Notes under the pieces: generated by a model
Seen by the model: only the letters and a program-made list of their open reading frames with translations
Database searches by the model: none
What the model was told of the DNA's origin: nothing
Position numbers and translations under genes: made by a program
In this document: one piece after another, positions 1-64,000 of the stretch
Position numbering within the stretch: the stretch's first letter is position 1
How the letters are laid out: the number at the start of each line of letters is the position of its first letter
NCBI RefSeq assembly: GCF_027889715.1
Contig: NZ_JAPJZH010000002.1
Span: 62,001-126,000 of the forward strand
Length of the DNA: 64,000 nt
DNA from: Allohoeflea poritis
Lineage (GTDB): Bacteria > Pseudomonadota > Alphaproteobacteria > Rhizobiales > Rhizobiaceae
Direction of reading: 5' to 3'

Positions 1-393
1 CACCTGTGCCTTCGCCGCGTCCACCCGCGCCTTTCCGGCCTCGATATCCTGGTGAACCAGCACAAGCGCCGCCTCGGCGGCACTGAGCTCCGCATCGTAG
101 AGGCTCGAATCGATCGCGAACAGCTTGTCGCCTTCTTTCACGAACTGGTTGTCCTCGACGAACACCTCGGCAATCTCCCCGTCCACGCGCGGCGAGATCC
201 ACACATAGTTGGCGTTCACATAGGCATTGTCAGTGGCCGGATGATCCCGTTCGAAATTCCAGTAGATGTAGATTCCGAACAGCAGCAGGCCGCCCACGGC
301 AAGCGCGCCGACAACGATAAGCCCCTCACGCAATCTGCTCGGGGATTTGTTCTCTTCGCCAGTCTCCGCCTTCTGACCCGGCTCCGCATTCAT
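1..393 (-). CDS. HlyD/EmrA-family efflux periplasmic adaptor, N-terminal part (gene runs off the window)
   Basis: The first 131 residues of a membrane-fusion protein are present; the 3' end lies beyond base 1. A short polar N-terminus is followed by one hydrophobic segment (about residues 25-46, ending FGIYIYW). Then comes the start of the biotinyl/lipoyl-like beta domain: NAYVNANYVWISPRVDGEI, then VEDNQFVKEGDKLF. This order is typical of EmrA/HlyD adaptors that link an inner-membrane pump to an outer-membrane channel. The ATG is at 391-393. The gene is divergent from uvrB across 223 bases. The pump partner is not visible, so the substrate is unknown. Confidence 0.85.
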   Translation of the reverse strand, partial: MNAEPGQKAETGEENKSPSRLREGLIVVGALAVGGLLLFGIYIYWNFERDHPATDNAYVNANYVWISPRVDGEIAEVFVEDNQFVKEGDKLFAIDSSLYDAELSAAEAALVLVHQDIEAGKARVDAAKAQV

Positions 394-534
394 GAGCTGT
401 ACCCCCTAAAGCACGTGGCGGCCCTGCCCTTGGCCGCCCTGATTCCCGGTTGCGACAGAATTCCACATTATGGGCGCGCCGCATAATTGCAAATTGCGAC
501 GCCACAGTCCTGATTTTTCGCAACTGCCGGCTCT

Positions 535-554
535 CCTGACAGAACACTGTCAGG
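535..554. promoter_or_regulatory. Perfect inverted repeat in the HlyD/uvrB divergent region
   Basis: CCTGACAG (535-542) and CTGTCAGG (547-554) are exact complements around the centre AACA. It lies 62 bases before the uvrB ATG, inside the 223-base divergent intergenic region, so it may be an operator. It is not the alphaproteobacterial GTTC-N7-GTTC LexA box. A hairpin in an mRNA leader is the alternative; no T-tract follows. Confidence 0.4.
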
Positions 555-616
555 ATGGGCGTTATTCCGTGCGCGCAACCCTTTCCATTTTTGCTTTCAC
601 TCGCCATATTCGCTGC

Positions 617-3343
617 ATGGCATCGGATGGAAGAAAGAAACCGGCACGCGGCTTCGAAGAAAAGCCGCAGGAGCCGCTAGAGGGCGTTCCCCTTTCGGGC
701 AGTGTCGGCGAATGGGCCCGTGAAATAGCGGAGGAAGCCAGGAAGCCGCCGCAAAGGCAGAAGCGTGCCGGAAAGGCAACCGCCGGACGCACGGCCCGCG
801 GTACGTCGATCGGCGGCAGCACGGATCCCAAGACAAGAGCCGCCGCCGGCCTTAACCCGGTGGCCGGTCTCGACATGTCGCTTGAAGAAGCCCAGAAGCT
901 GAAACCCGGCTCGAAACCGCGAAAAGCGGGTGCATCGGAAGGATCGCCGGGCGTAACGGCAACGGTCGAGGCACTCAGCAAGCTGATCGAATCGGGCGAT
1001 CCGCATTTCAGGGACGGCAAGGCCTGGGTGCCGCACCGGCCTGCGCGGCCAGAGAAGTCCGAGGGCGGCATCTCCATCCACATGAAGACCGATTTCGAAC
1101 CGAGCGGGGACCAGCCGACGGCCATCGGCGACCTGGTGTCAGGGCTGACGGATGACGACCGCACACAGGTCCTGCTCGGCGTCACCGGCTCCGGCAAGAC
1201 CTTCACCATGGCCAAGGTCATCGAGGAGACGCAGCGCCCCGCGCTGATCCTGGCGCCGAACAAGACCCTCGCGGCGCAGCTCTACGGCGAATTCAAGAAT
1301 TTCTTTCCGGGCAACGCCGTCGAATATTTCGTCTCCTACTACGACTACTACCAGCCGGAAGCCTATGTGCCGCGCTCGGACACCTATATCGAGAAGGAAT
1401 CCTCGATCAACGAACAGATCGACCGTATGCGCCACTCGGCGACGCGCGCCCTGATGGAGCGCGACGATGCGATCATCGTCGCGTCCGTCTCCTGCATCTA
1501 CGGTATCGGTTCGGTCGAGACCTATACGGCCATGACCTTCCAGATGCAGATCGGCGACCGCATCGACCAGCGCCAGCTGCTCGCCGACCTCGTTGCGCAG
1601 CAATATCGGCGCTCCGACATGAATTTCGTGCGCGGCACGTTTCGCGTGCGTGGCGACACGATCGAAATCTTCCCGGCGCACCTTGAAGACCGCGCCTGGC
1701 GCGTGTCGCTGTTCGGCGACGAGATCGACGCCATCACCGAATTCGATCCGCTGACCGGGCATAAGACGGACGAGTTGAAAACCGTCAAGATCTACGCCAA
1801 CTCGCACTATGTGACACCGCGCCCGACACTCAACCAGGCGATCAAGTCGATACGCCAGGAACTCGTCCAGCGTCTCGACGAACTGGAGCGCGCGGGCCGA
1901 CTGCTTGAGGCGCAGCGACTCGAACAGCGCACGCGCTACGACCTGGAGATGCTGGAGGCGACCGGTTCCTGCCAGGGCATCGAGAACTACTCCCGCTATC
2001 TGACGGGTCGCGCGCCGGGCGAGCCGCCGCCGACCCTGTTCGAGTACATACCGGACAATGCGCTGATCTTCCTCGACGAGAGCCACGTCACGGTGCCTCA
2101 GATCGGCGCCATGTATCGCGGCGACTTCAGGCGCAAGGCGACGCTCGCCGAATACGGTTTCCGCCTGCCGTCCTGCATGGACAACCGTCCGCTGCGTTTC
2201 GAGGAATGGGACGCCATGCGTCCGCAGACGATTGCCGTCTCTGCAACGCCCGGCGGCTGGGAACTGGAGCAGTCCGGCGGCGTCTTTGCCGAACAGGTGA
2301 TCCGTCCGACCGGCCTGATCGATCCGCCGGTCGAGGTACGCCCGGCCAAGAACCAGGTCGACGACGTGCTCGACGAGATCCGGCACACGACCCAGAAGAG
2401 CTACCGTACGCTGGTTACGGTTCTGACCAAGCGCATGGCCGAGGACCTGACCGAATATCTGCACGAACAGGGCGTGCGTGTGCGCTACATGCACTCCGAT
2501 ATCGACACGCTTGAGCGCATCGAGATCATCCGCGACCTGCGGCTCGGCGCCTTCGACGTGCTCGTCGGCATCAACCTGTTGCGTGAAGGCCTCGATATTC
2601 CCGAATGCGGCCTCGTCGCCATCCTCGACGCCGACAAGGAAGGCTTCCTGCGCTCCGAGACCTCGCTGGTGCAGACCATCGGCCGCGCCGCGCGCAATGT
2701 CGACGGCAAGGTGGTGCTCTACGCCGACACGGTGACCGGTTCCATGGACCGGGCGATGACCGAGACGAACCGGCGCCGCGAAAAGCAGATGGCCTGGAAC
2801 GCAGAGCACGGTATCACCCCGGAAAGCGTCAAGGCGCAGATCGCCGATATCCTCGACAGCGTCTACGAACAGGACCACGTGCGCGCCGATATTTCCGGCT
2901 TCAAGGAAGACGGCGTGATGATCGGCAACAATCTCGCCGCCCATCTGGAAGACCTTGAGAAGAAGATGCGCGACGCCGCCGCCGATCTCGATTTCGAGGA
3001 AGCCGCCCGCTTGCGCGACGAGATCAAGCGCTTGCGCGATACGGAACTTGCCGTCATGGACGATCCGCTCGCCCGGCTGGAAAGCGACATGGACGCAAGC
3101 CCCAAGGCCCGGCGCGAGAAACAGAAGCAGCGTGGCCCGCTGCCGCGCAGCGAACGCGACGCGGGTTACTTCAAGAAGCCGACGCTCGACGATATGGGTC
3201 CGGGCACCGATATGGCCCGGCCGGTCGGATCGGACGACAAACCGGTCAAGCGCGGCAAGGTCGGTGCCGGTTCCTACGAGGAAGGCGGCGGCAAGCGGCG
3301 GCGCCAGATGACCCGCGGCAAGACCGGCAAACCGGGGCACTGA
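617..3343 (+). CDS. uvrB: Excinuclease ABC subunit B
   Basis: UvrB is the damage-verifying helicase-like subunit of nucleotide excision repair; it is loaded by UvrA and recruits UvrC. The protein is 908 residues from the ATG at 617, longer than the usual ~670, because about 145 low-complexity residues rich in Lys, Arg, Gly and Pro precede the conserved start ([11 protein letters not shown]). Visible landmarks are the Walker A GVTGSGKT (about residue 188), the beta-hairpin [12 protein letters not shown], the DESH box (LIFLDESHV) and a C-terminal UVR coiled coil ([20 protein letters not shown]) for UvrC contact. An in-frame ATG at 470 exists, but translating from it would run through the inverted repeat at 535-554, and the extra residues look non-coding. 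A type II NADH dehydrogenase gene follows after 6 bases. Confidence 0.96.
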
Positions 3344-3349
3344 ACGCCT

Positions 3350-4630
3350 ATGCCCCAAGTACGCAGGAACGTGGTCATCGTCGGAGCCGGCTTTGGCGGA
3401 TTGTCAGCCGCCAGGGAGCTGGCGAAAGCCCCGGTCAACATCACCATCATCGACCAGCAGAACCACCACCTGTTCCAGCCGCTCCTGTATCAGGTCGCAA
3501 CCGCATCGCTGACGCCGGCGGAGATCGCCGTGCCCATTCGCCACGTCCTGCGCAGCCAGAACAACGCCCAGGTCATCATGGACCGGGTCGTCGGCGTCGA
3601 CACGAAATCGCAGAACGTGACGACCGAGAGCGGCAGGACCGTGCCCTACGATACGCTGGTTGTCGCAACCGGCGCCCGGCACAGCTATTTCGGCAAGGAC
3701 CAGTGGGCCGATCACGCGCCCGGCCTGAAGACGCTCAGCGACGCGCTGGCTCTGCGCGAGAAGATCCTCACCGCCTTCGAGAAGGCCGAGATCGTCGTCG
3801 ACAGCGATCCCGAGGCGGCAAAGCGTTTCCAGACCTTCGTCGTGATCGGTGCCGGTCCCACCGGCGTCGAGATGGCCGGCGCCATCGCGGAGTTGGCCCA
3901 ATCGGTCATGCGCGACTTTCGCAAGATCGACAAGGCAAACAACCGCATCATCCTTCTGGAAGGCGGTCCCCGCGTGCTCCCGTCCTTCGCACAAGACCTG
4001 TCGCAAAGGGCGGAAGCCGATCTCCAAGCGCTTGGCGTCGAGGTAAGGACCGGCACGATGGTGACCGACATCGTCGCAGGAAAAGTGACGACGGATCAGG
4101 ACAGCATCGCCGCCGAAACCGTCATCTGGGCAGCAGGCGTGCAGGCTTCACCCGCGGGCAAATGGCTGTCGCTGCCGGTGACCGGAAGCGGGCATGTCCC
4201 TGTCGATGCGACACTGAGGCCGCAAGGTTTCGAGAACGTCTATGTCATCGGCGATACCGCCCGGCACGAGGCGGACGGAACCGCACTGCCCGGCATAGCA
4301 CCCGTCGCCAAGCAGATGGGCATTTACGTGGGTCGCCGGCTGGCGGCGCTGGCGCGGGGACAAACACCATCGAAGCGCTTTCGCTATTCGGACGCCGGCG
4401 CGCTCGCCACGATCGGTCGCAACAGCGCCGTCGCCGATATCTACGGCATGAAGGTCAAGGGCTTTGCCGGCTGGCTCCTGTGGGGCGCTGCCCATGTCTA
4501 TTTCCTGATCGGTTTCAAGAACCGGCTCTTCGTCATGCTGCACTGGCTGTGGCTTTACGTGACATGGCAGCGCGGCGTTCGCCTGATCATGCATCGCGAG
4601 CCCGACAGGCATGCTGAACGAACATCCTGA
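3350..4630 (+). CDS. ndh: Type II NADH dehydrogenase (NAD(P)/FAD-dependent oxidoreductase)
   Basis: A 426-residue single-subunit flavoprotein that likely passes electrons from NADH to membrane quinone without pumping protons. The N-terminal FAD Rossmann motif is VVIVGAGFGGLSAARELA (from residue 8). A second dinucleotide fold, VVIGAGPTGVEMAGAIAELA, begins near residue 165 and binds NADH. A third conserved FAD contact is VYVIGDTA. The last ~50 residues are amphipathic to hydrophobic (GWLLWGAAHVYFLIGF), fitting monotopic membrane attachment. It starts 6 bases after the uvrB stop, so it is probably co-transcribed with uvrB. A GC-rich hairpin follows the stop. Confidence 0.88.
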   Translation: MPQVRRNVVIVGAGFGGLSAARELAKAPVNITIIDQQNHHLFQPLLYQVATASLTPAEIAVPIRHVLRSQNNAQVIMDRVVGVDTKSQNVTTESGRTVPYDTLVVATGARHSYFGKDQWADHAPGLKTLSDALALREKILTAFEKAEIVVDSDPEAAKRFQTFVVIGAGPTGVEMAGAIAELAQSVMRDFRKIDKANNRIILLEGGPRVLPSFAQDLSQRAEADLQALGVEVRTGTMVTDIVAGKVTTDQDSIAAETVIWAAGVQASPAGKWLSLPVTGSGHVPVDATLRPQGFENVYVIGDTARHEADGTALPGIAPVAKQMGIYVGRRLAALARGQTPSKRFRYSDAGALATIGRNSAVADIYGMKVKGFAGWLLWGAAHVYFLIGFKNRLFVMLHWLWLYVTWQRGVRLIMHREPDRHAERTS

Positions 4631-4645
4631 CCGTCGAACTCCGCA

Positions 4646-4667
4646 CCGCCGGCAAAAGCGCCGGCGG
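4646..4667. terminator. Bidirectional stem-loop between convergent genes
   Basis: CCGCCGGC (4646-4653) pairs exactly with GCCGGCGG (4660-4667) around the loop AAAAGC. It sits between the stop codons of ndh and the convergent cytochrome gene. There is no long T-tract, so it is a hairpin terminator or 3'-end stabiliser rather than a textbook intrinsic terminator. Confidence 0.55.
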
Positions 4668-4687
4668 CACGGCTGGAGGTCGGGCAG

Positions 4688-5830
4688 TTAACGCGCCCGC
4701 ACTTCTTCCGGCAAGAAGAAGAGATAATCGGCGTCCTCAGCGCCGGTGTGGCAGTCGTGGCAGAAGGTCATGGCATCGCTGCCCGCCCCTCCAGTCAGCC
4801 CGACGGTCTGACCGCCCGGCATCACCATTGCATAGCGCCAGTCGGCCGTTGCCGCGTTGAAGCCGCGCGTCATCTTTTCCATGATGAAAAGCGGCCCAAG
4901 CGAGGCCTGCCCCTTCGCGTCGACGACAAAACTGGCCTTGGCCGAAGTGGTGCCGATCGGAGCGCTGCCGATTTCTTCATATTTGGCATAGGCCTTGGCA
5001 CCGATATCATTGGTGTAGTTCACCACGAAGCGGTTGCCGTGCGTGGCGCTTGGATACGGATACTTGGAGAAGTGAACGAAATTCTCCCACCGATTGACCG
5101 CCCAGTGCCCGCCGCCCTTGTAGCTTTTGACAAGCTCCGATTTCAGGCAGTCATAGAGTGCTGTGACTTCCTCCGGTCCGAGATCGAGGTCGTACGGATC
5201 GGCCGCTGCCGCGCTCGCACCGCAGGGATTGCAGGGGTTGCACGGATTGCATGCGGCCGCAGCACAGGGGTTGGCGGCCGCGCACGGGTTCTTGGCAGCG
5301 CAGGGATTGCACGCCGCAGCGGTCTTCTTGGCAGCGCAAGGATTGCATGCGCCGCAGGCAGCCTTGGCCGCGCACGGGTTACAAGGATTGCACGCAGCTT
5401 TGGCGGCACACGGATTGCAAGGATTGCAGGCCGATGCAGCCTTCGCGGCGCAGGGATTGCACAGCGCTGCCTGCTGCAGCCGCGGGACATAACATTCCGT
5501 CGCGGCTGATCCGGCACCTGCCGCGCAGGGATTGCACGGGTTACAGGGATTACAGGCGGCGGCCGCGCAAGGATTGCACGGATTACAGGCCGAAGCCTTT
5601 TGGGCTGCACAGGGATTGCAGGGGTTACAGACCGATGCTTTCTTGGCCGCACACGGATTGCACGGGTTGCAGGCGGCCGGCTTCTTTGCTGCGCACGGAT
5701 TGGCCGCGCATGAAGCGGTGCTCGGTGTCGACAGGCCGGCCGATAAAAGCAGCGTCCCACCCGCCGCTCCCGCCAGCGCCAATGGCACCACGGCAACCGT
5801 CGTCAACAATTTGGATTTGATTGTCGCCAT
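4688..5830 (-). CDS. Exported cysteine-rich CNPC-repeat protein with C-terminal cytochrome P460-like c-heme domain
   Basis: The 380-residue protein has three parts. First is a signal peptide (basic start, then a [16 protein letters not shown]-type hydrophobic core). Second is a tract of about 175 residues built from CNPC, CNPCNPC and CAAK units, with about 35 cysteines and 22 NPC triplets by hand count. Third is a compact C-terminal domain of about 165 residues. The last part resembles cytochrome P460: a GPLFIMEKM segment, the [11 protein letters not shown] segment, then the only heme c motif, CHDCH (CxxCH), then DYLFFLPE. P460 family members oxidise hydroxylamine or are uncharacterised diheme-type cytochromes. 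The start at 5830 is chosen because GGAGGAG lies just upstream; a longer frame to 5893 lacks a signal peptide. None of the CNPC units is followed by His, so they are not heme sites. They could bind metal or form disulfides; that is inference. Confidence 0.75.
5218..5715 (-). repeat. In-frame tandem repeat encoding CNPC/CAAK units
   Basis: The plus strand shows degenerate copies of a GGATTGCA...GGGTTGCA pattern every 9-45 bases, which is the complement of codons for Cys-Asn-Pro-Cys. Unit number per block varies ([21 protein letters not shown]), as expected for expansion by slippage or unequal recombination while the reading frame is kept. Confidence 0.85.
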
Positions 5831-6010
5831 AAAACACTCCTCCGCCTTGCCGGTGTACAAGCGCCGGCTGGGTTTCTCCTCATCCGCAACCAAAGCTTAA
5901 GATGTGGCCGGTCACCCGCGTGTCACAATCGCTTGATCCCCCCGTCAACTATTCGAGAGGTTGAGTTTACCGCGAAGGCTTGACGTGACGATGAGCGGCG
6001 CGCCGGCAGC

Positions 6011-6760
6011 TCAGTTCCTGGCGATGCGGCGGCGCGCTTTTTTCAGTTCTGTCGTCTGCCGCTCGATGCTGATATCGACGATCGACGTGATCTCCAGTTC
6101 GCGGTCCTCGTAGATATCGCGATCCGGATGCTTTTCTTTCCAGGCGCCGAGTGTCACGTCCCGCTGCTTCAACAGGGCAACGACCTGAGGCCGGAAGAGC
6201 TGAATCAAGGCAGAGAGCGCCCGGTTTGTCGCAAGGCACGGATAGCTCTGTTCGACATCGAAACGGTCGATCATCTCGATGACGTCATCGCAGGCATAGA
6301 AGGTCTCGCCCGTCACCCAGCGATTGGTCGTGAACATGCCGATCGGAAGGCCCGGTCGGTTCATCGAGATCGCCACGATATGCGACAGCGCGTCCTTGCC
6401 GGACGGTCGCCCGGCATCGCCGGAATAAGGCGCCGGCCTTGTCTTGCGGGCCATGCCCTTGGCGCGCAGAAACGTATGGAAGTGGCCATGCTCGCCACTT
6501 TCGGGCCGGTGGGCGTGGTAATAATACTGCGCGTGCGATTCCGCATCGTAGACATCGCCCTTCGGATAGTGCTCCTCCTCGTAAAAGGTGCCCTGGTGGG
6601 CCAGGCACTGGCCGACGAGATTATGCCCCGATTTCTTCAAAAGCCTGAGGTTCTCGCGCACGGTATCGGCGGCCTCGGCCATGCGGTCGAGTTCCTGCGG
6701 CGACAGTTCTGAAAGAACCTTTGGCAGGTCGAACTTCAGCGGTGTGCTGTCCATGGGCAT
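6011..6760 (-). CDS. Conserved hypothetical protein, His-rich centre (DUF6969-like)
   Basis: A 249-residue soluble protein without signal peptide or membrane segment. The N-terminal third is helical (LSPQELDRMAEAADTVREN). The middle is strikingly rich in His and aromatics: YYYHAHRPESGEHGHFHTF, followed by SHIVAISMNRPGLPIGMFTT and NRWVTGETFY. I associate the RWVTGETF signature with the uncharacterised DUF6969 family, but from memory only. The clustered histidines (HAH, HGHFH) could form a metal site; that is inference. Two in-frame ATGs, 6760 and 6754, are both possible. It lies upstream of and on the same strand as the CNPC cytochrome, with a 180-base gap, so separate promoters are likely. 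Confidence 0.7.
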   Translation of the reverse strand: MPMDSTPLKFDLPKVLSELSPQELDRMAEAADTVRENLRLLKKSGHNLVGQCLAHQGTFYEEEHYPKGDVYDAESHAQYYYHAHRPESGEHGHFHTFLRAKGMARKTRPAPYSGDAGRPSGKDALSHIVAISMNRPGLPIGMFTTNRWVTGETFYACDDVIEMIDRFDVEQSYPCLATNRALSALIQLFRPQVVALLKQRDVTLGAWKEKHPDRDIYEDRELEITSIVDISIERQTTELKKARRRIARN

Positions 6761-6861
6761 TGCGGGTCCGGTCCTTGTGCTGCGCGCAGCACCTGTTTGA
6801 CCAAACTAGCCGTTCATCATCAAGTGGCAAGCAATAACAAGCGCTTGATCGGTCTCAACCG

Positions 6862-7866
6862 TCAGGCGACAAGCGGCTCGCGCGGCCGCACGGCGGCAAA
6901 GGCTTCCGCAATCACCGCGACACCGGCATCGTCGCGGCGCGCATCGTCGGAAAGGATCTGCCGGTAGCGCCGTGCGCCCGGCATCCCGTGGAAGAGCCCC
7001 ACCATATGGCGGGTCACATGTATGAGCCGGCCGCCCTGCCCCATGGTGCGTTCGGCATAGGCCATCATGGCGTCCCGAACGGCAATCCAGCCGATTGCCG
7101 GTTCCGTGGCTCCGTAGAACAGCCGATCCACGTCGACCAGCAGGCCGGTATTGTGATAGGCGGCGCGCCCCAGCATGACGCCGTCCACCGGCCGCGACAG
7201 CTCCAGCGCATGATTCAGATCCTCAATTCCACCGTTTATGCCGATGAAATGATTTGGAAATTCCTGCTTCAATCGAAACACCCGATCATAGTCCAGCGGC
7301 GGAATATCACGGTTTTCCTTGGGACTCAGCCCCTGCAGCCAGGCCTTGCGCGCATGCACCCACAACGCATCCGCACCGGCGGCGAAAACACCCGCAGCCA
7401 TTGTGCTCAGCGCCTCCTCGGGATCCTGATCATCGACGCCGATACGGCATTTGACTGTAACCGGAACCGGCAGAGCCGCCTTCATCGCGGCGACACAATC
7501 GGCGACCAGCGCCGGCTCGCGCATCAGGCAGGCGCCGAAACGGCCCGATTTCACCCGGTCCGACGGGCAGCCGACATTCAGATTGATCTCGTCATAGCCC
7601 ATATCTGCCGCGATGCGGCCGGCGGCGACCAGCTTGTCCGGCTCGGAGCCGCCGAGCTGCAGCGCCACCGGATGCTCGACCGGATCGAAACCGATCAGCT
7701 TTTCCCGGTCGCCATGGATCACGGCATCGGCAACCACCATCTCCGTATAAAGCAGCGCCCGCCTGGTCAGCAGCCGGTGAAGGAAACGGCAATGCCTGTC
7801 CGTCCAATCCATCATGGGCGCGACGGCGAAGATTTTTTCTTTTTCTTTCAATGTCTTATGATACAT
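6862..7866 (-). CDS. dusA: tRNA-dihydrouridine(20/20a) synthase
   Basis: DusA uses FMN and NADPH to reduce uridine 20/20a in the D-loop of tRNA. The 334-residue length fits DusA. The TIM-barrel start is FAVAPMMDWTDRHCRFLHR. The active-site region reads NLNVGCPSDRVKSGRFGACL, in which the Cys before LM is the catalytic acid. The FMN/tRNA contacts LWVHARKAWLQGLSPKENR and INGGIEDL are present, and the C-terminal helical domain contains THVTRHMVGLFHG-type residues (IHVTRHMVGLFHGMPGARR). The ATG at 7866 is the only start close to the barrel. The gene stands alone. Confidence 0.93.
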   Translation of the reverse strand: MYHKTLKEKEKIFAVAPMMDWTDRHCRFLHRLLTRRALLYTEMVVADAVIHGDREKLIGFDPVEHPVALQLGGSEPDKLVAAGRIAADMGYDEINLNVGCPSDRVKSGRFGACLMREPALVADCVAAMKAALPVPVTVKCRIGVDDQDPEEALSTMAAGVFAAGADALWVHARKAWLQGLSPKENRDIPPLDYDRVFRLKQEFPNHFIGINGGIEDLNHALELSRPVDGVMLGRAAYHNTGLLVDVDRLFYGATEPAIGWIAVRDAMMAYAERTMGQGGRLIHVTRHMVGLFHGMPGARRYRQILSDDARRDDAGVAVIAEAFAAVRPREPLVA

Positions 7867-8164
7867 TTCAACAAGGTCAAGAAGGAACAGCGTAGCCGAT
7901 TGTGGTTCAGCTACGGATTAGTACCTGTTTTGATCCGTTAGTGCACGGATTTTGCGCGGAATATAGGCACAGCACAGCCCATGCGACCGCGGCACGCACC
8001 AAAGAAGGCAACTGGAGAGACCAAATTTGCTGACCTGGGTTCCGGTAAGCCGTCCACGCTGTCTGTTGGATTCCGGCTTAATTCGAACTCTTGAAGGAGA
8101 AGGATTAGAGCTGGAACAGAGACACATCTGAACAGATCATCGGAATGCCGCACGGCACGAGAGT
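7867..8164. other. Intergenic stretch, no gene recognised
   Basis: This is 298 bases between the dusA start and the stop of the ABC ATPase gene. I see two short hairpins: CGTAGC (7891-7896) with GCTACG (7910-7915), and ACGGAT (7913-7918) with ATCCGT (7933-7938). They overlap, so they could be alternative structures in the dusA leader. No tRNA cloverleaf, ORF with a ribosome site or IS end is evident. Confidence 0.5.
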
Positions 8165-8908
8165 TTAGTGGCTGAGCACCTGGTCCAGGAACTCCTTGGC
8201 GCGGTCGTTTTGCGGATTGGTAAAGAAGGTCTCGAGGTCATTCTGCTCGACAACCTGCCCGGCATCCATGAACACCACGCGGTCGGCGACCTTGCGGGCA
8301 AAACCCATTTCATGGGTCACGCAAACCATGGTCATGCCCTCGCCCGCCAGCGATACCATGACATCGAGCACCTCGCCGATCATTTCGGGATCGAGCGCCG
8401 AAGTCGGTTCATCGAACAGCATGATGTCCGGCTGCATGCAAAGCGACCTGGCAATCGCCACGCGTTGCTGCTGCCCGCCGGAAAGTTGCGCGGGATGCTT
8501 GTGCGCCTGATCGGCTATCTGGACCCGTGACAGATAAGCCATGGCCAGATCCACGGCCTCCGACGGCGTCGCCTTCCTGGTGCGGATCGGCGCCAGCGTG
8601 CAGTTTTCGAGAACGGTCATATGCGGAAACAGGTTGAAGTGCTGAAACACCATCGAGACCTTGCGGCGGACCGCATCCATGTTCGGAGACTCCGCCCAGA
8701 TCTCCTCGCCGTCGATCTCGATCGTGCCGGACTGATGTTCCTCAAGCTGGTTGATTGTCCGGATCATGGTCGATTTGCCTGAGCCCGACGGCCCGCACAC
8801 GACCATTTTTTCGCCTTTGGCCACCGACAATGTGACATCGCGCAGGGCATGGTGATTGCCGTAAAACTTGTTCACTTTGCGCATGGCTATGGCCGGAACG
8901 TCACCCAT
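8165..8908 (-). CDS. Polar amino-acid ABC transporter, ATP-binding subunit (AapP/GlnQ type)
   Basis: A 247-residue ATPase with all motifs intact: Walker [10 protein letters not shown] (about residue 39), Q-loop [18 protein letters not shown], signature LSGGQQQR and Walker [13 protein letters not shown], then the H-loop CVTHEMGF. The [12 protein letters not shown] segment is typical of the polar amino-acid uptake subgroup. GAGGA lies 8 bases before the ATG. It is the last gene of a seven-gene minus-strand run (16966 to 8165) and has no permease beside it. The matching binding protein and permeases lie at 22556-25909, so it probably energises that transporter. Confidence 0.88.
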
Positions 8909-8920
8909 CGCATCGTTTCC

Positions 8921-9265
8921 TCATTCCTTGATTGCTGCCGTGACGATGATCTCGACCTTCAGCGCCTGCCGGGCGAGCTTCGCTTCGCCGCAGGCGCGGG
9001 CCGGAGCGTGCCCCTCCGGTACCCAGGCATCCCAGACAGCATTCATCTCGGCAAAATCCGCCATGTCCGCCAGCCAGACGATGGCCTGCAGAATGTGCTC
9101 GCGGTCCGAGCCCGCCTCCAGCAGGAGCGCGTCGACCCGCGCCAGGCAGTCCGCGGTCTGCTCGGCGACCGTCTCGCCGTCGCCGACCTGCCCGCACAGA
9201 TAGGCAACGCCATTGTGCTTGACGATCTTGCTCATGCGCTGGCCGGTGTGCAGGCGTTCTATCAT
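8921..9265 (-). CDS. RidA (YjgF/YER057c/UK114) family protein
   Basis: A 114-residue RidA-like protein. Family members form trimers and hydrolyse reactive enamine/imine intermediates, such as 2-aminoacrylate released by PLP lyases, or act in catabolic pathways as deaminases. Visible family features are [15 protein letters not shown] at the N-terminus, the helix [38 protein letters not shown] and the PARAC segment that holds the conserved active-site Arg, ending in VEIIVTAA. It lies between the ligase and ATPase genes with 9- and 12-base gaps. A role in clearing imines from the neighbouring flavin oxidase or PLP lyase is likely but inferred. Confidence 0.85.
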
Positions 9266-9274
9266 TTGTTCATC

Positions 9275-11182
9275 CTATCCTGTAAGACCGCGGGTCTTCA
9301 GCGCCGCGGCAATGTCTTCAAGGCTCGCGGGATCGTCGATCGTGGCCGGCATTTGCCAGTCCGCACCATCGGCGATCTTCTGCATGGTCCCGCGCACCAC
9401 CTTGCCCGATCGTGTCTTTGGCAATCCGGGAACCGCCATTGCCGTTTTGAACGCGGCAACCGGCCCGATCTTTTCGCGCACCAGCGCCACCAGTTCCCGC
9501 TCAAGCTCCGATTCGCCGCGATCGACTCCGGCATTGGTAACGAAGAAGCCGATGGGCAACTGTCCTTTCAGCGCATCGGCCCTGCCGATAACGGCGCATT
9601 CGGCAATATCGGGATGGCCGGCAATGACTTCCTCCATGGCGCCGGTGGAGAGCCGGTGCCCGGCGACATTGATGATGTCGTCGGTGCGCGCCATGATAAA
9701 GACATAGCCGTCTTCGTCCATGATCCCGGCGTCGGATGTCGCATAATAACCGGGGAACTCGTCCAGATAGGCCTGACGGAAGCGCTCCTCGGCATTCCAC
9801 AACATCGGAAAGCCGGATGGCGGCAGCGGAAGCCGGCAAACGATGTTGCCGAGCGTGCCGCGCGGCACCGGATGACCGGCATCGTCGAGCACGTCGATAT
9901 CGTAGCCGGGCATGGGCACGCCCGGCGATCCGGGCTTGACCGGCATCAGACCGAGACCGACCGGATTGCCGGACATGGGCCAGCCCGTTTCGGTCTGCCA
10001 CCAATGATCGACCACCGGCCGGTCCAGATTGGCCTGCGCCCACGCGATGGTCGCCGGATCGGAGCGCTCGCCAGCCAGAAACAGCGTGCGGAATGCGCTC
10101 AGGTCATAGTCGGCGATCAGCGCACCCTCCGGATCTTCCTTCTTGATGGCGCGAAAAGCAGTGGGCGCGGTGAAAAGTGCGACAACATTGTGGTCGGCGA
10201 TAACCCGCCAGAACGCACCCGCATCGGGCGTGCCCACCGGTTTTCCCTCATACAGAACCGTGGCGCAGCCATGCAGCAGCGGCGCATAGCAGATATAGGA
10301 GTGGCCCACGACCCAACCCACATCGGACGCCGCCCAGAAGGCTTCGCCGGGCCGGACGCCGTAATGGTGTTCCATGGTCCATTTGAGCGCCACCATGTGG
10401 CCGCCATTGTCGCGCACGACACCCTTGGGCTGGCCGGTCGTGCCGGACGTATAAAGGATGTAGAGCGGGTCCGTGGCCAGGACCGGCACGCACTCGGTTC
10501 CGGCGCCGGTGGCAAGCGCCGCGCCGACCGCCTCGGCATAGTCGACATCGCGTCCGGGCACCATGTCGCAAGAAAGCGCGGCGCGTTGCAAGATCAGGCA
10601 GCCTCGCGGCTTGGCCGAGGCCATGTCGATGGCTTCATCGAGAAGCGGCTTGTAGGCGACAACACGGTTCGGCTCGATGCCGCAGGAGGCCGAGATGATG
10701 AATACGGGCGCCGCATCGTCGATGCGCGTCGCCAGTTCACGCGCCGCAAAGCCGCCAAAGACCACGGAATGGATCGCCCCCAGGCGCGCGCAGGCAAGCA
10801 TGGCGAAGATCGCCTCGGGCACCATGGGCATGTAAATGATCACCCGGTCGCCCTTGCCCACCCCCTGCGCCCGAAGGACATGAGCGAGCGCGCTCACCTG
10901 CGCCAGAAGATCGTCATAGGAAAAGGTCGCAACGGTGTCGGTGACGGGGCTGTCGTAGATCAGCGCCGTCCGTGATCCGTGCCCTGCTTCCACATGCCGG
11001 TCGACACAGTTGAAGCACGTATTGCATACAGCGCCGGCAAACCAGCGCCCGTAAGCGCCCGCATCCGGGTCGAAGATCTTTTCAGCCGGCTCGATCCAGT
11101 CGACCGCCTTTGCCGCCCCGCCCCAGAAGGCAACCGGATCGGCTTTCCAGTCCGCATAGGTTTTCGAATAAAGCGATGTCAT
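9275..11182 (-). CDS. Propionyl-CoA synthetase-like acyl-CoA ligase (PrpE type)
   Basis: A 635-residue ANL-superfamily enzyme that adenylates a short carboxylic acid and transfers it to CoA. The A3 motif is ILYTSGTTGQPKG, the A5 region is DHWWQTETGWP, A8 is ARTDDIINVAGHRLSTGAME, and the A10 catalytic Lys is in TRSGKVVRGTM. The N-terminus (YADWKADPVAFW, then IYMPMVPEAIFAMLACARLGA) and the total length match PrpE/acetyl-CoA-synthetase proteins more than medium-chain ligases. DVGWVVGHSYICYAP is also PrpE-like. It lies 7 bases from the SDR stop and 9 from RidA, so it is one operon. The substrate could be propionate, acrylate or a related short acid freed by the pathway; the sequence alone does not decide. 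Confidence 0.82.
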   Translation of the reverse strand: MTSLYSKTYADWKADPVAFWGGAAKAVDWIEPAEKIFDPDAGAYGRWFAGAVCNTCFNCVDRHVEAGHGSRTALIYDSPVTDTVATFSYDDLLAQVSALAHVLRAQGVGKGDRVIIYMPMVPEAIFAMLACARLGAIHSVVFGGFAARELATRIDDAAPVFIISASCGIEPNRVVAYKPLLDEAIDMASAKPRGCLILQRAALSCDMVPGRDVDYAEAVGAALATGAGTECVPVLATDPLYILYTSGTTGQPKGVVRDNGGHMVALKWTMEHHYGVRPGEAFWAASDVGWVVGHSYICYAPLLHGCATVLYEGKPVGTPDAGAFWRVIADHNVVALFTAPTAFRAIKKEDPEGALIADYDLSAFRTLFLAGERSDPATIAWAQANLDRPVVDHWWQTETGWPMSGNPVGLGLMPVKPGSPGVPMPGYDIDVLDDAGHPVPRGTLGNIVCRLPLPPSGFPMLWNAEERFRQAYLDEFPGYYATSDAGIMDEDGYVFIMARTDDIINVAGHRLSTGAMEEVIAGHPDIAECAVIGRADALKGQLPIGFFVTNAGVDRGESELERELVALVREKIGPVAAFKTAMAVPGLPKTRSGKVVRGTMQKIADGADWQMPATIDDPASLEDIAAALKTRGLTG

Positions 11183-11189
11183 GACCGCC

Positions 11190-11942
11190 TCAGCATGTGT
11201 AGTTCATGCCGATGCGGCCGCCATCCACATAGATCGTCTCGCCGGTAACGTAACTGGCCTTCCTGCTGGAGAGGAACGCCACGACATCGCCGATCTCGCG
11301 GGGAGTCCCGACGCGCTTGAGCGGCGTACGCGACATGACCATTTTCATCGCTTCCGGGTTGGCGTTGACGCCGGCCATCATCTCGGTGTCGATGGAGCCC
11401 GGCCCCACCGCATTGACGCGGATATTGTGCGGCGCGAGCGCGAGCGCCGCAGCCTTGGTCAATTGCATGACCCCGCCCTTGGAGGCGCAATAGGCCGGAA
11501 TTGCGGGGATTGCCACCTGTGCATTGATCGACGACATGTTGACGATGGCACCTTCGATCCCGGCCGCGATCATGGCGTTGGCCGCCCGCTGGATCGCCAG
11601 GAAGACCCCGCGCAGATTGATGTCCAGAACGCGTTGAAACGCGGCTAGATCATAGGAGAGAAAATCGCCCGGCATGGCGACGCCGGCATTGTTGACGAGG
11701 ATTTCGACCGTCCCGTGCTCGGCCTCGATCCGGTCGAACATGGCGTTGATCTGGTCCATGTCGCCCATGTCGCAGACCATGCCGACGGTTCCGCGGCCGA
11801 GTTTTTCGGCGGCTGCCCGAACGCCATCGCCATTGATATCGGCAAGGATGATGCGCGCGCCGTCTTCCGCAAGGGCCTCGGCGCAGGCATAGCCGATGCC
11901 CTGTGCGGCGCCGGTGATCAACGCCAGTGGTTTTTCCGTCAT
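11190..11942 (-). CDS. SDR-family NAD(P)-dependent oxidoreductase
   Basis: A 250-residue classical short-chain dehydrogenase. The cofactor motif is TGAAQGIGYA (about residues 11-20), NNAG occurs near residue 88, the catalytic Ser is in NMSSINA, and Tyr/Lys are in YCASKGG. It ends with the usual ITGETIYVDGG-type segment (VTGETIYVDGGRIGMNYTC). An acidic residue after the second strand (LADINGDG) suggests preference for NAD. Spacing to neighbours is 7 and 12 bases, so it belongs to the hyuBA operon. The substrate, an alcohol or 3-hydroxyacid/ketone of the pathway, is unknown. Confidence 0.87.
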   Translation of the reverse strand: MTEKPLALITGAAQGIGYACAEALAEDGARIILADINGDGVRAAAEKLGRGTVGMVCDMGDMDQINAMFDRIEAEHGTVEILVNNAGVAMPGDFLSYDLAAFQRVLDINLRGVFLAIQRAANAMIAAGIEGAIVNMSSINAQVAIPAIPAYCASKGGVMQLTKAAALALAPHNIRVNAVGPGSIDTEMMAGVNANPEAMKMVMSRTPLKRVGTPREIGDVVAFLSSRKASYVTGETIYVDGGRIGMNYTC

Positions 11943-11954
11943 CTGCGTCTTCCC

Positions 11955-13601
11955 CTAATCGTCATAGCCATAGTCGACCTTCGCCTGTTCCGGCGTGATC
12001 ATGCCCGCTTCCAGATCGGCGGCGACTCGCGCCCGGTCGCGTCTTTTCGGATCGCCATAACCGCCCCCGCCCGGCAGGCTCAGCCGCAGGCGCTTCCCGT
12101 TGCGAACCAGTTGCCTGCCCTTGGCGTTCAAAGGCGTGCCGTCGGCCAACTCGACCCGACCCGCGCCGCCCGGCCCGCCGCCCGCGCGACCGCGCGCCGC
12201 GTTTTTCACCCGGTCGAACATGGCGTTGAACCAGAAATCATAGTCCGCGCGCGGCTCGATCTCGATCGTCTGCCCGAGCCCGCCGCGCAGCGCCCCTGCC
12301 CCGCCGGAGCCCTCGCGCAAATCCTTGCGCCAGACCGTGATGGGGCCGACATGTTCGGTGGCTTCCATGCTCATCGTCGAAACGCCGGAAGGAAACGCAG
12401 TGGCCGACAGGCCGTCGGCGCATGGCCGCGCGCCGGTGCCGCCGGAATTGAACATCAGCACCTCCCGGTTGGGCAGGCCGCTATCGGGATCGCTCGGCCG
12501 CGCGGATATCTGAATGTTCCAGAGCGCACTGGCGCCTTCAGCCGGCACCGTATCCGGCATCGCCTGATGCAACGCGCCAAGCACCACATCCGGCACAAGA
12601 TGGCCCAGCACGTGGCGCACCGAAACCGGCGCCGGGCGTTTGGCGGCAAGGATCGAGCCCTCCGGCGCGGTGATCTCGAACGGCTCCAGCGAGCCGGTAT
12701 TGTTGGGAACCCGTGGCGCGATGGCGCATTTCAACCCGTAGCAGGCATAGGCGCGCGTATAGACTTCCGGCACGTTGACGCCGAAACGGCTCATGCCCGA
12801 TGTGCCCGCGAAATCGGCTTTCAGCCGGTCGCCCTCGACGGTTAGCGTCACCGCCATGGTCACCGGTGCGTCATAGCCGTCGACGTCCATTGTGTTGCGA
12901 TAGGTCCCGGCGGGAACCGAGGCGATGGCCGCATGCGTCGCCTTTCGGCTGGTCTCGATGATGAAATCCGAAAGCCCGTCCAGATCGTCAATGCCGAACT
13001 CGTCCAGCATGGTCTGCAGCCGGCGGTCTCCGATCTCGTTGCAGGCGGCCAGCGAATACATGTCGCCCACCACCTGGTCGGGCTCGCGCACATTGGCCCG
13101 CACGATGCGCAACAGCACATCGCTGACCGTGCCGCGCTCGGCAAACTTCATGATCGGGACCAGCAGGCCTTCCTCATAGACCTCGTTGCCGTCGGGTCCG
13201 AATCCGCGCCCGCCAATATCGACCACATGCGCGGTGCAGGCAAAGAAGCCGATATGCAGCCCGCCCCGGAAGACCGGCGTGACCACGGTGAAATCGTGCA
13301 GATGGCCGGTTCCAAGCCAGGGATCGTTGGTGATGAAGACATCGCCCTCGAAAATGTTCTGCGCGCCGATCTCGCGCGCAAAATGCGTCACGCTTTCGGC
13401 CATCGCATTGACATGGCCGGGCGTGCCGGTCACGGCTTGCGCGATCATGCGGCCCCTGCGGTCGAACAGGCCCGCCGACAGATCGCCCGCCTCACGCACC
13501 GACGTTGAGAAGGCGGTGCGGATCAGCGTTGTCGCCTGCTCTTCGACCACGGCGATGAGCCGGTTCCACATGATCTGATAGTCGATGGATGTCGGTGCCA
13601 T
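11955..13601 (-). CDS. Hydantoinase B/5-oxoprolinase-type subunit
   Basis: A 548-residue HyuB-family protein. It opens IDYQIMWNRLIAVVEEQATT, has SVREAGDLSAGLFDRRGRM and GTPGHVNAMA, and then the metal-site-like NDPWLGTGHLHDFTVVTPVF, all hallmarks of HyuB/oxoprolinase B/acetone-carboxylase-alpha relatives. The C-terminal GGGGYGDPKRRD is also typical. With HyuA it forms an ATP-dependent enzyme that opens lactam or imide rings (5-oxoproline, N-methylhydantoin) or carboxylates ketones. The stop of hyuA lies 4 bases upstream, so the two are translationally linked. The substrate is not deducible. Confidence 0.9.
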   Translation of the reverse strand: MAPTSIDYQIMWNRLIAVVEEQATTLIRTAFSTSVREAGDLSAGLFDRRGRMIAQAVTGTPGHVNAMAESVTHFAREIGAQNIFEGDVFITNDPWLGTGHLHDFTVVTPVFRGGLHIGFFACTAHVVDIGGRGFGPDGNEVYEEGLLVPIMKFAERGTVSDVLLRIVRANVREPDQVVGDMYSLAACNEIGDRRLQTMLDEFGIDDLDGLSDFIIETSRKATHAAIASVPAGTYRNTMDVDGYDAPVTMAVTLTVEGDRLKADFAGTSGMSRFGVNVPEVYTRAYACYGLKCAIAPRVPNNTGSLEPFEITAPEGSILAAKRPAPVSVRHVLGHLVPDVVLGALHQAMPDTVPAEGASALWNIQISARPSDPDSGLPNREVLMFNSGGTGARPCADGLSATAFPSGVSTMSMEATEHVGPITVWRKDLREGSGGAGALRGGLGQTIEIEPRADYDFWFNAMFDRVKNAARGRAGGGPGGAGRVELADGTPLNAKGRQLVRNGKRLRLSLPGGGGYGDPKRRDRARVAADLEAGMITPEQAKVDYGYDD

Positions 13602-13605
13602 CGCT

Positions 13606-15687
13606 TCAGCCCTCCTTGCGCGTCAGCAACAGGCTGCCGTCACTCTGCCCGATGGCGCGAAATGCCGCTGTGACGATGGTCGAGGTTTCATCCTCGACGA
13701 TCACCGCCGGACCCTCGACAACGACACCTGGCGCCATTGCCGAACGCTCAACCTCGCGCGCCTCAACGTCCTTGCGCTGTGCGGCGTCATAGAAACTGCG
13801 CTTCCGCCAGGGCGCCTCCGTGCCCGCTTCCGGTGATCGCCCGACCTCGGCCACCGGCGGCAAGACCGAGCCGACCACGAGCGACCAGTTGGTGATCTCG
13901 ATGGAAAGACCGTCAATGGTCCGCCCGAACAGGGTCCGATAGGCAGCCTCGAACGCATCGGTTATCGGCGCGATATCGGCGGCCGTGAAGCGCCGGTGCT
14001 CCAGCGGCACCGGGATCTCCCAGCCCTGGCCGGAATAGCGCATGAAGGCTGTCAGCCGCGTCGCCGTCGCGGCATCGCGCGCACCTGCCTTCACAAAGGT
14101 CGTCGCCTCGCCTTCAAGCGCCTCCAGGGCGGCATTGACCGCATCGGCATCGAAAGCGTCAAGGCGCTGAAACAGGCCCTTTGTCGCCTCGTAGCTGAAC
14201 GGCGCCTTCAAAAAGCCGATGGCCGAGCCGACACCGGCGCCCGGCGGGACGAGAAGCGCATCAATGCCCAGTTTCTCGCACAGGCGGCAGGCGTGCAGCG
14301 GCGCCCCGCCGCCGAAGGCAATCATGGTGAAATGCTCGATGTCGCGGCCGTTCTCCACCGTGTGGACCCGCGCCGCGTTGGCCATGTTTTCATCGACCAT
14401 CTCCGTGATGCCGAAAGCGGCATCGCCGCCTGGCAGGTCGAGCGGCGTGGCGAGCCGGCTATCGACGGCAGCGGTGGCCGATGCGGTCGAAAGTGGAATG
14501 GCGCCACCGGCAAAATTGTCCGGATCCAGCCGTCCCAGAAGCAGATTGGCGTCCGTGACCGTCGGCTCCTCGCCGCCGCGCTGATAGCAGGCCGGTCCCG
14601 GTTCGGAGGCCGCCGAGCGCGGCCCCACCTGAATGCGGCCCATGGCGTCGATCGAAGCAATGGAGCCGCCGCCCGCGCCGATCTCGACCATTTCGACGAC
14701 CGGTGTCGAAACCACCATTCCCGAGCCCTTCTTGAACCTGTAGGTCCGCGCCACTTCGAATGTGTTGGCCGTTTTAGGCTCACCGCCCTCGATCAGGCAT
14801 ATCTTGGCGGTGGTACCACCCATGTCGAACGACAACACCTTTTCGAGCCCGTGCATGCGGGCGAAGTCCGCGGCGAAGATCGCACCGCCCGCAGGCCCGG
14901 ACTCCAGCAGGCGCACGGGTTGCTCGGCCGCCGTTTCCACCGAGATGAGCCCGCCGCCAGAATGCAGCATGAAGACCGGCGCGCCGATGCCGGCATCACG
15001 CAGCCGTGCAACCAGACGGCTCAGATAGACGGCGACCTGGGGCCGCACATAGGCGTTCGCAATGACCGTATTGAAGCGCGGCAGTTCGCGCATCTGCGGC
15101 GAAACGACCGAAGAGAGCGAAATCGACAGATCCGGCGCGTGCCGGCGCAGCGCCGCTTCCATCAACTGCTCGTGGCCATCGTTCGCGTAGGCATGCAGGA
15201 AGCCGATGGCAACGGCCTCGTAACCGGCGGAGGCGATACGCAAGGCCAGCGCTTCCGCCTCCTCCGGATCGAGCGCAAGCAGCACCTCGCCATCATGGCC
15301 GACACGTTCTGCGACCGTGAACCGATCCTTGCGGGGCACGAGCGGCTTGGGCAGTTCCAGATTGAGGTCATATTGCTCGAAGCGGTTTTCCGAGCGCATC
15401 TCGATCACATCGCGAAAGCCTTCGGTGGTTATGAAGGCCAGTTTCGCACCGCGCCGTTCGATGAGCGCATTTGTAACCAGCGTCGTGCCGTGAATGACCT
15501 GCCCGATGTCTTCAACGGCAACGCCTGCCGAAGCAGCGGCCCTCGCAATTCCGTCCAGGATCGCCCGTTCGGGTTCGGCGTAGTCGGTCAGCACCTTGGC
15601 GGTGGCAAGGCCGCCGGCATGCTCAAGCGCGACATCGGTGAAGGTGCCGCCGATATCGACACCGACCCGGAGCGAACGATCGACCAT
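13606..15687 (-). CDS. Hydantoinase A/5-oxoprolinase-type ATPase subunit
   Basis: A 693-residue HyuA-family protein with the actin/Hsp70-like ATP fold: phosphate-1 loop VGVDIGGTFTDVAL at residues 8-21, GTTLVTNALIERRGAK near residue 70, and the second phosphate region SFDMGGTTAKICLIEGG. The C-terminal part holds GPAVIVEDETSTIV. The start was moved to the ATG at 15687: the longer frame (to 15777) would overlap the upstream gene by 86 bases and adds an Arg/Ser-rich stretch unlike the family. It lies 4 bases after the flavoprotein stop and 4 before hyuB. It likely phosphorylates a ring carbonyl or amide as the first ring-opening step. Confidence 0.9.
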   Translation of the reverse strand: MVDRSLRVGVDIGGTFTDVALEHAGGLATAKVLTDYAEPERAILDGIARAAASAGVAVEDIGQVIHGTTLVTNALIERRGAKLAFITTEGFRDVIEMRSENRFEQYDLNLELPKPLVPRKDRFTVAERVGHDGEVLLALDPEEAEALALRIASAGYEAVAIGFLHAYANDGHEQLMEAALRRHAPDLSISLSSVVSPQMRELPRFNTVIANAYVRPQVAVYLSRLVARLRDAGIGAPVFMLHSGGGLISVETAAEQPVRLLESGPAGGAIFAADFARMHGLEKVLSFDMGGTTAKICLIEGGEPKTANTFEVARTYRFKKGSGMVVSTPVVEMVEIGAGGGSIASIDAMGRIQVGPRSAASEPGPACYQRGGEEPTVTDANLLLGRLDPDNFAGGAIPLSTASATAAVDSRLATPLDLPGGDAAFGITEMVDENMANAARVHTVENGRDIEHFTMIAFGGGAPLHACRLCEKLGIDALLVPPGAGVGSAIGFLKAPFSYEATKGLFQRLDAFDADAVNAALEALEGEATTFVKAGARDAATATRLTAFMRYSGQGWEIPVPLEHRRFTAADIAPITDAFEAAYRTLFGRTIDGLSIEITNWSLVVGSVLPPVAEVGRSPEAGTEAPWRKRSFYDAAQRKDVEAREVERSAMAPGVVVEGPAVIVEDETSTIVTAAFRAIGQSDGSLLLTRKEG

Positions 15688-15691
15688 CGGC

Positions 15692-16966
15692 TCAGACGCT
15701 CCTGATAATCTGGTTGGCGGTAAATGCCATCTGGTAGAAGCGCGACATGAGCGGACCGTTCGAGACGGTGCTGACACCGCTCATGGGCAATGGAAGCGTG
15801 TCCGCTCCCTCGCCTGCCAAAAGGTCGGCCATGGCACGGCCGAAGATGGTGCCGGTGGTGATGCCGCGGCCATTGTAGCCGATCGGCGTATAGAGATTAT
15901 CGGCCAGTTGATGGACGCGCGGCAAATGATCCGGCGTCATGGCAATGCGTCCGTGCCAGGCCTCCTCGAACGCCACCGGACCAAGCGACGGAAAGATGCG
16001 GGCGATCCGTTTCTTCGCCCATCGATGCGACAGGCCCTTGTTGAAACTGCCGATCACGGTACCCATCGAGCCGATGATCAACCGGTCATTGGCGTCCCGG
16101 CGCAGGCTGAACATGATCCTGCCCGTATCCCACAGCCCCTGGCGCTGCTGCAGGATATGCGCCGCGTCCGGACCGAGCGGCTTTGTTGCAAGCTGGAAGT
16201 AGTGGATCAGCGTGAAACTCCGCTTGAGGCCCGGCCACAATTCGTCGGTATAGGCATTTGTGCCCAAAACCACCGCCCTGGCCGACAGATCGCCGCGATC
16301 GGTCGAAACCCGCCAAAGGTCGACATCCCGCGCAAGCTTCGTGACCCTGGTGCCGGTGCTGATTTCGGCACCCGCGCCCCTTGCGGCACGGGCAAGGCCA
16401 CGACAATAGCCCATCGGGTTGATCGTGCCGGCGCGGTGATCCACCAGGCCGCCGTGAAAGAAGTCCGATCCGATGAGCTTGCTGACCTCCTCGCGCGAGA
16501 GAAGATCAACAGGTTCGCCAAGACGGTCCCATTCCGCCTTCCGGCCGCTCAATTCGTTGAAGCCGGCCGGTCCGTGGGCGGCATGGATGGTTCCGGTGCG
16601 TGTCGCCTCGCAGCGGATCTGATGTTGCTCGATGAGGGAGAAAACATAGTCGGGCGCGCGGCTGAACTCGCTTACAAAACGACTGCCGTCTTCATCGCCC
16701 AGCACCTTGCGCACTTCCTGCGGCGGCAACCAGGCGGCGGCATTGACCAGGCCGACATTGCGTCCCGATCCGCCAAAGCCGACCTGCTCGGCTTCAAGCA
16801 CATGGGCCGACAAACCCTTCTGCGCGCAATGAAGCGCGGTCGACAGGCCCGTATAACCGCCGCCGACAATGGCCACATCCACTGTACCCGCGGCGGTGAA
16901 GTCGCCTTGAAAGTCGCTTTCCTGCGATGATAGATCCCACAATGAGATCGCCCCGTCTCGCGACAT
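15692..16966 (-). CDS. FAD-dependent amino-acid/amine oxidoreductase (DadA/PuuB-like)
   Basis: A DAO-fold flavoprotein of 424 residues. The ADP-binding motif is VDVAIVGGGYTGLSTALHCAQ, starting about 30 residues in, and the C-terminal FAD contact is IGYNGRGITTGTIFGRAMADL. LWDLSSQ and GGSGRNVGLVNAA match gamma-glutamylputrescine oxidase and glycine/sarcosine oxidase relatives. It should oxidise a C-N bond of an amino acid, cyclic amine or N-alkyl group to an imine, which suits the RidA gene in the same operon. The ATG at 16966 is preferred because GGAG lies 10 bases before it; ATGs at 16996 and 16990 have no ribosome site. It is the first gene of the hyu operon, facing element A. Confidence 0.85.
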   Translation of the reverse strand: MSRDGAISLWDLSSQESDFQGDFTAAGTVDVAIVGGGYTGLSTALHCAQKGLSAHVLEAEQVGFGGSGRNVGLVNAAAWLPPQEVRKVLGDEDGSRFVSEFSRAPDYVFSLIEQHQIRCEATRTGTIHAAHGPAGFNELSGRKAEWDRLGEPVDLLSREEVSKLIGSDFFHGGLVDHRAGTINPMGYCRGLARAARGAGAEISTGTRVTKLARDVDLWRVSTDRGDLSARAVVLGTNAYTDELWPGLKRSFTLIHYFQLATKPLGPDAAHILQQRQGLWDTGRIMFSLRRDANDRLIIGSMGTVIGSFNKGLSHRWAKKRIARIFPSLGPVAFEEAWHGRIAMTPDHLPRVHQLADNLYTPIGYNGRGITTGTIFGRAMADLLAGEGADTLPLPMSGVSTVSNGPLMSRFYQMAFTANQIIRSV

Positions 16967-17035
16967 GTGACTTGTGCTCCTGTCTCGCATCGGCATTTCG
17001 ATGTGTCCGCAACTGTTGCCCTAAGGTGCCGTTTG

Positions 17036-17072
17036 TGTCAATATTCGAAATACATGTTTCATATATCAGAAC
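17036..17072 (+). promoter_or_regulatory. Shared 37-bp element, copy A (candidate IclR operator)
   Basis: It begins TGTCAATATTCGAAATACAT and ends ATATATCAGAAC, 8 bases before the rhodanese ATG and 69 bases from the hyu operon start. By hand alignment it matches copy B at 28 of 37 positions without gaps and copy C at 24 of 36. It is AT-rich in a GC-rich genome and lies in a divergent promoter region. Confidence 0.65.
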
Positions 17073-17080
17073 AGTGACCC

Positions 17081-17482
17081 ATGACCAAATTGAAGACAAC
17101 GGCCGCCGCCATGGTCGAATCCGCCCGCGCGCGCATTAAGGAAATCGAGACGAAAGACCTCATCGGACGGTTGGACGATCCCGACCTGGTCATTGTCGAC
17201 ATCCGCGACATACGCGAGCGCCAGCGTTCGGGCTTCATCCCCGGCAGCTTCCATGCGCCACGCGGCATGATCGAATTCTGGGTCGACCCCGAAAGTCCCT
17301 ACTTCAAGGAGGTCTTCGGCCAGGACAAGACCTTCGTCTTCCACTGCGCATCGGGCTGGCGGTCGGCCCTGACGGTCGCAACGCTCAATGACATGGGTTT
17401 CAAGGCAGCGCATTTGCGCGAAGGCTTTTCCACCTGGGCCGAACAGGGCGGTCCGGTGACGTTCCCGGAAAAGAAAGACTGA
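17081..17482 (+). CDS. Rhodanese-like sulfurtransferase domain protein
   Basis: A 133-residue single rhodanese domain, cytoplasmic. Family features are VIVDIRDIRERQRSGFIPGS (the DxR/ER motifs), then HAPRGMIEFW, and the active-site loop HCASGWRSAL with the catalytic Cys at about residue 89. The last helix GFSTWAEQGGPV is also typical. Such proteins carry persulfide sulfur from a donor to an acceptor. The gene is divergent from the hyu/flavoprotein operon and convergent with the IclR gene (17-base gap). The candidate operator A ends 8 bases before its ATG. A role in handling sulfane sulfur released by the pathway is inferred from context. Confidence 0.88.
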   Translation: MTKLKTTAAAMVESARARIKEIETKDLIGRLDDPDLVIVDIRDIRERQRSGFIPGSFHAPRGMIEFWVDPESPYFKEVFGQDKTFVFHCASGWRSALTVATLNDMGFKAAHLREGFSTWAEQGGPVTFPEKKD

Positions 17483-17499
17483 CCGGCACCGCGCGCAGG

Positions 17500-18282
17500 T
17501 CAGAGCAGCTTCAGCCGCTGTGACACACTCTGGGCGGCATCGGCGACCAGCCCGCCAAGCCGCTCCTCGGTTCCATCCATCAGCTTGCGGCGGGGAATGG
17601 AGATACCGATTGCCGCAACGGCCTCACCCGCGGGCAGCGTGAGCGCAGCGCCGAAACTCAAGCCCCGTTCGCGAAACTCGCCGGTATCGAAGGCATAGCC
17701 GCGCTTGCGCGTCAGTGCGATGTCCGCGTCGAGCGCCTCGATATCCGTGATCGTCCGGTCGGTATAGCGCACCAGATTGTGTTTCACCGTATCGCGCAGC
17801 GTTCCGTAATTGGCAGCCAGAATGGCCTTGCCGGTCCCGACACAATGGATGGGCGCGCTGCCTCCGATCGGATTCCAGGACCGGATCGGGTCCGAACTGT
17901 CGATCTTGTCGATATAGACGATCTGCAGATGTTCGGGGACAGCCAGATAGATCACTTCCCCCGTCTCGTTGGCCAGATGCTGCATTGCGGGCCGGGAGAC
18001 CTCGCGCAAATTGAGATTTTCGACGCCGGCCCGCCCGATCTGCCATGTTTTGAGCGTGGCCGAATAGGTTTTGTCCCGATTGTTTCTTACATAGCCGAGT
18101 GCGCAGAGCGTCTGCAGCAGGCGAAATGTGTTCGACTTGGTCAGGCCGAGTTCCTTGGACAGTTCCGTAACGCCTTTCCCACCGCGGTGCGCGGTGAGCG
18201 TTTCCAGGATCATAAGCCCCTTTGAAAGGGTGGAATCCAGTTTCGGCGCATCTGTCTTGCGCCCATCTACACTATCCGCCAA
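17500..18282 (-). CDS. IclR-family transcriptional regulator
   Basis: A regulator of about 260 residues. An N-terminal winged HTH (LSKGLMILETLTAHRGGKGV, then TELSKELGLTKSNTFRLLQT) is followed by the IclR effector domain (GEVIYLAVPEHLQIVYIDKI, then HCVGTGKAILA, then GYAFDTGEFRERGLSFGAAL). Family members bind small acids and usually repress or activate neighbouring catabolic operons. I chose the TTG at 18282 because GGGAGGG lies 6 bases before it. The frame remains open to a TTG at 18321, but that one has no ribosome site and would overlap the Mo-enzyme gene. It is 16 bases downstream of the Mo enzyme, so it is probably transcribed from the element-B promoter and autoregulated. Confidence 0.9.
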   Translation of the reverse strand: MADSVDGRKTDAPKLDSTLSKGLMILETLTAHRGGKGVTELSKELGLTKSNTFRLLQTLCALGYVRNNRDKTYSATLKTWQIGRAGVENLNLREVSRPAMQHLANETGEVIYLAVPEHLQIVYIDKIDSSDPIRSWNPIGGSAPIHCVGTGKAILAANYGTLRDTVKHNLVRYTDRTITDIEALDADIALTRKRGYAFDTGEFRERGLSFGAALTLPAGEAVAAIGISIPRRKLMDGTEERLGGLVADAAQSVSQRLKLL

Positions 18283-18298
18283 GAAATTCCCTCCCGAT

Positions 18299-20608
18299 TC
18301 ATCGATCCCCTTTTGCCACAAATGTCGGCGGATCGAAAACCGTCACCTCCGGAACCGGTTCGTCAAACCGGCGCATCTGCACAAGCGCGGAATGCGCGGC
18401 CGGTCCCTGCGCCAGGGATGACGTTCGCAAATCGTGGGTCAGAACATTGGGGTTGCCATGGCGATCGCGGTGATGCTCCGCATCGAAATCGGGGTCGTAC
18501 CAGGCTCCGGTCCACAGAAAGACACAGCCCTTGGCGACATCATCGGTCACCCGCGCGCCGGCAAGACAGCGACCGCGCGCGTTGAACAGTTCGACCACAT
18601 CACCATCGACGATGTCCCGGGCTGCAGCGTCATCGGGGTGCACCAGCACCGGCTCACGGCCCTCGATCTTCATGCTGCGACTGTAGGCGCCATTGTCGAG
18701 TTGGCTGTGCAGCCGCGTGCCCGGCTGACCGGAGATGAGGTACAGCGGATAGGCATCCGCCAGGCCGTCGGCGACATCGCGCGGCGCGCGCCACGTCGCA
18801 TGACCCGGACAATCATCGAGGCCGAAACCGGCAATGGTCTCGCTGTAGATTTCGATCCGGCCGCTCGGCGTCGGCAGGGGGTTGGCGTCGGGATCGGCAC
18901 GAAAATCGGCCAGAAAGACCTGCTCTGGCGACGGGTCGGGGACCTGGATCAAATCGCCGGAGATGAATGCGTCCCAGTCCGGCAATTCGACCCCGGTATC
19001 GGCACCGTTCCGGCGGGTAACCGCCCACATCGCGCGCAACCAGTCTTCGGTGGATTTGCCTTCGGTAAACGCCGCCCGGGTACCCAGCCGCGCGGCCAAC
19101 TCGGCAAATGTCTCATATTCGCTGCGCGCCTCGCCCGGCGGCGGCACCAGCGCCGGCATGGGAATGAGCCCGTTGTCGGACTTGCCGCCGCCGAAGTCCA
19201 GGCGCTCCTGCGGCGCGGCAACCGGCAGGACGATGTCGGCATGGCGCGCGGTGGCGGTCCAGTTCATCTCGTTGACGATGATCGTCTCGGGCTTCTGGAA
19301 CGCCGCGCGCAGCCGGTTGAGATCCTGATGGTGGTGGAACGGATTGCCGCCGGCCCACCAGACCATGCGAATGTCGGGAAAGATCCTTTCCGAACCGTCG
19401 AACCGGTAGCCGCCACCCGGATTGAGCAGCATCTCGCTTGTCATGGCGACGGGGATGAAGTCGTCCACCGGATTCCGGCCCTGTGGAAAGCTTCCCCAGG
19501 CGAACAGACGTTCCATATTGCCGATATTGCCGTTGACGCCGTAGCCGACCGTGTAACCGCCACCTGGCAGGCCGATCTGGCCAAGCATGGCGGCGAGCGT
19601 CACCGTCATCCATAGCGGCTGCTCCCCATAATCGGCCCGCTGCAAGCCGGCAGCAGTCGCAATCATCGTCCGGCCGCCCGCCATCCGGCGGGCAAGATCG
19701 CGAATGCGGTTGGCTGCAATGCCCGATTTTTGCTCGGCCCAGTCGGCATTTTTGGGCGTGCCGTCGGTCTCGCCGGTCAGGTAAGCGGCAAAGCGGTCGA
19801 AGCCGACCGTGTAGCGATCGAGAAACGCCCGGTCGTGCAAACCCTCAGCCAAAAGCGTATGCGCCAGACCCATCATCACGGCGGTATCGGAACCCGGCTG
19901 CGGGGACAACCATTCGGCGTTCAACTCCGGCATGCCGTCGCTGCGCAATGGGCTGAGGTTGACGAACCGGACGCCGGCATTCGCACAGGCGCGCAGATTG
20001 TCATAGCCCCGGTGGCGCGATAGTCCGCCATCGCTGACCTGCATGTTGCGCGGCGCGACACCGCCGAACATGACGACCAGATCGGCATGTTGTGCGATCA
20101 CCGGCCATCGCGTCGCCTGAGCCACCTGTTCACGGTAGTTCATGACGATGTGCGGCATCAGAACCAGGGCGGCCTGATAGCTGTAATTGCCTTCTGAGCG
20201 CACAAAACCGCCAACGGTGTTCAAAAATCGTTTGAGCTGGCTTTGCGCGTGGTGGAACCGGCCGGCGCTGGCCCAGCCGTAGGAGCCGGCGAAGATGGCC
20301 TCGTTGCCGTAGACATTGCGCACCCGTTCGATCTCGACCGCCAGGCGGTCAAGCGCCTCGTCCCAGGACACCTCAACGAAAACATCCCTGCCGCGCTCGC
20401 CGCGCGGCGTACCCGGGTCACCTTCGAGCCAACCTTTGCGGATCGCCGGGCGCAGAATCCGCGCCCGCCCATTCAGACTGCCGGCGATATTGCCGTTGAT
20501 CGCCGAGCCCGACGGATCATCCGGGTGGGCCGCGACGTCGACGATGCGACCGTCGTTCACGGAGACAATGCCCGGCCCCCAATGGCTGGATGTCAGATTC
20601 TTGACCAT
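18299..20608 (-). CDS. Molybdopterin oxidoreductase, BisC/TorA/DMSO-reductase type
   Basis: A 769-residue Mo-bis-MGD enzyme without an N-terminal Fe-S cluster and without a Tat signal, so it is cytoplasmic like BisC. The N-terminus TSSHWGPGIV and the block FAGSYGWASAGRFHHAQSQL are typical of biotin-sulfoxide/TMAO/DMSO reductases. The Mo ligand is predicted to be Ser at about residue 143 in GNYSYQAA, the position of the Ser ligand in DMSO reductase. MGD contacts VVMFGGVAPRNMQVSDGG and WWAGGNPFHHHQDLNRL follow. It should reduce an S-oxide or N-oxide. The ATG at 20608 has AGGA just upstream; a GTG at 20662 lies within element B and is rejected. The IclR gene follows directly. Confidence 0.87.
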   Translation of the reverse strand: MVKNLTSSHWGPGIVSVNDGRIVDVAAHPDDPSGSAINGNIAGSLNGRARILRPAIRKGWLEGDPGTPRGERGRDVFVEVSWDEALDRLAVEIERVRNVYGNEAIFAGSYGWASAGRFHHAQSQLKRFLNTVGGFVRSEGNYSYQAALVLMPHIVMNYREQVAQATRWPVIAQHADLVVMFGGVAPRNMQVSDGGLSRHRGYDNLRACANAGVRFVNLSPLRSDGMPELNAEWLSPQPGSDTAVMMGLAHTLLAEGLHDRAFLDRYTVGFDRFAAYLTGETDGTPKNADWAEQKSGIAANRIRDLARRMAGGRTMIATAAGLQRADYGEQPLWMTVTLAAMLGQIGLPGGGYTVGYGVNGNIGNMERLFAWGSFPQGRNPVDDFIPVAMTSEMLLNPGGGYRFDGSERIFPDIRMVWWAGGNPFHHHQDLNRLRAAFQKPETIIVNEMNWTATARHADIVLPVAAPQERLDFGGGKSDNGLIPMPALVPPPGEARSEYETFAELAARLGTRAAFTEGKSTEDWLRAMWAVTRRNGADTGVELPDWDAFISGDLIQVPDPSPEQVFLADFRADPDANPLPTPSGRIEIYSETIAGFGLDDCPGHATWRAPRDVADGLADAYPLYLISGQPGTRLHSQLDNGAYSRSMKIEGREPVLVHPDDAAARDIVDGDVVELFNARGRCLAGARVTDDVAKGCVFLWTGAWYDPDFDAEHHRDRHGNPNVLTHDLRTSSLAQGPAAHSALVQMRRFDEPVPEVTVFDPPTFVAKGDR

Positions 20609-20624
20609 GTTTCCTGAGTTGATT

Positions 20625-20661
20625 GTATTGATATTCGGCACATTTATTCCGTATATTGACA
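20625..20661 (-). promoter_or_regulatory. Shared 37-bp element, copy B (candidate IclR operator)
   Basis: On the minus strand it begins TGTCAATATACGGAATAAAT and ends CCGAATATCAATAC, 16 bases before the Mo-enzyme ATG. Its two ends form an imperfect palindrome: on the plus strand GTATTGATATTCGG faces the complement of GTGTCAATATACGG (10 of 14 match). The divergent MetC-like gene starts 53 bases away. Confidence 0.68.
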
Positions 20662-20714
20662 CAAAAGACGATGCCTGTCATCATCGATTCAAACTCGGGA
20701 GGGGACGTTGCCCT

Positions 20715-21905
20715 ATGGCAGAAACCGATAGGGAAATCAAAGACTCTCTCGTTCGAGCAGGCCGGCCGGACCGGGTCGAGGGGCGCCACGTCAACATGCC
20801 GGTCGAGCTTGGCTCAACCATGGTGTTCGACACTCTGGCGGCATTCGAGGCTGCCCGCGCCGAGCGCTATCGGTCCGGCACACTCTATTACAATCGCTAC
20901 GGCAACGCGGCCAGTTTCAAGCTGGAAACGGCACTGGCAACGCTTGAGGGCGCATCCGCCGTCACCTTGACCTCATCGGGTGTTGCGGCCATCACGCTGA
21001 CCCTCATGGCGCTGACGGCGCCCGGCACCCACTTGCTCGTCGCCGACAATGTCTACGGCAACACGCGAGCCTTCTGCGACGGTGTTCTGGCCGGGCAGAA
21101 TGTCGAGGTCGAATATTTCGATCCGATGATCGGCGGCCGGATTTCCGCGCTGTTCCGGCCCAATACGGCCGCGATCATGTTCGAGGCGCCGGGCTCAGGC
21201 ACATTCGAGGTCTGCGACGCGCCGGCGATCGCCGAGGCCTGCAGGGCGCATGGCGTGACAAGCGTCTTCGACGGCACCTGGGCGACGCCGGTCTTCTGCC
21301 GGCCGCTGTCGCTCGGCGTCGATGTGCTCGTCTATTCCGCATCCAAATATATCAGCGGTCATTCCGACTGCATGCTGGGCGTTGTCGCATGTTCGGACGC
21401 CGATCTTGCGATGCGCATCCGCAAACACGTCATGGCCGTCGGCGACAAGACCGGCGGACAGGAGGTCATGCTCGTTCTGCGCGGCCTGCGCACGCTCGAT
21501 GTACGCATGAAGGCGATCGACGCGGCAGGGCGGCGGATCGCCGACTGGTTCGCCGGACAACCGCAGGTCAAACGATTGCTTCACCCGGCCTTTGAGAGCT
21601 GCCCCGGCCACGAATTCTGGAAACGCGACTATAGCGGGGCGGCGGGCCTCTTCGGCGTCATCTTCCACCCCTGCGCGGATGATGATGTGCGGGCCTTTGT
21701 CGACGCGCTGCGCCATTTCGGCATCGGCGTGAGCTGGGGCGGTTATGAGAGCCTCGTCCTGCCGGTCAGGCCGGTGCGCACCGCGCAGCGGTGGGACGAG
21801 CCTGGGCCCCTGATCCGTTTCAACATCGGGCTTGAGGACACGCAAAGCCTGATCGATGACCTTGACGCGGCGCTGCCGCTGATGAACACCGGACTGGAGG
21901 CGTAA
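20715..21905 (+). CDS. PLP-dependent cystathionine beta-lyase/gamma-synthase family enzyme (MetC-like)
   Basis: A 396-residue Cys/Met-metabolism PLP enzyme. Visible are YYNRYGNAASFKLETALATLEG, the substrate/PLP loop TSSGVAAITLTLMAL, ADNVYGNTRAFCDGVL, and the PLP Lys at about residue 211 in SASKYISGHSDCMLG. The C-terminal SWGGYESLVLPV, in which the Tyr and Ser residues resemble those of MetC, argues for a C-S lyase. It could cleave a cysteine thioether or S-conjugate to a thiol, ammonia and a 2-oxoacid. GGAGGGGA precedes the ATG. It is divergent from the BisC-like gene, and a VOC protein gene follows after 2 bases. Confidence 0.85.
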   Translation: MAETDREIKDSLVRAGRPDRVEGRHVNMPVELGSTMVFDTLAAFEAARAERYRSGTLYYNRYGNAASFKLETALATLEGASAVTLTSSGVAAITLTLMALTAPGTHLLVADNVYGNTRAFCDGVLAGQNVEVEYFDPMIGGRISALFRPNTAAIMFEAPGSGTFEVCDAPAIAEACRAHGVTSVFDGTWATPVFCRPLSLGVDVLVYSASKYISGHSDCMLGVVACSDADLAMRIRKHVMAVGDKTGGQEVMLVLRGLRTLDVRMKAIDAAGRRIADWFAGQPQVKRLLHPAFESCPGHEFWKRDYSGAAGLFGVIFHPCADDDVRAFVDALRHFGIGVSWGGYESLVLPVRPVRTAQRWDEPGPLIRFNIGLEDTQSLIDDLDAALPLMNTGLEA

Positions 21906-21907
21906 TC

Positions 21908-22543
21908 ATGCACAACCGGATCGACCACTTCGCCATCGGCGCCGCCAGTTTGGACCAGGGCGTTGCGGCCATGCGCGAGGCCCTGGGCGTCGAGGTGCCC
22001 GCAGGCTCGAAACATGACGCGATGAGCACCCATAATTGTGTCATGCAGGCCGGCAATGAGAGTTTCCTCGAGTTGATCGCCATCGACCCCGACGCCCCTG
22101 ACCCGGGCCGGGTACGCTGGTTCACGCTCGATGATTCGGAGACGCGAACGCGCCTCGAAGAGCGACCGCGCGCGCTATGCTGGGTGGTCAACACCGACGA
22201 TCTCGACGGCGTGCTGGCGGCCAGCCCGATCGACCTTGGCGAGGTGGTCGACTTCAGGCGCGGCGACCGCACATGGCGTCTGACCGTACCGCGTGACGGG
22301 TCGCTCCCCGAGGGCGGATTGGTCCCGGCCTTCATCGAATGGTCGCCCGGGCCGCACCCGTCAGCGGGGCAGCAGGATCTGGGCGTGCGGCTGAAGACCG
22401 TCAACCTGACTCACCCCGATCCGGGCAGGTTGCGCACCGTGTTCGAGACGCTTTCGATCGCCCATCTGGCGCAGATCGAGGAAGGCGACCGGGCGCTGGC
22501 CTTCACGCTGGAAACGCCGAACGGATTGGTGGTTATCGACTGA
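21908..22543 (+). CDS. VOC-superfamily protein (glyoxalase-like)
   Basis: A 211-residue protein that opens NRIDHFAIGAASLDQGVAAM, followed by the HNCVMQAGNESFLELIAI strand pair. This is the arrangement of the glyoxalase-like domain family (Glyoxalase_3 type), in which His and Glu serve as metal ligands. The second half (VRLKTVNLTHPDPGRLRTVF) repeats a weaker betaalphabeta module. Its start lies 2 bases after the MetC-like stop, so the two are one transcript. VOC enzymes isomerise, cleave or epimerise small metabolites; the substrate here is unknown. It is convergent with the permease gene (12-base gap). Confidence 0.75.
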   Translation: MHNRIDHFAIGAASLDQGVAAMREALGVEVPAGSKHDAMSTHNCVMQAGNESFLELIAIDPDAPDPGRVRWFTLDDSETRTRLEERPRALCWVVNTDDLDGVLAASPIDLGEVVDFRRGDRTWRLTVPRDGSLPEGGLVPAFIEWSPGPHPSAGQQDLGVRLKTVNLTHPDPGRLRTVFETLSIAHLAQIEEGDRALAFTLETPNGLVVID

Positions 22544-22555
22544 CACCCTAAATCG

Positions 22556-23665
22556 TCAGCGGCGATCCACCTTCATGCGGTTTTTCAGATATTCGCCGTA
22601 CTGGCCGAGCGAGAAGATGAAGACCCAGTAGATGAGGCCGACGAAGGCGTAGACCTCCAGGTAATAGGGCGCCCACTCGCCGGTACCGAAGGCGGCGCCT
22701 GCCGAGGCCAGCATCTCGAAGAAGCCGATGATGATGACGATGGCCGTCTCCTTGAAAGTGAGCACGACCATGTTGATGGTCGCCGGCAGCGCGTGACGGA
22801 ACACCTGCGGCAGGACAATATCGAACAGGACCGTCCATTGGCTGAGGCCGAGCGCCTTTCCCGCCTCCCACTGGCCTTTCGGAATGGCCTGAAACCCGCC
22901 CCGGAAGACCTCGGCCTGATAACAGGCGAAGAAGAGCGCGAAGGCGAGGATGACGCGCCAGATCTTGTCGCCCTGCAGCCATTCCGGAAGCAGGATCGGC
23001 AGGATGACGGCGGCAGTGAAAAGCGTTGTCAGCAAAGGCAGAGACCGCACGAAATCGATGATCAGCGTCGCCGTCAGCCGCACCACCGGCATCTTCGACC
23101 GGCGCATCAGCGCAAGCCCCAAGCCCATCGGCATGCCGAGCAGGACGACGGAGGAGAACAGGAAAAGCGTCAGCGACAGGCCACCCCACTGGTCGGTTGT
23201 CACCTGCGGCAGGCCGATCAGGCTGCCTTCCATCAAGAGGTAATAGGCAGCGAAACCGACGATCCACAACGGGATCAGACGACGCGCCGACCAGAAGGCC
23301 GGCACGCAAGACAGGACCACGGTGGCGATGATCGAGATGCATGCGGCTGTCGATCGCCAGTGCTCTTCAAAGGGATAGAGGCCGAACAGGATCAGGCGGT
23401 GGCGCGCGTCGATCACGGACCAGCACGCCCCTGCCCCGTCGACCTTGCACTGATCCACCGCCTGTGCCGACCAGACCGCGCGCACCAACGCCCAGTCAAC
23501 GGCAAGCCACAGAATGTAGAGCAGCAAACCGAAAACCATGACGGAAATGGCCGTGTCCGCCGGCGTCGCAAACGCCCGGCGTTGCAGCATCCGGATGAAG
23601 CGGCTCATGCGGCTGGGCGCTTTGACCATTTCCGTTGAGGTATCGGAGGCGCTGACGACAGCCAT
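22556..23665 (-). CDS. Polar amino-acid ABC transporter permease (AapM/GltK-like)
   Basis: A 369-residue inner-membrane subunit. The long N-terminal region has a first membrane segment (AISVMVFGLLLYILWLAV) and a periplasmic loop. The conserved HisM-type core follows, with the ATPase-contact EAA loop FQAIPKGQWEAGKALGLSQW and VLFDIVLPQVFRHALP. The C-terminal AYYLEVYAFVGLIYWVFIF-type segment (YYLEVYAFVGLIYWVF) matches AapM. The ATG abuts the stop of the preceding permease. A dedicated ATPase is not next to it. Confidence 0.88.
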   Translation of the reverse strand: MAVVSASDTSTEMVKAPSRMSRFIRMLQRRAFATPADTAISVMVFGLLLYILWLAVDWALVRAVWSAQAVDQCKVDGAGACWSVIDARHRLILFGLYPFEEHWRSTAACISIIATVVLSCVPAFWSARRLIPLWIVGFAAYYLLMEGSLIGLPQVTTDQWGGLSLTLFLFSSVVLLGMPMGLGLALMRRSKMPVVRLTATLIIDFVRSLPLLTTLFTAAVILPILLPEWLQGDKIWRVILAFALFFACYQAEVFRGGFQAIPKGQWEAGKALGLSQWTVLFDIVLPQVFRHALPATINMVVLTFKETAIVIIIGFFEMLASAGAAFGTGEWAPYYLEVYAFVGLIYWVFIFSLGQYGEYLKNRMKVDRR

Positions 23666-24805
23666 TCAGTGAGCCTTCAATTGCATGCGACGGTTGATAA
23701 GGTCGACCAATTGCGCCAAGGCGAAATTGATCAGCAGGAAGCAACCCATGAGAATGGCAATCAGTTCCAGCGTCTGGCCGGTCTGCGTCAACGAGGTCGA
23801 GACGATCATGAACAAGTCGCTGAAGCCGATCGCCACGCCGATCGTGGTCGCCTTCATGACGAAGATCCACTGATTGCCCAGGGGCGGCACGATGCTGCGC
23901 AGCGCCATCGGCAGCTTGATACGGCTCCATATCGTCCGGCCGCTGAGACCGAGCGCCTGGCCCGCCTCGATCAGGCCTTTCGGAACCTCCGCAAGGCCGC
24001 CGCGCACCACCTCGGCAATATAGGCCGAGCTGTAAAGCACGATGGCGACGATCATGGCGACGAGCTCGATGGTCATCTGCATGCCGCCCAAAAAGCGCAA
24101 CCCCTTCAGGGCGGGCACGGAGACGATCGACTCACCCTGCGGCACGAATATCAGCAGACAAACGGCAATCGCGATCGCGGTTCCGGACGCCCAGATGACA
24201 AGCGCCCGCGCCACCGAGATCCGCACCAGCAGCACGATGACACCCAGCAGGATCGAACCGAGCAGCAGGATCAAAGCGATCTCGCCCGAAAGATTCAGCG
24301 CCGGCAGCATCAGCCCGCGATTGGAAAAGAAGGCGATGTCGCCCAGCGTGTGGGCCTGCCGCGGCCCCGGCAAATGGATGAACACTGCATACCAGAAGAC
24401 CAGTTGAAGGATGAGCGGAAGATTGCGGAAAAGCTGCACATAGGCGCTCGCGATGGTCTGCAGCGCCAGGTTGGACGTATCGCGGATGCTGCCGATGACA
24501 AAGCCGAGCACGGTCGAAAGCACAATGCACAGGGAGCCAAGAAACAGCGTGTTGATGAAACCGATCGTTAGTGTGCGCAGATAGGTGTCATCGACGGAAC
24601 GCGGCAGCAGCGAAAACGAATAGCTCCATCCCGTGGCGCGTTCGAGGAAAGCGTAACCGCCGGTGATGCCCAGCGCATTCAGATTGGTCTGCGCGGTCGT
24701 ATAGGTGCTCCAGATGATCACCATGATGGCAATCACGATCACGGCCTGGATCAGCAAACGCCGGACCTGCGCCGTTTTGCGGGATTGCGCTGTTGCGGCA
24801 GCCAT
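23666..24805 (-). CDS. Polar amino-acid ABC transporter permease (AapQ-like)
   Basis: A permease of about 379 residues that pairs with the one downstream. It has an N-terminal membrane segment (LLIQAVIVIAIMVIIW), the family segment GFINTLFLGSLCIVLSTVLG, and the EAA loop GLAEVPKGLIEAGQALGLSG with TIWSRIKLPMALRSIVPPLGNQ. The ATG at 24805 is preferred over the GTG at 24814, since GGTGG lies 6 bases before the ATG. A strong hairpin separates it from the binding-protein gene upstream. Confidence 0.88.
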   Translation of the reverse strand: MAAATAQSRKTAQVRRLLIQAVIVIAIMVIIWSTYTTAQTNLNALGITGGYAFLERATGWSYSFSLLPRSVDDTYLRTLTIGFINTLFLGSLCIVLSTVLGFVIGSIRDTSNLALQTIASAYVQLFRNLPLILQLVFWYAVFIHLPGPRQAHTLGDIAFFSNRGLMLPALNLSGEIALILLLGSILLGVIVLLVRISVARALVIWASGTAIAIAVCLLIFVPQGESIVSVPALKGLRFLGGMQMTIELVAMIVAIVLYSSAYIAEVVRGGLAEVPKGLIEAGQALGLSGRTIWSRIKLPMALRSIVPPLGNQWIFVMKATTIGVAIGFSDLFMIVSTSLTQTGQTLELIAILMGCFLLINFALAQLVDLINRRMQLKAH

Positions 24806-24835
24806 CGGCCCCACCGGATCTTGAGTTGGAGAGTG

Positions 24836-24865
24836 CGGCCCCGCGCCTGCACCAGCGCGGGGCCG
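24836..24865. promoter_or_regulatory. 11-bp GC hairpin between binding-protein and permease genes
   Basis: CGGCCCCGCGC (24836-24846) pairs exactly with GCGCGGGGCCG (24855-24865) around an 8-base loop. It lies after the stop of the minus-strand binding-protein gene and before the first permease. There is no T-tract. It likely causes partial termination or shields the 3' end, so more binding protein than permease is made. Confidence 0.6.
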
Positions 24866-24871
24866 TGCGGA

Positions 24872-25909
24872 TCAGTCGATGATCGGCGTATAAAGAACGC
24901 CGCCGTCCTTCCACAGCGCGTTCAAGCCTCGATCGAGCTTGTAAGGCGAATCCTTGCCCAGGTTGCGGTCATACATCTGGCCGAAATTGCCGATCTCGGC
25001 AATGACCTCGCGCGCCCAGCTATCGCGAAGGCCGAGCCGTTCACCTATGCCGGGATCCGCGCCGAGCAGCCGCGCGACGGTCGTGGATGGCGGATTCGCC
25101 GCGATCTCGTCGACGTTCTCGCTGGTAATACCCAACTCCTCCGCCTTGATCAGGGCCGCGATCAGATAGTTGACCAGATCGACGAACTCCTCATCGCCCT
25201 GGCGCATGGCGGCAGAGATCGGGTCGGTCGAGAGCTGGTCCGAAAGGATTACATGCGCCTCGGAATCATCGACCTCGGTGGCCCGGATCACCGCCAGATT
25301 GGGACCCCAGCCGGCAAATGCGTCACAGCGTTTTGCCAGATAGGCGGCCCGCAGTTCCGCACCCTTCTCGTAGGACACCATCGTGTGCTCGATATTGTTC
25401 GAGCTGAGGAAATCACCGGCAATGCGTTCGATGGTCGTACCGGCCTCAACGCAGATCGTGCCGCCATCCAGTTCAGCAGCCTCCGTCACCCCAAGATCGG
25501 CATGGGCCATGAATTGGGCGGCGCCAAGAAAATACGGGATCGAGAATTGCAGGCCCAGCTCGGTGTCCCGGCCCATCGTCCAGGTCGTTGCCTTGATGAT
25601 CAGGTCCACATCGCCCGACTGGAGCGCCGGAAAACGCTGCGCCCAGCTGAGCGGAACGATCTGGGCCTTGTCGGGATCGCCAAGGATCGCCGTGGCAAGA
25701 CCCCGGCACATATCGATGTCCAGCCCTTTCCACTCATTGCGATCATTGACCTCGACAAATCCGAAGAAGCTGCCGTTGTGACCGGTACACAAGAGCGTGC
25801 CCCGATCGATGATCTTCTGTGTTGTCGGCGACGGATCGGCAGCGCCGGCCAGGACGGGTACCGAAGCTGCCAATGCGGCGACGGCGAATTTTCCTATGGT
25901 TTTGAGCAT
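24872..25909 (-). CDS. Amino-acid ABC transporter substrate-binding protein (AapJ-like)
   Basis: A 345-residue periplasmic binding protein (SBP_bac_3 fold). The signal peptide spans about the first 23 residues (FAVAALAASVPVLAGAAD). Mature-domain features include LDIDMCRGLATAILGD, VDLIIKATTWTMGRD, then VEAGTTIERIA and VILSDQLSTDPISAAMRQGD. The C-terminal GNFGQMYDRNLGKDSPYKL is the AapJ-type ending. The ATG at 25909 has GGGAG seven bases upstream; longer reading frames lack a signal peptide. Element C ends 18 bases before the ATG. It captures an amino-acid-like ligand for the permeases that follow. Confidence 0.9.
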   Translation of the reverse strand: MLKTIGKFAVAALAASVPVLAGAADPSPTTQKIIDRGTLLCTGHNGSFFGFVEVNDRNEWKGLDIDMCRGLATAILGDPDKAQIVPLSWAQRFPALQSGDVDLIIKATTWTMGRDTELGLQFSIPYFLGAAQFMAHADLGVTEAAELDGGTICVEAGTTIERIAGDFLSSNNIEHTMVSYEKGAELRAAYLAKRCDAFAGWGPNLAVIRATEVDDSEAHVILSDQLSTDPISAAMRQGDEEFVDLVNYLIAALIKAEELGITSENVDEIAANPPSTTVARLLGADPGIGERLGLRDSWAREVIAEIGNFGQMYDRNLGKDSPYKLDRGLNALWKDGGVLYTPIID

Positions 25910-25927
25910 CGCATTCTCCCAGTATTT

Positions 25928-25963
25928 GTTCTGATATTCAGCACACATGTTCCAGTATTGAGA
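25928..25963 (-). promoter_or_regulatory. Shared 36/37-bp element, copy C (candidate IclR operator)
   Basis: On the minus strand it begins TCTCAATACTGGAACATGTG and ends GCTGAATATCAGAAC, 18 bases before the binding-protein ATG. By hand alignment with one gap it shares 27 of 36 positions with copy B. The divergent acyl-CoA ligase gene starts 174 bases away. Confidence 0.62.
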
Positions 25964-26137
25964 ATGGCCGGGTTTTGGTGTTAATGTCAATAGAACAGAG
26001 CGAACGAGCTTTTCAGCCCCGCACAAAATGGAGTGTAGCTTTGAGCAGTCATCCCTGTCTTTTGCCCGTTCGGAACCGGCGTCGCCCATGCCGCGCCGCG
26101 CCCGCCAGGTGCGGTCTGAAGAGCGGATTGAGATAAG

Positions 26138-27697
26138 TTGGACACGACACCGGAGCACAGCACGTCCGCGGCCCGTCTGTGGCGGCACGCAGAAGAGCGG
26201 CCGGAGGCCCTTGCCGTATGCGACGGGCGCGTGTCGCTGAGCTACCGGGCGCTCTGCACCGAAATCGACCGGCTCGCCGCGCTGCTGTCGCGTTACGGCG
26301 TCGGACCAGAAAGCCGTGTGCTGTTTCTGCCCGACGTCTGCGTCGAATCGGTTATCGCCTATTGGGCACTAAGGACCATTGATGCCGTTGTCATTGTCGG
26401 CGACCCGGGCAGCCGCACCCAGGAGCGTGCCCACTATATCGAGCGAACGGGCGCGAGCCACGCGCTCGTCGGCTGTCGTGCGGCGGAAACTGACACGCCC
26501 TCGGCCTTCTGCTTTCATCTCGCACCCGGTGTCGCCGGTGTGCGCCAGTGGGGGCCGGAACGGACGGAGCCGCCGGTGCCAATGGCGATCAACGACGAAA
26601 ATGGCAGCCGTCCGGCCGTCATTCTGTTCAGTTCGGGCACGACGGGGCAGCCAAAGGCCATCGTCCACACCGCGGCGACAATTGATGCCTTGCACCGGAC
26701 TCTGCTCGCCACCTGGCGGCTTTCACCGGCAGACCGTGTTCTTGCCGCGCTGCCTTTTCACACGATCTACGGATTGCTGTTCAGTGCCGGATCGGCGCTC
26801 TATGCCGGTGCCGCACTGGTCCTGCTTGAGCGGTTCAAGCCGCGTGATGCGCTGCTCGCGATCGAGACGCATCAAGTGACGACAGCCGCATTTGTTCCGG
26901 CCATGGCGCTGATGATCCTCAATCTGGACGACCGGGACGCCTTCGATCTGTCATCGCTGCGCGCGCTCTACACGGCGTCCGCACCGATCAGCGAGCATGA
27001 CATCGCGCGCTTCGAGGCCTATAGCGGCGCGCCACTGATCAGCAATTATGGCCTGACGGAAATTCCAGGCGCGGCCGTTGAGCGGGCGGATACACTGCAT
27101 CATCCCGGATCTGTCGGACAATTGTCTCCCGGTTTCGAGGCGGTGGCCCGCGATGGCAATGGCATGCCGTTGCCGTCCGGCAAGACCGGTGAAATCACCT
27201 TGCGCGGCCCGACGCTGATGGCGGGTTATCTGGACGATCCAGAGCAAACCGCCCGGCGCGTGCGCGACGGCTGGATTTACACCCAGGATATCGGCCATGT
27301 GGATGCCGACGGACGCGTCTTCCTGTCCGGGCGCATGTCCGACATGATCATCCGCGGCGGCCTCAACATCTCGCCGCTCGAGATCGAGGCAGTGCTGTCG
27401 AGCCATGACGCGGTCTCCGAGGCCGCCGTGGTCGGAGCGCCCGATCGGGTTCTCGGTCAGGTCGTCGTCGCCTGTATCGTCCCCTCGCCCGCGGCCGACC
27501 GGTCGACGATTTTCGACACGTTGATGACCCATTGCCGGCAATTCCTGTCCGCGCCCAAGGTGCCCGTCGCGATCCATCTGTTGGACGCCCTGCCACGCAA
27601 TGCGGGCGGAAAGGTTTTGCGAAAGGAGTTGGCGCAGCGGTTGGAAGTTCAGCCGGCCGACAGCCAGACGATGAACCGGAGAGAGATGAGGCCCTGA
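26138..27697 (+). CDS. AMP-dependent acyl-CoA synthetase/ligase
   Basis: A 519-residue ANL enzyme that activates a carboxylic acid to its CoA thioester. A3 motif VILFSSGTTGQPKAIVH; A5 NYGLTEIPGAAVE; A8 SGRMSDMIIRGGLNISPLEI; A10 with the catalytic Lys in PRNAGGKVLRKEL. Length and motifs suit a medium-chain or aryl/unsaturated acid ligase. The start is a TTG at 26138, with GAG six bases upstream; no ATG or GTG precedes the conserved domain. Its stop overlaps the next ATG (TGATGA), so it is coupled with the enoyl-CoA hydratase and the two MaoC-type genes. It is transcribed away from element C. Confidence 0.83.
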   Translation: MDTTPEHSTSAARLWRHAEERPEALAVCDGRVSLSYRALCTEIDRLAALLSRYGVGPESRVLFLPDVCVESVIAYWALRTIDAVVIVGDPGSRTQERAHYIERTGASHALVGCRAAETDTPSAFCFHLAPGVAGVRQWGPERTEPPVPMAINDENGSRPAVILFSSGTTGQPKAIVHTAATIDALHRTLLATWRLSPADRVLAALPFHTIYGLLFSAGSALYAGAALVLLERFKPRDALLAIETHQVTTAAFVPAMALMILNLDDRDAFDLSSLRALYTASAPISEHDIARFEAYSGAPLISNYGLTEIPGAAVERADTLHHPGSVGQLSPGFEAVARDGNGMPLPSGKTGEITLRGPTLMAGYLDDPEQTARRVRDGWIYTQDIGHVDADGRVFLSGRMSDMIIRGGLNISPLEIEAVLSSHDAVSEAAVVGAPDRVLGQVVVACIVPSPAADRSTIFDTLMTHCRQFLSAPKVPVAIHLLDALPRNAGGKVLRKELAQRLEVQPADSQTMNRREMRP

Positions 27698-28491
27698 TGA
27701 CCGACGGAAAGATCAAGACCAGCAGCCCTCGGGACGGCGTCCTGATGATCGTCATGGAGCGGCCCGAGAAACGCAACGCGCTGACGCCGGACATGATCAC
27801 TGCCCTGCATGACGCGTTCGACCGTGCCGATGCCGACCACGATACGCGCGTCATTGTTCTGACCGGAGCAGGCGACACGGCATTTTGTGCCGGCCATGAC
27901 ATCAAGGCGATCGAACCGGGCGATCTCGGCCACCTCTATGAAGAAGAGCATATGCGGGTGTTCCTGCGACCGCGCGACACGATGAAACCGGTGATCGCCG
28001 CCATAAACGGTTCGGCCTATGCCGGCGGCTTTTGCCTGGCAATCGCCAGCGACATCCGTCTGGCAACGCCCAAGGCGACATTTGCAGTGCCGGGGGCTCG
28101 GCTCGGCATCGTTCCGATTGCAGGGCAATCGTCGCGCCTGCCGCATTTGCTGCCTGCCGCGATCGTCAACGAGATGGTCATGACCGGTGCGCCGCTGACC
28201 AGCAGCCGGGCGCATCACTTCGGCTTTGTCAACGAGGTGGTCGCAGGCGACGAACTGGTCGACCGCGCGCTGGCCATGGCGGCCACGATGACCAAGCTGT
28301 CGCCGTTCGCCCTTCAATCCTACAAGCGCATCGCGCAGACCACGCTTTACGGCAGCGTGTCCGAGGCCGACGCGATGGAATACTGGCTGGCAATGGCGGC
28401 GGGACAGGGCGCGGATGTCCGCGAGGGCCTTGCCGCCTTCGCCGAACGCCGCGAACCGCGGTTCACCGGTGCAAGGAACACGCCTTCATGA
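27697..28491 (+). CDS. Enoyl-CoA hydratase/isomerase family protein
   Basis: A 264-residue crotonase-fold enzyme. The first oxyanion segment is LTGAGDTAFCAGHDI (around residues 55-69) and the second is NGSAYAGGFCLAIASDIRLA. The acid/base position follows in GARLGIVPIAGQ, where the usual first Glu is not obvious, so isomerase, hydrolase or thioesterase activity is possible instead of hydration. The start ATG overlaps the ligase stop, and the stop overlaps the next ATG (ATGA). It should act on the CoA ester made by the ligase. Confidence 0.85.
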   Translation: MTDGKIKTSSPRDGVLMIVMERPEKRNALTPDMITALHDAFDRADADHDTRVIVLTGAGDTAFCAGHDIKAIEPGDLGHLYEEEHMRVFLRPRDTMKPVIAAINGSAYAGGFCLAIASDIRLATPKATFAVPGARLGIVPIAGQSSRLPHLLPAAIVNEMVMTGAPLTSSRAHHFGFVNEVVAGDELVDRALAMAATMTKLSPFALQSYKRIAQTTLYGSVSEADAMEYWLAMAAGQGADVREGLAAFAERREPRFTGARNTPS

Positions 28492-28961
28492 CGCTGCTCA
28501 CACCGGACATTCTGGCCTGGGTCGGCCGGGCAATCGAGTTCGAAAGCGATCCCATATCAGTCAGCGAAGCTCGGCGTTTCATTGCCGCCTCGGGAGACGA
28601 CAATCCGCTCTATGCGATCCCGGACAATCCGGGCGACGGGACAACCGTTGAGGTTCCGCCGATGCTCTACTATGGGGCAACGCGGCCATTCGTTGCGGCC
28701 TCGGCCATGGCGGAAGACGGCACCGTCCACGAACACCGGCCGATGATCGGCACCGGTCAGACAATGGGTGGCAGCGTCGAGATGGAATGGCTGCGCCCCT
28801 TGCGGGTTGGCGACCGTTTGAGCGGGACCCGCACGCTCAAATCACTGACGGAGAAACAAGGCAGGACACGACACTTTGTCATTGCCGAATGGGTCACCGA
28901 ATATCGTGATCAGGCGGGTGATCCGGTCGTGCGGGAGCGATATGAACAGCTACTATTCTGA
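28488..28961 (+). CDS. MaoC-like N-terminal (hot-dog) dehydratase subunit
   Basis: A 157-residue hot-dog protein of the FAS1-like dehydratase (MaoC_dehydrat_N) type. ARRFIAASGDDNPLYAIPD resembles the hydratase-2 motif, but the catalytic His place is taken by Tyr, as is usual in the non-catalytic N-terminal half. VPPMLYYGAT and EMEWLRPLRVGDRL follow. The gene overlaps its neighbours on both sides (ATGA with the hydratase; 20 bases with the next gene). With the following subunit it probably forms a heterodimeric (R)-specific enoyl-CoA hydratase. Confidence 0.8.
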   Translation: MTLLTPDILAWVGRAIEFESDPISVSEARRFIAASGDDNPLYAIPDNPGDGTTVEVPPMLYYGATRPFVAASAMAEDGTVHEHRPMIGTGQTMGGSVEMEWLRPLRVGDRLSGTRTLKSLTEKQGRTRHFVIAEWVTEYRDQAGDPVVRERYEQLLF

Positions 28962-29400
28962 ACCCGCGCTATCAGTCGGTACAGCCGCGGCCGGTGATCG
29001 GCTGGCGCCGCTCGTCAAGCGGCCGACACAGGTTGACGTGGTGCTGTTTTGTGCGGCGATCCGCAATTTTCACCGCTTCCATTACGATCAGGACTACACG
29101 CGCGCGCAAGGCATGAACGACTTGATCGTTCCGGGCTTCATGATGGGCAATTGGTGCCTGGAAGCCGCCTCGCGCGCCTTTGGCGAACCGGTTCACATCC
29201 GCCGCCTGACGTTCAAGAACACGGCGGCCGCACCGATTGGCGGCAGCTATGCGATTCATGGACACGTGGTTTCGGTCGAAACGAACGAGGCTGCAGGGCG
29301 CATCGTCCATTGTGGCTTTGAGGTGATTGGAGGTGGTGACCGGCCCGTGACGACGGGCACGGCTGCCCTTGTGTCGACGGCATCCGGGCATTCGCGCTGA
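28942..29400 (+). CDS. MaoC-family dehydratase/(R)-enoyl-CoA hydratase subunit
   Basis: A 152-residue hot-dog protein. FHRFHYDQDYTRAQGMNDLI followed by VPGFMMGNW is the catalytic MaoC segment, with Asp and His-type residues ahead of the central helix. GGGAG lies 5 bases before the ATG at 28942, inside the preceding gene, so I rejected a longer frame starting at 28876. Fused versions of this pair hydrate mesaconyl-CoA or 2-enoyl-CoA esters. It ends the four-gene CoA operon and is convergent with the Zn-alcohol dehydrogenase gene. Confidence 0.8.
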   Translation: MNSYYSEPALSVGTAAAGDRLAPLVKRPTQVDVVLFCAAIRNFHRFHYDQDYTRAQGMNDLIVPGFMMGNWCLEAASRAFGEPVHIRRLTFKNTAAAPIGGSYAIHGHVVSVETNEAAGRIVHCGFEVIGGGDRPVTTGTAALVSTASGHSR

Positions 29401-29442
29401 CGGAACACTTGCAGCAAGGACGACGCGGGTTGTTTTGCCGCC

Positions 29443-30435
29443 CTAAGCGCTTGGCTTCAGGATGATCTTCGGCGCTTGCGCACGACCGGCCAGGATGTCG
29501 TCGAAAGCCGATTGCCCCTCACCGAGCGGCCGCTTTTCGGTCCAGTCGAGCGGACCCAGACGGCCATCGCAGATCGCTTGCGCCGTCTCCCTGAAATCCT
29601 GTTTTGTGTAGGTGTAGGTGCCGATAAATGTGATTTCCTGAAGCGTCATGCGGCGGAAATCGGCATCGCCCGCGCCACCGCCAAGCCCGATATGCATGAT
29701 CACGCCGCCCGGACGGACGAGCGCAATCGCCTGTGAACGCGTCGCGGCGTATCCGACAGCATCAATGACCAGATCGAATTGATCGCTGCCGATTTCCTCC
29801 GGGGCAATGGCCTTCAGCCCGCACCTGTCGGAGAGATAATCGCGCCTTTCGGCGTTGGGTTCGGACAGGATGATATTGTCCGCTCCGGCGGCTATCAGGC
29901 TGAGCGCCACGCCGACACCAATAGCGCCACCCCCGATAACAAGCACGCGCGCCTCTTCCAGCGCGCCGAACATCGCCCGCCGGGCGAGCCGCACCGCGTG
30001 CCAGCCGCAGGCGATCGGCTCCGCCAGCACGGCGACGTCAAAGGAAACATGATCGGGAATCTCGAAAAGATTGGAGGGCGGCACGCAGATCATCTGCGCG
30101 AACGCGCCCTCGCGCGGTTTCATCGAAAGGATCTGCCGGTCCGGGCAGATATTTTCCCGGCCCGACCGGCAGGCCGCACAGACACCGCAGCTCACCAGCG
30201 GATTGACTGTCACCCGTTTGCCGGCCAACGGACCGGTCTTGACGACACCCGCCGGCTCATGGCCGAGGATTAACGGCGGCGGCCGGCGCTCGTCGTGGCC
30301 AAGGAAGGCATGCATGTCCGAGCCGCAGATTCCAACGCTTTCAACGGCAACCATGACGTCCCCCTCATGGGGCTCAGGCTGCGCGACATCCATGAATGCC
30401 AGGCGTTTTTCACCCTGGTAAACCAGCGCCTTCAT
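29443..30435 (-). CDS. hpsP: Zn-dependent alcohol dehydrogenase, HpsP-like (DHPS 2-dehydrogenase)
   Basis: A 330-residue medium-chain dehydrogenase. Catalytic Zn ligands: Cys in GICGSDMHAF and HE in LILGHEPAGVV. The structural Zn lobe is CGVCAACRSGRENIC. The NAD Rossmann motif is VLVIGGGAIGVGVALSLIAAG. It overlaps the SDR gene by ATGA and ends the minus-strand operon that starts near the LacI operators. In known DHPS degradation, HpsO (SDR) and HpsP (Zn-ADH) interconvert the DHPS enantiomers through the 2-keto form so that HpsN can finish the oxidation. The gene name rests on this context; the protein alone could be another sugar-alcohol dehydrogenase. Confidence 0.65.
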   Translation of the reverse strand: MKALVYQGEKRLAFMDVAQPEPHEGDVMVAVESVGICGSDMHAFLGHDERRPPPLILGHEPAGVVKTGPLAGKRVTVNPLVSCGVCAACRSGRENICPDRQILSMKPREGAFAQMICVPPSNLFEIPDHVSFDVAVLAEPIACGWHAVRLARRAMFGALEEARVLVIGGGAIGVGVALSLIAAGADNIILSEPNAERRDYLSDRCGLKAIAPEEIGSDQFDLVIDAVGYAATRSQAIALVRPGGVIMHIGLGGGAGDADFRRMTLQEITFIGTYTYTKQDFRETAQAICDGRLGPLDWTEKRPLGEGQSAFDDILAGRAQAPKIILKPSA

Positions 30436-31208
30436 TTCGCGGTAAATCCCCCATCGACCATCAGCACCTGACCGGTAACATAGCGGGACGCGTCGGAGCA
30501 AAGGAACAGGATCGGACCGTCAATGTCCTCCGGCTCGCCGTTTCTGCCGATACATGTTTGCTGCGCGTTGCGCTCGGCCCGTTGCGGGCCCTCGAACACG
30601 GCGGCCGTCAGCTCGGTCCGGAAGAAGCCCGGACCGATTGCATTGACATTGATGCCGTATCGCGACCAGTCCTCGGCCATCGCCCGTGTCAGTTGACCGA
30701 TGGCGGCCTTCGACGCGCCATAAGCAATCCCGCCCGGGAAGGCCCGCGTCGTCTGCAGCGAAGCAAAATTGACGATCCTTCCCCAGCCTTTTTCTTTCAT
30801 GGCCGGCGCCAGCGCCTGGCTCAGGAAAAATGGAATCGCCAGATTAAGATCAAGCGTCCTGTCCCAGCCCTCCACCGTAACCTCGTCCGCTGTCTGACGC
30901 GTGTTGATCCCGGCGGCATTGATCAGAATATCGGGCGCACCGAACGGTTCGCTCACCGCCTGCGCCAGATCGCCGATCCCGTCGCGCCGCGCAAGGTCGA
31001 AGGGCACAATCGCCGTCTCGCCCTGCGCCCGCGCCTTCCAGTCCTCGAGCTGTTCGCGCCGCCGCGCAACACCGACCACATGCGCCCCGGCGGCAGCCAA
31101 TGTCTCAGCGGCCCGGCGACCCAGTCCCGAACTGGCTCCGGTCACGCAGGCGACCCTGCCCTTCAGGTCAAGGAGTTCCGAAAAACCGCCCGCCATTGCA
31201 TCATCCAT
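30432..31208 (-). CDS. hpsO: SDR oxidoreductase, HpsO-like (DHPS 2-dehydrogenase)
   Basis: A 258-residue classical SDR: cofactor loop TGASSGLGRRAAE (about residues 24-36), NAAG, catalytic Ser in VNFASLQTT and Tyr/Lys in YGASKAAIG, ending YVTGQVLMVDGGF. The start ATG at 31208 overlaps the end of the HisD-like gene, and its own stop overlaps the next ATG, so three dehydrogenases are translationally coupled. A second in-frame ATG at 31196 is also possible. The combination with a HisD-like dehydrogenase, a Zn-ADH and a TRAP transporter is the known hpsN-O-P arrangement. The substrate assignment is inferred from that. Confidence 0.65.
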   Translation of the reverse strand: MDDAMAGGFSELLDLKGRVACVTGASSGLGRRAAETLAAAGAHVVGVARRREQLEDWKARAQGETAIVPFDLARRDGIGDLAQAVSEPFGAPDILINAAGINTRQTADEVTVEGWDRTLDLNLAIPFFLSQALAPAMKEKGWGRIVNFASLQTTRAFPGGIAYGASKAAIGQLTRAMAEDWSRYGINVNAIGPGFFRTELTAAVFEGPQRAERNAQQTCIGRNGEPEDIDGPILFLCSDASRYVTGQVLMVDGGFTAK

Positions 31209-32508
31209 GCGCCGACAGATCGAAATTCTCGTCCGGGAAATATTTCCGCAGGCGAATATCCGCAGTCCGCGCGTGGCCTTCCATGCCCTCAAGGCGCGAG
31301 ATGCGGGCCGTTGCCTCGGCGACAGGCTTCGCGCCCTCGCGCGTTGCCCTCTGCCAGGTGACGATCTTCATGTATTTGTGCACGGAAAGGCCGCCGGTAT
31401 AGCTGGCTGCACCCGATGTCGGCAGCACATGGTTTGTGCCCGAGGCCTTGTCACCGAAGGCAACCGTCGTCTCCTCGCCCAGGAAGAGCGAACCATAGCA
31501 CTGCAGCCGGTCCAGCCACCAGGGCAGATCCTGCGCCTGCACCGTAAGGTGCTCGGGCGCGTATTCGTCCGACGTCTGCGCCATCTCCTCGCGATCGCCG
31601 CAAAGGATCACTTCGGCATAGTCCCGCCATGCCGCTTCGGCGTTCCGGCTGTTCGTTTCCGGCAGATCCGCGATCAGTTGCGGTACAAGCTCCATGACCT
31701 TGTCGGCCAGACCCTTGTCATCCGTGACCAGCCAGACGGGTGAATTGTAGCCGTGCTCGGCCTGGCCGACGAGATCGGCGGCCACGATGGCGGCATCGGC
31801 GGTTCCGTCCGCGATGATCAGGCTGTCCGTCGGACCGGCGAACATGTCGATCCCCACCCGGCCGAACAGGATACGTTTTGCCTCCGCGACAAACTGGTTT
31901 CCGGGGCCCACCAGTATATCGGCCTTGGGCAGGCCGAAGAGGCCGAAGGTCATCGCCGCCACGCCCTGTACGCCGCCCATGGCCAGGATCGTGTCGGCGC
32001 CGCACAGATCGGCGGTATAGACGATCGCCGGCGCGACACCGATGCCCGGACGCGGCGGGGAGCAGGCAACAATGTGCTTGCAGCCCGCCACCTTGGCGGT
32101 CGTCACCGTCATGATCGCCGACGCGATGTGGCTGTAGCGCCCGCCCGGCACGTAGCAGCCGGCCGCGCCGCACGGGATGCTTTTCTGACCGGCAACCAGT
32201 CCCGGAACGATCTCGACCTCGATGTCCTTCAGCGTCTCCCGCTGCGCTTCGGCAAAGCGTCGAACATTGTCGTGCGCAAAGCGGATATCGTCCTTGAGCT
32301 TTTCCGGAACCTGCGCCGAAACGGCCTCGATCTCGTCACGGCCAAGAACGACATTGCCCTCGTACTTGTCGAACTTTGCCGCATATTCGAGCGCCTTTTC
32401 ATCCCCGCCCACCTCAATGGCATGGAGGATCTCCTGCACCGTGGCGCGCACGTCCGTGGTGTCGCTGGTCGATGTGAGCGTTGCCTTTTTGAGGTAAGTA
32501 CGGGGCAT
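31201..32508 (-). CDS. hpsN: HisD-family dehydrogenase, HpsN-like (sulfopropanediol 3-dehydrogenase)
   Basis: A 435-residue member of the histidinol dehydrogenase family, which does two-step NAD-linked alcohol-to-carboxylate oxidation with a Zn ion. Family segments: PCGAAGCYVPGGRYSHIASA, the loop GPGNQFVAEAKRIL, MFAGPTDSLIIADGTAD, then VGQAEHGYNSPVWLVT. It is not near other histidine genes. It lies 9 bases after a TRAP permease gene and is followed by HpsO- and HpsP-like genes. In this setting it most likely oxidises (R)-2,3-dihydroxypropane-1-sulfonate to sulfolactate in the cytoplasm. A true HisD role is less likely, given the operon. Confidence 0.75.
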   Translation of the reverse strand: MPRTYLKKATLTSTSDTTDVRATVQEILHAIEVGGDEKALEYAAKFDKYEGNVVLGRDEIEAVSAQVPEKLKDDIRFAHDNVRRFAEAQRETLKDIEVEIVPGLVAGQKSIPCGAAGCYVPGGRYSHIASAIMTVTTAKVAGCKHIVACSPPRPGIGVAPAIVYTADLCGADTILAMGGVQGVAAMTFGLFGLPKADILVGPGNQFVAEAKRILFGRVGIDMFAGPTDSLIIADGTADAAIVAADLVGQAEHGYNSPVWLVTDDKGLADKVMELVPQLIADLPETNSRNAEAAWRDYAEVILCGDREEMAQTSDEYAPEHLTVQAQDLPWWLDRLQCYGSLFLGEETTVAFGDKASGTNHVLPTSGAASYTGGLSVHKYMKIVTWQRATREGAKPVAEATARISRLEGMEGHARTADIRLRKYFPDENFDLSAHG

Positions 32509-32517
32509 GAAAGGGTC

Positions 32518-33846
32518 CTACTTGTAAATGTCTGGAAGCAAAGTTGTCGAGATCTCGGGAATATAGGCGATAAACAGCACCACGATCAGCATAAAGAATA
32601 CGAACGGCACGGCCCGCGCCGCGATCTTCAGGATCGATTCCCCTGTGAGACCGGAAACAACGAACAGATTAAGCCCGAGAGGCGGCGTGATAAAGCCGAC
32701 TCCGAGGGCGGTGATCATCATGATGCAAAACTGAATCTCGTTCATGCCGATATTGTCGGCAAGCGGCTTGAGTATAGGCGCAAGGATCACGATGTTGGGG
32801 GTCGTCTCCATCACGCAGCCGGCCGCAATCAGAATCAGGATCATCATCAGGATCAGGACCGCCGGGTTTTCACTGACGCCGGTCGCAGCGGCAACGAAGC
32901 CTTGCGGAACGCCCATGATGGCGAGCGCCTGCGCAAGCGGCAGCGAAAACGCGATGATGGGCAGGATGACACCGTTCACCTTTGCCGATCCGATCAGCAT
33001 CGCCGGAAAGTCCGACAGCTTCAGTGTTCCGAGTATAAAACCCATGACAATGGTGACGATAACCGCTGTTGCGCCGGCTTCCGTCGGCGTCAACCGCCCG
33101 GAGAAAATGCCGTAGAAGATGATGCCGGGCACCAGGAAGGCATACCAGCCAGATTTCAGTGTCCGCAGCAGGTTCCCCAACCATTCGCCGAACGTCATCG
33201 GATCTCCACCCTCATAGGAATAGATCCGGTTGACGACGACATTGGTGATCAGGATCGATACGAGGATCGCAAGGCCCGGTATCACCGCCGCGAGGAACAG
33301 CGTCGATGCCGATATGCCCAGCACCAGCCCGATGATGATATAGGCGATCGACGGCGGAATGAGGATGCCGGTACAGGCACCCGCCGCGACGAGCGCGCAG
33401 GCGTAGGGGCGCGGGTAGCCGCTCTCGACAAGACGATCGATCGTCATGCGCCCGACCGCCGCGGCGCCCGCCGCATCCGACCCCGAGATCGCCGCGAACA
33501 TGCCGCAGACCAGAACGGTCGCCGAACCGAAACCGCCCTTGGTCCAGCAGGTCAGCGCCTCCGCCACATCGAGGAACTTGCGGCTGAGCCCGGTGCGCAC
33601 CAGGACGTCGCCCGTCAGGATGAAAAGCGGAATGGCCGTCAACGCGAATGCATCGATGCCGTCAAACAGCGACTCGCCGACGAGCGACAGCGGCAACGCG
33701 CCAGACATCAGCAGCATCAGCACAGCCGCCGATCCGATAGCAGCCCAGACCGGCACCGCAAGCGCGCACAGTGCCACGAATACGAGGACCGGAAGATAGA
33801 ATTCCCATCCGAGTTCAACGGTGTTCAATTGCTGGTTCCACAACAT
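32518..33846 (-). CDS. TRAP transporter large permease (DctM-like; HpsM candidate)
   Basis: A 442-residue multi-pass membrane protein of the TRAP DctM family with about 12 hydrophobic segments. Landmarks: WAAIGSAAVLMLLMSGALPL near the N-terminus, FILTGDVLVRTGLSRKFLDV, AISGSDAAGAAAVGRMTIDR, GILIPPSIAYIIIGLVLGIS, and the C-terminal MITALGVGFITPPLGLNLFV. It couples the ion gradient to uptake of the ligand brought by DctP. The ATG at 33846 has GAGGGG upstream. It is 9 bases from hpsN and 10 from the small permease gene. Confidence 0.92.
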   Translation of the reverse strand: MLWNQQLNTVELGWEFYLPVLVFVALCALAVPVWAAIGSAAVLMLLMSGALPLSLVGESLFDGIDAFALTAIPLFILTGDVLVRTGLSRKFLDVAEALTCWTKGGFGSATVLVCGMFAAISGSDAAGAAAVGRMTIDRLVESGYPRPYACALVAAGACTGILIPPSIAYIIIGLVLGISASTLFLAAVIPGLAILVSILITNVVVNRIYSYEGGDPMTFGEWLGNLLRTLKSGWYAFLVPGIIFYGIFSGRLTPTEAGATAVIVTIVMGFILGTLKLSDFPAMLIGSAKVNGVILPIIAFSLPLAQALAIMGVPQGFVAAATGVSENPAVLILMMILILIAAGCVMETTPNIVILAPILKPLADNIGMNEIQFCIMMITALGVGFITPPLGLNLFVVSGLTGESILKIAARAVPFVFFMLIVVLFIAYIPEISTTLLPDIYK

Positions 33847-33856
33847 GGCGCGCCCC

Positions 33857-34363
33857 TCAATCGAACATCTTGTTGCCTTCGAAGACCGGCTCGCCGGTCC
33901 GCAAGGCATGTATGTCGTCCAGGAAGGACTGGATGAGCCGAATGATCATCAGCGTGAAACCGATGGGGACGGCCATGAGAAACCAAACCATGGATACCCG
34001 CAGGCCGTGGCTCACCGAGCCGAATTTCCAGGAAACCGTGACGGTCTCGAACGACCAGTAAAGGGCGATGAGGGCAACGACGAACATGACGAGGTCGCCG
34101 AAGATATAGACCAGCGCCTTGGCGCGCGGCCCGAGATAGTGAAGGATGACGTCGATGCGAATATGGGCGCGCTCGCGCACCGCGGAAGCGGCGCCGATCC
34201 ATGCCAGATAGATGAACGAGTAGCGGACAATCTCCTCGCCCCAGATGGACGAGTAGGCAAAGACCTCGCGGCGGATCACCTCGATCGCCATGGTGACCAC
34301 GAGCATGACGTAGAAGACGAGCAGCGCCCATCGTTCCGCGTTCTGGTTCAGTGTCTTAAGCAT
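33857..34363 (-). CDS. TRAP transporter small permease (DctQ-like; HpsL candidate)
   Basis: A 168-residue protein with four hydrophobic segments: ALLVFYVMLVVTMAIEVI, YSFIYLAWIGAASAV, LVYIFGDLVMFVVALIALYW and VSMVWFLMAVPIGFTLMII. The EEIVRYSFIYLAWIGAASAV block with a conserved Trp-Ile-Gly is typical of DctQ. It pairs with the large permease encoded immediately downstream. A strong hairpin lies between it and the binding-protein gene upstream. Confidence 0.9.
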   Translation of the reverse strand: MLKTLNQNAERWALLVFYVMLVVTMAIEVIRREVFAYSSIWGEEIVRYSFIYLAWIGAASAVRERAHIRIDVILHYLGPRAKALVYIFGDLVMFVVALIALYWSFETVTVSWKFGSVSHGLRVSMVWFLMAVPIGFTLMIIRLIQSFLDDIHALRTGEPVFEGNKMFD

Positions 34364-34438
34364 CTTCGATCCCTCACCGGCGCGACGCGAACCCTCGCCG
34401 ACCCTGCGGCGGGCTCGCTATCGCGGAATGGGGTGGTC

Positions 34439-34460
34439 GCCGGCGCCACGCGGCGCCGGC
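34439..34460. promoter_or_regulatory. 9-bp GC hairpin between TRAP binding-protein and permease genes
   Basis: GCCGGCGCC (34439-34447) pairs exactly with GGCGCCGGC (34452-34460) around ACGC. It sits 15 bases after the dctP-like stop in a 112-base gap. There is no T-tract. It probably gives partial termination or 3'-end protection, raising binding-protein output relative to the permeases. Confidence 0.6.
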
Positions 34461-34475
34461 AATGGAAGGTCACGA

Positions 34476-35615
34476 TCAGGCGTCGTGGACGTAGTAGCGG
34501 CCCTGGGTGCCGGCTGCTTCTTCAAGCTGGGCGAAGGCATCCATCGATCCGGCAAGCTCCGTCTTGAAGCTGTCCCAATCGGAATTCTGATAGCCGCCGA
34601 CCTCTTTCCACTGTGCCAGTTGATCGTCGGACAGGGAATGGAACTCGACACCGGACTTGCGCAATTCCGCCATGGCGTAGTTGCGCGCCGCGGGAACCTT
34701 CGCAAGGTTCTGCTGGGCGGTGATCTCGGAGGCGAACTCGATCCCTTCCTGCACATCCGCCGGCATGGAGTTGAACCATTCGAGATTGCAGGAGTAGACC
34801 TGACTGTCGGGAACCGCCTGCGTGAATGTGACGTGGCTCAATATGTCCTTGAAGCCGAAGACGTAGAGCGCCCCGACGGACGGATCGAGCGCATCGGCAA
34901 CGCCCTGCTTGATCGCGGAAGGTGTCTCGCCCCAGGCCACCGGTGTCGGGTTGGCGCCGACCATGCGGTAATACTGCTGCAGCATCTTGGAACCCGGCAC
35001 GCGGAATTTCACGCCGTCAAGATCGGCAGGCAGGATCACGGCGCCCGCGCCGCCTTTGCGGACTGCGACAACACGCGGGTCGATAACCACGTAGAACAGT
35101 GCCTTGAAGCCCTTTGCTTCCACCTTCGGGTGCACGTCCTTTTTCCAGGCTTCCGATGTCACCAGATTGACGAAGCGTTGGTTCGCGCCGCAGAAATACG
35201 GCATGTTGATAAGGTCAACCGAAGGCGCAAAGGGCGCGAAGTTGGACAGCGAATGCTGCGCCGCCTGGATGGTTCCGCCTTGCACCTTCTGGGCAAGCGC
35301 ACCGCCGGCGCCAAGTTGGCCGCCCGGCGCGAGCTTCACGTAAACCTTGCCGTTCGTGGCGTTCTGGATGTTTTCCTTCAGGTCGAGCTGAAGGATCGGG
35401 TAGCTGCGCGAAGCACCCAGAACATAGGCGGTCGCGATCGTCATGACGTGATCCGCGGCACTTTCGCGTTCGCGTTCCTCCTTGGCGGTCTGAGCGGCGG
35501 CCTCGGAAGACCAGAGCGTGCCCGCGGCACCCGCGACCACCGCCGCCGTAAACGCGCCGGAGCCTGCCAGTTTGAGAAAATTGCGGCGCTCGGCCGATTT
35601 CGGATTGTCGTTCAT
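34476..35615 (-). CDS. TRAP transporter substrate-binding protein (DctP-like; HpsK candidate)
   Basis: A 379-residue periplasmic binding protein with a Tat-type signal: ERRNFLKLAGSGAFTAAVV, and cleavage expected after SSEAAAQ. The DctP fold is seen in PILQLDLKENIQNATNGKVY, LGAGGALAQKVQGGTIQAAQ, LPADLDGVKFRVPGSKM, then VGALYVFGFKDILSHV and WFNSMPADVQEGIEF. The Arg in KFRVP is the usual carboxylate- or sulfonate-binding residue in this family. GGGAGGA precedes the ATG at 35615. It is the second gene of the operon, and its product should deliver DHPS or a related anion. Confidence 0.9.
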   Translation of the reverse strand: MNDNPKSAERRNFLKLAGSGAFTAAVVAGAAGTLWSSEAAAQTAKEERERESAADHVMTIATAYVLGASRSYPILQLDLKENIQNATNGKVYVKLAPGGQLGAGGALAQKVQGGTIQAAQHSLSNFAPFAPSVDLINMPYFCGANQRFVNLVTSEAWKKDVHPKVEAKGFKALFYVVIDPRVVAVRKGGAGAVILPADLDGVKFRVPGSKMLQQYYRMVGANPTPVAWGETPSAIKQGVADALDPSVGALYVFGFKDILSHVTFTQAVPDSQVYSCNLEWFNSMPADVQEGIEFASEITAQQNLAKVPAARNYAMAELRKSGVEFHSLSDDQLAQWKEVGGYQNSDWDSFKTELAGSMDAFAQLEEAAGTQGRYYVHDA

Positions 35616-35638
35616 GGCGTGGTTTCCTCCCTGAAAAC

Positions 35639-35818
35639 TCATTGCTGTGGGTTCTGTTCGCGCTTTTCCCGGATGAGGATCGCGACGACAAAGCAGACGG
35701 CCGTTGCCAGGAGCACGAGCATTTCGCTGATATCGTTGAGGAACGACGTCCCGAAAAACGCTCCGCTCAGAACATTTGCGAGAAAGACGGCGAAGAACGC
35801 GGCGGCGACAATGAGCAT
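35639..35818 (-). CDS. Small two-helix membrane protein, first gene of the TRAP/DHPS operon
   Basis: A 59-residue hydrophobic protein starting MLIVAAAFFAVFLANVLSG and with a second segment SEMLVLLATAVCFVVAILIR, ending in a charged tail (EKREQNPQQ). GGAGGAGG lies 4 bases before the ATG at 35818; a longer frame begins with a TTG inside the operator and is rejected. It is 23 bases ahead of the DctP gene and directly behind the promoter with LacI operators. Function is unknown. An accessory subunit of the TRAP system is a possibility from position alone. Confidence 0.65.
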   Translation of the reverse strand: MLIVAAAFFAVFLANVLSGAFFGTSFLNDISEMLVLLATAVCFVVAILIREKREQNPQQ

Positions 35819-35858
35819 TGGCCTCCTCCCAGGCATAGCTGCTCGAACAGAATGGCTC

Positions 35859-35876
35859 AATGTAAGCGCTTACATT
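35859..35876. promoter_or_regulatory. LacI-type operator 1
   Basis: AATGTAAGCGCTTACATT is a perfect 18-bp palindrome with the central AAGCGCTT typical of LacI/PurR-family sites. It overlaps the predicted -10 of the TRAP/DHPS operon. Confidence 0.8.
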
Positions 35877-35887
35877 TTCAATTGCAA
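35859..35887 (-). promoter_or_regulatory. Predicted sigma-70 promoter of the TRAP/DHPS operon
   Basis: Read on the minus strand, a -35 TTGCAA (35887-35882) and a -10 TACATT (35864-35859) are 17 bases apart. The -10 is inside operator 1, and the -35 touches operator 2, which fits repression by the divergent LacI regulator. Confidence 0.5.
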
Positions 35888-35896
35888 GCGCTTGCA
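35883..35896. promoter_or_regulatory. LacI-type operator 2
   Basis: TGCAAGCGCTTGCA is a perfect 14-bp palindrome with the same AAGCGCTT core; its centre is 22 bp from that of operator 1, so both lie on the same DNA face. Confidence 0.78.
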
Positions 35897-35905
35897 TTCA
35901 ATTTA

Positions 35906-35919
35906 TGTAAAGGCTTGCA
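35906..35919. promoter_or_regulatory. LacI-type operator 3 (imperfect)
   Basis: TGTAAAGGCTTGCA keeps the half-sites TGTAA and TTGCA but has a changed centre. Its centre is 23 bp from that of operator 2, so it continues the helical phasing toward the lacI-type gene. Confidence 0.5.
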
Positions 35920-35982
35920 TGGTAGCCTGCCGGACCCTTATTTTAGGATAGCCGCCTTTGCGGCATCCGATTGGAGAGGTCC

Positions 35983-36999
35983 TTGGAGAAGTTCCAGCCA
36001 CCGACACTGGAAGATGTCGCCCGCAAGGCGGCGGTTTCGACGGCAACGGTTTCCAGATGCCTGAGCCGTCCCGGCACCGTAAGGCAGGCAACGCGCGAAC
36101 GGGTGATGCAGGTCGTCAGTGAGCTGGGTTACACCCCCAATTTCGGCGCCCAGGCGATGGCGGCAAGGCGCACCAACACCATCGGCGCCGTCATCCCGAC
36201 CATGGACAATGCGATCTTCGCAAAGGGACTGCAGGCTTTCCAGGAGGAGATCAGCAGTCGCGGGGCCAGCCTCCTTGTCGCCAGTTCCTCTTACAAAAAG
36301 GACCTTGAGGAAAAACAGATACGCGCGCTGATCGCCCGCGGTGTCGATGCCCTGCTGCTGATCGGCGATGACCGCGACGAGGAAATCTACGAATACCTGG
36401 CAAAGCGGCATATTCCCTATGTGCTTGCCTGGAATCACCGCAAGGCGGCATCCCACACCTATGTCGGCTTCGACAATTTCCAGGCCGCCTACGCGATGGC
36501 CGAGCGCGTGCTGCAACACGGACATCGCAGGATCGCCATGATTGCCGGCATCACGGAAGGCAATGACCGGGCATTCGACCGTCGTGCCGGTGTGCGCAAG
36601 GCGCTGTCGGACCATGGCATCGCGGATGCGGACTTCTCGGTCGTCGAATGCGTTTACAGCATCGATGCCGCCGGCGACGCGTTCGAGACGATTTTGGGCA
36701 CCGGCAGACGCCCGACCGCCGTCATCTGCGGCAATGACGTGCTGGCGGCCGGAGCCATTCTGAGAGCCAAGGCGATGGGCATCAGCGTTCCCGGCGGCAT
36801 CTCGGTGACCGGATTTGACGACATCGAACTTTCAACCGTCGTCGACCCGGGTGTCACCACCGTTCACGTGCCGCACCGCAGGATGGGCAAAACCGCCGCA
36901 ACCGTCTTGTTCTCCGCGCTCAAGAACCGCCAGCCAAAAAGCAGAAAACTCGAAACCCACATTATCGAACGTCAGTCGCTCGCGCCGCCGGCAAGCTAG
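35983..36999 (+). CDS. LacI-family transcriptional regulator of the TRAP/DHPS operon
   Basis: A 338-residue regulator. The N-terminal HTH and hinge are LEDVARKAAVSTATVSRCLS and RERVMQVVSELGYTPNFGAQ, followed by a periplasmic-binding-protein-like sensor domain (IGAVIPTMDNAIFAKGLQAF, then ALLLIGDD, then TAVICGNDVLAAGAILRAKA and ISVTGFDDIELS). I chose the TTG at 35983 because GGAGAGG lies 3-4 bases before it; an earlier TTG at 35971 overlaps that ribosome site. It faces three palindromic operators and is divergent from the transporter operon, so it is almost certainly its regulator. The ligand would be DHPS or an intermediate. Confidence 0.9.
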   Translation: MEKFQPPTLEDVARKAAVSTATVSRCLSRPGTVRQATRERVMQVVSELGYTPNFGAQAMAARRTNTIGAVIPTMDNAIFAKGLQAFQEEISSRGASLLVASSSYKKDLEEKQIRALIARGVDALLLIGDDRDEEIYEYLAKRHIPYVLAWNHRKAASHTYVGFDNFQAAYAMAERVLQHGHRRIAMIAGITEGNDRAFDRRAGVRKALSDHGIADADFSVVECVYSIDAAGDAFETILGTGRRPTAVICGNDVLAAGAILRAKAMGISVPGGISVTGFDDIELSTVVDPGVTTVHVPHRRMGKTAATVLFSALKNRQPKSRKLETHIIERQSLAPPAS

Positions 37000-37020
37000 A
37001 CTGGCAATCGGTCGATTGGA

Positions 37021-37034
37021 ATGCCGGCCGGCAT
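37021..37034. other. Perfect 14-bp palindrome after the lacI-type gene
   Basis: ATGCCGGCCGGCAT lies 22 bases after the stop of the LacI gene and 105 bases before the FNR-type box. It could be a regulator site or chance in GC-rich DNA; no loop is available for a stable hairpin. Confidence 0.3.
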
Positions 37035-37138
37035 AACAGATCACTGCAACCTGGTAGATTAGCCTCATACAGTCTGAACCGGGCGCAATTCATCCCGAAG
37101 CTGCGCAGTTCACCAACCGTTTAAATTTTTGAAGTCAC

Positions 37139-37152
37139 TTGACGGAAGTCAA
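37139..37152. promoter_or_regulatory. FNR/NnrR-type binding site upstream of nosR
   Basis: TTGACGGAAGTCAA is a perfect inverted repeat of the form TTGAC-N4-GTCAA, matching the TTG-N8-CAA pattern bound by FNR, FixK, DNR and NnrR proteins. Its centre is about 61 bases before the nosR start, giving a short leader if it sits near -41. A Crp/Fnr-family gene at the far end of the nos cluster is a candidate regulator. Confidence 0.7.
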
Positions 37153-37206
37153 GGAGAACCGATCCGGAAGCTGACAGTAATTCTCTTGATTTCACGGAGA
37201 ACTGCT

Positions 37207-39387
37207 GTGCGCATCGGGTCCTGTCTCAAGGCGATACTCATATTGGTGGCGACCCTTTTCGCGCTGCCGGCGATCGCCGCCGACGCGCAATTGCCGCGTT
37301 TCCTCGGCAAGATCGAGCCGGACAGCCTCGTACCCGGCGCGACCGGTTTCGGCACACTGCGTACGGATGTCCCTGTGGCAGCCGTGTTGAACGGCGGTGA
37401 AACCGTCGGATGGGCATTCCTGACATCCGATTTCGTCGGCACGACGGGCTATTCCGGAAAGCCGATCCATGTCGTCGCTGCCGTTTCGGACGACGCCGTT
37501 CTGACCGGCGTCCAGCTCGTCGAGCACTCCGAACCCATCGTGCTGATCGGCATTCCCGATGCGAAGGTCCAGCGTCTGACCGAAAGCTATGCCGGGCTCG
37601 ATCTGAAGGCCGAAGCCGCCGCCGGCGGATCGGCGCACGATCTCGATATCATCTCCGGGGCGACCGTCACCATCATGGTCATCGACGATTCAATCGTGCG
37701 CGCCGGCTTGAAGGTCGCGCGCGCACTCGGCCTCGGCGGGCTGGCGCCGGAAGCCGCCGCCGGACCGCGGCGGCAGATCAATCCCGACCTTGTTGAAAGC
37801 GAGGACTGGATGACCCTGTCCGGTGACGGTTCCGTCCGCGCGCTGACGCTCGATATCGGTCAGATCAATCAGGCCTTCGCCGTGTCCGGCGATGAACGCG
37901 CCGCGGCACGTCCCGAAAAAGGCCCGGACACCGACACCTTCATTGACATGAAGGCCACAATGGTCAGCGTTCCCTCAATCGGCCTGAGCCTGCTGGGCGA
38001 GGCTGAATACGCCAATCTCCGGAACTGGCTGCAGGAAGGCGAACACGCCATCCTCGTCGCCGGACGCGGGCGTTATTCCTTCAAGGGATCCGGCTATGTC
38101 CGGGGCGGCATATTCGACCGCATCCAGCTCATTCAGGGGGACCGTTCCGTGCGCTTTTTCGACCGGCAACATCGCCGCCTCGGAGAGATAGCCGCTCCCG
38201 GCGCTCCGAACTTCACCGAGCTTGATCTCTTCAAGATCCCCGCCGATGCGGAATTCGATCCGGCGGCGCCGTGGCGCCTCCAGCTTCTGGCGCAGCGCGC
38301 GACCGGCCCCGTCGACAAGAGCTTCCTGACCTTCGATCTCGGTTACCGCCTGCCGGAGCGCTATCTGCTGCCGCTGGCCCCTGCCCCGGACGCAAGCGCC
38401 GAGGAGGCCGCCGCCAAGGCGGCGCTATGGCAACGCATATGGCTTGACCGGAAGATCGAAATCGCCGCGCTTGCCGCGATGCTCGCGGTGCTGACCGGCG
38501 TCTTTTTCTTCCAGTTCCAGTGGACCCGCAACGAGCGTTTCCTGTTCTGGTTCCGCATGGGCTTCCTGACCGTGACGCTGGTCTTTCTCGGCTGGTACGC
38601 CAATGCCCAGCTGTCCGTGGTCAATCTGATGGCGCTTGCCGGCGCGCTGCAGACGGGCTTTACCTGGGACGCCTTCCTGCTCGATCCGATGATCTTCATC
38701 CTGTGGTTCTCGGTCGCGGCCGCGCTGGTCTTCTGGGGCCGCGGCGCCTATTGCGGGTGGCTGTGCCCTTTTGGCGCCCTGCAGGAACTGACCAACCAGA
38801 TCGCACGCGCGTTGAAAGTCCCGCAATGGGAATTGCCCTGGGGGCTGCACGAGCGCCTGTGGCCTGTCAAATATATGATTTTCCTCGGCCTTTTCGGCGT
38901 ATCCCTGGCCTCAATTCCGCTTGCCGAATCCCTTGCCGAGGTGGAACCGTTCAAGACGGCCATCATCCTGAAATTCGCCCGCGCATGGCCCTTCGTTGTT
39001 TTCGCCGTCGGTCTGCTGGTGATCGGACTGTTCGTCGAGCGCTTCTATTGCCGTTACCTGTGCCCGCTTGGCGCGGCCCTGGCGATCCCGGCCCGCATGC
39101 GCATGTTCGACTGGCTCAAGCGCTACCACGAATGCGGTCATCCGTGCCGGACCTGCGCCAACGAATGCCCGGTCCAGGCCATCCATCCGACCGGCGAGAT
39201 CAATCCCAACGAATGCGTCAACTGCCTGCACTGCCAGGTGCTCTACCAGTCCGGAACCAAATGTCCGGTCGTCATGCGCAAGCTCAAGAGCCGTGCGGCC
39301 TTCGAAGCGCGCAACAGGAAAAGTTTCACGGCGGCATCACAGGCCGCCGTCCAACCGGCTTCTAAAAAGGAGAAAGCCCATGTCTGA
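37207..39387 (+). CDS. nosR: NosR, flavo-iron-sulfur membrane protein for N2O respiration
   Basis: A 726-residue protein needed for electron supply to NosZ and nos expression. Signal-like N-terminus ([20 protein letters not shown]), periplasmic FMN-binding domain with the flavinylation motif SGATVT (Thr at about residue 155), and several membrane helices. Cytoplasmic Cys motifs follow: [26 protein letters not shown], and two 4Fe-4S sets, [13 protein letters not shown] and CVNCLHCQ...KCP. The start is the GTG at 37207, with GGAG about 8 bases before it. The frame is open to a TTG at 37129, but that would include the FNR box. The stop overlaps the nosZ ATG. Confidence 0.95.
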
Positions 39388-41284
39388 AAAAGGAAAGTCA
39401 TTGACCATCAATCGGCGTGACCTGCTCGGGGCCACGGCCGGAGGCGCGGTGCTTGCCGCCGCAGGCACCGGTCTCCTGGCCTCGGGTTCCGCACCCGCGC
39501 GCGCGGCCGAGGGAGACTTCGCCCTCGCCCCCGGTGAGCTTGACGAATATTACGGCTTCTGGTCGTCCGGCCAGACCGGCGAGATTCGTATCCTCGGGGT
39601 GCCGTCCATGCGCGAGCTGATGCGCATTCCGGTCTTCAACCGTTGCTCGGCGACGGGGTGGGGCCAGACGAATGAGTCGCTGAAGGTCCTCACCGAGGGT
39701 CTGCTGCCGGAGACCAAGGCCTATCTGGCCGCCCAGGGCAAGGTCACCTATGAAAACGGCGACCTGCACCACCCGCACATGTCCTTCACCGACGGCACCT
39801 ATGACGGCCGCTACCTGTTCGCCAACGACAAGGCCAACACCCGCGTGGCCCGCATCCGCTGCGACGTGATGAAATGCGACAAGATCATCGAGATCCCCAA
39901 CGCCAAGGACATCCACGGTCTGCGGCCGCAGAAGTTCCCGCGCACCGGCTATGTCTTCGCCAATGGCGAACACGAGGCACCGCTCGTCAATGACGGCACG
40001 ATCCTCGACAAGCCCGAGGAATACGTCAACATCTTCACCGCCATCGACGGCGACGAGATGAAGGTGGCCTGGCAGGTCATCGTCAGCGGCAACCTCGATA
40101 ATTGCGACGCCGACTACCAGGGCAAATACGCCTTTGCCACGAGCTACAATTCGGAGATGGGCACCAACCTTGCCGAGATGACCGAGAGCGAAACCGACCA
40201 TGCGGTCATCTTCGACATCAAGGCCATCGAGGAAGCGGTTGCCGCCGGCGACTATCAGGAGCTCAATGGCGTTCCGGTCGTCGACGGGCGCAAGGGCTCC
40301 CGCCTCACCCGCTACGTGTCGATCCCGAACAGCCCGCACGGCTGCAACGCTGCTCCGGACAAGCGGCACATCGTGATCAACGGCAAATTGTCGCCGACCG
40401 TCTCGGTCATCGACGTGGAGAAGGTCCCGGCCCTGTTCGAACAGGATGCGGACCCGCGTTCCTGCATCGTTGCCGAACCGCAGCTGGGCCTCGGACCGTT
40501 GCACACCGCGTTCGACGGCAAGGGCAACTGCTTCACCACCCTGTTCCTCGACAGCCAGGTCGTGAAGTGGAACATGGACCGGGCGATCCAGGCCTATGGC
40601 GGCGCGGATGTGGACCCGATCATCTCCAAGGTCGATGTGCACTACCAGCCTGGCCATAACTCGACCTCCATGGGCGAGACGGCTGAAGCCGATGGCAAGT
40701 GGCTGATCTCGATGAACAAGTTCTCCAAGGACCGCTTCCTCAATGTCGGCCCGCTGAAACCGGAGAACGAGCAACTCATCGACATCTCCGGCGACGAGAT
40801 GAAGGTGGTGCATGACGGCCCGACCTTTGCCGAGCCGCATGACAGCATCATCGTCCACCGTTCGAAGGTGAACCCGGTCACGATCTGGGAACGCGACGAC
40901 CCGATGTGGGAGGAGGCCCGTCAACAGGCCGCCGCCGACGGGGTCGATCTCGAGGACGGTGCCGAGGAGCCGATCCGCGATGGCAACAAGGTGCGTGTCT
41001 ACATGACATCGATCGCGCCGAGCTTCAGCCTTGAGAAATTCACGGTCAAGCAGGGCGACGAGGTCACGATCTACATCACCAACCTCGATGACATCGATGA
41101 TCTGACCCACGGCTTCTGCCTCTCCAACTTCGGCATCGCCATCGAGGTGGGACCGCAGGCAACCGCGTCGGTGACCTTCGTTGCAGAGCGGCCCGGTGTG
41201 CACTGGTTCTATTGCCAGTGGTTCTGCCATGCGCTGCACATGGAAATGCGCGGCCGCATGTTCGTCGAACCTCGGGGCGCCTGA
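39380..41284 (+). CDS. nosZ: Nitrous-oxide reductase, clade I (Tat-exported)
   Basis: A 634-residue copper enzyme that reduces N2O to N2 in the periplasm. Tat signal: [18 protein letters not shown]. The beta-propeller that carries CuZ shows the His-rich [12 protein letters not shown] motif, and further His ligands appear in [10 protein letters not shown] and [11 protein letters not shown]. The C-terminal cupredoxin holds Cu[15 protein letters not shown] Tat rather than Sec signal places it in clade I. AAGGAG lies 8 bases before the ATG at 39380, inside the end of nosR. It needs NosDFY and NosL for CuZ assembly, all present downstream. Confidence 0.97.
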
Positions 41285-41286
41285 CC

Positions 41287-42546
41287 ATGAAGCGCCTCGG
41301 TCTCTTCATTGCACTGCTGTTTCTGCCGCTGGCCTGTCTGGCGGCGGAACGGCACGTGCCGGCTGAGCCCGGGGCACTCGCAACTGCTATCGGCGAGGCG
41401 AAGGATGGGGAGGTCCTGCGCCTTGCCCCCGGCGTCCACAATGGCCATTTCGCCATTGACCGTCCATTGACACTGGATGGCGGCGGCGAGGCCGTTCTCG
41501 AGGGGACCGGCGAAGGAAGCGTGGTAACCGTCAACGCGCCTGACGTTACGATACGCGGCCTGACCATTCGTGGATCGGGATCCTCGCACGACGCCATCGA
41601 CGCCGGCGTCAGCCTCGGCCGCAAGGCCGATCGCGCCGTCGTCGAAAACAATACGATCACCGGCAACCTCTACGGTGTCGACATCCACGGCGCCAAGGAT
41701 TCACGCGTCGCCGGCAATGTCATCGTCGGCCGCCGCGATCACCGCATGAACGAACGCGGCAACGGTGTCTATGTCTGGAACGCCCCCGGAGCCGTCGTCG
41801 ATGGCAACGACATCCGTTGGGGCCGCGACGGCATTTTCGTCAACACCTCGAAAAAGAACAAATTCACCAACAACCGCTTCCGCGATCTGCGCTTTGCCGT
41901 GCATTACATGTACGCCAATGACAGCGAGGTCTCGGGCAATATCTCGATCGGCAACGATCTCGGTTACGCCGTGATGTTCTCCAAGCGGGTCAAGGTCACC
42001 GACAACATCTCAATCGGCGATGACGAGCACGGCATCATGCTCAACTACGCCAACCAGTCACATGTGTCGGGCAATCTGATCCGCGACGGCAAGAACCGCT
42101 GCGTCTTTCTCTACAACGCCCACAAGAACCGGGTCGAAAACAACCGCTTCGAACGCTGCGCCATCGGCATCCACTTCACCGCCGGTTCCGAGCGCAACGC
42201 CATCACTGGCAATGCCTTCATCGGCAACCGTACCCAGGTCAAATATGTCGGCTCGCGCTGGCTTGACTGGTCGGCGGAAGAGCGCGGCAACTACTGGAGC
42301 GATTTCGCCGGTTACGACATCAATGGCGACGGCATCGCCGACGCACCCTACCGGCCCAATGACCGCATGGACCACATTCTGTGGTCGCAGCCTTCCGCAA
42401 AGCTTCTTCTGGGCGCGCCTGCGGTGCAGCTGGTGCGCTGGGCGCAGTCGAGTTTCCCGGCGCTGCTTCCGGGCGGCGTGATCGACAGCCGTCCGCTGAT
42501 GCGCGCCGTGGATATCACGGTGCCGGAGCTTGGAGATCCGTCATGA
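41287..42546 (+). CDS. nosD: NosD, periplasmic CuZ-assembly protein
   Basis: A 419-residue exported protein with a Sec signal (LGLFIALLFLPLACLAAE) and parallel beta-helix repeats: NNTITGNLYGVDIHGAKDSR, GNDIRWGRDGIFVNTSKKN and RFRDLRFAVHYMYANDSEVS, as expected for the CASH/NosD domain. NosD works with the NosFY ABC complex to deliver sulfur or copper to NosZ. It starts 2 bases after the nosZ stop, and its own stop overlaps nosF by ATGA. Confidence 0.95.
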   Translation: MKRLGLFIALLFLPLACLAAERHVPAEPGALATAIGEAKDGEVLRLAPGVHNGHFAIDRPLTLDGGGEAVLEGTGEGSVVTVNAPDVTIRGLTIRGSGSSHDAIDAGVSLGRKADRAVVENNTITGNLYGVDIHGAKDSRVAGNVIVGRRDHRMNERGNGVYVWNAPGAVVDGNDIRWGRDGIFVNTSKKNKFTNNRFRDLRFAVHYMYANDSEVSGNISIGNDLGYAVMFSKRVKVTDNISIGDDEHGIMLNYANQSHVSGNLIRDGKNRCVFLYNAHKNRVENNRFERCAIGIHFTAGSERNAITGNAFIGNRTQVKYVGSRWLDWSAEERGNYWSDFAGYDINGDGIADAPYRPNDRMDHILWSQPSAKLLLGAPAVQLVRWAQSSFPALLPGGVIDSRPLMRAVDITVPELGDPS

Positions 42547-43466
42547 CAGAACACAAGAACCCCTCCGAAACCGGGGACGCTCTGATCGTCGACGGGCTGT
42601 GCAAGCGCCACGGCCGCGTGCAGACGCTCGAAAATGTCAGCCTTGCCCTAAAGCCGGGTGAGCGCATGGCCCTGCTCGGCCATAACGGCGCTGGCAAGAC
42701 GACGCTGATGAAGCTGATCCTCGGCCTATGGTCGCCAAGCGCGGGTCAAATCAGCGTAGCCGGCGCGGTCCCCGGCAGTTCCGAGGCACGCAGGGCATCC
42801 GCCTATCTGCCGGAAGCCGTTGCCTTCCACCGGGCATTGACGGGACGCGAGCAACTGACGCTCTTTGCCCGCCTCGCCGGCGCACCGGTCAAATCCGTCG
42901 ACGGGCTTCTCGAGCGTGTCGGTGTCGCAGATGCCGCCGACCGGCGCATCGGAACCTGGTCGAAGGGCATGCGCCAACGGCTCGGCCTCGCGCAGGTTCT
43001 GCTCGGCAAGCCCCGCATCGCATTGCTGGACGAGCCGACCAGCGGTCTGGACCCCATATCGCGGCACGATCTTTACGCCATTATCGACGAAATGGCGCAG
43101 CATGGCACCGCCGTACTGATCGCCTCCCACGCGCTGACGGAAGTCGAAGCCAGAACCGACAGGATCGCAATCATGCGCAAGGGTCGCGTCGTCGCCGACG
43201 ACACGCTCGCCAGGCTCAGCGCCCGCGCCGAACTGCCGATCCGGCTGAAGCTGACGGCCCAGAACGACGATGCGAGCGAAGTTCACGCCCGGCTCGGCGG
43301 CAAGCGCATCAACGGTGCTTCCGTCGAACTGCTGTGCAGCCCGGAAAACAAGATGGAGCGCCTCGCCCATATCGCGGCGCTCGGCGATCTCGTCGTCGAC
43401 GTGGAGATGGCGCCGCCAAGCCTTGAAGACCTTTACCGCCACTATTCCGGGGAGGATCGCACATGA
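42543..43466 (+). CDS. nosF: NosF, ABC ATPase for NosZ maturation
   Basis: A 307-residue ATPase with Walker A GHNGAGKTT (about residue 47), signature-region WSKGMRQRLGLAQVLLG and Walker B IALLDEPTSGLDP. The signature is SKGMRQR rather than LSGGQ, as is usual for NosF/CcmA-type proteins. The C-terminal ~80 residues are a family extension. ATGA overlaps exist on both sides, with nosD and nosY. Confidence 0.94.
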   Translation: MTEHKNPSETGDALIVDGLCKRHGRVQTLENVSLALKPGERMALLGHNGAGKTTLMKLILGLWSPSAGQISVAGAVPGSSEARRASAYLPEAVAFHRALTGREQLTLFARLAGAPVKSVDGLLERVGVADAADRRIGTWSKGMRQRLGLAQVLLGKPRIALLDEPTSGLDPISRHDLYAIIDEMAQHGTAVLIASHALTEVEARTDRIAIMRKGRVVADDTLARLSARAELPIRLKLTAQNDDASEVHARLGGKRINGASVELLCSPENKMERLAHIAALGDLVVDVEMAPPSLEDLYRHYSGEDRT

Positions 43467-44287
43467 TCGCCCGTGTTCTTGCCGTTGCCGCCGCCGAGAT
43501 CCACATTGCCCGGCGCAATCTCTGGGTGCTCATGGCGACCGTGATCATGACACTGTTCGCCCTGGCGCTGACCTTCGCCGGCGCGGCGCCGACCGGCGCG
43601 CTCGGCGTCGATCTGCTGACCGTATCGGTCGCGTCGATGACCACGCTTTCGGTCTATCTGGCACCGCTGCTGGCGCTGATGATGTCCTTCGATGCGATCG
43701 CCGGAGAGAGCGAGCGCGGCGGGCTGGCCCTGCTCCTCACCTATCCGGTGTCGCGCGGCGAGATCCTGTTCGGCAAGTTCCTTGCCCATATCGGAACCAT
43801 CGCCCTTGCCATGGTTGTCGGCTTCGGCGCTGCGGGCATCGCCGCAGCCCTGAGTGGCGGAGCGGGGACGGAGAGTATCCTGGCCTTGCTGCGGCTGATC
43901 GGAACTTCAATCCTGCTTGGCGCCGTCTTCCTCGCGCTCGGATACGCTTTGTCGGCCGCCGTTTCCTCGCCCACGGCAGCAGCAGGCCTTGCAGCCGGCC
44001 TCTGGCTCGTCTTCGTGGTGCTCTACGATCTGGGGCTTCTCGGCGCCGTGGTCTATGACAATGACGGTTTCTTCACCCGCAATGTCTTTCCCTGGCTGCT
44101 GGTTCTCAACCCGGCCGATGCCTTCCGTCTCTGGAATGTCAGCGCTTCGGAGAATGTGGCGCTTGCCAACGGAATGACGGGCGTCGCCGGCGCCCTTCCG
44201 GCCTGGTCCGCTCCGACCTCGCTCATCGTCTGGCCGCTGGCGGCATTTCTTCTCGCACGTCAAGTATTCAGGAGGGTCCAACCATGA
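43463..44287 (+). CDS. nosY: NosY, membrane permease of the NosDFY complex
   Basis: A 274-residue membrane protein with about six hydrophobic segments, including LWVLMATVIMTLFALALTFA, IALAMVVGFGAAGIAAALSG and TSLIVWPLAAFLLARQVF. The start region ARVLAVAAAEIHIARRNLW is typical. It spans the inner membrane, binds the NosF dimer and contacts NosD. ATGA overlaps link it to nosF and nosL. Confidence 0.94.
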   Translation: MIARVLAVAAAEIHIARRNLWVLMATVIMTLFALALTFAGAAPTGALGVDLLTVSVASMTTLSVYLAPLLALMMSFDAIAGESERGGLALLLTYPVSRGEILFGKFLAHIGTIALAMVVGFGAAGIAAALSGGAGTESILALLRLIGTSILLGAVFLALGYALSAAVSSPTAAAGLAAGLWLVFVVLYDLGLLGAVVYDNDGFFTRNVFPWLLVLNPADAFRLWNVSASENVALANGMTGVAGALPAWSAPTSLIVWPLAAFLLARQVFRRVQP

Positions 44288-44814
44288 AGCACCACCTGCC
44301 CTTCACTGCCCTTGCGCTGCTTGTCCTCCTCTCCGCCTGCAGCGAACAGAAGGCCGCCGCGCCCGACCCGGTACCACTCACCGAAGCCGCACTCAGCCAC
44401 TACTGCCAGATGTATGTCGCCGAGCACAGCGGCCCCAAGGCGCAAATCCACCTGGAAGGCTATCCCGCGCCGCTTTTCTTCGCCCAGGTCCGCGATGCCG
44501 TCGCCTATCTGCGCAGCCCAGAACGGGAGGCGCCTGTGACGGCGGTCTATGTCAGCAACATGTCCGTGGCCAAGAGCTGGGACGAGCCGGGGGCGTCGAA
44601 CTGGATCAAGGCCGGCGAGGCCTCATTCGTCATCGATTCCGACGCAAAGGGCGGCATGGGCGCACCGGAAGTCGTCCCGTTTGAGAACCGCGAGGATGCC
44701 GAACGGTTTGCCGCCGAACGCGGCGGCACGACCGCCTCGCTCGACGAAATTCCCGACGAGACTGTTCTGAGCGCCGTCGAGTTTGAACTGCCGGGCGAGG
44801 AATCCACCCAATGA
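44284..44814 (+). CDS. nosL: NosL, copper-chaperone lipoprotein
   Basis: A 176-residue lipoprotein: signal LPFTALALLVLLSACSE with lipobox LSAC. The mature part contains HYCQMYVAEHSGPKAQIHLE, in which Cys-x-Met and His residues are candidates for Cu(I) binding, then YVSNMSVAKSWDEPG and VPFENREDAERFAAERGG. NosL hands copper to NosZ via NosDFY. It overlaps nosY and nosX by ATGA. Confidence 0.94.
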   Translation: MKHHLPFTALALLVLLSACSEQKAAAPDPVPLTEAALSHYCQMYVAEHSGPKAQIHLEGYPAPLFFAQVRDAVAYLRSPEREAPVTAVYVSNMSVAKSWDEPGASNWIKAGEASFVIDSDAKGGMGAPEVVPFENREDAERFAAERGGTTASLDEIPDETVLSAVEFELPGEESTQ

Positions 44815-45746
44815 GCACGGCCCTTACCCGAAGGCGTTTTATCGCGCTGACGGCAGCGACGATATCCCTGTCAGGCAATGCCCTTGCGGGCGTTCCGGTT
44901 GCGCGCTGGCGCGGCACCGCGCTTGGCGCAGCCGCCCGCATGACATTTGTCGGGATGGAACCGAAGCGGGCTGCGCCGATTTTTGCCGCTGTTGAAGCCG
45001 AGATCGGCCGGCTGGAACGTATCTTCAGCCTGTACCGGGAAAACTCCGAGCTTTCGCGCCTGAACGCGGAGGGTCATCTTGCAGTCGCGTCCATGGAACT
45101 GGTTGAACTCCTGAGCCTCTGCGATGCGCTCAATGAGATGACGGCAGGCGCCTTCGATCCCACCGTTCAGCCTCTGTGGCAGCTCTATGCGGAACGCTCG
45201 GCATCCGGCAAACGGCCCTCAGACATCGAAATCGATGCAGCGCTCGAAAAATGCGGCTGGCGGCATGTCAGGCGCAGGGACCGCGAACTCTCTTTCGGAA
45301 GGCCGGGCATGGCGATAACTCTGAACGGCATCGCACAGGGCTATGTCACGGACAGGATCGCCGCCCTGCTCAGATCGTTCGGCCTCAAGGACGTGGCCAT
45401 CGATATCGGAGAGGTCGCCGCTCTTGGCCGCGCCCCCTCGGGCGCGCCCTGGAATGCCGGGATCGCAGCACCGGACGGAACCATCCTCCGCGAGACACCC
45501 CTGACCGACCGGGCGCTCGCGACTTCGGCGCCGCTGGCAACGGTGCTCGATCGGGAGGGCCGTCTGGGGCATATACTGGATCCGCGCACCGGCCGCCCCG
45601 GCGCACTCTGGCAGCTTGTTTCCGTTTCAGCGCAAAGCGCGGCGCTTGCCGACGGGCTGTCCACCGCCTTTTGCCTCAATGCGCGCGGGGCGATCGATGC
45701 GGTTGTCGCGGCGCTGCCGGATGTGAAGCTGGAATATCTCGCCTGA
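44811..45746 (+). CDS. nosX: NosX, periplasmic FAD:protein FMN transferase (ApbE family)
   Basis: A 311-residue ApbE-like enzyme with a Tat signal (LTRRRFIALTAATISLSG). It transfers FMN from FAD to the Thr of the SGATVT motif in NosR. Conserved segments are LERIFSLYRENSELSRLNAE, GAFDPTVQPLWQLY, ITLNGIAQGYVTDRIAALLR and DIGEVAALG, then HILDPRTGRPGALWQ. The His/Asp of HILDPRTG hold Mg-flavin. It closes the ATGA-linked nosDFYLX string and is convergent with the regulator gene (10-base gap). Confidence 0.94.
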   Translation: MSTALTRRRFIALTAATISLSGNALAGVPVARWRGTALGAAARMTFVGMEPKRAAPIFAAVEAEIGRLERIFSLYRENSELSRLNAEGHLAVASMELVELLSLCDALNEMTAGAFDPTVQPLWQLYAERSASGKRPSDIEIDAALEKCGWRHVRRRDRELSFGRPGMAITLNGIAQGYVTDRIAALLRSFGLKDVAIDIGEVAALGRAPSGAPWNAGIAAPDGTILRETPLTDRALATSAPLATVLDREGRLGHILDPRTGRPGALWQLVSVSAQSAALADGLSTAFCLNARGAIDAVVAALPDVKLEYLA

Positions 45747-45756
45747 CGGGTCAGGA

Positions 45757-46479
45757 CTAAGCGCGGCGCAGAACCTCAGACCGGTCCGATTCCACATAAC
45801 TGTGCAGCCGCGCAACGTCTGATATCGCCGCCTGGTTCTGGTTGATCCTGATCCCGACGGACCGCAACCGGGAGAAGGCCCGCGACAGGCTTTCCGGCTT
45901 CATGCCCAGCCTTCCGGCAATAAGCGCCTTGTCATAGGGAAGCGTCACCGCGCAGGGTCCCTCGTCCACCGGACACAATTCCAGAAGAAACTCCACCACC
46001 CTTTGCGTGGCGGTCTGCGCCGCGAGCCGTTCAACCTGGGACACCAGGCCGTGCAGATGCTGGTAGGTGGATGCAAGCATGGCCAGGCAGATTTCCGGCC
46101 GCGATTTCATCAATTCCAGCATGAGACTGGCGCGAACCTGCAAAAGACGGCAATCGGTCGCCGCTTCGGCCGTGACGGGATAGACATCGCTTCGGAATGC
46201 CGCCGCCTCGCCGAAGCTCTGGCCGCGTGTCGGCACGTGGACAACGGCCTCGGAACCGTTCGGCGAAACGCGATACAGCTTGACCCACCCTTCCAGCACC
46301 ACAAAAACGCTGTGCGCATGTTCTTCTTGCGGAAAGATTGTTTGTCCGCGATCGAAATTCCGCACGCTCGATTTGGCAAGCAGTTCGCCGGCCACATCTT
46401 CCGGGGCCGTCGAGAACAGAATGGACTCCATGGCGACCCTGCGGTCGCCATCGCTCAGTGTCGATAATCCGTGCGCCAT
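45757..46479 (-). CDS. Crp/Fnr-family regulator without Fe-S ligands (NnrR/DNR-like)
   Basis: A 240-residue regulator: cNMP-type beta-roll (RGQTIFPQEEHAHSVFVVLE, then GQSFGEAAAFRSDVYPVTAE) and a C-terminal HTH, IAGRLGMKPESLSRAFSRLR. The recognition helix carries Glu-x-x-Ser-Arg, the FNR-type pattern that reads TTGAT-like half-sites. The N-terminal Cys cluster of oxygen-sensing FNR is missing, so NO sensing (NnrR/DNR) or transcript-level control is more likely. Its position next to nosX and the box at 37139-37152 suggests that it regulates nos, but other targets are possible. Confidence 0.85.
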   Translation of the reverse strand: MAHGLSTLSDGDRRVAMESILFSTAPEDVAGELLAKSSVRNFDRGQTIFPQEEHAHSVFVVLEGWVKLYRVSPNGSEAVVHVPTRGQSFGEAAAFRSDVYPVTAEAATDCRLLQVRASLMLELMKSRPEICLAMLASTYQHLHGLVSQVERLAAQTATQRVVEFLLELCPVDEGPCAVTLPYDKALIAGRLGMKPESLSRAFSRLRSVGIRINQNQAAISDVARLHSYVESDRSEVLRRA

Positions 46480-46704
46480 GTATCCCCCATAAGCGCGCCA
46501 ATAGAAGCAGCCTTGCGATCAAGAGCCAAGCGTTTTTGGCGTCGGCGATTATTCGTTGAAGCATGGAAAATAGAGCAACAGCTTAAAAAGGAACTGGCTT
46601 TACCGTTGAATCGGCATGTGTTCACGCTTCCCACCTGTTGCAATCTGAAACCGTGACACTATCGTCTGCGCGAGCCGGCTTGGAGCAAGATTGGGAGTTC
46701 GAGA

Positions 46705-47919
46705 ATGCCAAAGGATGCAAACGTCCTGCAAGACTCTGGAAAACCGTTATTTTTCGAGGTTTCGAATCCGCAGGAAATCGGCTTCGAACCACCGGTCATC
46801 CGTGACGGCCGTGGCGAGGCGGTTCGTCTTGCCGTGCGTTCGCTCACCGTCATGCAGAAAGAGGCCCTCGTTGCTTCGGCGAGAACCGGCAAAGTGTGGC
46901 GGCTCGCATCCGACGAGGGTGCCTATCTCGACGGCCACGATTATGCCCCCTGCCCGCTGTCCTTTCTTTCGACCGGCATGGTCAGCAGCTACATGAACGA
47001 GATCCTGGCATTGGCGGAAGCACGCGGAATCGCGATCAACGATATCACGCTCATTCAGGACAATTACTACACGATGAAGGGGTCCGCGCTGAAAGGCACC
47101 ATGACGGGCGGCGCCGAGAACATCGATCTGGAGGTGGTGATCGACTCCGATGCCGACAAGGCAAGCCTGACCAGCCTCATCTATGACGCCGTCGCGGCCT
47201 CGCCGCTCAACGGCCTGATGCGCGGTAAGAAGGAGAGCCTTTTCACCCTGGTCCACAATGGCAGTGATATCGGCACCGGCAAGGCATTGCCTGTCGACGG
47301 GCCCACCCTGCGCGATGCCGGCGACAAATTCGACGCGACCGATGTTGCCGATGGTGATTGGACGGAACTGATCCGCCACACCGGCCGCATGACGCCGAAA
47401 ACCGAAGAAACGACGACCCTTGCCGGCGGCTCCCTGACGGACCACCAGGACCGCAGGCTGCACGTCAAGGTCATCTGCCATCTGCGCCCGGACGGGATCA
47501 AGGAGATCGAACAGCACCTCTACAATCCGCACGGCTCGATCTTCCGCTACCTGAGCGAAGAGGCGCCGGAAAATGGCGGCAAGGGACGCGCGCCCGACGC
47601 CATGTCCTACATCGCCGCCGGGATCGGGTTCTGCTTCATGACGCAGTTCGGCCGCTACGCCAAGATCGTCAAGAAACCGCTGGATGAATATCGTATCCTC
47701 CAGGACTTCCACGCCACCCTTGGCGGCGCGTCGGGCGGCACGGGCATGCCCGGCGAGGCCGATCCGCTGGAAACACATTGTTATCTTTCCTCCGGGGAGG
47801 ATGACGACTATGCGCGCCTGTGTCTCGACATGGCGGAACAGACCTGCTTCCTGCATGCTTTCTGCCGGACCGATCTCAAGGCGAAGGTGAAGGTGACGCC
47901 GAAAAGCAAGGCCGCGTGA
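46705..47919 (+). CDS. OsmC-family protein with two OsmC-like halves
   Basis: A 404-residue cytoplasmic protein. The first half has CPLSFLSTGMVSSYMNEILA and a later DADKASLTSLIYDAVAASPL, and the second half has DAMSYIAAGIGFCFMTQFGR followed by THCYLSSGEDDDYARLC. These resemble the central helix (with redox Cys) and C-terminal region of OsmC/Ohr proteins, present twice. OsmC proteins reduce organic hydroperoxides by thiol chemistry; long members are uncharacterised. Cys occurs near both central helices. The gene is flanked by the Crp/Fnr gene (divergent, 225-base gap) and pcm (convergent). Confidence in the family is moderate. Confidence 0.65.
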   Translation: MPKDANVLQDSGKPLFFEVSNPQEIGFEPPVIRDGRGEAVRLAVRSLTVMQKEALVASARTGKVWRLASDEGAYLDGHDYAPCPLSFLSTGMVSSYMNEILALAEARGIAINDITLIQDNYYTMKGSALKGTMTGGAENIDLEVVIDSDADKASLTSLIYDAVAASPLNGLMRGKKESLFTLVHNGSDIGTGKALPVDGPTLRDAGDKFDATDVADGDWTELIRHTGRMTPKTEETTTLAGGSLTDHQDRRLHVKVICHLRPDGIKEIEQHLYNPHGSIFRYLSEEAPENGGKGRAPDAMSYIAAGIGFCFMTQFGRYAKIVKKPLDEYRILQDFHATLGGASGGTGMPGEADPLETHCYLSSGEDDDYARLCLDMAEQTCFLHAFCRTDLKAKVKVTPKSKAA

Positions 47920-47948
47920 GACACGGCCATCGACGTCGCAGCGCCTGA

Positions 47949-48665
47949 TTATGTGGGGGTCGTCACCGCCGACGGGCCCGGCCAGCCCTCCTCGCCGATG
48001 AGGGGGACAAATCGGACATCCGCCAGTTTCTTCTGTTCGAAACGCCCGTCTGCCAGCCTTGTAACGCGGATGAGTTCCTGATCCTGACGGCTGTCTCCGA
48101 CCGGAACCACCAGCCGCCCGCCCGGAGCCAATTGTCTCTTCAGCATGTCGGGCATGGCCGGCGCGCCGGCGGAAACAAGAATGGCATCGAAAGGCTCTGC
48201 GTCTTCCCAGCCGCGCGTGCCGTCCGCGAGGTGCACATGGACATTCCGATAGCCCTGGCCGTCCAGATTGGACGCGGCCTTGTGCGCCAGCGGGCCGATA
48301 CGTTCGACGGCATAGACCTCACCGGCAATCTGCGCCAGCACGGCGGCGGCATAGCCGGACCCGGCGCCGATCTCCAACACCCTTTCGCCGCCCTTCAATG
48401 CCAGCGCCTCGATCATGAAGGCAACCACGTAGGGCTGCGATATCGTCTGCCCCTCACCGATGGGAAGCGGACCATCCTCATAGGCAAGAAAGCTGAATTG
48501 GGCCGCCACAAAGGCTTCGCGACAGACCTTCTCCATGGCCGACAGAACCAGTTCGTCAGAAATGCCGCGGCCACGGATGTGATCCGCGACCATACGTTTT
48601 CGCTGGGCCTCAAAATCGGTCATCGACAAGTTTGCGGGACGCAACCATTGCGTCGGCTGGATCAT
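47949..48665 (-). CDS. pcm: Protein-L-isoaspartate O-methyltransferase
   Basis: A 238-residue SAM-dependent methyltransferase that repairs isoaspartyl residues in aged proteins. The SAM motif is VLEIGAGSGYAAAVLAQ. The upstream substrate loop PLPIGEGQTISQPYVVAFMI is diagnostic for PIMT. Further conserved segments are AVERIGPLAHKA, DAILVSAGAPAMPDML and LAPGGRLVVPVG. The ATG at 48665 gives a ~14-residue extension before MTDFEAQRKRMV, so the later ATG at 48623 could also be the start. It stands alone next to a small zinc-ribbon gene. Confidence 0.93.
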   Translation of the reverse strand: MIQPTQWLRPANLSMTDFEAQRKRMVADHIRGRGISDELVLSAMEKVCREAFVAAQFSFLAYEDGPLPIGEGQTISQPYVVAFMIEALALKGGERVLEIGAGSGYAAAVLAQIAGEVYAVERIGPLAHKAASNLDGQGYRNVHVHLADGTRGWEDAEPFDAILVSAGAPAMPDMLKRQLAPGGRLVVPVGDSRQDQELIRVTRLADGRFEQKKLADVRFVPLIGEEGWPGPSAVTTPT

Positions 48666-48718
48666 GGACTTGAAAAGGACCGTTACAGCTTAGCCGCCGC
48701 AATCCGGCAGGCATAGGC

Positions 48719-48886
48719 CTAGATTCCGCTTCTCCAGGCCTGCTTTGACTTGCACTTCTTGCAGATGCGGTTGCCGGGGCCGAGACTGTCGAACTTCTCG
48801 CCGCACACCAGGCAGCGGCGCCGCTTGCGCTCCACCTTGATGTGATCGTTGACGATTTCTGGTTCCGTGTTCACTCTTGCATTCAT
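48719..48886 (-). CDS. Small zinc-ribbon protein
   Basis: A 55-residue protein, too short for common ORF cut-offs. After a short acidic start (ATG at 48886) come a basic stretch, KVERKRRR, and two Cys pairs: CLVCGEKF and ICKKCK, spaced about 15 residues apart, which can bind one Zn ion. It ends SKQAWRSGI. Basic residues beside a zinc ribbon suggest nucleic-acid or ribosome contact, but no function is known to me. A longer antisense-frame ORF over the same bases is a shadow. Confidence 0.72.
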   Translation of the reverse strand: MNARVNTEPEIVNDHIKVERKRRRCLVCGEKFDSLGPGNRICKKCKSKQAWRSGI

Positions 48887-48967
48887 AAGCGAACATATAG
48901 AGAACGGCCTATGTTTTTCAATGGTTTTCGGTTCGAAAGACGTTACAAAATCCCAGCAGACCGGGGT

Positions 48968-49618
48968 TTACCGGCCGATTTCCGCGATCAGTGACCTTGT
49001 GTCCACCTGCCTGCAATAGCCCGCAATGGCGCGCAATGAATTGTCGTGCCGCTCCTGGCTGTAGGTCGCGCAGGCGTCCGTGACGAGCGTAACCAGATAG
49101 CCGAGATCGCAAGCATCGCGCACGGCGCTTTCAACGCACTGATCGGTGATCAACCCGCTGATGACAAGCTGGCGCACACCAAGATTGCGCAAGATGTAGT
49201 CGATATGGGTGGACACAAAGACGCTGGAGGATGATTTCGGCAATACGATCTCATCCTCGCCCGGCGCGATTTCATCAATCACCTGTCCGTCCCAGGACCC
49301 TTTCGGGACATTGAAGCCGGTGATCTTGTAATCCAGGCTTCGGTCCCGCCCGTCCTTGGTCAGGCTCTCGATCGTCGTATAGAGCACCTCGATGCCGGCC
49401 TCCCTGAAGGCGCTCTGAAGCCTTTGCATATTCGGTATCGCGCTGCCGTGCAGCCGGTCGAAATAATAGCCGTATTTCCCGGAGAGGTCGCTGTCGGCAA
49501 CATCCTTGAACTCGCCGCCCTCGCGGCGCACGCAAAAATTCTGCACATCGATGAACAACAGCGCCGACTGTCGGGCTTCGAGTGGCACATCACGGCTGAG
49601 CGAAACTGAGGAACTCAT
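48968..49618 (-). CDS. Isochorismatase-family cysteine hydrolase
   Basis: A 216-residue hydrolase with the family triad visible: Asp24 in LLFIDVQNF, Lys128 in VLPKSSSSVF, and Cys161 in LITDQCVES. SSSVFVSTHIDYILRNLGV and GYLVTLVTDACATYSQERHD are also typical. Members cleave amides, ureido compounds or N-carbamoyl amino acids (for example biuret, ureidoacrylate). The start is the ATG at 49618; the frame reaching 49900 crosses the promoter region. It is divergent from the RpiR regulator, which suggests that it is controlled by it and acts with the glutamine-synthetase-like ligase. Confidence 0.88.
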   Translation of the reverse strand: MSSSVSLSRDVPLEARQSALLFIDVQNFCVRREGGEFKDVADSDLSGKYGYYFDRLHGSAIPNMQRLQSAFREAGIEVLYTTIESLTKDGRDRSLDYKITGFNVPKGSWDGQVIDEIAPGEDEIVLPKSSSSVFVSTHIDYILRNLGVRQLVISGLITDQCVESAVRDACDLGYLVTLVTDACATYSQERHDNSLRAIAGYCRQVDTRSLIAEIGR

Positions 49619-49710
49619 GTGTCGAACCTTCCGCCTCCCGATGCCGCAACGGCGCGGCACATTCGAGATAGGGTCTAAAATTTCGATCAATGTCAACTGA
49701 ATTGAGCATA

Positions 49711-49739
49711 TTGACAAATTTTTTTCAAACCCGATTATG
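49711..49739 (+). promoter_or_regulatory. Predicted sigma-70 promoter for the RpiR regulator operon
   Basis: TTGACA (49711-49716), a 17-base T-rich spacer and ATTATG (49734-49739) lie 28 bases before the RpiR ATG. Just upstream, TCAAT and ATTGA (49687-49705) form an inverted repeat with a 9-base spacer that could be the operator of this divergent region. Confidence 0.45.
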
Positions 49740-49767
49740 CGATGAAGACAATAATCCTGTTTGAAGA

Positions 49768-50646
49768 ATGAGCAATCTCCGCGACACAATAGAAGAAATC
49801 GGGCCGGCCCTGACATCGAGCGAACGCAAGGTCGCCGGAGTCGTGCTCTCCGATTATCCTTTCGCCGGCCTGCAAACGATCCAGGAACTGGCCAAGGCAA
49901 CCGGCGTCAGCGCGCCCTCGATCACGCGCTTCGTGTCAAAGGTCGGCTGCAGCGGTTACCAGGAATTCCAGCGCCGGCTGATCGCGGAACTGAAAGAGAG
50001 CCACCGCTCCCCGGTCGATCTCAAGCTGACTGAAAACCCGACGCATCCCGGCCGGTTCCTTTTCGATTATGCCGAGCGGATCGCAACACAGGTCAAGGAG
50101 ATGGCCGCCGGCGTTTCGCAAAGTCAGTTTGACGACGTGTGCGAACTTGTCGGTGATCCCGGCCGCAACATCTTCCTGATCGGCGGCCGGATGAGCGACA
50201 GCATCGCCGGCATGCTGACGATGCATTTGCGCCAGATCCGGGAACGCATCTACCACATCCCCTCCAATCCGGAGTTGTGGCCGGATTACATATTGCGCAT
50301 GCGCAAGCAGGACGTAATGATCCTTCTCGATTTTCGGCGCTATCAATCCAGCCTGACGCAGCTGGCCGAGATCGTATCGGAAAAGCGACACGCGCAGATC
50401 GTCGTCATTACCGACCGCTGGCTGACACCGGCATCGCGGCACGCCGCGCATGTTCTCGCCGTTCCCACTGAGATCGGAACAGCCTGGGACGGACAGGTCA
50501 GCGCCTTGACTCTGGCGGAGGCGATGATTGTAAAAATCTCCGAGCAGGATTGGGACGCGACACGCAGGCGGATAGAAAAATGGGATGCCGCCAGGCTGCA
50601 ACAGCCGGGCAGCATTCAGGATGGTATCAAGGACGAGCAGACATGA
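49768..50646 (+). CDS. MurR/RpiR-family transcriptional regulator
   Basis: A 292-residue regulator with an N-terminal HTH (TIQELAKATGVSAPSITRFV, SKVGCSGYQEFQRRLIAEL) and a C-terminal SIS domain (NIFLIGGRMSDSIAGMLTMH, then QDVMILLDFRRYQSSLTQLA). SIS domains usually bind phosphosugars, but in members near amine and amino-acid genes the ligand can differ. The stop overlaps the ATG of the glutamine-synthetase-like gene, so the two are co-expressed. It is divergent from the isochorismatase gene. Confidence 0.9.
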   Translation: MSNLRDTIEEIGPALTSSERKVAGVVLSDYPFAGLQTIQELAKATGVSAPSITRFVSKVGCSGYQEFQRRLIAELKESHRSPVDLKLTENPTHPGRFLFDYAERIATQVKEMAAGVSQSQFDDVCELVGDPGRNIFLIGGRMSDSIAGMLTMHLRQIRERIYHIPSNPELWPDYILRMRKQDVMILLDFRRYQSSLTQLAEIVSEKRHAQIVVITDRWLTPASRHAAHVLAVPTEIGTAWDGQVSALTLAEAMIVKISEQDWDATRRRIEKWDAARLQQPGSIQDGIKDEQT

Positions 50647-51956
50647 AATCGGAACCGTTGATTGTGGCCTGTACGAGCGATTTTGCCGGAAAGGTGCGCG
50701 GCAAGGCTTTCCCGCAGGACCAATTCGAGAAGCGTCAGAAACGCGGCATCGGCTGGACACCGACAAATGTGCAGATCACCTGTTTCGACATGATTGCCGA
50801 AAGCCCCTTTGGCGCGCTTGGCGACCTGGTGCTGATCCCCGCCCCGGAAACACGGGTCAGTCTCGACTACCAGGACGACCTGCCGGCGGAACAGTTCGTT
50901 TTCGGCGATATTCTGCACACGGACGGGCGGCCGTGGGAATGCTGCACGCGTTCGCTTCTCAAGGCAGCCCTGGACCGCCTCGAGGCGCTATCCGGCCTGA
51001 CGCTGCACGGAGCCTTCGAGCACGAGTTCCATATCAAGGACGGAGGCTGCGCCCTTGGCAGCGCCTACACGGCCTCGGGTTTCCGACTGCAGCGCACATT
51101 CGGCGAAAAACTGCTCTCGGCCATGCGCAGCGCCGGCCTGAAACCCGACACCTTCATGAAGGAATACGGCGTCGATCAATATGAAGTCACGATGGGTACG
51201 TCGGACGGGATCGCGATCGCCGATCATGCGGCGATATTGCGCGAGCTTGTCTATGTCACCGCCGAGCACACGGACAGGCAGGCCAGCTTCACACCCCTGC
51301 GCGATCCGGCCGGGGTAGGCAATGGCGTACATCTGCACCTTAGCCTTCGCGACGCGGCAGGAAATCCGGTTACATACGATCCGGACGGCAAGGATGGTCT
51401 CAGCGAACCCGCGGGGCGGTTCATTGCCGGGATACTGAAATATCTGGACCGGATCGTCGCGATCACGGCGCCGAGCGTCGTTTCCTATACGCGGCTTACG
51501 CCCCATCGCTGGAGCGCCGCCTACAACAATCTCGGATTGCGGGACCGTGAAGCGGCCGTGCGGATCTGCCCGGTATCCGAGTTAAGCGACGTCTCGGTTG
51601 CCGATCAGTTCAATTTCGAGTTCCGCGCCGCAGATGCCGCCGCCAGCCCCTATCTCGCCATGGCGGCTATTGTCCACGCTGGCGTCCAGGGCATCGAAGA
51701 GGCGCTCGCACAGCCCGACGCAACGGAAGAGGACGTATCCATCCTGTCGGAACAAGCGCTGAAGGAAAAGGGTCTTGTGCGCCTGCCGGGCACCCTTGAA
51801 GACGCGCTGGACGCCTTCAGTTCGTCCGACATTGTCAAGGACTGGTTCTCAGCGGAATTCGTGGATGTCTACACGAGGCACAAGAAGGGCGAAATGGCGT
51901 TTCTGACCGACAAGTCGGAAGCCGAGATCTGCGCTGCCTACGAAGCGGCCTATTGA
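50643..51956 (+). CDS. Glutamine-synthetase-family ligase (PuuA/GlnA-like)
   Basis: A 437-residue GS-fold enzyme. The N-terminal domain contains DILHTDGRPWECCTRSLLKA, and the catalytic domain includes AFEHEFHI (metal-binding Glu), VDQYEVTMG, NGVHLHLSLRD (metal His), APSVVSYTRLTPHRWSAAYN and FEFRAADAAASPYLAMAAI. The deviations from housekeeping GlnA and the catabolic context suggest a gamma-glutamyl-amide or -amine ligase. The start at 50643 overlaps the RpiR stop (ATGA). An isochorismatase-type hydrolase nearby could act on the resulting amide; that is inference. Confidence 0.83.
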   Translation: MKSEPLIVACTSDFAGKVRGKAFPQDQFEKRQKRGIGWTPTNVQITCFDMIAESPFGALGDLVLIPAPETRVSLDYQDDLPAEQFVFGDILHTDGRPWECCTRSLLKAALDRLEALSGLTLHGAFEHEFHIKDGGCALGSAYTASGFRLQRTFGEKLLSAMRSAGLKPDTFMKEYGVDQYEVTMGTSDGIAIADHAAILRELVYVTAEHTDRQASFTPLRDPAGVGNGVHLHLSLRDAAGNPVTYDPDGKDGLSEPAGRFIAGILKYLDRIVAITAPSVVSYTRLTPHRWSAAYNNLGLRDREAAVRICPVSELSDVSVADQFNFEFRAADAAASPYLAMAAIVHAGVQGIEEALAQPDATEEDVSILSEQALKEKGLVRLPGTLEDALDAFSSSDIVKDWFSAEFVDVYTRHKKGEMAFLTDKSEAEICAAYEAAY

Positions 51957-52197
51957 CACCATAAAGCCGCTGGCGGCACGGATCAGGCCTTGCGGTCCGG
52001 CTTGCGACAATCGTAAGGTCAGGCCGGTGCGACCAATCAGAAGTCGACAAAAAACACCGGCATAGGCCGCGGTGCCCCGGCAACCTTCCGGGCATACACC
52101 GCGTCACCAGGGTAACGGCCGGCGGGCAAGCCTCTTCGCTCAAGGCGCCTCGAGTACGGAACAGAGCCCGGTCCGGCCTGGATAAAAGGACTGAAAA

Positions 52198-53763
52198 ATG
52201 AAGCGACTGATTTTGGGATCTCTCCTGTTTGCTCTTGCGGGAACGGCGGCCAATGCCGAGACGTTCCGCTGGGCCTCGGTAACCGATCCCCAGACAATGG
52301 ACCCGCATGCTGTCAGTTCCGCACCGGTGCTCGGCTTCCTCAACAATGTCTATGAAGGCCTCGTGCGGCGCGACAAGGATATGCGCATCGAGCCGTCGCT
52401 TGCGGTAAGCTGGGAGCCGATCGGCGATGGCCAAGGCTGGCGCTTCAAGCTTCGCGAGGGCGTCAAATTCCACAACGGATCCGATTTCACCGCTGAGGAC
52501 GTCAAGTTCTCCTACGAGCGCGCCTCGAGCGAGGAGTCGGATGTATCCTCCTGGTTCGCCCCTGTGTCTGAGGTCGTTGTGGTCGACGATTTCACCGTCG
52601 ACATCATGACCAAACAGCCCAACCCGATCTTCCCGGACTCCATCGCCAACTGGATGATCATGGATTCCGGCTGGGCCGCCGACAACGCAACCGAGCGCCC
52701 GGACAAGGAGAACGGCAACCATGCCACGCTCAATGCGAACGGCACCGGCGCATTCATGCTTTCCGAGCGGCAGCCCGGACTGAAGACGGTGCTGGTACCA
52801 TTCGACGGCTGGTGGGGCGATGCGGAACACAATGTGACCCGCGCGGAATTCACACCGATCCAGAACCCAGCGACCGCCGTGGCCGCGCTGCTCTCGGGCG
52901 ACGTGGACATGATCAACCCGGTACCGATCCAGGATGCCGAGCGGCTCAAGGCACGCGATGATCTGAAGGTGCTGCAGGGCATCGAGGCACGCGTCATCAT
53001 GCTCGGTTTCGGACATGAGGCCGACACGCTGAAATATACCGGCGACGCCGGCAAGCCGAACCCGTTCAAGGACCCGCGTGTCCGGGAAGCTGTTGCCAAG
53101 GCGATCAATGTCGATGCCATTCTCGCGACCATCATGCGCGGCAATGCCGAGCCGGCCAGCCAGTTGGTGAGCCCGGCCATGCGCGGCTATTCGACCAGTT
53201 CCGCCGACCGCCCGGCCTATGACGTCGACGGAGCCAAGGCTCTGCTCGCCGAAGCCGGTTACGGCGATGGTTTCTCTTTCGGTCTCAAATGCCCGAACGA
53301 CCGTTATCTCAACGACGAGGCGGTCTGCCAGGCCGTTGTCGGCATGCTCGCGCAGATCGGCATCACGGCCGAGCTGGAGGCCATGCCGGTGCGCAATTAC
53401 TGGCCGGAACTGCGCGCTGACAATTACGACATGTATCTGCTCGGCTGGTCGCCAGGCACGTTCGATGCAGAGCATCCCATCCGCTTCCTGGTCACCACCC
53501 CCAACGCCGAAAAGAAGCTGGGATCGTGGAATTTCGGCGGCTATTCCAATGCGCGGGTCGACGAATTGCTGCCGATGATCCAGTCGGAGATCGATGACAC
53601 GAAGCGTCAGGCTATGCTCGACGAGGTCGCCAGGATACTGCGGGACGACACGGTGTATGTCCCGCTTTATGTGCAGCCGCTGGTATGGGGTGCGCAGGGC
53701 AATATCGACCTGACGCAAAGGCCGGACAATTTCTTCATCCTGCGCTGGGTGAACGTGAACTGA
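52198..53763 (+). CDS. ABC transporter substrate-binding protein, peptide/opine type (SBP_bac_5)
   Basis: A 521-residue periplasmic binding protein. Signal peptide MKRLILGSLLFALAGTAANA, then FRWASVTDPQTMDPHAVSSA, the family signature FKLREGVKFHNGSDFTAEDV, and the later WSPGTFDAEHPIRFL and FGGYSNARVDELLPMI. AAAAGGA lies 7 bases before the ATG at 52198. It follows the GS-like gene after 241 bases, which may hold its own promoter. The ligand could be an oligopeptide, opine or modified amino acid. Two permease genes follow within 9 and -4 bases. Confidence 0.9.
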   Translation: MKRLILGSLLFALAGTAANAETFRWASVTDPQTMDPHAVSSAPVLGFLNNVYEGLVRRDKDMRIEPSLAVSWEPIGDGQGWRFKLREGVKFHNGSDFTAEDVKFSYERASSEESDVSSWFAPVSEVVVVDDFTVDIMTKQPNPIFPDSIANWMIMDSGWAADNATERPDKENGNHATLNANGTGAFMLSERQPGLKTVLVPFDGWWGDAEHNVTRAEFTPIQNPATAVAALLSGDVDMINPVPIQDAERLKARDDLKVLQGIEARVIMLGFGHEADTLKYTGDAGKPNPFKDPRVREAVAKAINVDAILATIMRGNAEPASQLVSPAMRGYSTSSADRPAYDVDGAKALLAEAGYGDGFSFGLKCPNDRYLNDEAVCQAVVGMLAQIGITAELEAMPVRNYWPELRADNYDMYLLGWSPGTFDAEHPIRFLVTTPNAEKKLGSWNFGGYSNARVDELLPMIQSEIDDTKRQAMLDEVARILRDDTVYVPLYVQPLVWGAQGNIDLTQRPDNFFILRWVNVN

Positions 53764-53772
53764 CCGGGCATC

Positions 53773-54759
53773 ATGCTCGCCTATACCGTCAAGCGCCTGT
53801 TCCAGGCCGTCGTCGTATTGCTCGTCGTCGGCCTGGTCGCGTTTTCCATGTTTCGTTTCATCGGCGATCCCATCGACAACATGCTGGGCCAGGAAGCGAC
53901 GCAGGAAGACATCACGCGTCTGCGCACGCAACTTGGCCTCGACCAGCCCTTTCCGGTCCAGTACGTTAAATTCATCGGCAACAGCCTGCGCGGCGACTTC
54001 GGCGTCAGCTACCGCCAGGGCCGGCCCGTGGCCGAAATCATCGCCGAACGCGCCCCGGCGACGCTCGAACTGGCCGCCGTATCCGGCCTTTTCGCCATCA
54101 GCATCGGCATCGCCCTGGGCGTCTTTACCGCCATCAGGCGCAAGGGTCTGGGGGCGAACATCGTCATGGCCCTGTCGCTCATCGGTGTTTCGCTGCCGAC
54201 ATTCCTCATCGGCATACTCCTGATTTACATATTCTCGGTGGAACTCGGCTGGCTGCCGAGCTTCGGCCGCGGAGAGACGGTTAAGGTCGGCGACTGGACC
54301 ACCGGTTTCCTCACCGAGTCCGGCCTCAAGGCGCTGATCCTGCCGGCCATTACGCTGGGCCTTTACCAGATGACCCTGATCATGCGTCTCGTCCGCTCCG
54401 AGATGCTGGAAGTGCTGCGTCAGGATTACATCCGCTTCGCCCGCGCCCGCGGCCTGTCGGACAAGGTGGTCCATTTCCGCCATGCGCTGAAGAACACGCT
54501 GGTGCCGGTCATCACCGTCACCGGCCTGCAGCTGGGTTCGATCATCGCCTTTGCGATCATCACCGAGACGGTGTTCCAGTGGCCGGGCATCGGGCTTCTC
54601 TTCATCAACGCCATACAATTCGTCGATATTCCCGTCATGGCGGCCTATCTGCTTTTGATCTCCGTCATGTTCGTCGCCATCAACTTCGTCGTCGACCTGC
54701 TATATTTCGCGGTCGATCCACGTCTGCGCGACGATGCCGTTACGGCAGGTGGATCATGA
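53773..54759 (+). CDS. ABC transporter permease, DppB type
   Basis: A 328-residue membrane protein with six hydrophobic segments: an N-terminal helix (LFQAVVVLLVVGLVAFSMFR), the GLDQPFPVQYVKFI loop, GVSLPTFLIGILLIYIFSVE, and the EAA loop LRQDYIRFARARGLSDKVVH. GSIIAFAIITETVFQWPGIG is a DppB hallmark. Its stop overlaps the next permease ATG (ATGA). Confidence 0.92.
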   Translation: MLAYTVKRLFQAVVVLLVVGLVAFSMFRFIGDPIDNMLGQEATQEDITRLRTQLGLDQPFPVQYVKFIGNSLRGDFGVSYRQGRPVAEIIAERAPATLELAAVSGLFAISIGIALGVFTAIRRKGLGANIVMALSLIGVSLPTFLIGILLIYIFSVELGWLPSFGRGETVKVGDWTTGFLTESGLKALILPAITLGLYQMTLIMRLVRSEMLEVLRQDYIRFARARGLSDKVVHFRHALKNTLVPVITVTGLQLGSIIAFAIITETVFQWPGIGLLFINAIQFVDIPVMAAYLLLISVMFVAINFVVDLLYFAVDPRLRDDAVTAGGS

Positions 54760-55670
54760 CCGCGCTGTCCGCCGCATGGCAGTCGGATTTCATGTGGTCG
54801 TTCCGCCGCTCACCGCTTGCGATGATCTCTTTCCTGGTCGTCGTGCTGCTGATTTTCGGCGCGCTCTTCGCGCCGCTGGTCGCACCTCACAATCCCTATG
54901 ATCCCGCGACGTTGAACCTGCTCAACGGCTTCACGCCGCCCATGCAGCCCAGCGCGATGACCGGCCAGACCTTCCTGCTTGGCACGGATGGTCAGGGGCG
55001 CGACATGTTCTCGACAATCCTCTACGGCATGCGTGTATCCCTCTTCGTCGGCTTCATGGCGGTGCTTTTTGCCATGGTCCTGGGCGTCAGCCTGGGTCTG
55101 ATTGCCGGTTATGTCGGCGGCTGGATCGAATCCGTCATCATGCGGATCGCGGACGTCCAGCTAACCTTCCCCGCCATTCTTGTCGCGATGCTGATTTTCG
55201 GCATTGCAAAGGGCTTCACGCCGGTGCATCTGCGCGACCAGATGGCGATCTGGGTGCTCATTCTGGCGATCGGCCTGTCCGACTGGGTCCAGTTTGCAAG
55301 GGTCGTGCGCGGCGCGACGCTGGTCGAGAAGAACAAGGAATATGTCCAGGCGGCGCGGCTCATCGGTCGCCGGCGAAGCGCCATCATGATGCGTCACATT
55401 CTGCCCAACGTCCTCGGCCCGGTGCTGGTCATCGCGACGATCAGCCTGGCGCTGGCGATCATAGCCGAGGCGACGCTGTCTTTTCTGGGTGTCGGCGCGC
55501 CCCCGACCCAGCCCTCGCTCGGCACGCTCATACGCATCGGCCAGGGTTTTCTGTTCTCCGGCGAATGGTGGATCCTGCTTTTTCCGGGCATCACGCTTCT
55601 GGCCCTGGCGCTCTCGGTCAATCTTCTTGGTGACTGGCTGCGCGATGCGCTCAATCCGCGGCTCAAATAG
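54756..55670 (+). CDS. ABC transporter permease, DppC type
   Basis: A 304-residue partner permease. The N-terminal SPLAMISFLVVVLLIFGALF, the DppC segment LLGTDGQGRDMFSTILYGMR, and the EAA loop NKEYVQAARLIGRRRSAIMM with ILPNVLGPV are visible. The start ATG at 54756 overlaps dppB's stop; the frame opens further upstream inside dppB but is rejected. No ATPase gene follows. UDP-glucose dehydrogenase comes next, so the ATPases must be elsewhere or shared. Confidence 0.92.
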   Translation: MTALSAAWQSDFMWSFRRSPLAMISFLVVVLLIFGALFAPLVAPHNPYDPATLNLLNGFTPPMQPSAMTGQTFLLGTDGQGRDMFSTILYGMRVSLFVGFMAVLFAMVLGVSLGLIAGYVGGWIESVIMRIADVQLTFPAILVAMLIFGIAKGFTPVHLRDQMAIWVLILAIGLSDWVQFARVVRGATLVEKNKEYVQAARLIGRRRSAIMMRHILPNVLGPVLVIATISLALAIIAEATLSFLGVGAPPTQPSLGTLIRIGQGFLFSGEWWILLFPGITLLALALSVNLLGDWLRDALNPRLK

Positions 55671-55751
55671 CGGCGGAAAACTGTCTGATCGTTTGATGTT
55701 GCAATGCGGCAATGCTAGCATCGGACAGGACTATCAAGCGAAAGAACCAGC

Positions 55752-57104
55752 ATGCATATTGCGATGATTGGCGCAGGTTACGTCGGGCTTGTATCGGCCA
55801 CCTGCTTTGCTGATTTCGGACATGACGTCGTTTGTGTCGACAAGGATCCGAACCGGCTCAATACACTGCGCGGCGGCAAGATTCCCATATATGAGCCCGG
55901 CCTCGAAGAGCTTGTGAAGTCGAATGCGGAAGCAGGCCGCCTGCACTTCAGCGACGATGTCGGTTCCGCAACAGGTCGCGCCGATATTGTGTTCCTTGCA
56001 GTCGGAACGCCCTCCCGGCACGGCGACGGCTATGCTGACCTGACCTTTGTTTACGAGGCAGCCAGGGAAATAGCCCCTCACCTGTCCGACTTTACCGTTG
56101 TTGTGACAAAATCCACCGTTCCGGTGGGAACCGGCGACGAAGTGGAACGGATCATCAGGGACGTCAATCCGGCCGCACAGTGCGCAGTCGTCTCAAATCC
56201 CGAGTTCCTGCGGGAAGGCTCGGCCATCGAGGACTTCAAGAAACCGGACCGCATCATCATAGGAACCGATGATCAACGCGCGCAGTCGATCATGGAAGAG
56301 GTCTACGGGCCGCTATGCGCCAATGAAGCACCGATCCTGTTCACGGGACGGCGCACCGCCGAACTGACGAAATATGCAAGCAACGCATTTCTGGCGATGA
56401 AGATCACCTTCATCAACGAGATGGCCGATCTGTGCGAAAGGGTCGGCGCCGATGTTCTCTCCGTTGCGCGCGGCATGGGTATGGATGCGCGCATAGGCGA
56501 CCGCTTTCTGCAGGCGGGTCCCGGCTATGGCGGCTCCTGCTTTCCGAAAGACTCCACGGCACTGACCAATATGGCCCAGGACAGCGACAGTCCGCTGCGG
56601 CTTGTCGAGACCACGGTCGCGATCAATGACCAGCGCCGCCGCGCCATGGCCCGCAAGGTCATCCGCGCCTGTGGCGGGCGGGTCCGCGGCCGCAGGATCG
56701 GCATTCTCGGCCTGACGTTCAAGCCGGACACGGACGATATGCGCGAGGCGCCGTCCATCCCGATTATCCGGACACTGCTGGACGCGGGCGCCATTATCCG
56801 CGCCTATGACCCGGCCGCTGTCGCCGGCGCAAACAACACGCTGCGTGAAATTGAAATCTGCCCTGACCCCTATGCTGCCGCCGAGGGCGCGGCCGCGCTT
56901 GCAGTCATCACGGATTGGGATGAATTCAGCTCACTCGACCTTGATCGCCTGCGCCGGCAGATGGATCCGGCTTCGACCGTGCTGGTTGATCTGCGGAATA
57001 TGTTCGACCCGGCACGGATCACCGGAGCCGGCTTCGTCTACGAAGCCGTCGGACGGGGCGATCTCATCGGCACCGGAGCGACAGTCAAACACGCCGCCGA
57101 ATAG
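55752..57104 (+). CDS. UDP-glucose 6-dehydrogenase
   Basis: A 450-residue enzyme of the UDP-glucose/GDP-mannose dehydrogenase family, which makes UDP-glucuronate for surface polysaccharide in two NAD-linked oxidations. NAD motif IAMIGAGYVGLVSATCFAD at the N-terminus; catalytic Cys263 in GPGYGGSCFPKD; ELTKYASNAFLAMKITFINE and GLTFKPDTDDMREAPS follow. Length and motifs fit rhizobial RkpK-type UGDH. It has an 81-base gap from the ABC genes and no polysaccharide genes nearby. Confidence 0.9.
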   Translation: MHIAMIGAGYVGLVSATCFADFGHDVVCVDKDPNRLNTLRGGKIPIYEPGLEELVKSNAEAGRLHFSDDVGSATGRADIVFLAVGTPSRHGDGYADLTFVYEAAREIAPHLSDFTVVVTKSTVPVGTGDEVERIIRDVNPAAQCAVVSNPEFLREGSAIEDFKKPDRIIIGTDDQRAQSIMEEVYGPLCANEAPILFTGRRTAELTKYASNAFLAMKITFINEMADLCERVGADVLSVARGMGMDARIGDRFLQAGPGYGGSCFPKDSTALTNMAQDSDSPLRLVETTVAINDQRRRAMARKVIRACGGRVRGRRIGILGLTFKPDTDDMREAPSIPIIRTLLDAGAIIRAYDPAAVAGANNTLREIEICPDPYAAAEGAAALAVITDWDEFSSLDLDRLRRQMDPASTVLVDLRNMFDPARITGAGFVYEAVGRGDLIGTGATVKHAAE

Positions 57105-57119
57105 CGGCTCCCACGCCAT

Positions 57120-57788
57120 TCATTTCATGAACGTTGCGATCTCGTCGACACTCGCCCTGTCGGTGCGCAGCCCGTTGATCGGAGCGGCCTCGTCCATGTA
57201 GCCGAGGCCCAATCCGCAAAAGAGCATCCAGTCATCGGGCGGATTGAGATGGCCGGCAACCGTCTCATGCCACTGCACCCAGGCCTCCTGCGGGCAGGTA
57301 TGAAGCCCGTATTCCCGCGCCAGCAGCATGATGCTCTGCAGAAAAATACCGGTATCGGCCCATTGCGGCGCACCCATGGTGCGGTCGAGATAGACGAACA
57401 TGCCGACCGGTGCGCCGAAAAACCGGAAATTGCGCTGGAATTGTGCGATCCGGCCCTTCTTGTCCTCGCGCGTCACCCCGATGGTCGCATACATGTCCTC
57501 ACCGCATTTGAAGCGCCGTGCCTCATAGGGATCCTTCAGATTTTCCGGGTACACCCGGTACTGAGGCGTTTGCCCGCGTGGCATTTCGACCATTGTTTCC
57601 TGAATGTCGTTCAGCAGGCCACTCAAGGCGCGACCGGTCAGGACAAAGACGTGCCAGGGCTGAAGGTTTCCGCCGGAAGGCGCGTAACGCGCCTTGTCGA
57701 TGATGGCACGCACCGTTTCTTCCGGCACCGCATCGGGACGAAAGGCGCGGCAGGTGATGCGGGTGGCAAGGGCATCCGATACGTTCAT
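57120..57788 (-). CDS. Nitroreductase-family FMN oxidoreductase
   Basis: A 222-residue flavoprotein. ATRITCRAFRPDAVPEETVR, then APSGGNLQPWHVFVLTG (FMN contact) and WADTGIFLQSIMLLAREYGL, then CGLGLGYMDEAAPINGLRTD are standard nitroreductase features. It could reduce nitroaromatics, quinones or enones with NAD(P)H. It is convergent with the UGDH gene (15 bases) and divergent from the ABC-exporter-like gene. Confidence 0.88.
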   Translation of the reverse strand: MNVSDALATRITCRAFRPDAVPEETVRAIIDKARYAPSGGNLQPWHVFVLTGRALSGLLNDIQETMVEMPRGQTPQYRVYPENLKDPYEARRFKCGEDMYATIGVTREDKKGRIAQFQRNFRFFGAPVGMFVYLDRTMGAPQWADTGIFLQSIMLLAREYGLHTCPQEAWVQWHETVAGHLNPPDDWMLFCGLGLGYMDEAAPINGLRTDRASVDEIATFMK

Positions 57789-58082
57789 GCAGATTTACCT
57801 GACGGTTGGGATGAATAGCTCATGGCGACCTCCGTAGACGGGATGTGTCGGGTTCGAGTTTCCAGGCAACGGGATCTTTTGAACAAAACAGGCTCCGATT
57901 GACAGCGAATTTTTCCACCGGAAACAGCTTCGCAGAGCTATGTGGATGGAGACAAGGTTCGATAGATGCTTGATCTTGACTTGACACAATTGGACCGTCC
58001 ATGAACTGTCTAGGGCGAATTCGTTTGTTGGCATACCAGTTGGGCTGACCGGGACGGATCCGCCACGCAACCGAGGAAAACC
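57789..58082. other. Divergent intergenic region, no gene recognised
   Basis: 294 bases between the nitroreductase start and the TTG of the ABC-exporter-like gene. TTGACTTGACACAATTGGAC (57976-57995) offers -35-like hexamers on the plus strand, and AT content rises here, so promoters are likely. A 107-codon reading frame on the minus strand lacks a ribosome site or protein-like composition and is not called. Confidence 0.45.
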
Positions 58083-60797
58083 TTGCAGCGCAATCTCCTG
58101 AAATACATCTGGACGCATTCGAGAAACCAGCAGATCTGGATATTCGTGGTCGTGGTAGTCTCCATGCCGGTCTATTTCCAGATGCTGCAGCTTCCGAAGC
58201 TGATCGTCAATGGACCGATCCAGGGTGACGGATTCGACTCACCAGGCGCCACGCAAAGCTTCCTGACGATCGATCTGCCGTTTTCGGAAACGTTGTTCGG
58301 CCGGACAGTCAACCTGTTCTCCGGCGTACAGTTCGACCGCCAGCAGATGCTGATTGCCCTTTGTTTCAGCTTTCTGTTTGCCGTGGCGCTCAACGGCTGG
58401 TTCAAGCTCTACATCAATACCTACAAGGGCAAGCTTGGCGAGAAACTCCTGCGCCGGCTGCGCTACGAGTTGTTCGACCGGGTGCTTCGCTACCCGATAG
58501 CCAAGGCGCGCCGCGTCAAACCGGCGGAGATAACAAGCGTTATCAAGGACGAGATCGAGCCGCTCGGCCAGTTTTTTGGCGACGCTTTTTCCTCACCCGT
58601 GTTCCTCGGCGCCCAGGCCCTTACCGGACTGACCTTCCTGTTCCTGCAGAATACGATGTTCGGCATCATCACCCTGGCGATTGTGCTTTTCCAGGCCTGG
58701 ATTATCCCGCTGCTCCGCCGGCGCCTGCTTGAACTCGGCCGTCAGCGGCAGCAAACCGCACGCAAGCTGTCTGGGCGGATCGGCGAATATGTGCAGGGCA
58801 TGGACGATGTCCATCTGCACGCCATGTCAAACCGTGCGCGCGAGAATATCTGGCAGATGCTGCGGCGCATCGTGGTCATCCGTTTCGAACTCTACCAGCG
58901 CAAGTTCCAGGTCAAGTTCCTGAACAACTTTCTCATTCAGGTGCTGGCGTTCATCTTCTATCTTCTTGGCGGCTATCTCGTAATAACGGGTCGCATGGAT
59001 CTGGGCGCGCTGGTCGCCTCTATTGCCGCATACAAGGATCTTCCGGCGCCGATCAAGGGGATCATCGACTGGGACCAGCAGCGCCTGCTCAACCAGATCC
59101 GCTACGAACAGGCGGTCGAGGATTTCGCCAACACCCATATCATGCCGGGCGCAAGGCAGGAGGCGAGCGAAACGCCGGTGGAACCGATCAAGGACGGTTT
59201 CTCGTTCGATCATGTCACGGTGCTCGACGCCGCCGAGCAACCCGTCATTCAGGATGTGTCCGGAGCGATCTCACGAAACGAAGCTGTTGCGATCGTCGGC
59301 AACGCCGATTCAGGCGCCGAGCACCTCGCGGAGATGCTTGCACGCCTGCTTGTCATCGGTTCGGGCCGGATCGCGCTGGACGGGCAGGATCTGGAACGGG
59401 TGCCCGAGAGGCTGAGCGGGCAGCGGATCGGATACGCGGACAGCAACATATTCTTTGCCGGCGGCAGCATTCGCACCACTCTTGCCGAAACGCTTCCCTA
59501 CACAGAAGGCTCGCCGCCCATCATCGATGAGGACAGCAAGAACACCGAATTCCGTGTCTACGAGAACGAACCGATACCGGCAAAGGCCGGCGTGCTGGAA
59601 GATGAGAGCTTCGGCCGGGAGATCAACGCGGAGTGGCCGCAGGGCGACACATCGGAACATTTGCTGTCGATCATGCACCGCGTCGATCTCTACGACGATG
59701 TCCTGGAATACGGCCTGTTGCGCCGGCTGGGCGATGATGCGGACGACGATATCAAGAACGGCATCATGGAAGCGCGACGCAGCTTTGCCAGCGATCAGTC
59801 CGGTGCGCAGATGAAGGGTGCGGTGGAATTCTTCGACCCCGCAAAATACAGCCAGGAACTGACCATCGGCGAAAACCTGATCTTCGGCACGCCCGTCGAT
59901 CAGGCGTTCAGCCCGGAGAACCTGCCTTCGAACAATTCGGTTCGCGGGCTGCTCGATCAGGCCGGCCTGTTGTCGGAACTGTTCGACATCGGGGTGGAGA
60001 TTGCGCGAAACAACATCGAACTGTTCGGCGACCTTGCCGAGGACAGCACATTGCTTCAGCGATCCGGCGGCCCCTCGCCCGAACGTCTCCAGGAAATGCG
60101 GATTGCGCTGGAGAAGCTTGACGGCAAGACCAGCAAGAGCGCGGACGAAGCGGATCGCGACACGATGCTCGCCCTTGCGTTCGAGTATTGCGAAGCGCAG
60201 ACCCGCTTCGGCCTGGTCGACGACGCGATGCAGTCCAAGCTGCTGACCGCGCGCGACAGCCTGCGTACCATGCTGGAGAAGGAGCACAGCGGCGCCGTCG
60301 CATTCCTTGACCCGGAAAGCTTCAACCCCGCGCTGAGCGTGCTCGACAACATCCTGTTCGGGCGGATCGACGCGCGGCGCATCGGCGCACGCGAGCGCGT
60401 CCTAAAAGCGATCAAGACGCTGCTTGAAACCAGCGGCGTTTCGGACACGGTGTTCCATATCGGCCTGTCCTACGATGTCGGCAATGGCGGCCGCAATCTG
60501 TCGACGAACCAGGCCCAGAAGCTGAAAATCGTGCGGGCATTGTTGAAGAAACCCGATATTGTTATCCTCAACCGTGCGCTCTCGGCCCTGGAATCCGGCG
60601 AGCGGATGAAAATCATCCATGAAGTCGTGCGAATGGGCGCCGAGAACGGGCAGCGTCATATGGGCGTGATCTGTGTCCCGCTCGATAATGGCGGATGGAA
60701 GGATTTCGACCGCATCCTGCTCATGGAGCACGGACGTATCGTATCGGAGGGATCGCCGGAGAAGGTTTCCGAGCGGCTTGAAGCGATGGCCAAATAA
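58083..60797 (+). CDS. ABC-exporter-like membrane protein with degenerate, insert-bearing nucleotide-binding domain
   Basis: A 904-residue protein. The first ~330 residues resemble an ABC-exporter membrane domain: FVVVVVSMPVYFQMLQL, LIALCFSFLFAVALNGWFKL, then ELFDRVLRYPIAKARR and FLIQVLAFIFYLLGGYLVIT. A nucleotide-binding-like domain follows (FSFDHVTVLDAAEQPVIQDV) but key motifs are lost. The Walker A place reads GNADSGAEHL (no Lys), the signature place is LSTNQAQKL, and Walker B reads IVILNRALSAL (no Asp-Glu). About 200 residues are inserted before the signature, with two related segments, FFDPAKYSQELTIGENLIFG and FLDPESFNPALSVLDNILFG. The start is a TTG at 58083. A cyclic-nucleotide-binding protein gene follows after 44 bases. 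ATP hydrolysis seems unlikely; a scaffold or sensor role is inference. Confidence 0.8.
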   Translation: MQRNLLKYIWTHSRNQQIWIFVVVVVSMPVYFQMLQLPKLIVNGPIQGDGFDSPGATQSFLTIDLPFSETLFGRTVNLFSGVQFDRQQMLIALCFSFLFAVALNGWFKLYINTYKGKLGEKLLRRLRYELFDRVLRYPIAKARRVKPAEITSVIKDEIEPLGQFFGDAFSSPVFLGAQALTGLTFLFLQNTMFGIITLAIVLFQAWIIPLLRRRLLELGRQRQQTARKLSGRIGEYVQGMDDVHLHAMSNRARENIWQMLRRIVVIRFELYQRKFQVKFLNNFLIQVLAFIFYLLGGYLVITGRMDLGALVASIAAYKDLPAPIKGIIDWDQQRLLNQIRYEQAVEDFANTHIMPGARQEASETPVEPIKDGFSFDHVTVLDAAEQPVIQDVSGAISRNEAVAIVGNADSGAEHLAEMLARLLVIGSGRIALDGQDLERVPERLSGQRIGYADSNIFFAGGSIRTTLAETLPYTEGSPPIIDEDSKNTEFRVYENEPIPAKAGVLEDESFGREINAEWPQGDTSEHLLSIMHRVDLYDDVLEYGLLRRLGDDADDDIKNGIMEARRSFASDQSGAQMKGAVEFFDPAKYSQELTIGENLIFGTPVDQAFSPENLPSNNSVRGLLDQAGLLSELFDIGVEIARNNIELFGDLAEDSTLLQRSGGPSPERLQEMRIALEKLDGKTSKSADEADRDTMLALAFEYCEAQTRFGLVDDAMQSKLLTARDSLRTMLEKEHSGAVAFLDPESFNPALSVLDNILFGRIDARRIGARERVLKAIKTLLETSGVSDTVFHIGLSYDVGNGGRNLSTNQAQKLKIVRALLKKPDIVILNRALSALESGERMKIIHEVVRMGAENGQRHMGVICVPLDNGGWKDFDRILLMEHGRIVSEGSPEKVSERLEAMAK

Positions 60798-60841
60798 GAC
60801 CGGCCTGGGCTCGAAGGCAGGGAGTGAACGGGAGTTTGTAG

Positions 60842-61303
60842 ATGAGCACGCTGAATGATGATGTCGCAATGCTGCGAAAGGTGCCGCTGTTCGAGAGCGT
60901 GGATCCCAGCAAGCTCAAGCTGATCGCCTATACGTCGACACAGCTGGTGTTCGACGACGGCGAAGAGGTGTTCTCGCAGGGCTCCAACGGAACATCCGCC
61001 TATCTGATCGCCAATGGCGAGGCCGATATTCTGTCCGACAGCGGCGACAAGCAGGTTGTTGTGGCGACCCTCGGCACAAATGCCCTTTTCGGTGAGATAT
61101 CGGCATTCTGCGACGTGCCGCGCACGGCCTCGGTACGCGCCCATGGTCCGCTCACCCTGCTGGAGCTCAAGCGTGAGAACCTGATGGAGCTGATCGGCGA
61201 GTTTCCCGATGTGGCTGTTGAGGTCATCCGCGAACTGGCCAGGCGGCTTGCGCACACGACCTCCGATCTTGCCCATGTCCTGGACAAGCAGAATTCCGGC
61301 TGA
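60842..61303 (+). CDS. Stand-alone cyclic-nucleotide-binding domain protein
   Basis: A 153-residue protein consisting only of a cNMP (CAP_ED) domain: FDDGEEVFSQGSNGTSAYLI, ANGEADILSDSGDKQV and the phosphate-binding cassette ALFGEISAFCDVPRTASVRA, with Glu and Arg in place to hold cAMP or cGMP. The C-terminal helix VIRELARRLAHTTSDLAHVL has no HTH, so it is not a transcription factor. It is encoded 44 bases after the degenerate ABC protein and is probably its partner. Confidence 0.87.
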   Translation: MSTLNDDVAMLRKVPLFESVDPSKLKLIAYTSTQLVFDDGEEVFSQGSNGTSAYLIANGEADILSDSGDKQVVVATLGTNALFGEISAFCDVPRTASVRAHGPLTLLELKRENLMELIGEFPDVAVEVIRELARRLAHTTSDLAHVLDKQNSG

Positions 61304-61320
61304 CGGTTTGCCTCAAACCG
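61304..61320. terminator. Hairpin between convergent genes
   Basis: CGGTTTG (61304-61310) pairs exactly with CAAACCG (61314-61320) around CCT. It overlaps the stop codon of the minus-strand DUF3307-like gene and follows the stop of the cNMP gene; it could end both transcripts. There is no T-tract. Confidence 0.4.
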
Positions 61321-61696
61321 GTTGCGACAGGATTATGACGGCGATTATCGCCGCATAGGTGAACTGGTGAATGAGCTGGTCGGCGCCGTGAATGACCCAG
61401 AAATGCCGGGTGTGAACATCCAGCTTGTGCTTGCAGTCATAGGCACCCTTGGCGAAATCCGTAGCGTAATGAATCACGAACTCGAACACCATCAGCAGGA
61501 TGACGGTCAGTGCGCTCAGGCCGCACAGCAGCAGGATAGGAAGTGTAAGCAGCACATGGATGCCGGCATGCAGATACCCGCCCATCTTGTTGACATGGCA
61601 CTTGCCGGCAATCATTGAGGGCCACTGCAGCGTATAGTCCGCCACGTAGTGCTTGACCTGCAAGCCAACCAGCACCCAAACAACAAATAGTTCCAT
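61313..61696 (-). CDS. DUF3307-like membrane protein
   Basis: A 127-residue protein with about four hydrophobic segments, starting MELFVVWVLVGLQVKHYVAD, then LQWPSMIAGK, GIHVLLTLPILLLCGLSALT and FTYAAIIAVIILSQP. Charged and His residues lie at segment ends (HYVADYTLQW, HYATDFAKGAY, FWVIHGADQLIHQ), a pattern I associate with the uncharacterised DUF3307 family. The ATG at 61696 has GGGGTGG upstream; a longer frame exists but is Arg-rich and unlikely. Function unknown. Confidence 0.7.
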   Translation of the reverse strand: MELFVVWVLVGLQVKHYVADYTLQWPSMIAGKCHVNKMGGYLHAGIHVLLTLPILLLCGLSALTVILLMVFEFVIHYATDFAKGAYDCKHKLDVHTRHFWVIHGADQLIHQFTYAAIIAVIILSQPV

Positions 61697-62021
61697 CAAT
61701 CCACCCCGGAGCGAAACACGCCCTGAACGCAAGGATCGTGCGCCCCTCTCCCCTTCAACATGGATTGTCGTTCGTTTGCGGTCAACGATTTGGCGCCAAT
61801 TTTTTTGGAGAAGGCCGGCAATTGGCACCATCGGATAAAAATTTTTTTCAGGGCCTTTTTGCTGTTTCCGCGGTGCAAGAAGTGAGATTTCCGGTCGATT
61901 GGACCAGCGAGGCGCATTTGCGCCGATCGCCATACGATTGATCACGATCATCGTCCCCGGGCTCAACACTGTCTAAGCTCGCCGGTGTCCTGGCAGCAAT
62001 CACTCAACAGGGGAACGAACC
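61697..62021. other. Divergent intergenic region, no gene recognised
   Basis: 325 bases between the DUF3307-like gene and the SDR gene. It contains two T-runs (around 61799-61806 and 61848-61857) and an interrupted palindrome, GGCGCA-TT-TGCGCC (61911-61924), that may be an operator for either gene. I see no reading frame with a ribosome site. Confidence 0.45.
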
Positions 62022-62780
62022 ATGCGCGGATTGAAAGGAAAGCGGGTCATCGTAACCGGCGGAGGCAGCGGCATCGGCGCGGCCACATGTCGGCGGTTCG
62101 GAGAAGAAGGCGCTCACGTCCTCATTTTCGATGTCGATATCGAAAAGGCGCGGCAGACCGCGCGGGATATTGCGGCGGGCGGCGGACAGGCGGAGGCTTT
62201 CGACGTGGATATCACCGACCGCGACACCATCTCGGCAGCCCTGTCGGAAATCGGTCCGGGCGGCATCGACGCCCTCGTCAACAATGTCGGGTGGGACAGG
62301 CTCGTTCCCTTCGTGGATTCCGATACGGAGCTATGGACCAGGGTCATCGATATCAATCTCTACGGCCCCCTGCACATGCACCACGCCGTGCTGCCGGTCA
62401 TGATCGCGCAGGGCCACGGGCGCGTGGTCAATATCGCCTCGGATGCGGGACGGGTCGGATCGTCCGGCGAAGCCGTCTATTCGGCCTGCAAGGGCGGAAT
62501 CATAGCGTTCACCAAGACCATGGCCCGTGAGCTTGCGAAAACCGGCATACAGCTCAACGCGGTCTGCCCGGGACCGACGGATACGCCGCTATTCGCAAGC
62601 TTTGCCGAAGGCGGCTCGGGTGAACGCATCAAGGCGGCGCTTGAAAAGGCGATCCCGATGGGCCGACTCGCGAGTCCGGACGATTTTCCGGGCATTATCT
62701 GCTTTCTGGCCAGCGACGATGCCGGCTTTATCACCGGGCAGACGATATCGGTATCCGGCGGCCTGACGATGAGCGGCTAG
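62022..62780 (+). CDS. SDR oxidoreductase, BadH-like (2-hydroxycyclohexanecarboxyl-CoA dehydrogenase type)
   Basis: A 252-residue classical SDR. TGGGSGIGAATCRRFGEEGA holds the cofactor loop, LVNNVGWDRLVPF the NNxG region, VNIASDAGRVGSSGEAVYSA the catalytic Ser/Tyr, with Lys in the next residues. The stretch from HMHHAVLPVM through VGSSGEAVY to GFITGQTISVSGGLTMSG closely resembles BadH of alicyclic-acid degradation as I recall it. An enoyl-CoA hydratase gene is convergent 13 bases away. A role in oxidising a 2- or 3-hydroxyacyl-CoA is plausible; no other bad genes are visible. Confidence 0.8.
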   Translation: MRGLKGKRVIVTGGGSGIGAATCRRFGEEGAHVLIFDVDIEKARQTARDIAAGGGQAEAFDVDITDRDTISAALSEIGPGGIDALVNNVGWDRLVPFVDSDTELWTRVIDINLYGPLHMHHAVLPVMIAQGHGRVVNIASDAGRVGSSGEAVYSACKGGIIAFTKTMARELAKTGIQLNAVCPGPTDTPLFASFAEGGSGERIKAALEKAIPMGRLASPDDFPGIICFLASDDAGFITGQTISVSGGLTMSG

Positions 62781-62793
62781 AACAAATTCTGAG

Positions 62794-63603
62794 CTAGACC
62801 GGACAGTCCGGATTGAAGTTCGGCTTGCGCTTCTCGCGCAGCGACGCAACGCCCTCACGCACATCCGGCCCCATGAATCCGAGCATCTCCAGCGCCGTCG
62901 ATGTATCGAAGATCGGCCCGGCCGAGCGCAGCCAGTTGTTCAGCGAATATTTGGTCCAGCGGATGGCGCTCTGCGAGCCGGTTGCGAGGTCCGACGCGAT
63001 ACCGAGTACGGTTTCCTGGAGTTCATCGTCATCGACACACAGCGAGACGAGACCGATACGCTCGGCTTCCTCGCCGGTCAGCGGCTTGCCGGTCAGCAGA
63101 TAATATTTCGACTTGGCCATGCCGCACAGAAGCGGCCAGATGATCGCCGCCACATCGCCGGCGGCAACGCCGAGCCGCGGATGGCCGTCGACGATGCGTG
63201 CCGCCTTGCCCGCCACCGAGATATCGGCGAGCAGGCCGACCACGAGACCCGCGCCGGCGGCCGGTCCGTTGATCGCCGAGATGATCGGCTTGTTGCAGTT
63301 CACGATGTTGTAGACGAGGTCCTTCGCCTCCTTCCACACCCGCATCAGCACATCGTAATCGCCGGCCATTTCCTCGATCAGGCCAAAATCCCCGCCCGAC
63401 GAGAACGCCTTGCCTTCGCCCGTGACGATCACCGCATTGGTTTGCGGATCGCGATCGATTTCGCGCCAGATATCGGTCAGCTGGCCATGGGTTTCGCCGT
63501 CGACGGAATTGTAGCTCGACGGATTGGAGAAGGTGATGCGCAATATCCGCTCGGCCGGGCGATCAAGCTTCAGTTTGCCGTAGGCGGCATAGCGGTCGGT
63601 CAT
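62794..63603 (-). CDS. Enoyl-CoA hydratase/isomerase family protein
   Basis: A 269-residue crotonase-fold enzyme: first oxyanion segment [20 protein letters not shown], second [20 protein letters not shown], and the region [20 protein letters not shown], where Asp stands at the second acid/base position. The first Glu is not obvious, so the exact reaction (hydration, isomerisation, hydrolysis) is open. The C-terminal [17 protein letters not shown] is typical. It is 20 bases after a transglutaminase-like gene on the same strand and convergent with the BadH-like SDR. Confidence 0.87.
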
Positions 63604-63623
63604 GGATGTATTCCTTGTTTTTG

Positions 63624-64000
63624 TCAGGCGGAGCCGGAAAAGGCTTCATCTTCCACCCGCAGGCCCCGCTCCCCTTGCGCCTCCGCATGGGCGGCCAGGT
63701 TTGGATAGAATTCGCGAAAATCGGACAGGATCTGCTCCATCGGTGCTTCCTGGAAAATACCCCTGTCCCTGACATATTCCATATGCCGCCGGTTCTTTGT
63801 ATCGAATTCGTGAAAGAGCGCATCGCCGGTCCCGTCGAACTCCAGCGGCTTGACCCCGAATTTCCCGCACAGCTCACTGTTGAAAGCCGGGGTTACCTTG
63901 AAGGATCGGTCGCCAAGCCACAGTTGCACATAGCCGTGATAGATAAACAGGTCGGTCTGCATCATCTCCGACAATTTCGGCGAATTAAGGTGGTTGCGCA
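63624..64000 (-). CDS. Transglutaminase-like domain protein, C-terminal part (gene runs off the window)
   Basis: The last ~125 residues of a protein whose 5' end lies beyond base 64000; the frame is open to the edge ([12 protein letters not shown] before the first internal Met). [20 protein letters not shown] matches the His-containing strand of transglutaminase/peptidase-like domains, in which Trp and Asp follow; the catalytic Cys would be upstream, outside the window. It is next to an enoyl-CoA hydratase gene on the same strand. The function is not determinable from this part. Confidence 0.6.

Follow-up and report, generated by a model that had tools for sequence, protein, structure and literature searches.

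A conserved element resembling IclR-family operators and its predicted local regulon in a mostly alphaproteobacterial gene island

The binding sites of IclR-family regulators have been surveyed, and in the part of that survey used here two palindromic groups are distinguished, group 1 with the consensus GKTYCRYW3-4RYGRAMC and group 2 with the consensus TGRAACAN1-2TGTTYCA, which are joined to each other in three-box sites (PMC8222616). The same part of the survey describes tandem palindromes 18-22 nt apart, which fit tetramers, and a zone from -20 to -80 before the start codon for the published sites (PMC8222616). Here, we describe a 39-bp element that precedes three genes of a gene island with its own IclR-family regulator gene, and comparison of the sequences makes it likely that the element is the operator of this regulator.

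The window, i.e., the whole stretch of DNA that was analysed, is 64,000 nucleotides long (G000:C22:62001-126000) and lies inside a 5.58-Mb genome. The first-pass annotation had placed three copies (A, B and C) of one ~37-bp element in three divergent promoter regions of the window, and these positions were borne out when all three copies were set in one 39-column alignment frame (Table 1). Copies A and B are identical at 28 of 37 positions without a gap, as had been counted by hand, and represent one 39-bp element. In 20000 mononucleotide shuffles of the B gap, the top match to A was 24 and none stood at 28, and in an ungapped window scan the best other match of A was B and that of B was A. 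In the same scan copy C was unremarkable (a place at 49680 scored 24/37 to A, and the best partners of C reached 22/36), and over the 39 ungapped columns C is identical to A at 20 and to B at 23 positions; it was recognised by way of its own orthologues. When one gap was allowed, the earlier figure for B and C (27/36) was reproduced, and that for A and C (24/36) was recounted as 25/36, so that the likeness stands and the exact figure does not. C is a relative of A and B with which it shares the downstream ~28 bp, and comparison with its orthologues places its CAATAC in a different register from CAATAT in A and B. The notion of one shared ~37-mer therefore holds for A and B, and has to be replaced for C by a variant with a different first box and its own -10. 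All three copies have the same orientation to a start codon, which follows after 8 (rhodanese, 17081), 16 (BisC, 20608) and 18 (binding protein, 25909) bases, within the range of 8-18 bases noted before.

Table 1. Positions of the element copies, predicted promoter hexamers and genes of the island within the window
Feature	Position	Strand	Remarks
Copy A	17035..17073	+	Four-box operator (predicted); rhodanese -10 CAATAT (predicted) at columns 5-10 = 17039-17044; the DAO-hydantoinase operon diverges on the other side; E 3.5e-9 genome-wide, model from other species
Copy B	20624..20662	-	Four-box operator (predicted) that overlaps the -10 predicted for BisC-IclR; E 6.4e-7 genome-wide
Copy C	25927..25965	-	Variant form, in which the last three boxes are clear and the first differs; follows directly on the -10 predicted for the binding-protein gene
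Predicted -35 TTGCCC, rhodanese promoter	17016..17021	+	17 nt ahead of CAATAT; TTG at this spacing in 12/14 A copies
Predicted -35 ATGACA, BisC promoter	20676..20681	-	17 nt ahead of CAATAT; WTGMCA in 11/11 B copies
Predicted -10 CATTCT, binding-protein promoter	25961..25966	-	CATTCT or CATATT among the C-type copies
Predicted -35 TTGACA, binding-protein promoter	25985..25990	-	18 nt ahead of CATTCT
Remainder of DAO operon: SDR, CoA ligase, RidA-family protein, ABC ATPase	8165..11942	-	
Amino-acid-type ABC ATPase	8165-8908	-	DAO operon
RidA-family protein	8921-9265	-	DAO operon
Hydantoinase/oxoprolinase subunits A and B (HyuA, HyuB)	11955..15777	-	Domain and NCBIfam searches
DAO, FAD-dependent oxidoreductase	15692..16996	-	Heads its operon; closest NCBIfam model is L-pipecolate oxidase AmaA, 436 of 600, below cut-off
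Single-domain rhodanese	17081..17482	+	Domain search
IclR-family regulator	17500..18270	-	Start GTG 18270 or upstream TTG 18321; directly after BisC
BisC-family molybdopterin S/N-oxide reductase	18299..20608	-	TIGR00509, 909 bits, below cut-off 1017.55
MetC-like PLP enzyme and VOC/Glyoxalase_3 protein	20715..22543	+	Divergent from BisC
Binding protein and two permeases, amino-acid-type ABC transporter	22556..25909	-	Downstream of C

Leftward from A, the genes of the operon are in the order DAO, HyuA, HyuB, SDR, CoA ligase, RidA-family protein and ABC ATPase, and an acyl-CoA ligase lies rightward of C. Nearly all NCBIfam matches of the island proteins were below the curated cut-offs (the exceptions include that of MetC to TIGR01324), so the gene names used here are family names only. 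The ABC ATPase is likely the partner of the permeases downstream of C. A fourth site in the gap ahead of the ATPase gene was considered and rejected, since this apparent gap holds the RidA-family gene. Family scans between 8165 and 25909 showed the IclR-family gene as the only regulator gene, in agreement with the first reading, and because this gene sits directly after BisC it is probably transcribed from promoter B. Its product matches both HTH_IclR (PF09339, 1.1e-15) and IclR_C (PF01614, 1.7e-32) above the gathering scores and is thus a member of the IclR family, and all of its nine NCBIfam matches, including those to named IclR equivalogs such as BhcR, were below the cut-offs.

For the searches we built two models from other species, R1 from 15 A/B copies of the loci L007-L015 only and R2 from six C-type copies. 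In the motif search of the genome that had been suggested together with the regulon, R1 ranked A, B and C ahead of all other distinct places among the 150 of 950 first-look candidates that were scored (A and B at the E values in Table 1, A on the reverse strand at 0.45 and C at 0.60). The next matches, C2:44612 (E 0.96), which is inside an open frame, and C2:37218 (E 2.56), are on another contig and were set aside as weak. A and B are beyond doubt in the genome search; the lead of C, in third place, is narrow. With R2, C (E 0.21) was the sole place at E<=10 among the 150 of 324 candidates scored in the genome, and it was found at E 0.0024 when the window only was searched.

Footprinting in relatives had also been suggested. 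A scan of genome contigs with the IclR protein gave 15 loci (L006-L020), ten of which (L006-L015) carry, beside other island genes, an IclR orthologue with an identity of 63% or more; we take these ten to be from nine alphaproteobacteria and, by its title, one Granulosicoccaceae MAG. L015 keeps only VOC and DAO, and L010 and L014 keep only the A side. Three more clusters came from an order-level genome sample (G236, G256 and G355); these genomes were noticed through the element and IclR searches, and their A/B copies are therefore not a random sample. On 72,883 bases of the three genomes, which had no part in training the models, R1 recovered the six A/B copies with E values no worse than 1e-7; on the same stretches R2 found the C copy of G256 at 4.9e-8. 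Altogether, copies of the element are kept in 13 clusters other than that of the window. With the window included, the A copy is present in all 14 clusters with an IclR orthologue, and the B copy in all 11 clusters for which BisC and its preceding gap are in the sequence examined. A C-type copy precedes the binding-protein gene in nine of nine clusters (the window, L006, L007, L008, L009, L011, L012, L013 and G256) that have an orthologue of at least 70% with its upstream stretch in the sequence examined. G236 is outside this last count because its binding-protein gene starts beyond the contig end. The same genome has a B copy though no MetC match follows it.

Some clusters depart from this arrangement. 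The cluster of L010 is split over contigs, and its B copy precedes BisC on another contig. In L014 and L015 BisC is located elsewhere, on a contig where the element gave no match at E<=5, and in L010, L014 and L015 there is no element directly before IclR, indicating that autoregulation is not universal. L015 has no rhodanese between IclR and DAO, and the element is still there. The protein of G355 that comes nearest to the binding protein (52%) has no element directly upstream of its gene, and the element stands instead before the preceding gene, one of the ornithine cyclodeaminase/mu-crystallin family. The divergent gaps that had been regarded as a hallmark are present at A, B and C of the window and are not a defining feature of the element: of the compared loci, the window and its nearest relative, L006, are the only ones in which the acyl-CoA ligase adjoins the binding-protein gene (a related ligase of G355 is some 6 kb beyond VOC), and the frame on the other side of the binding-protein gene of L007 runs in the same direction. 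Membership of the acyl-CoA ligase operon in the regulon, as first assumed, is not upheld, since its association with C is limited to the window and L006. The loci L016-L020, with IclR homologues of 33-40% identity, have no cluster gene at 45% identity or more, and R1 with the filters off detected no clear related site in them. A palindrome just before the IclR homologue of L017, found with an early position matrix, was dropped as it was not recovered by R1 with the filters off. In the whole genomes of these five loci the best R1 matches had E values from 0.059 to 1.3 or there were none, and the genome of L020 had twelve weak ones.

We compared the 25 A/B copies and the nine C copies (34 together) with the consensus sequences of the IclR family. 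The dyad axis lies between columns 19 and 20 in both sets, and the symmetry of the A/B set was matched by one of 2000 column permutations. The best group-2 place was columns 12-27 in 26 of the 34 copies, and the best group-1 place was columns 22-38 in 28 copies and columns 1-17 in the other six. The group-1 fit was 0.832 (permuted mean 0.680), which none of 1000 permutations reached, and the group-2 fit was 0.739 (permuted mean 0.587), which two of 1000 reached. Single copies fit imperfectly (7-13 of 14 positions for group 2 and 12-17 of 17 for group 1), and the majority consensus agrees with group 1 on the left and right at 14 and 15 of 17 positions for A, 13 and 13 for B, and 14 and 13 for C. 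The two group-1 pairs, columns 1-17 and 22-38, have centres 21 nt apart, within the spacing of 18-22 nt given in the part of the survey used here, and the distance from the element centre to the start codon, about 27-38 nt, falls in the zone given there (PMC8222616). The element thus agrees with IclR-family operators in palindrome consensus, tandem spacing and distance to the start codon. Since group-1 fits on the left and right are combined with an inner group-2 fit, A and B can be regarded as elements of four boxes. In C three boxes are clear, and the first is different and little conserved; a fourth box may be present, because the C consensus still fits the left group-1 site.

The position of the element relative to the predicted promoters is also informative. 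When CAATAT (columns 5-10) is taken as the -10, the mean -35 score at 17 nt is higher than at every other spacing from 14 to 20. In the C-type copies the -10 is CATTCT or CATATT, with TTGAC[AT] 17 or 18 nt upstream in seven of nine; two Roseibium copies misfit. The element therefore covers the predicted -10 in A and B and begins at the end of the -10 in C. An operator that covers or directly follows the -10 is in the usual position for repression. For the divergent direction, the candidate -10 sequences of DAO and MetC, 17 nt from an opposite-strand TTGACA, were not convincing (mean TATAAT matches 1.9 and 2.9 of 6). Within the A/B copies GTGTCAATAT varies least of all, and it lies 17 nt after the conserved -35-like hexamer; this would also be expected if the conserved stretch were only a strong promoter core, an extended -10 (TGTCAATAT) with a -35, inherited with the cluster. 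The C-type copies keep the downstream boxes without GTGTCAATAT, and neither dyad symmetry nor downstream conservation is a feature of promoters, which makes this explanation very unlikely. The start predicted from the -10 falls inside the element, so that its right half would be transcribed and could act in an RNA leader; we regard such a role as extremely improbable, given the match of the copies to a DNA-binding consensus, the dyad symmetry, and the fact that the reverse strand also scores as an element.

The reading as an IclR-family operator is further consistent with the occurrence of the element and the regulator gene in genomes. Of the 387 genomes sampled from the order, G000, G236, G241, G256 and G355 had R1 matches at E<=1e-4 (under stricter filters, with 17 candidates scored per genome among the matches listed), and these five alone had a match to the IclR protein at E<=1e-70. 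One of them, G241, is apparently the genome in which L006 lies. In a sample of the family (198-199 genomes) a strong element was found only in G000 and G012, the only two with an IclR match at E<1e-100; G012 also has a third element match (5e-4). Two genomes of this sample with IclR homologues of 39% identity (G033 and G074) gave no related element match. The co-occurrence supports IclR as the binder and falls short of proof, because the element and the IclR gene lie in one conserved cluster. For the same reason, the element might be the operator of another regulator that is encoded elsewhere and has the same target genes, and six of the 198 family genomes, which have no IclR match at E<=1e-50, do carry weak partial element matches (E 0.001-0.009; about two matches are expected by chance at E<=0.01 over 198 genomes). 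We consider another regulator unlikely, since the family scans showed a single regulator gene in the cluster, no strong element match lies outside the cluster among the candidates scored in the own genome, and the site fits the consensus and spacing of the IclR family. In addition, the helix-turn-helix stretch LTKSNTFRLLQ of the IclR protein is invariant in 14 of 14 orthologues, compared with 85 of 256 residues invariant over the whole protein, a total that is lowered by several rows cut at their ends.

The local regulon around the IclR gene proposed by the first-pass annotation is supported by the three top places of R1, the 13 other clusters, the five co-occurrences among 387 genomes and the consensus fit: the site stands before several operons, is conserved and is found at few places elsewhere, with C being marginal genome-wide. 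We infer the following mechanism. The A/B element would present four alternating half-sites in 38 bp, forming two group-1 palindromes whose middle two boxes make up a group-2 palindrome, and would cover the predicted -10 and transcription start (A and B) or start at the end of the -10 (C). IclR would bind to the element as a dimer of dimers and thereby obstruct RNA polymerase, until it is released by an inducer, which is probably the substrate taken up by the transporter or an intermediate of the pathway. Copy A would then control the rhodanese gene and the DAO-hydantoinase-SDR-CoA ligase-RidA-ATPase operon, copy B both BisC-IclR and MetC-VOC, and copy C the genes for the binding protein and permeases; with its gene after BisC, IclR would control itself. 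The DAO operon is probably also controlled from A, because L015 keeps the element before DAO without rhodanese, and because the operon carries the ATPase fitting the transporter.

The gene set, which includes an S/N-oxide reductase family enzyme, a pipecolate-oxidase-like flavoprotein, a RidA-family protein, a rhodanese, a PLP enzyme of Cys/Met metabolism, a CoA ligase, hydantoinase-like subunits and an amino-acid-type transporter, suggests with low confidence that the island serves to break down a sulfur-containing, possibly cyclic, amino acid S-oxide. More specifically, and rather doubtfully, the island could encode an IclR-switched catabolic route for a cyclic sulfoxide imino acid like those of the chondrine/thiomorpholine-carboxylate type, with the four-box operator contributing the -10 of one promoter and perhaps the -35 of its divergent partner. 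Compounds of this type are known from seaweeds. The hydantoinase/caprolactamase-like HyuAB are among the leads for the cyclic imino acid reading. Another lead is a gene neighbouring the element in G355, which has as its best NCBIfam model pyrroline/piperideine-2-carboxylate reductase (202 of 322 bits, below cut-off). A literature search by combinations of the gene families, limited to one library, found no paper on such a gene set, and one for thiomorpholine with ketimine reductase in bacteria found no match. An island of about 15 conserved genes, here in mostly alphaproteobacterial genomes, is tied by these results into one regulon with a candidate regulator, and the exact positions of the candidate operators make the inducer, and hence the substrate of the pathway, testable with reporters. 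The control circuit itself is ordinary for the IclR family, and the interest lies in the pathway that it defines.

Among the described members of the family, BhcR gave the best NCBIfam match of the regulator (165 bits, far below the cut-off of 350 bits), and we take the gene set of the island to be unlike that of the beta-hydroxyaspartate cycle. The part of the survey used here does not mention the present regulator (PMC8222616). To IclR of Escherichia coli the protein scored 121 of 380 bits, far below the IclR equivalog cut-off, and the genes are different. As described in the part of the survey used here, the E. coli IclR operator of aceBAK is, like the present element, an A/T-rich palindromic motif, and by the title of a reference cited there it likewise overlaps the promoter (PMC8222616). 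With the three-box operators of PcaU, PobR and HmgR the element shares alternating half-sites and an additional external box, but their core is described there as of the GTNCG-N5-6-CGNAC type, whereas the element is A/T-rich (PMC8222616). A further difference is its position at the -10, which suggests repression. It is well supported by the sequence comparisons that the element is real and conserved and that it is probably an operator of IclR-family type with its regulon, of a kind already known. It resembles the tandem and three-box sites, as far as they are described in that part of the survey, in its inner group-2 palindrome, the flanking group-1 palindromes, their distance of 21 nt and the start-codon zone, and differs from them in that A and B appear to join two group-1 palindromes and one group-2 palindrome in a single four-box element, and in the different first box of C (PMC8222616).

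A second copy of the cluster in Marinovum algicola carries matches to HyuA, DAO, rhodanese, IclR, BisC, MetC and VOC, and separate A and B elements are present in it. In the relative G355, from the order-level sample, the element lies upstream of an ornithine cyclodeaminase/mu-crystallin-family gene, a possible extra member of the regulon (Table). The partial match in the species of locus L007 lies in the gap from which two open frames diverge, and may represent a distant member of the regulon. The weak look-alike in the window is directly upstream of an RpiR-family regulator gene, and was absent from the genome search list at E<=10, for which 150 of the 950 first-look candidates were scored.

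Table. Features in the window and in compared genomes
Feature	Position	Strand	Remarks
Weak element look-alike	window 49679-49717	-	24/37 identical to copy A
Partial element match, third in L007 species	L063, G012 C11:40637-40665		E 5e-4
Ornithine cyclodeaminase/mu-crystallin-family gene	L089 7096-8124 (G355)		element upstream; followed by binding-protein gene
Second cluster copy, Marinovum algicola	L051, L062; G201 C43:323422-327205		
RidA-family gene	window 8921-9265	-	flanked by CoA ligase and ABC ATPase genes

Three of the eight BisC matches (L068, L072 and L073) have a single in-frame TAG or TGA, which may reflect broken genes, sequence errors or recoding. The RidA-family gene was kept in all seven relatives aligned. 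Adjoining the island (window 29443-35897) are genes for a Zn-dependent dehydrogenase, a histidinol-dehydrogenase-family protein and TRAP transporter parts, a group which we take to be similar to sulfonate (DHPS) utilisation clusters.
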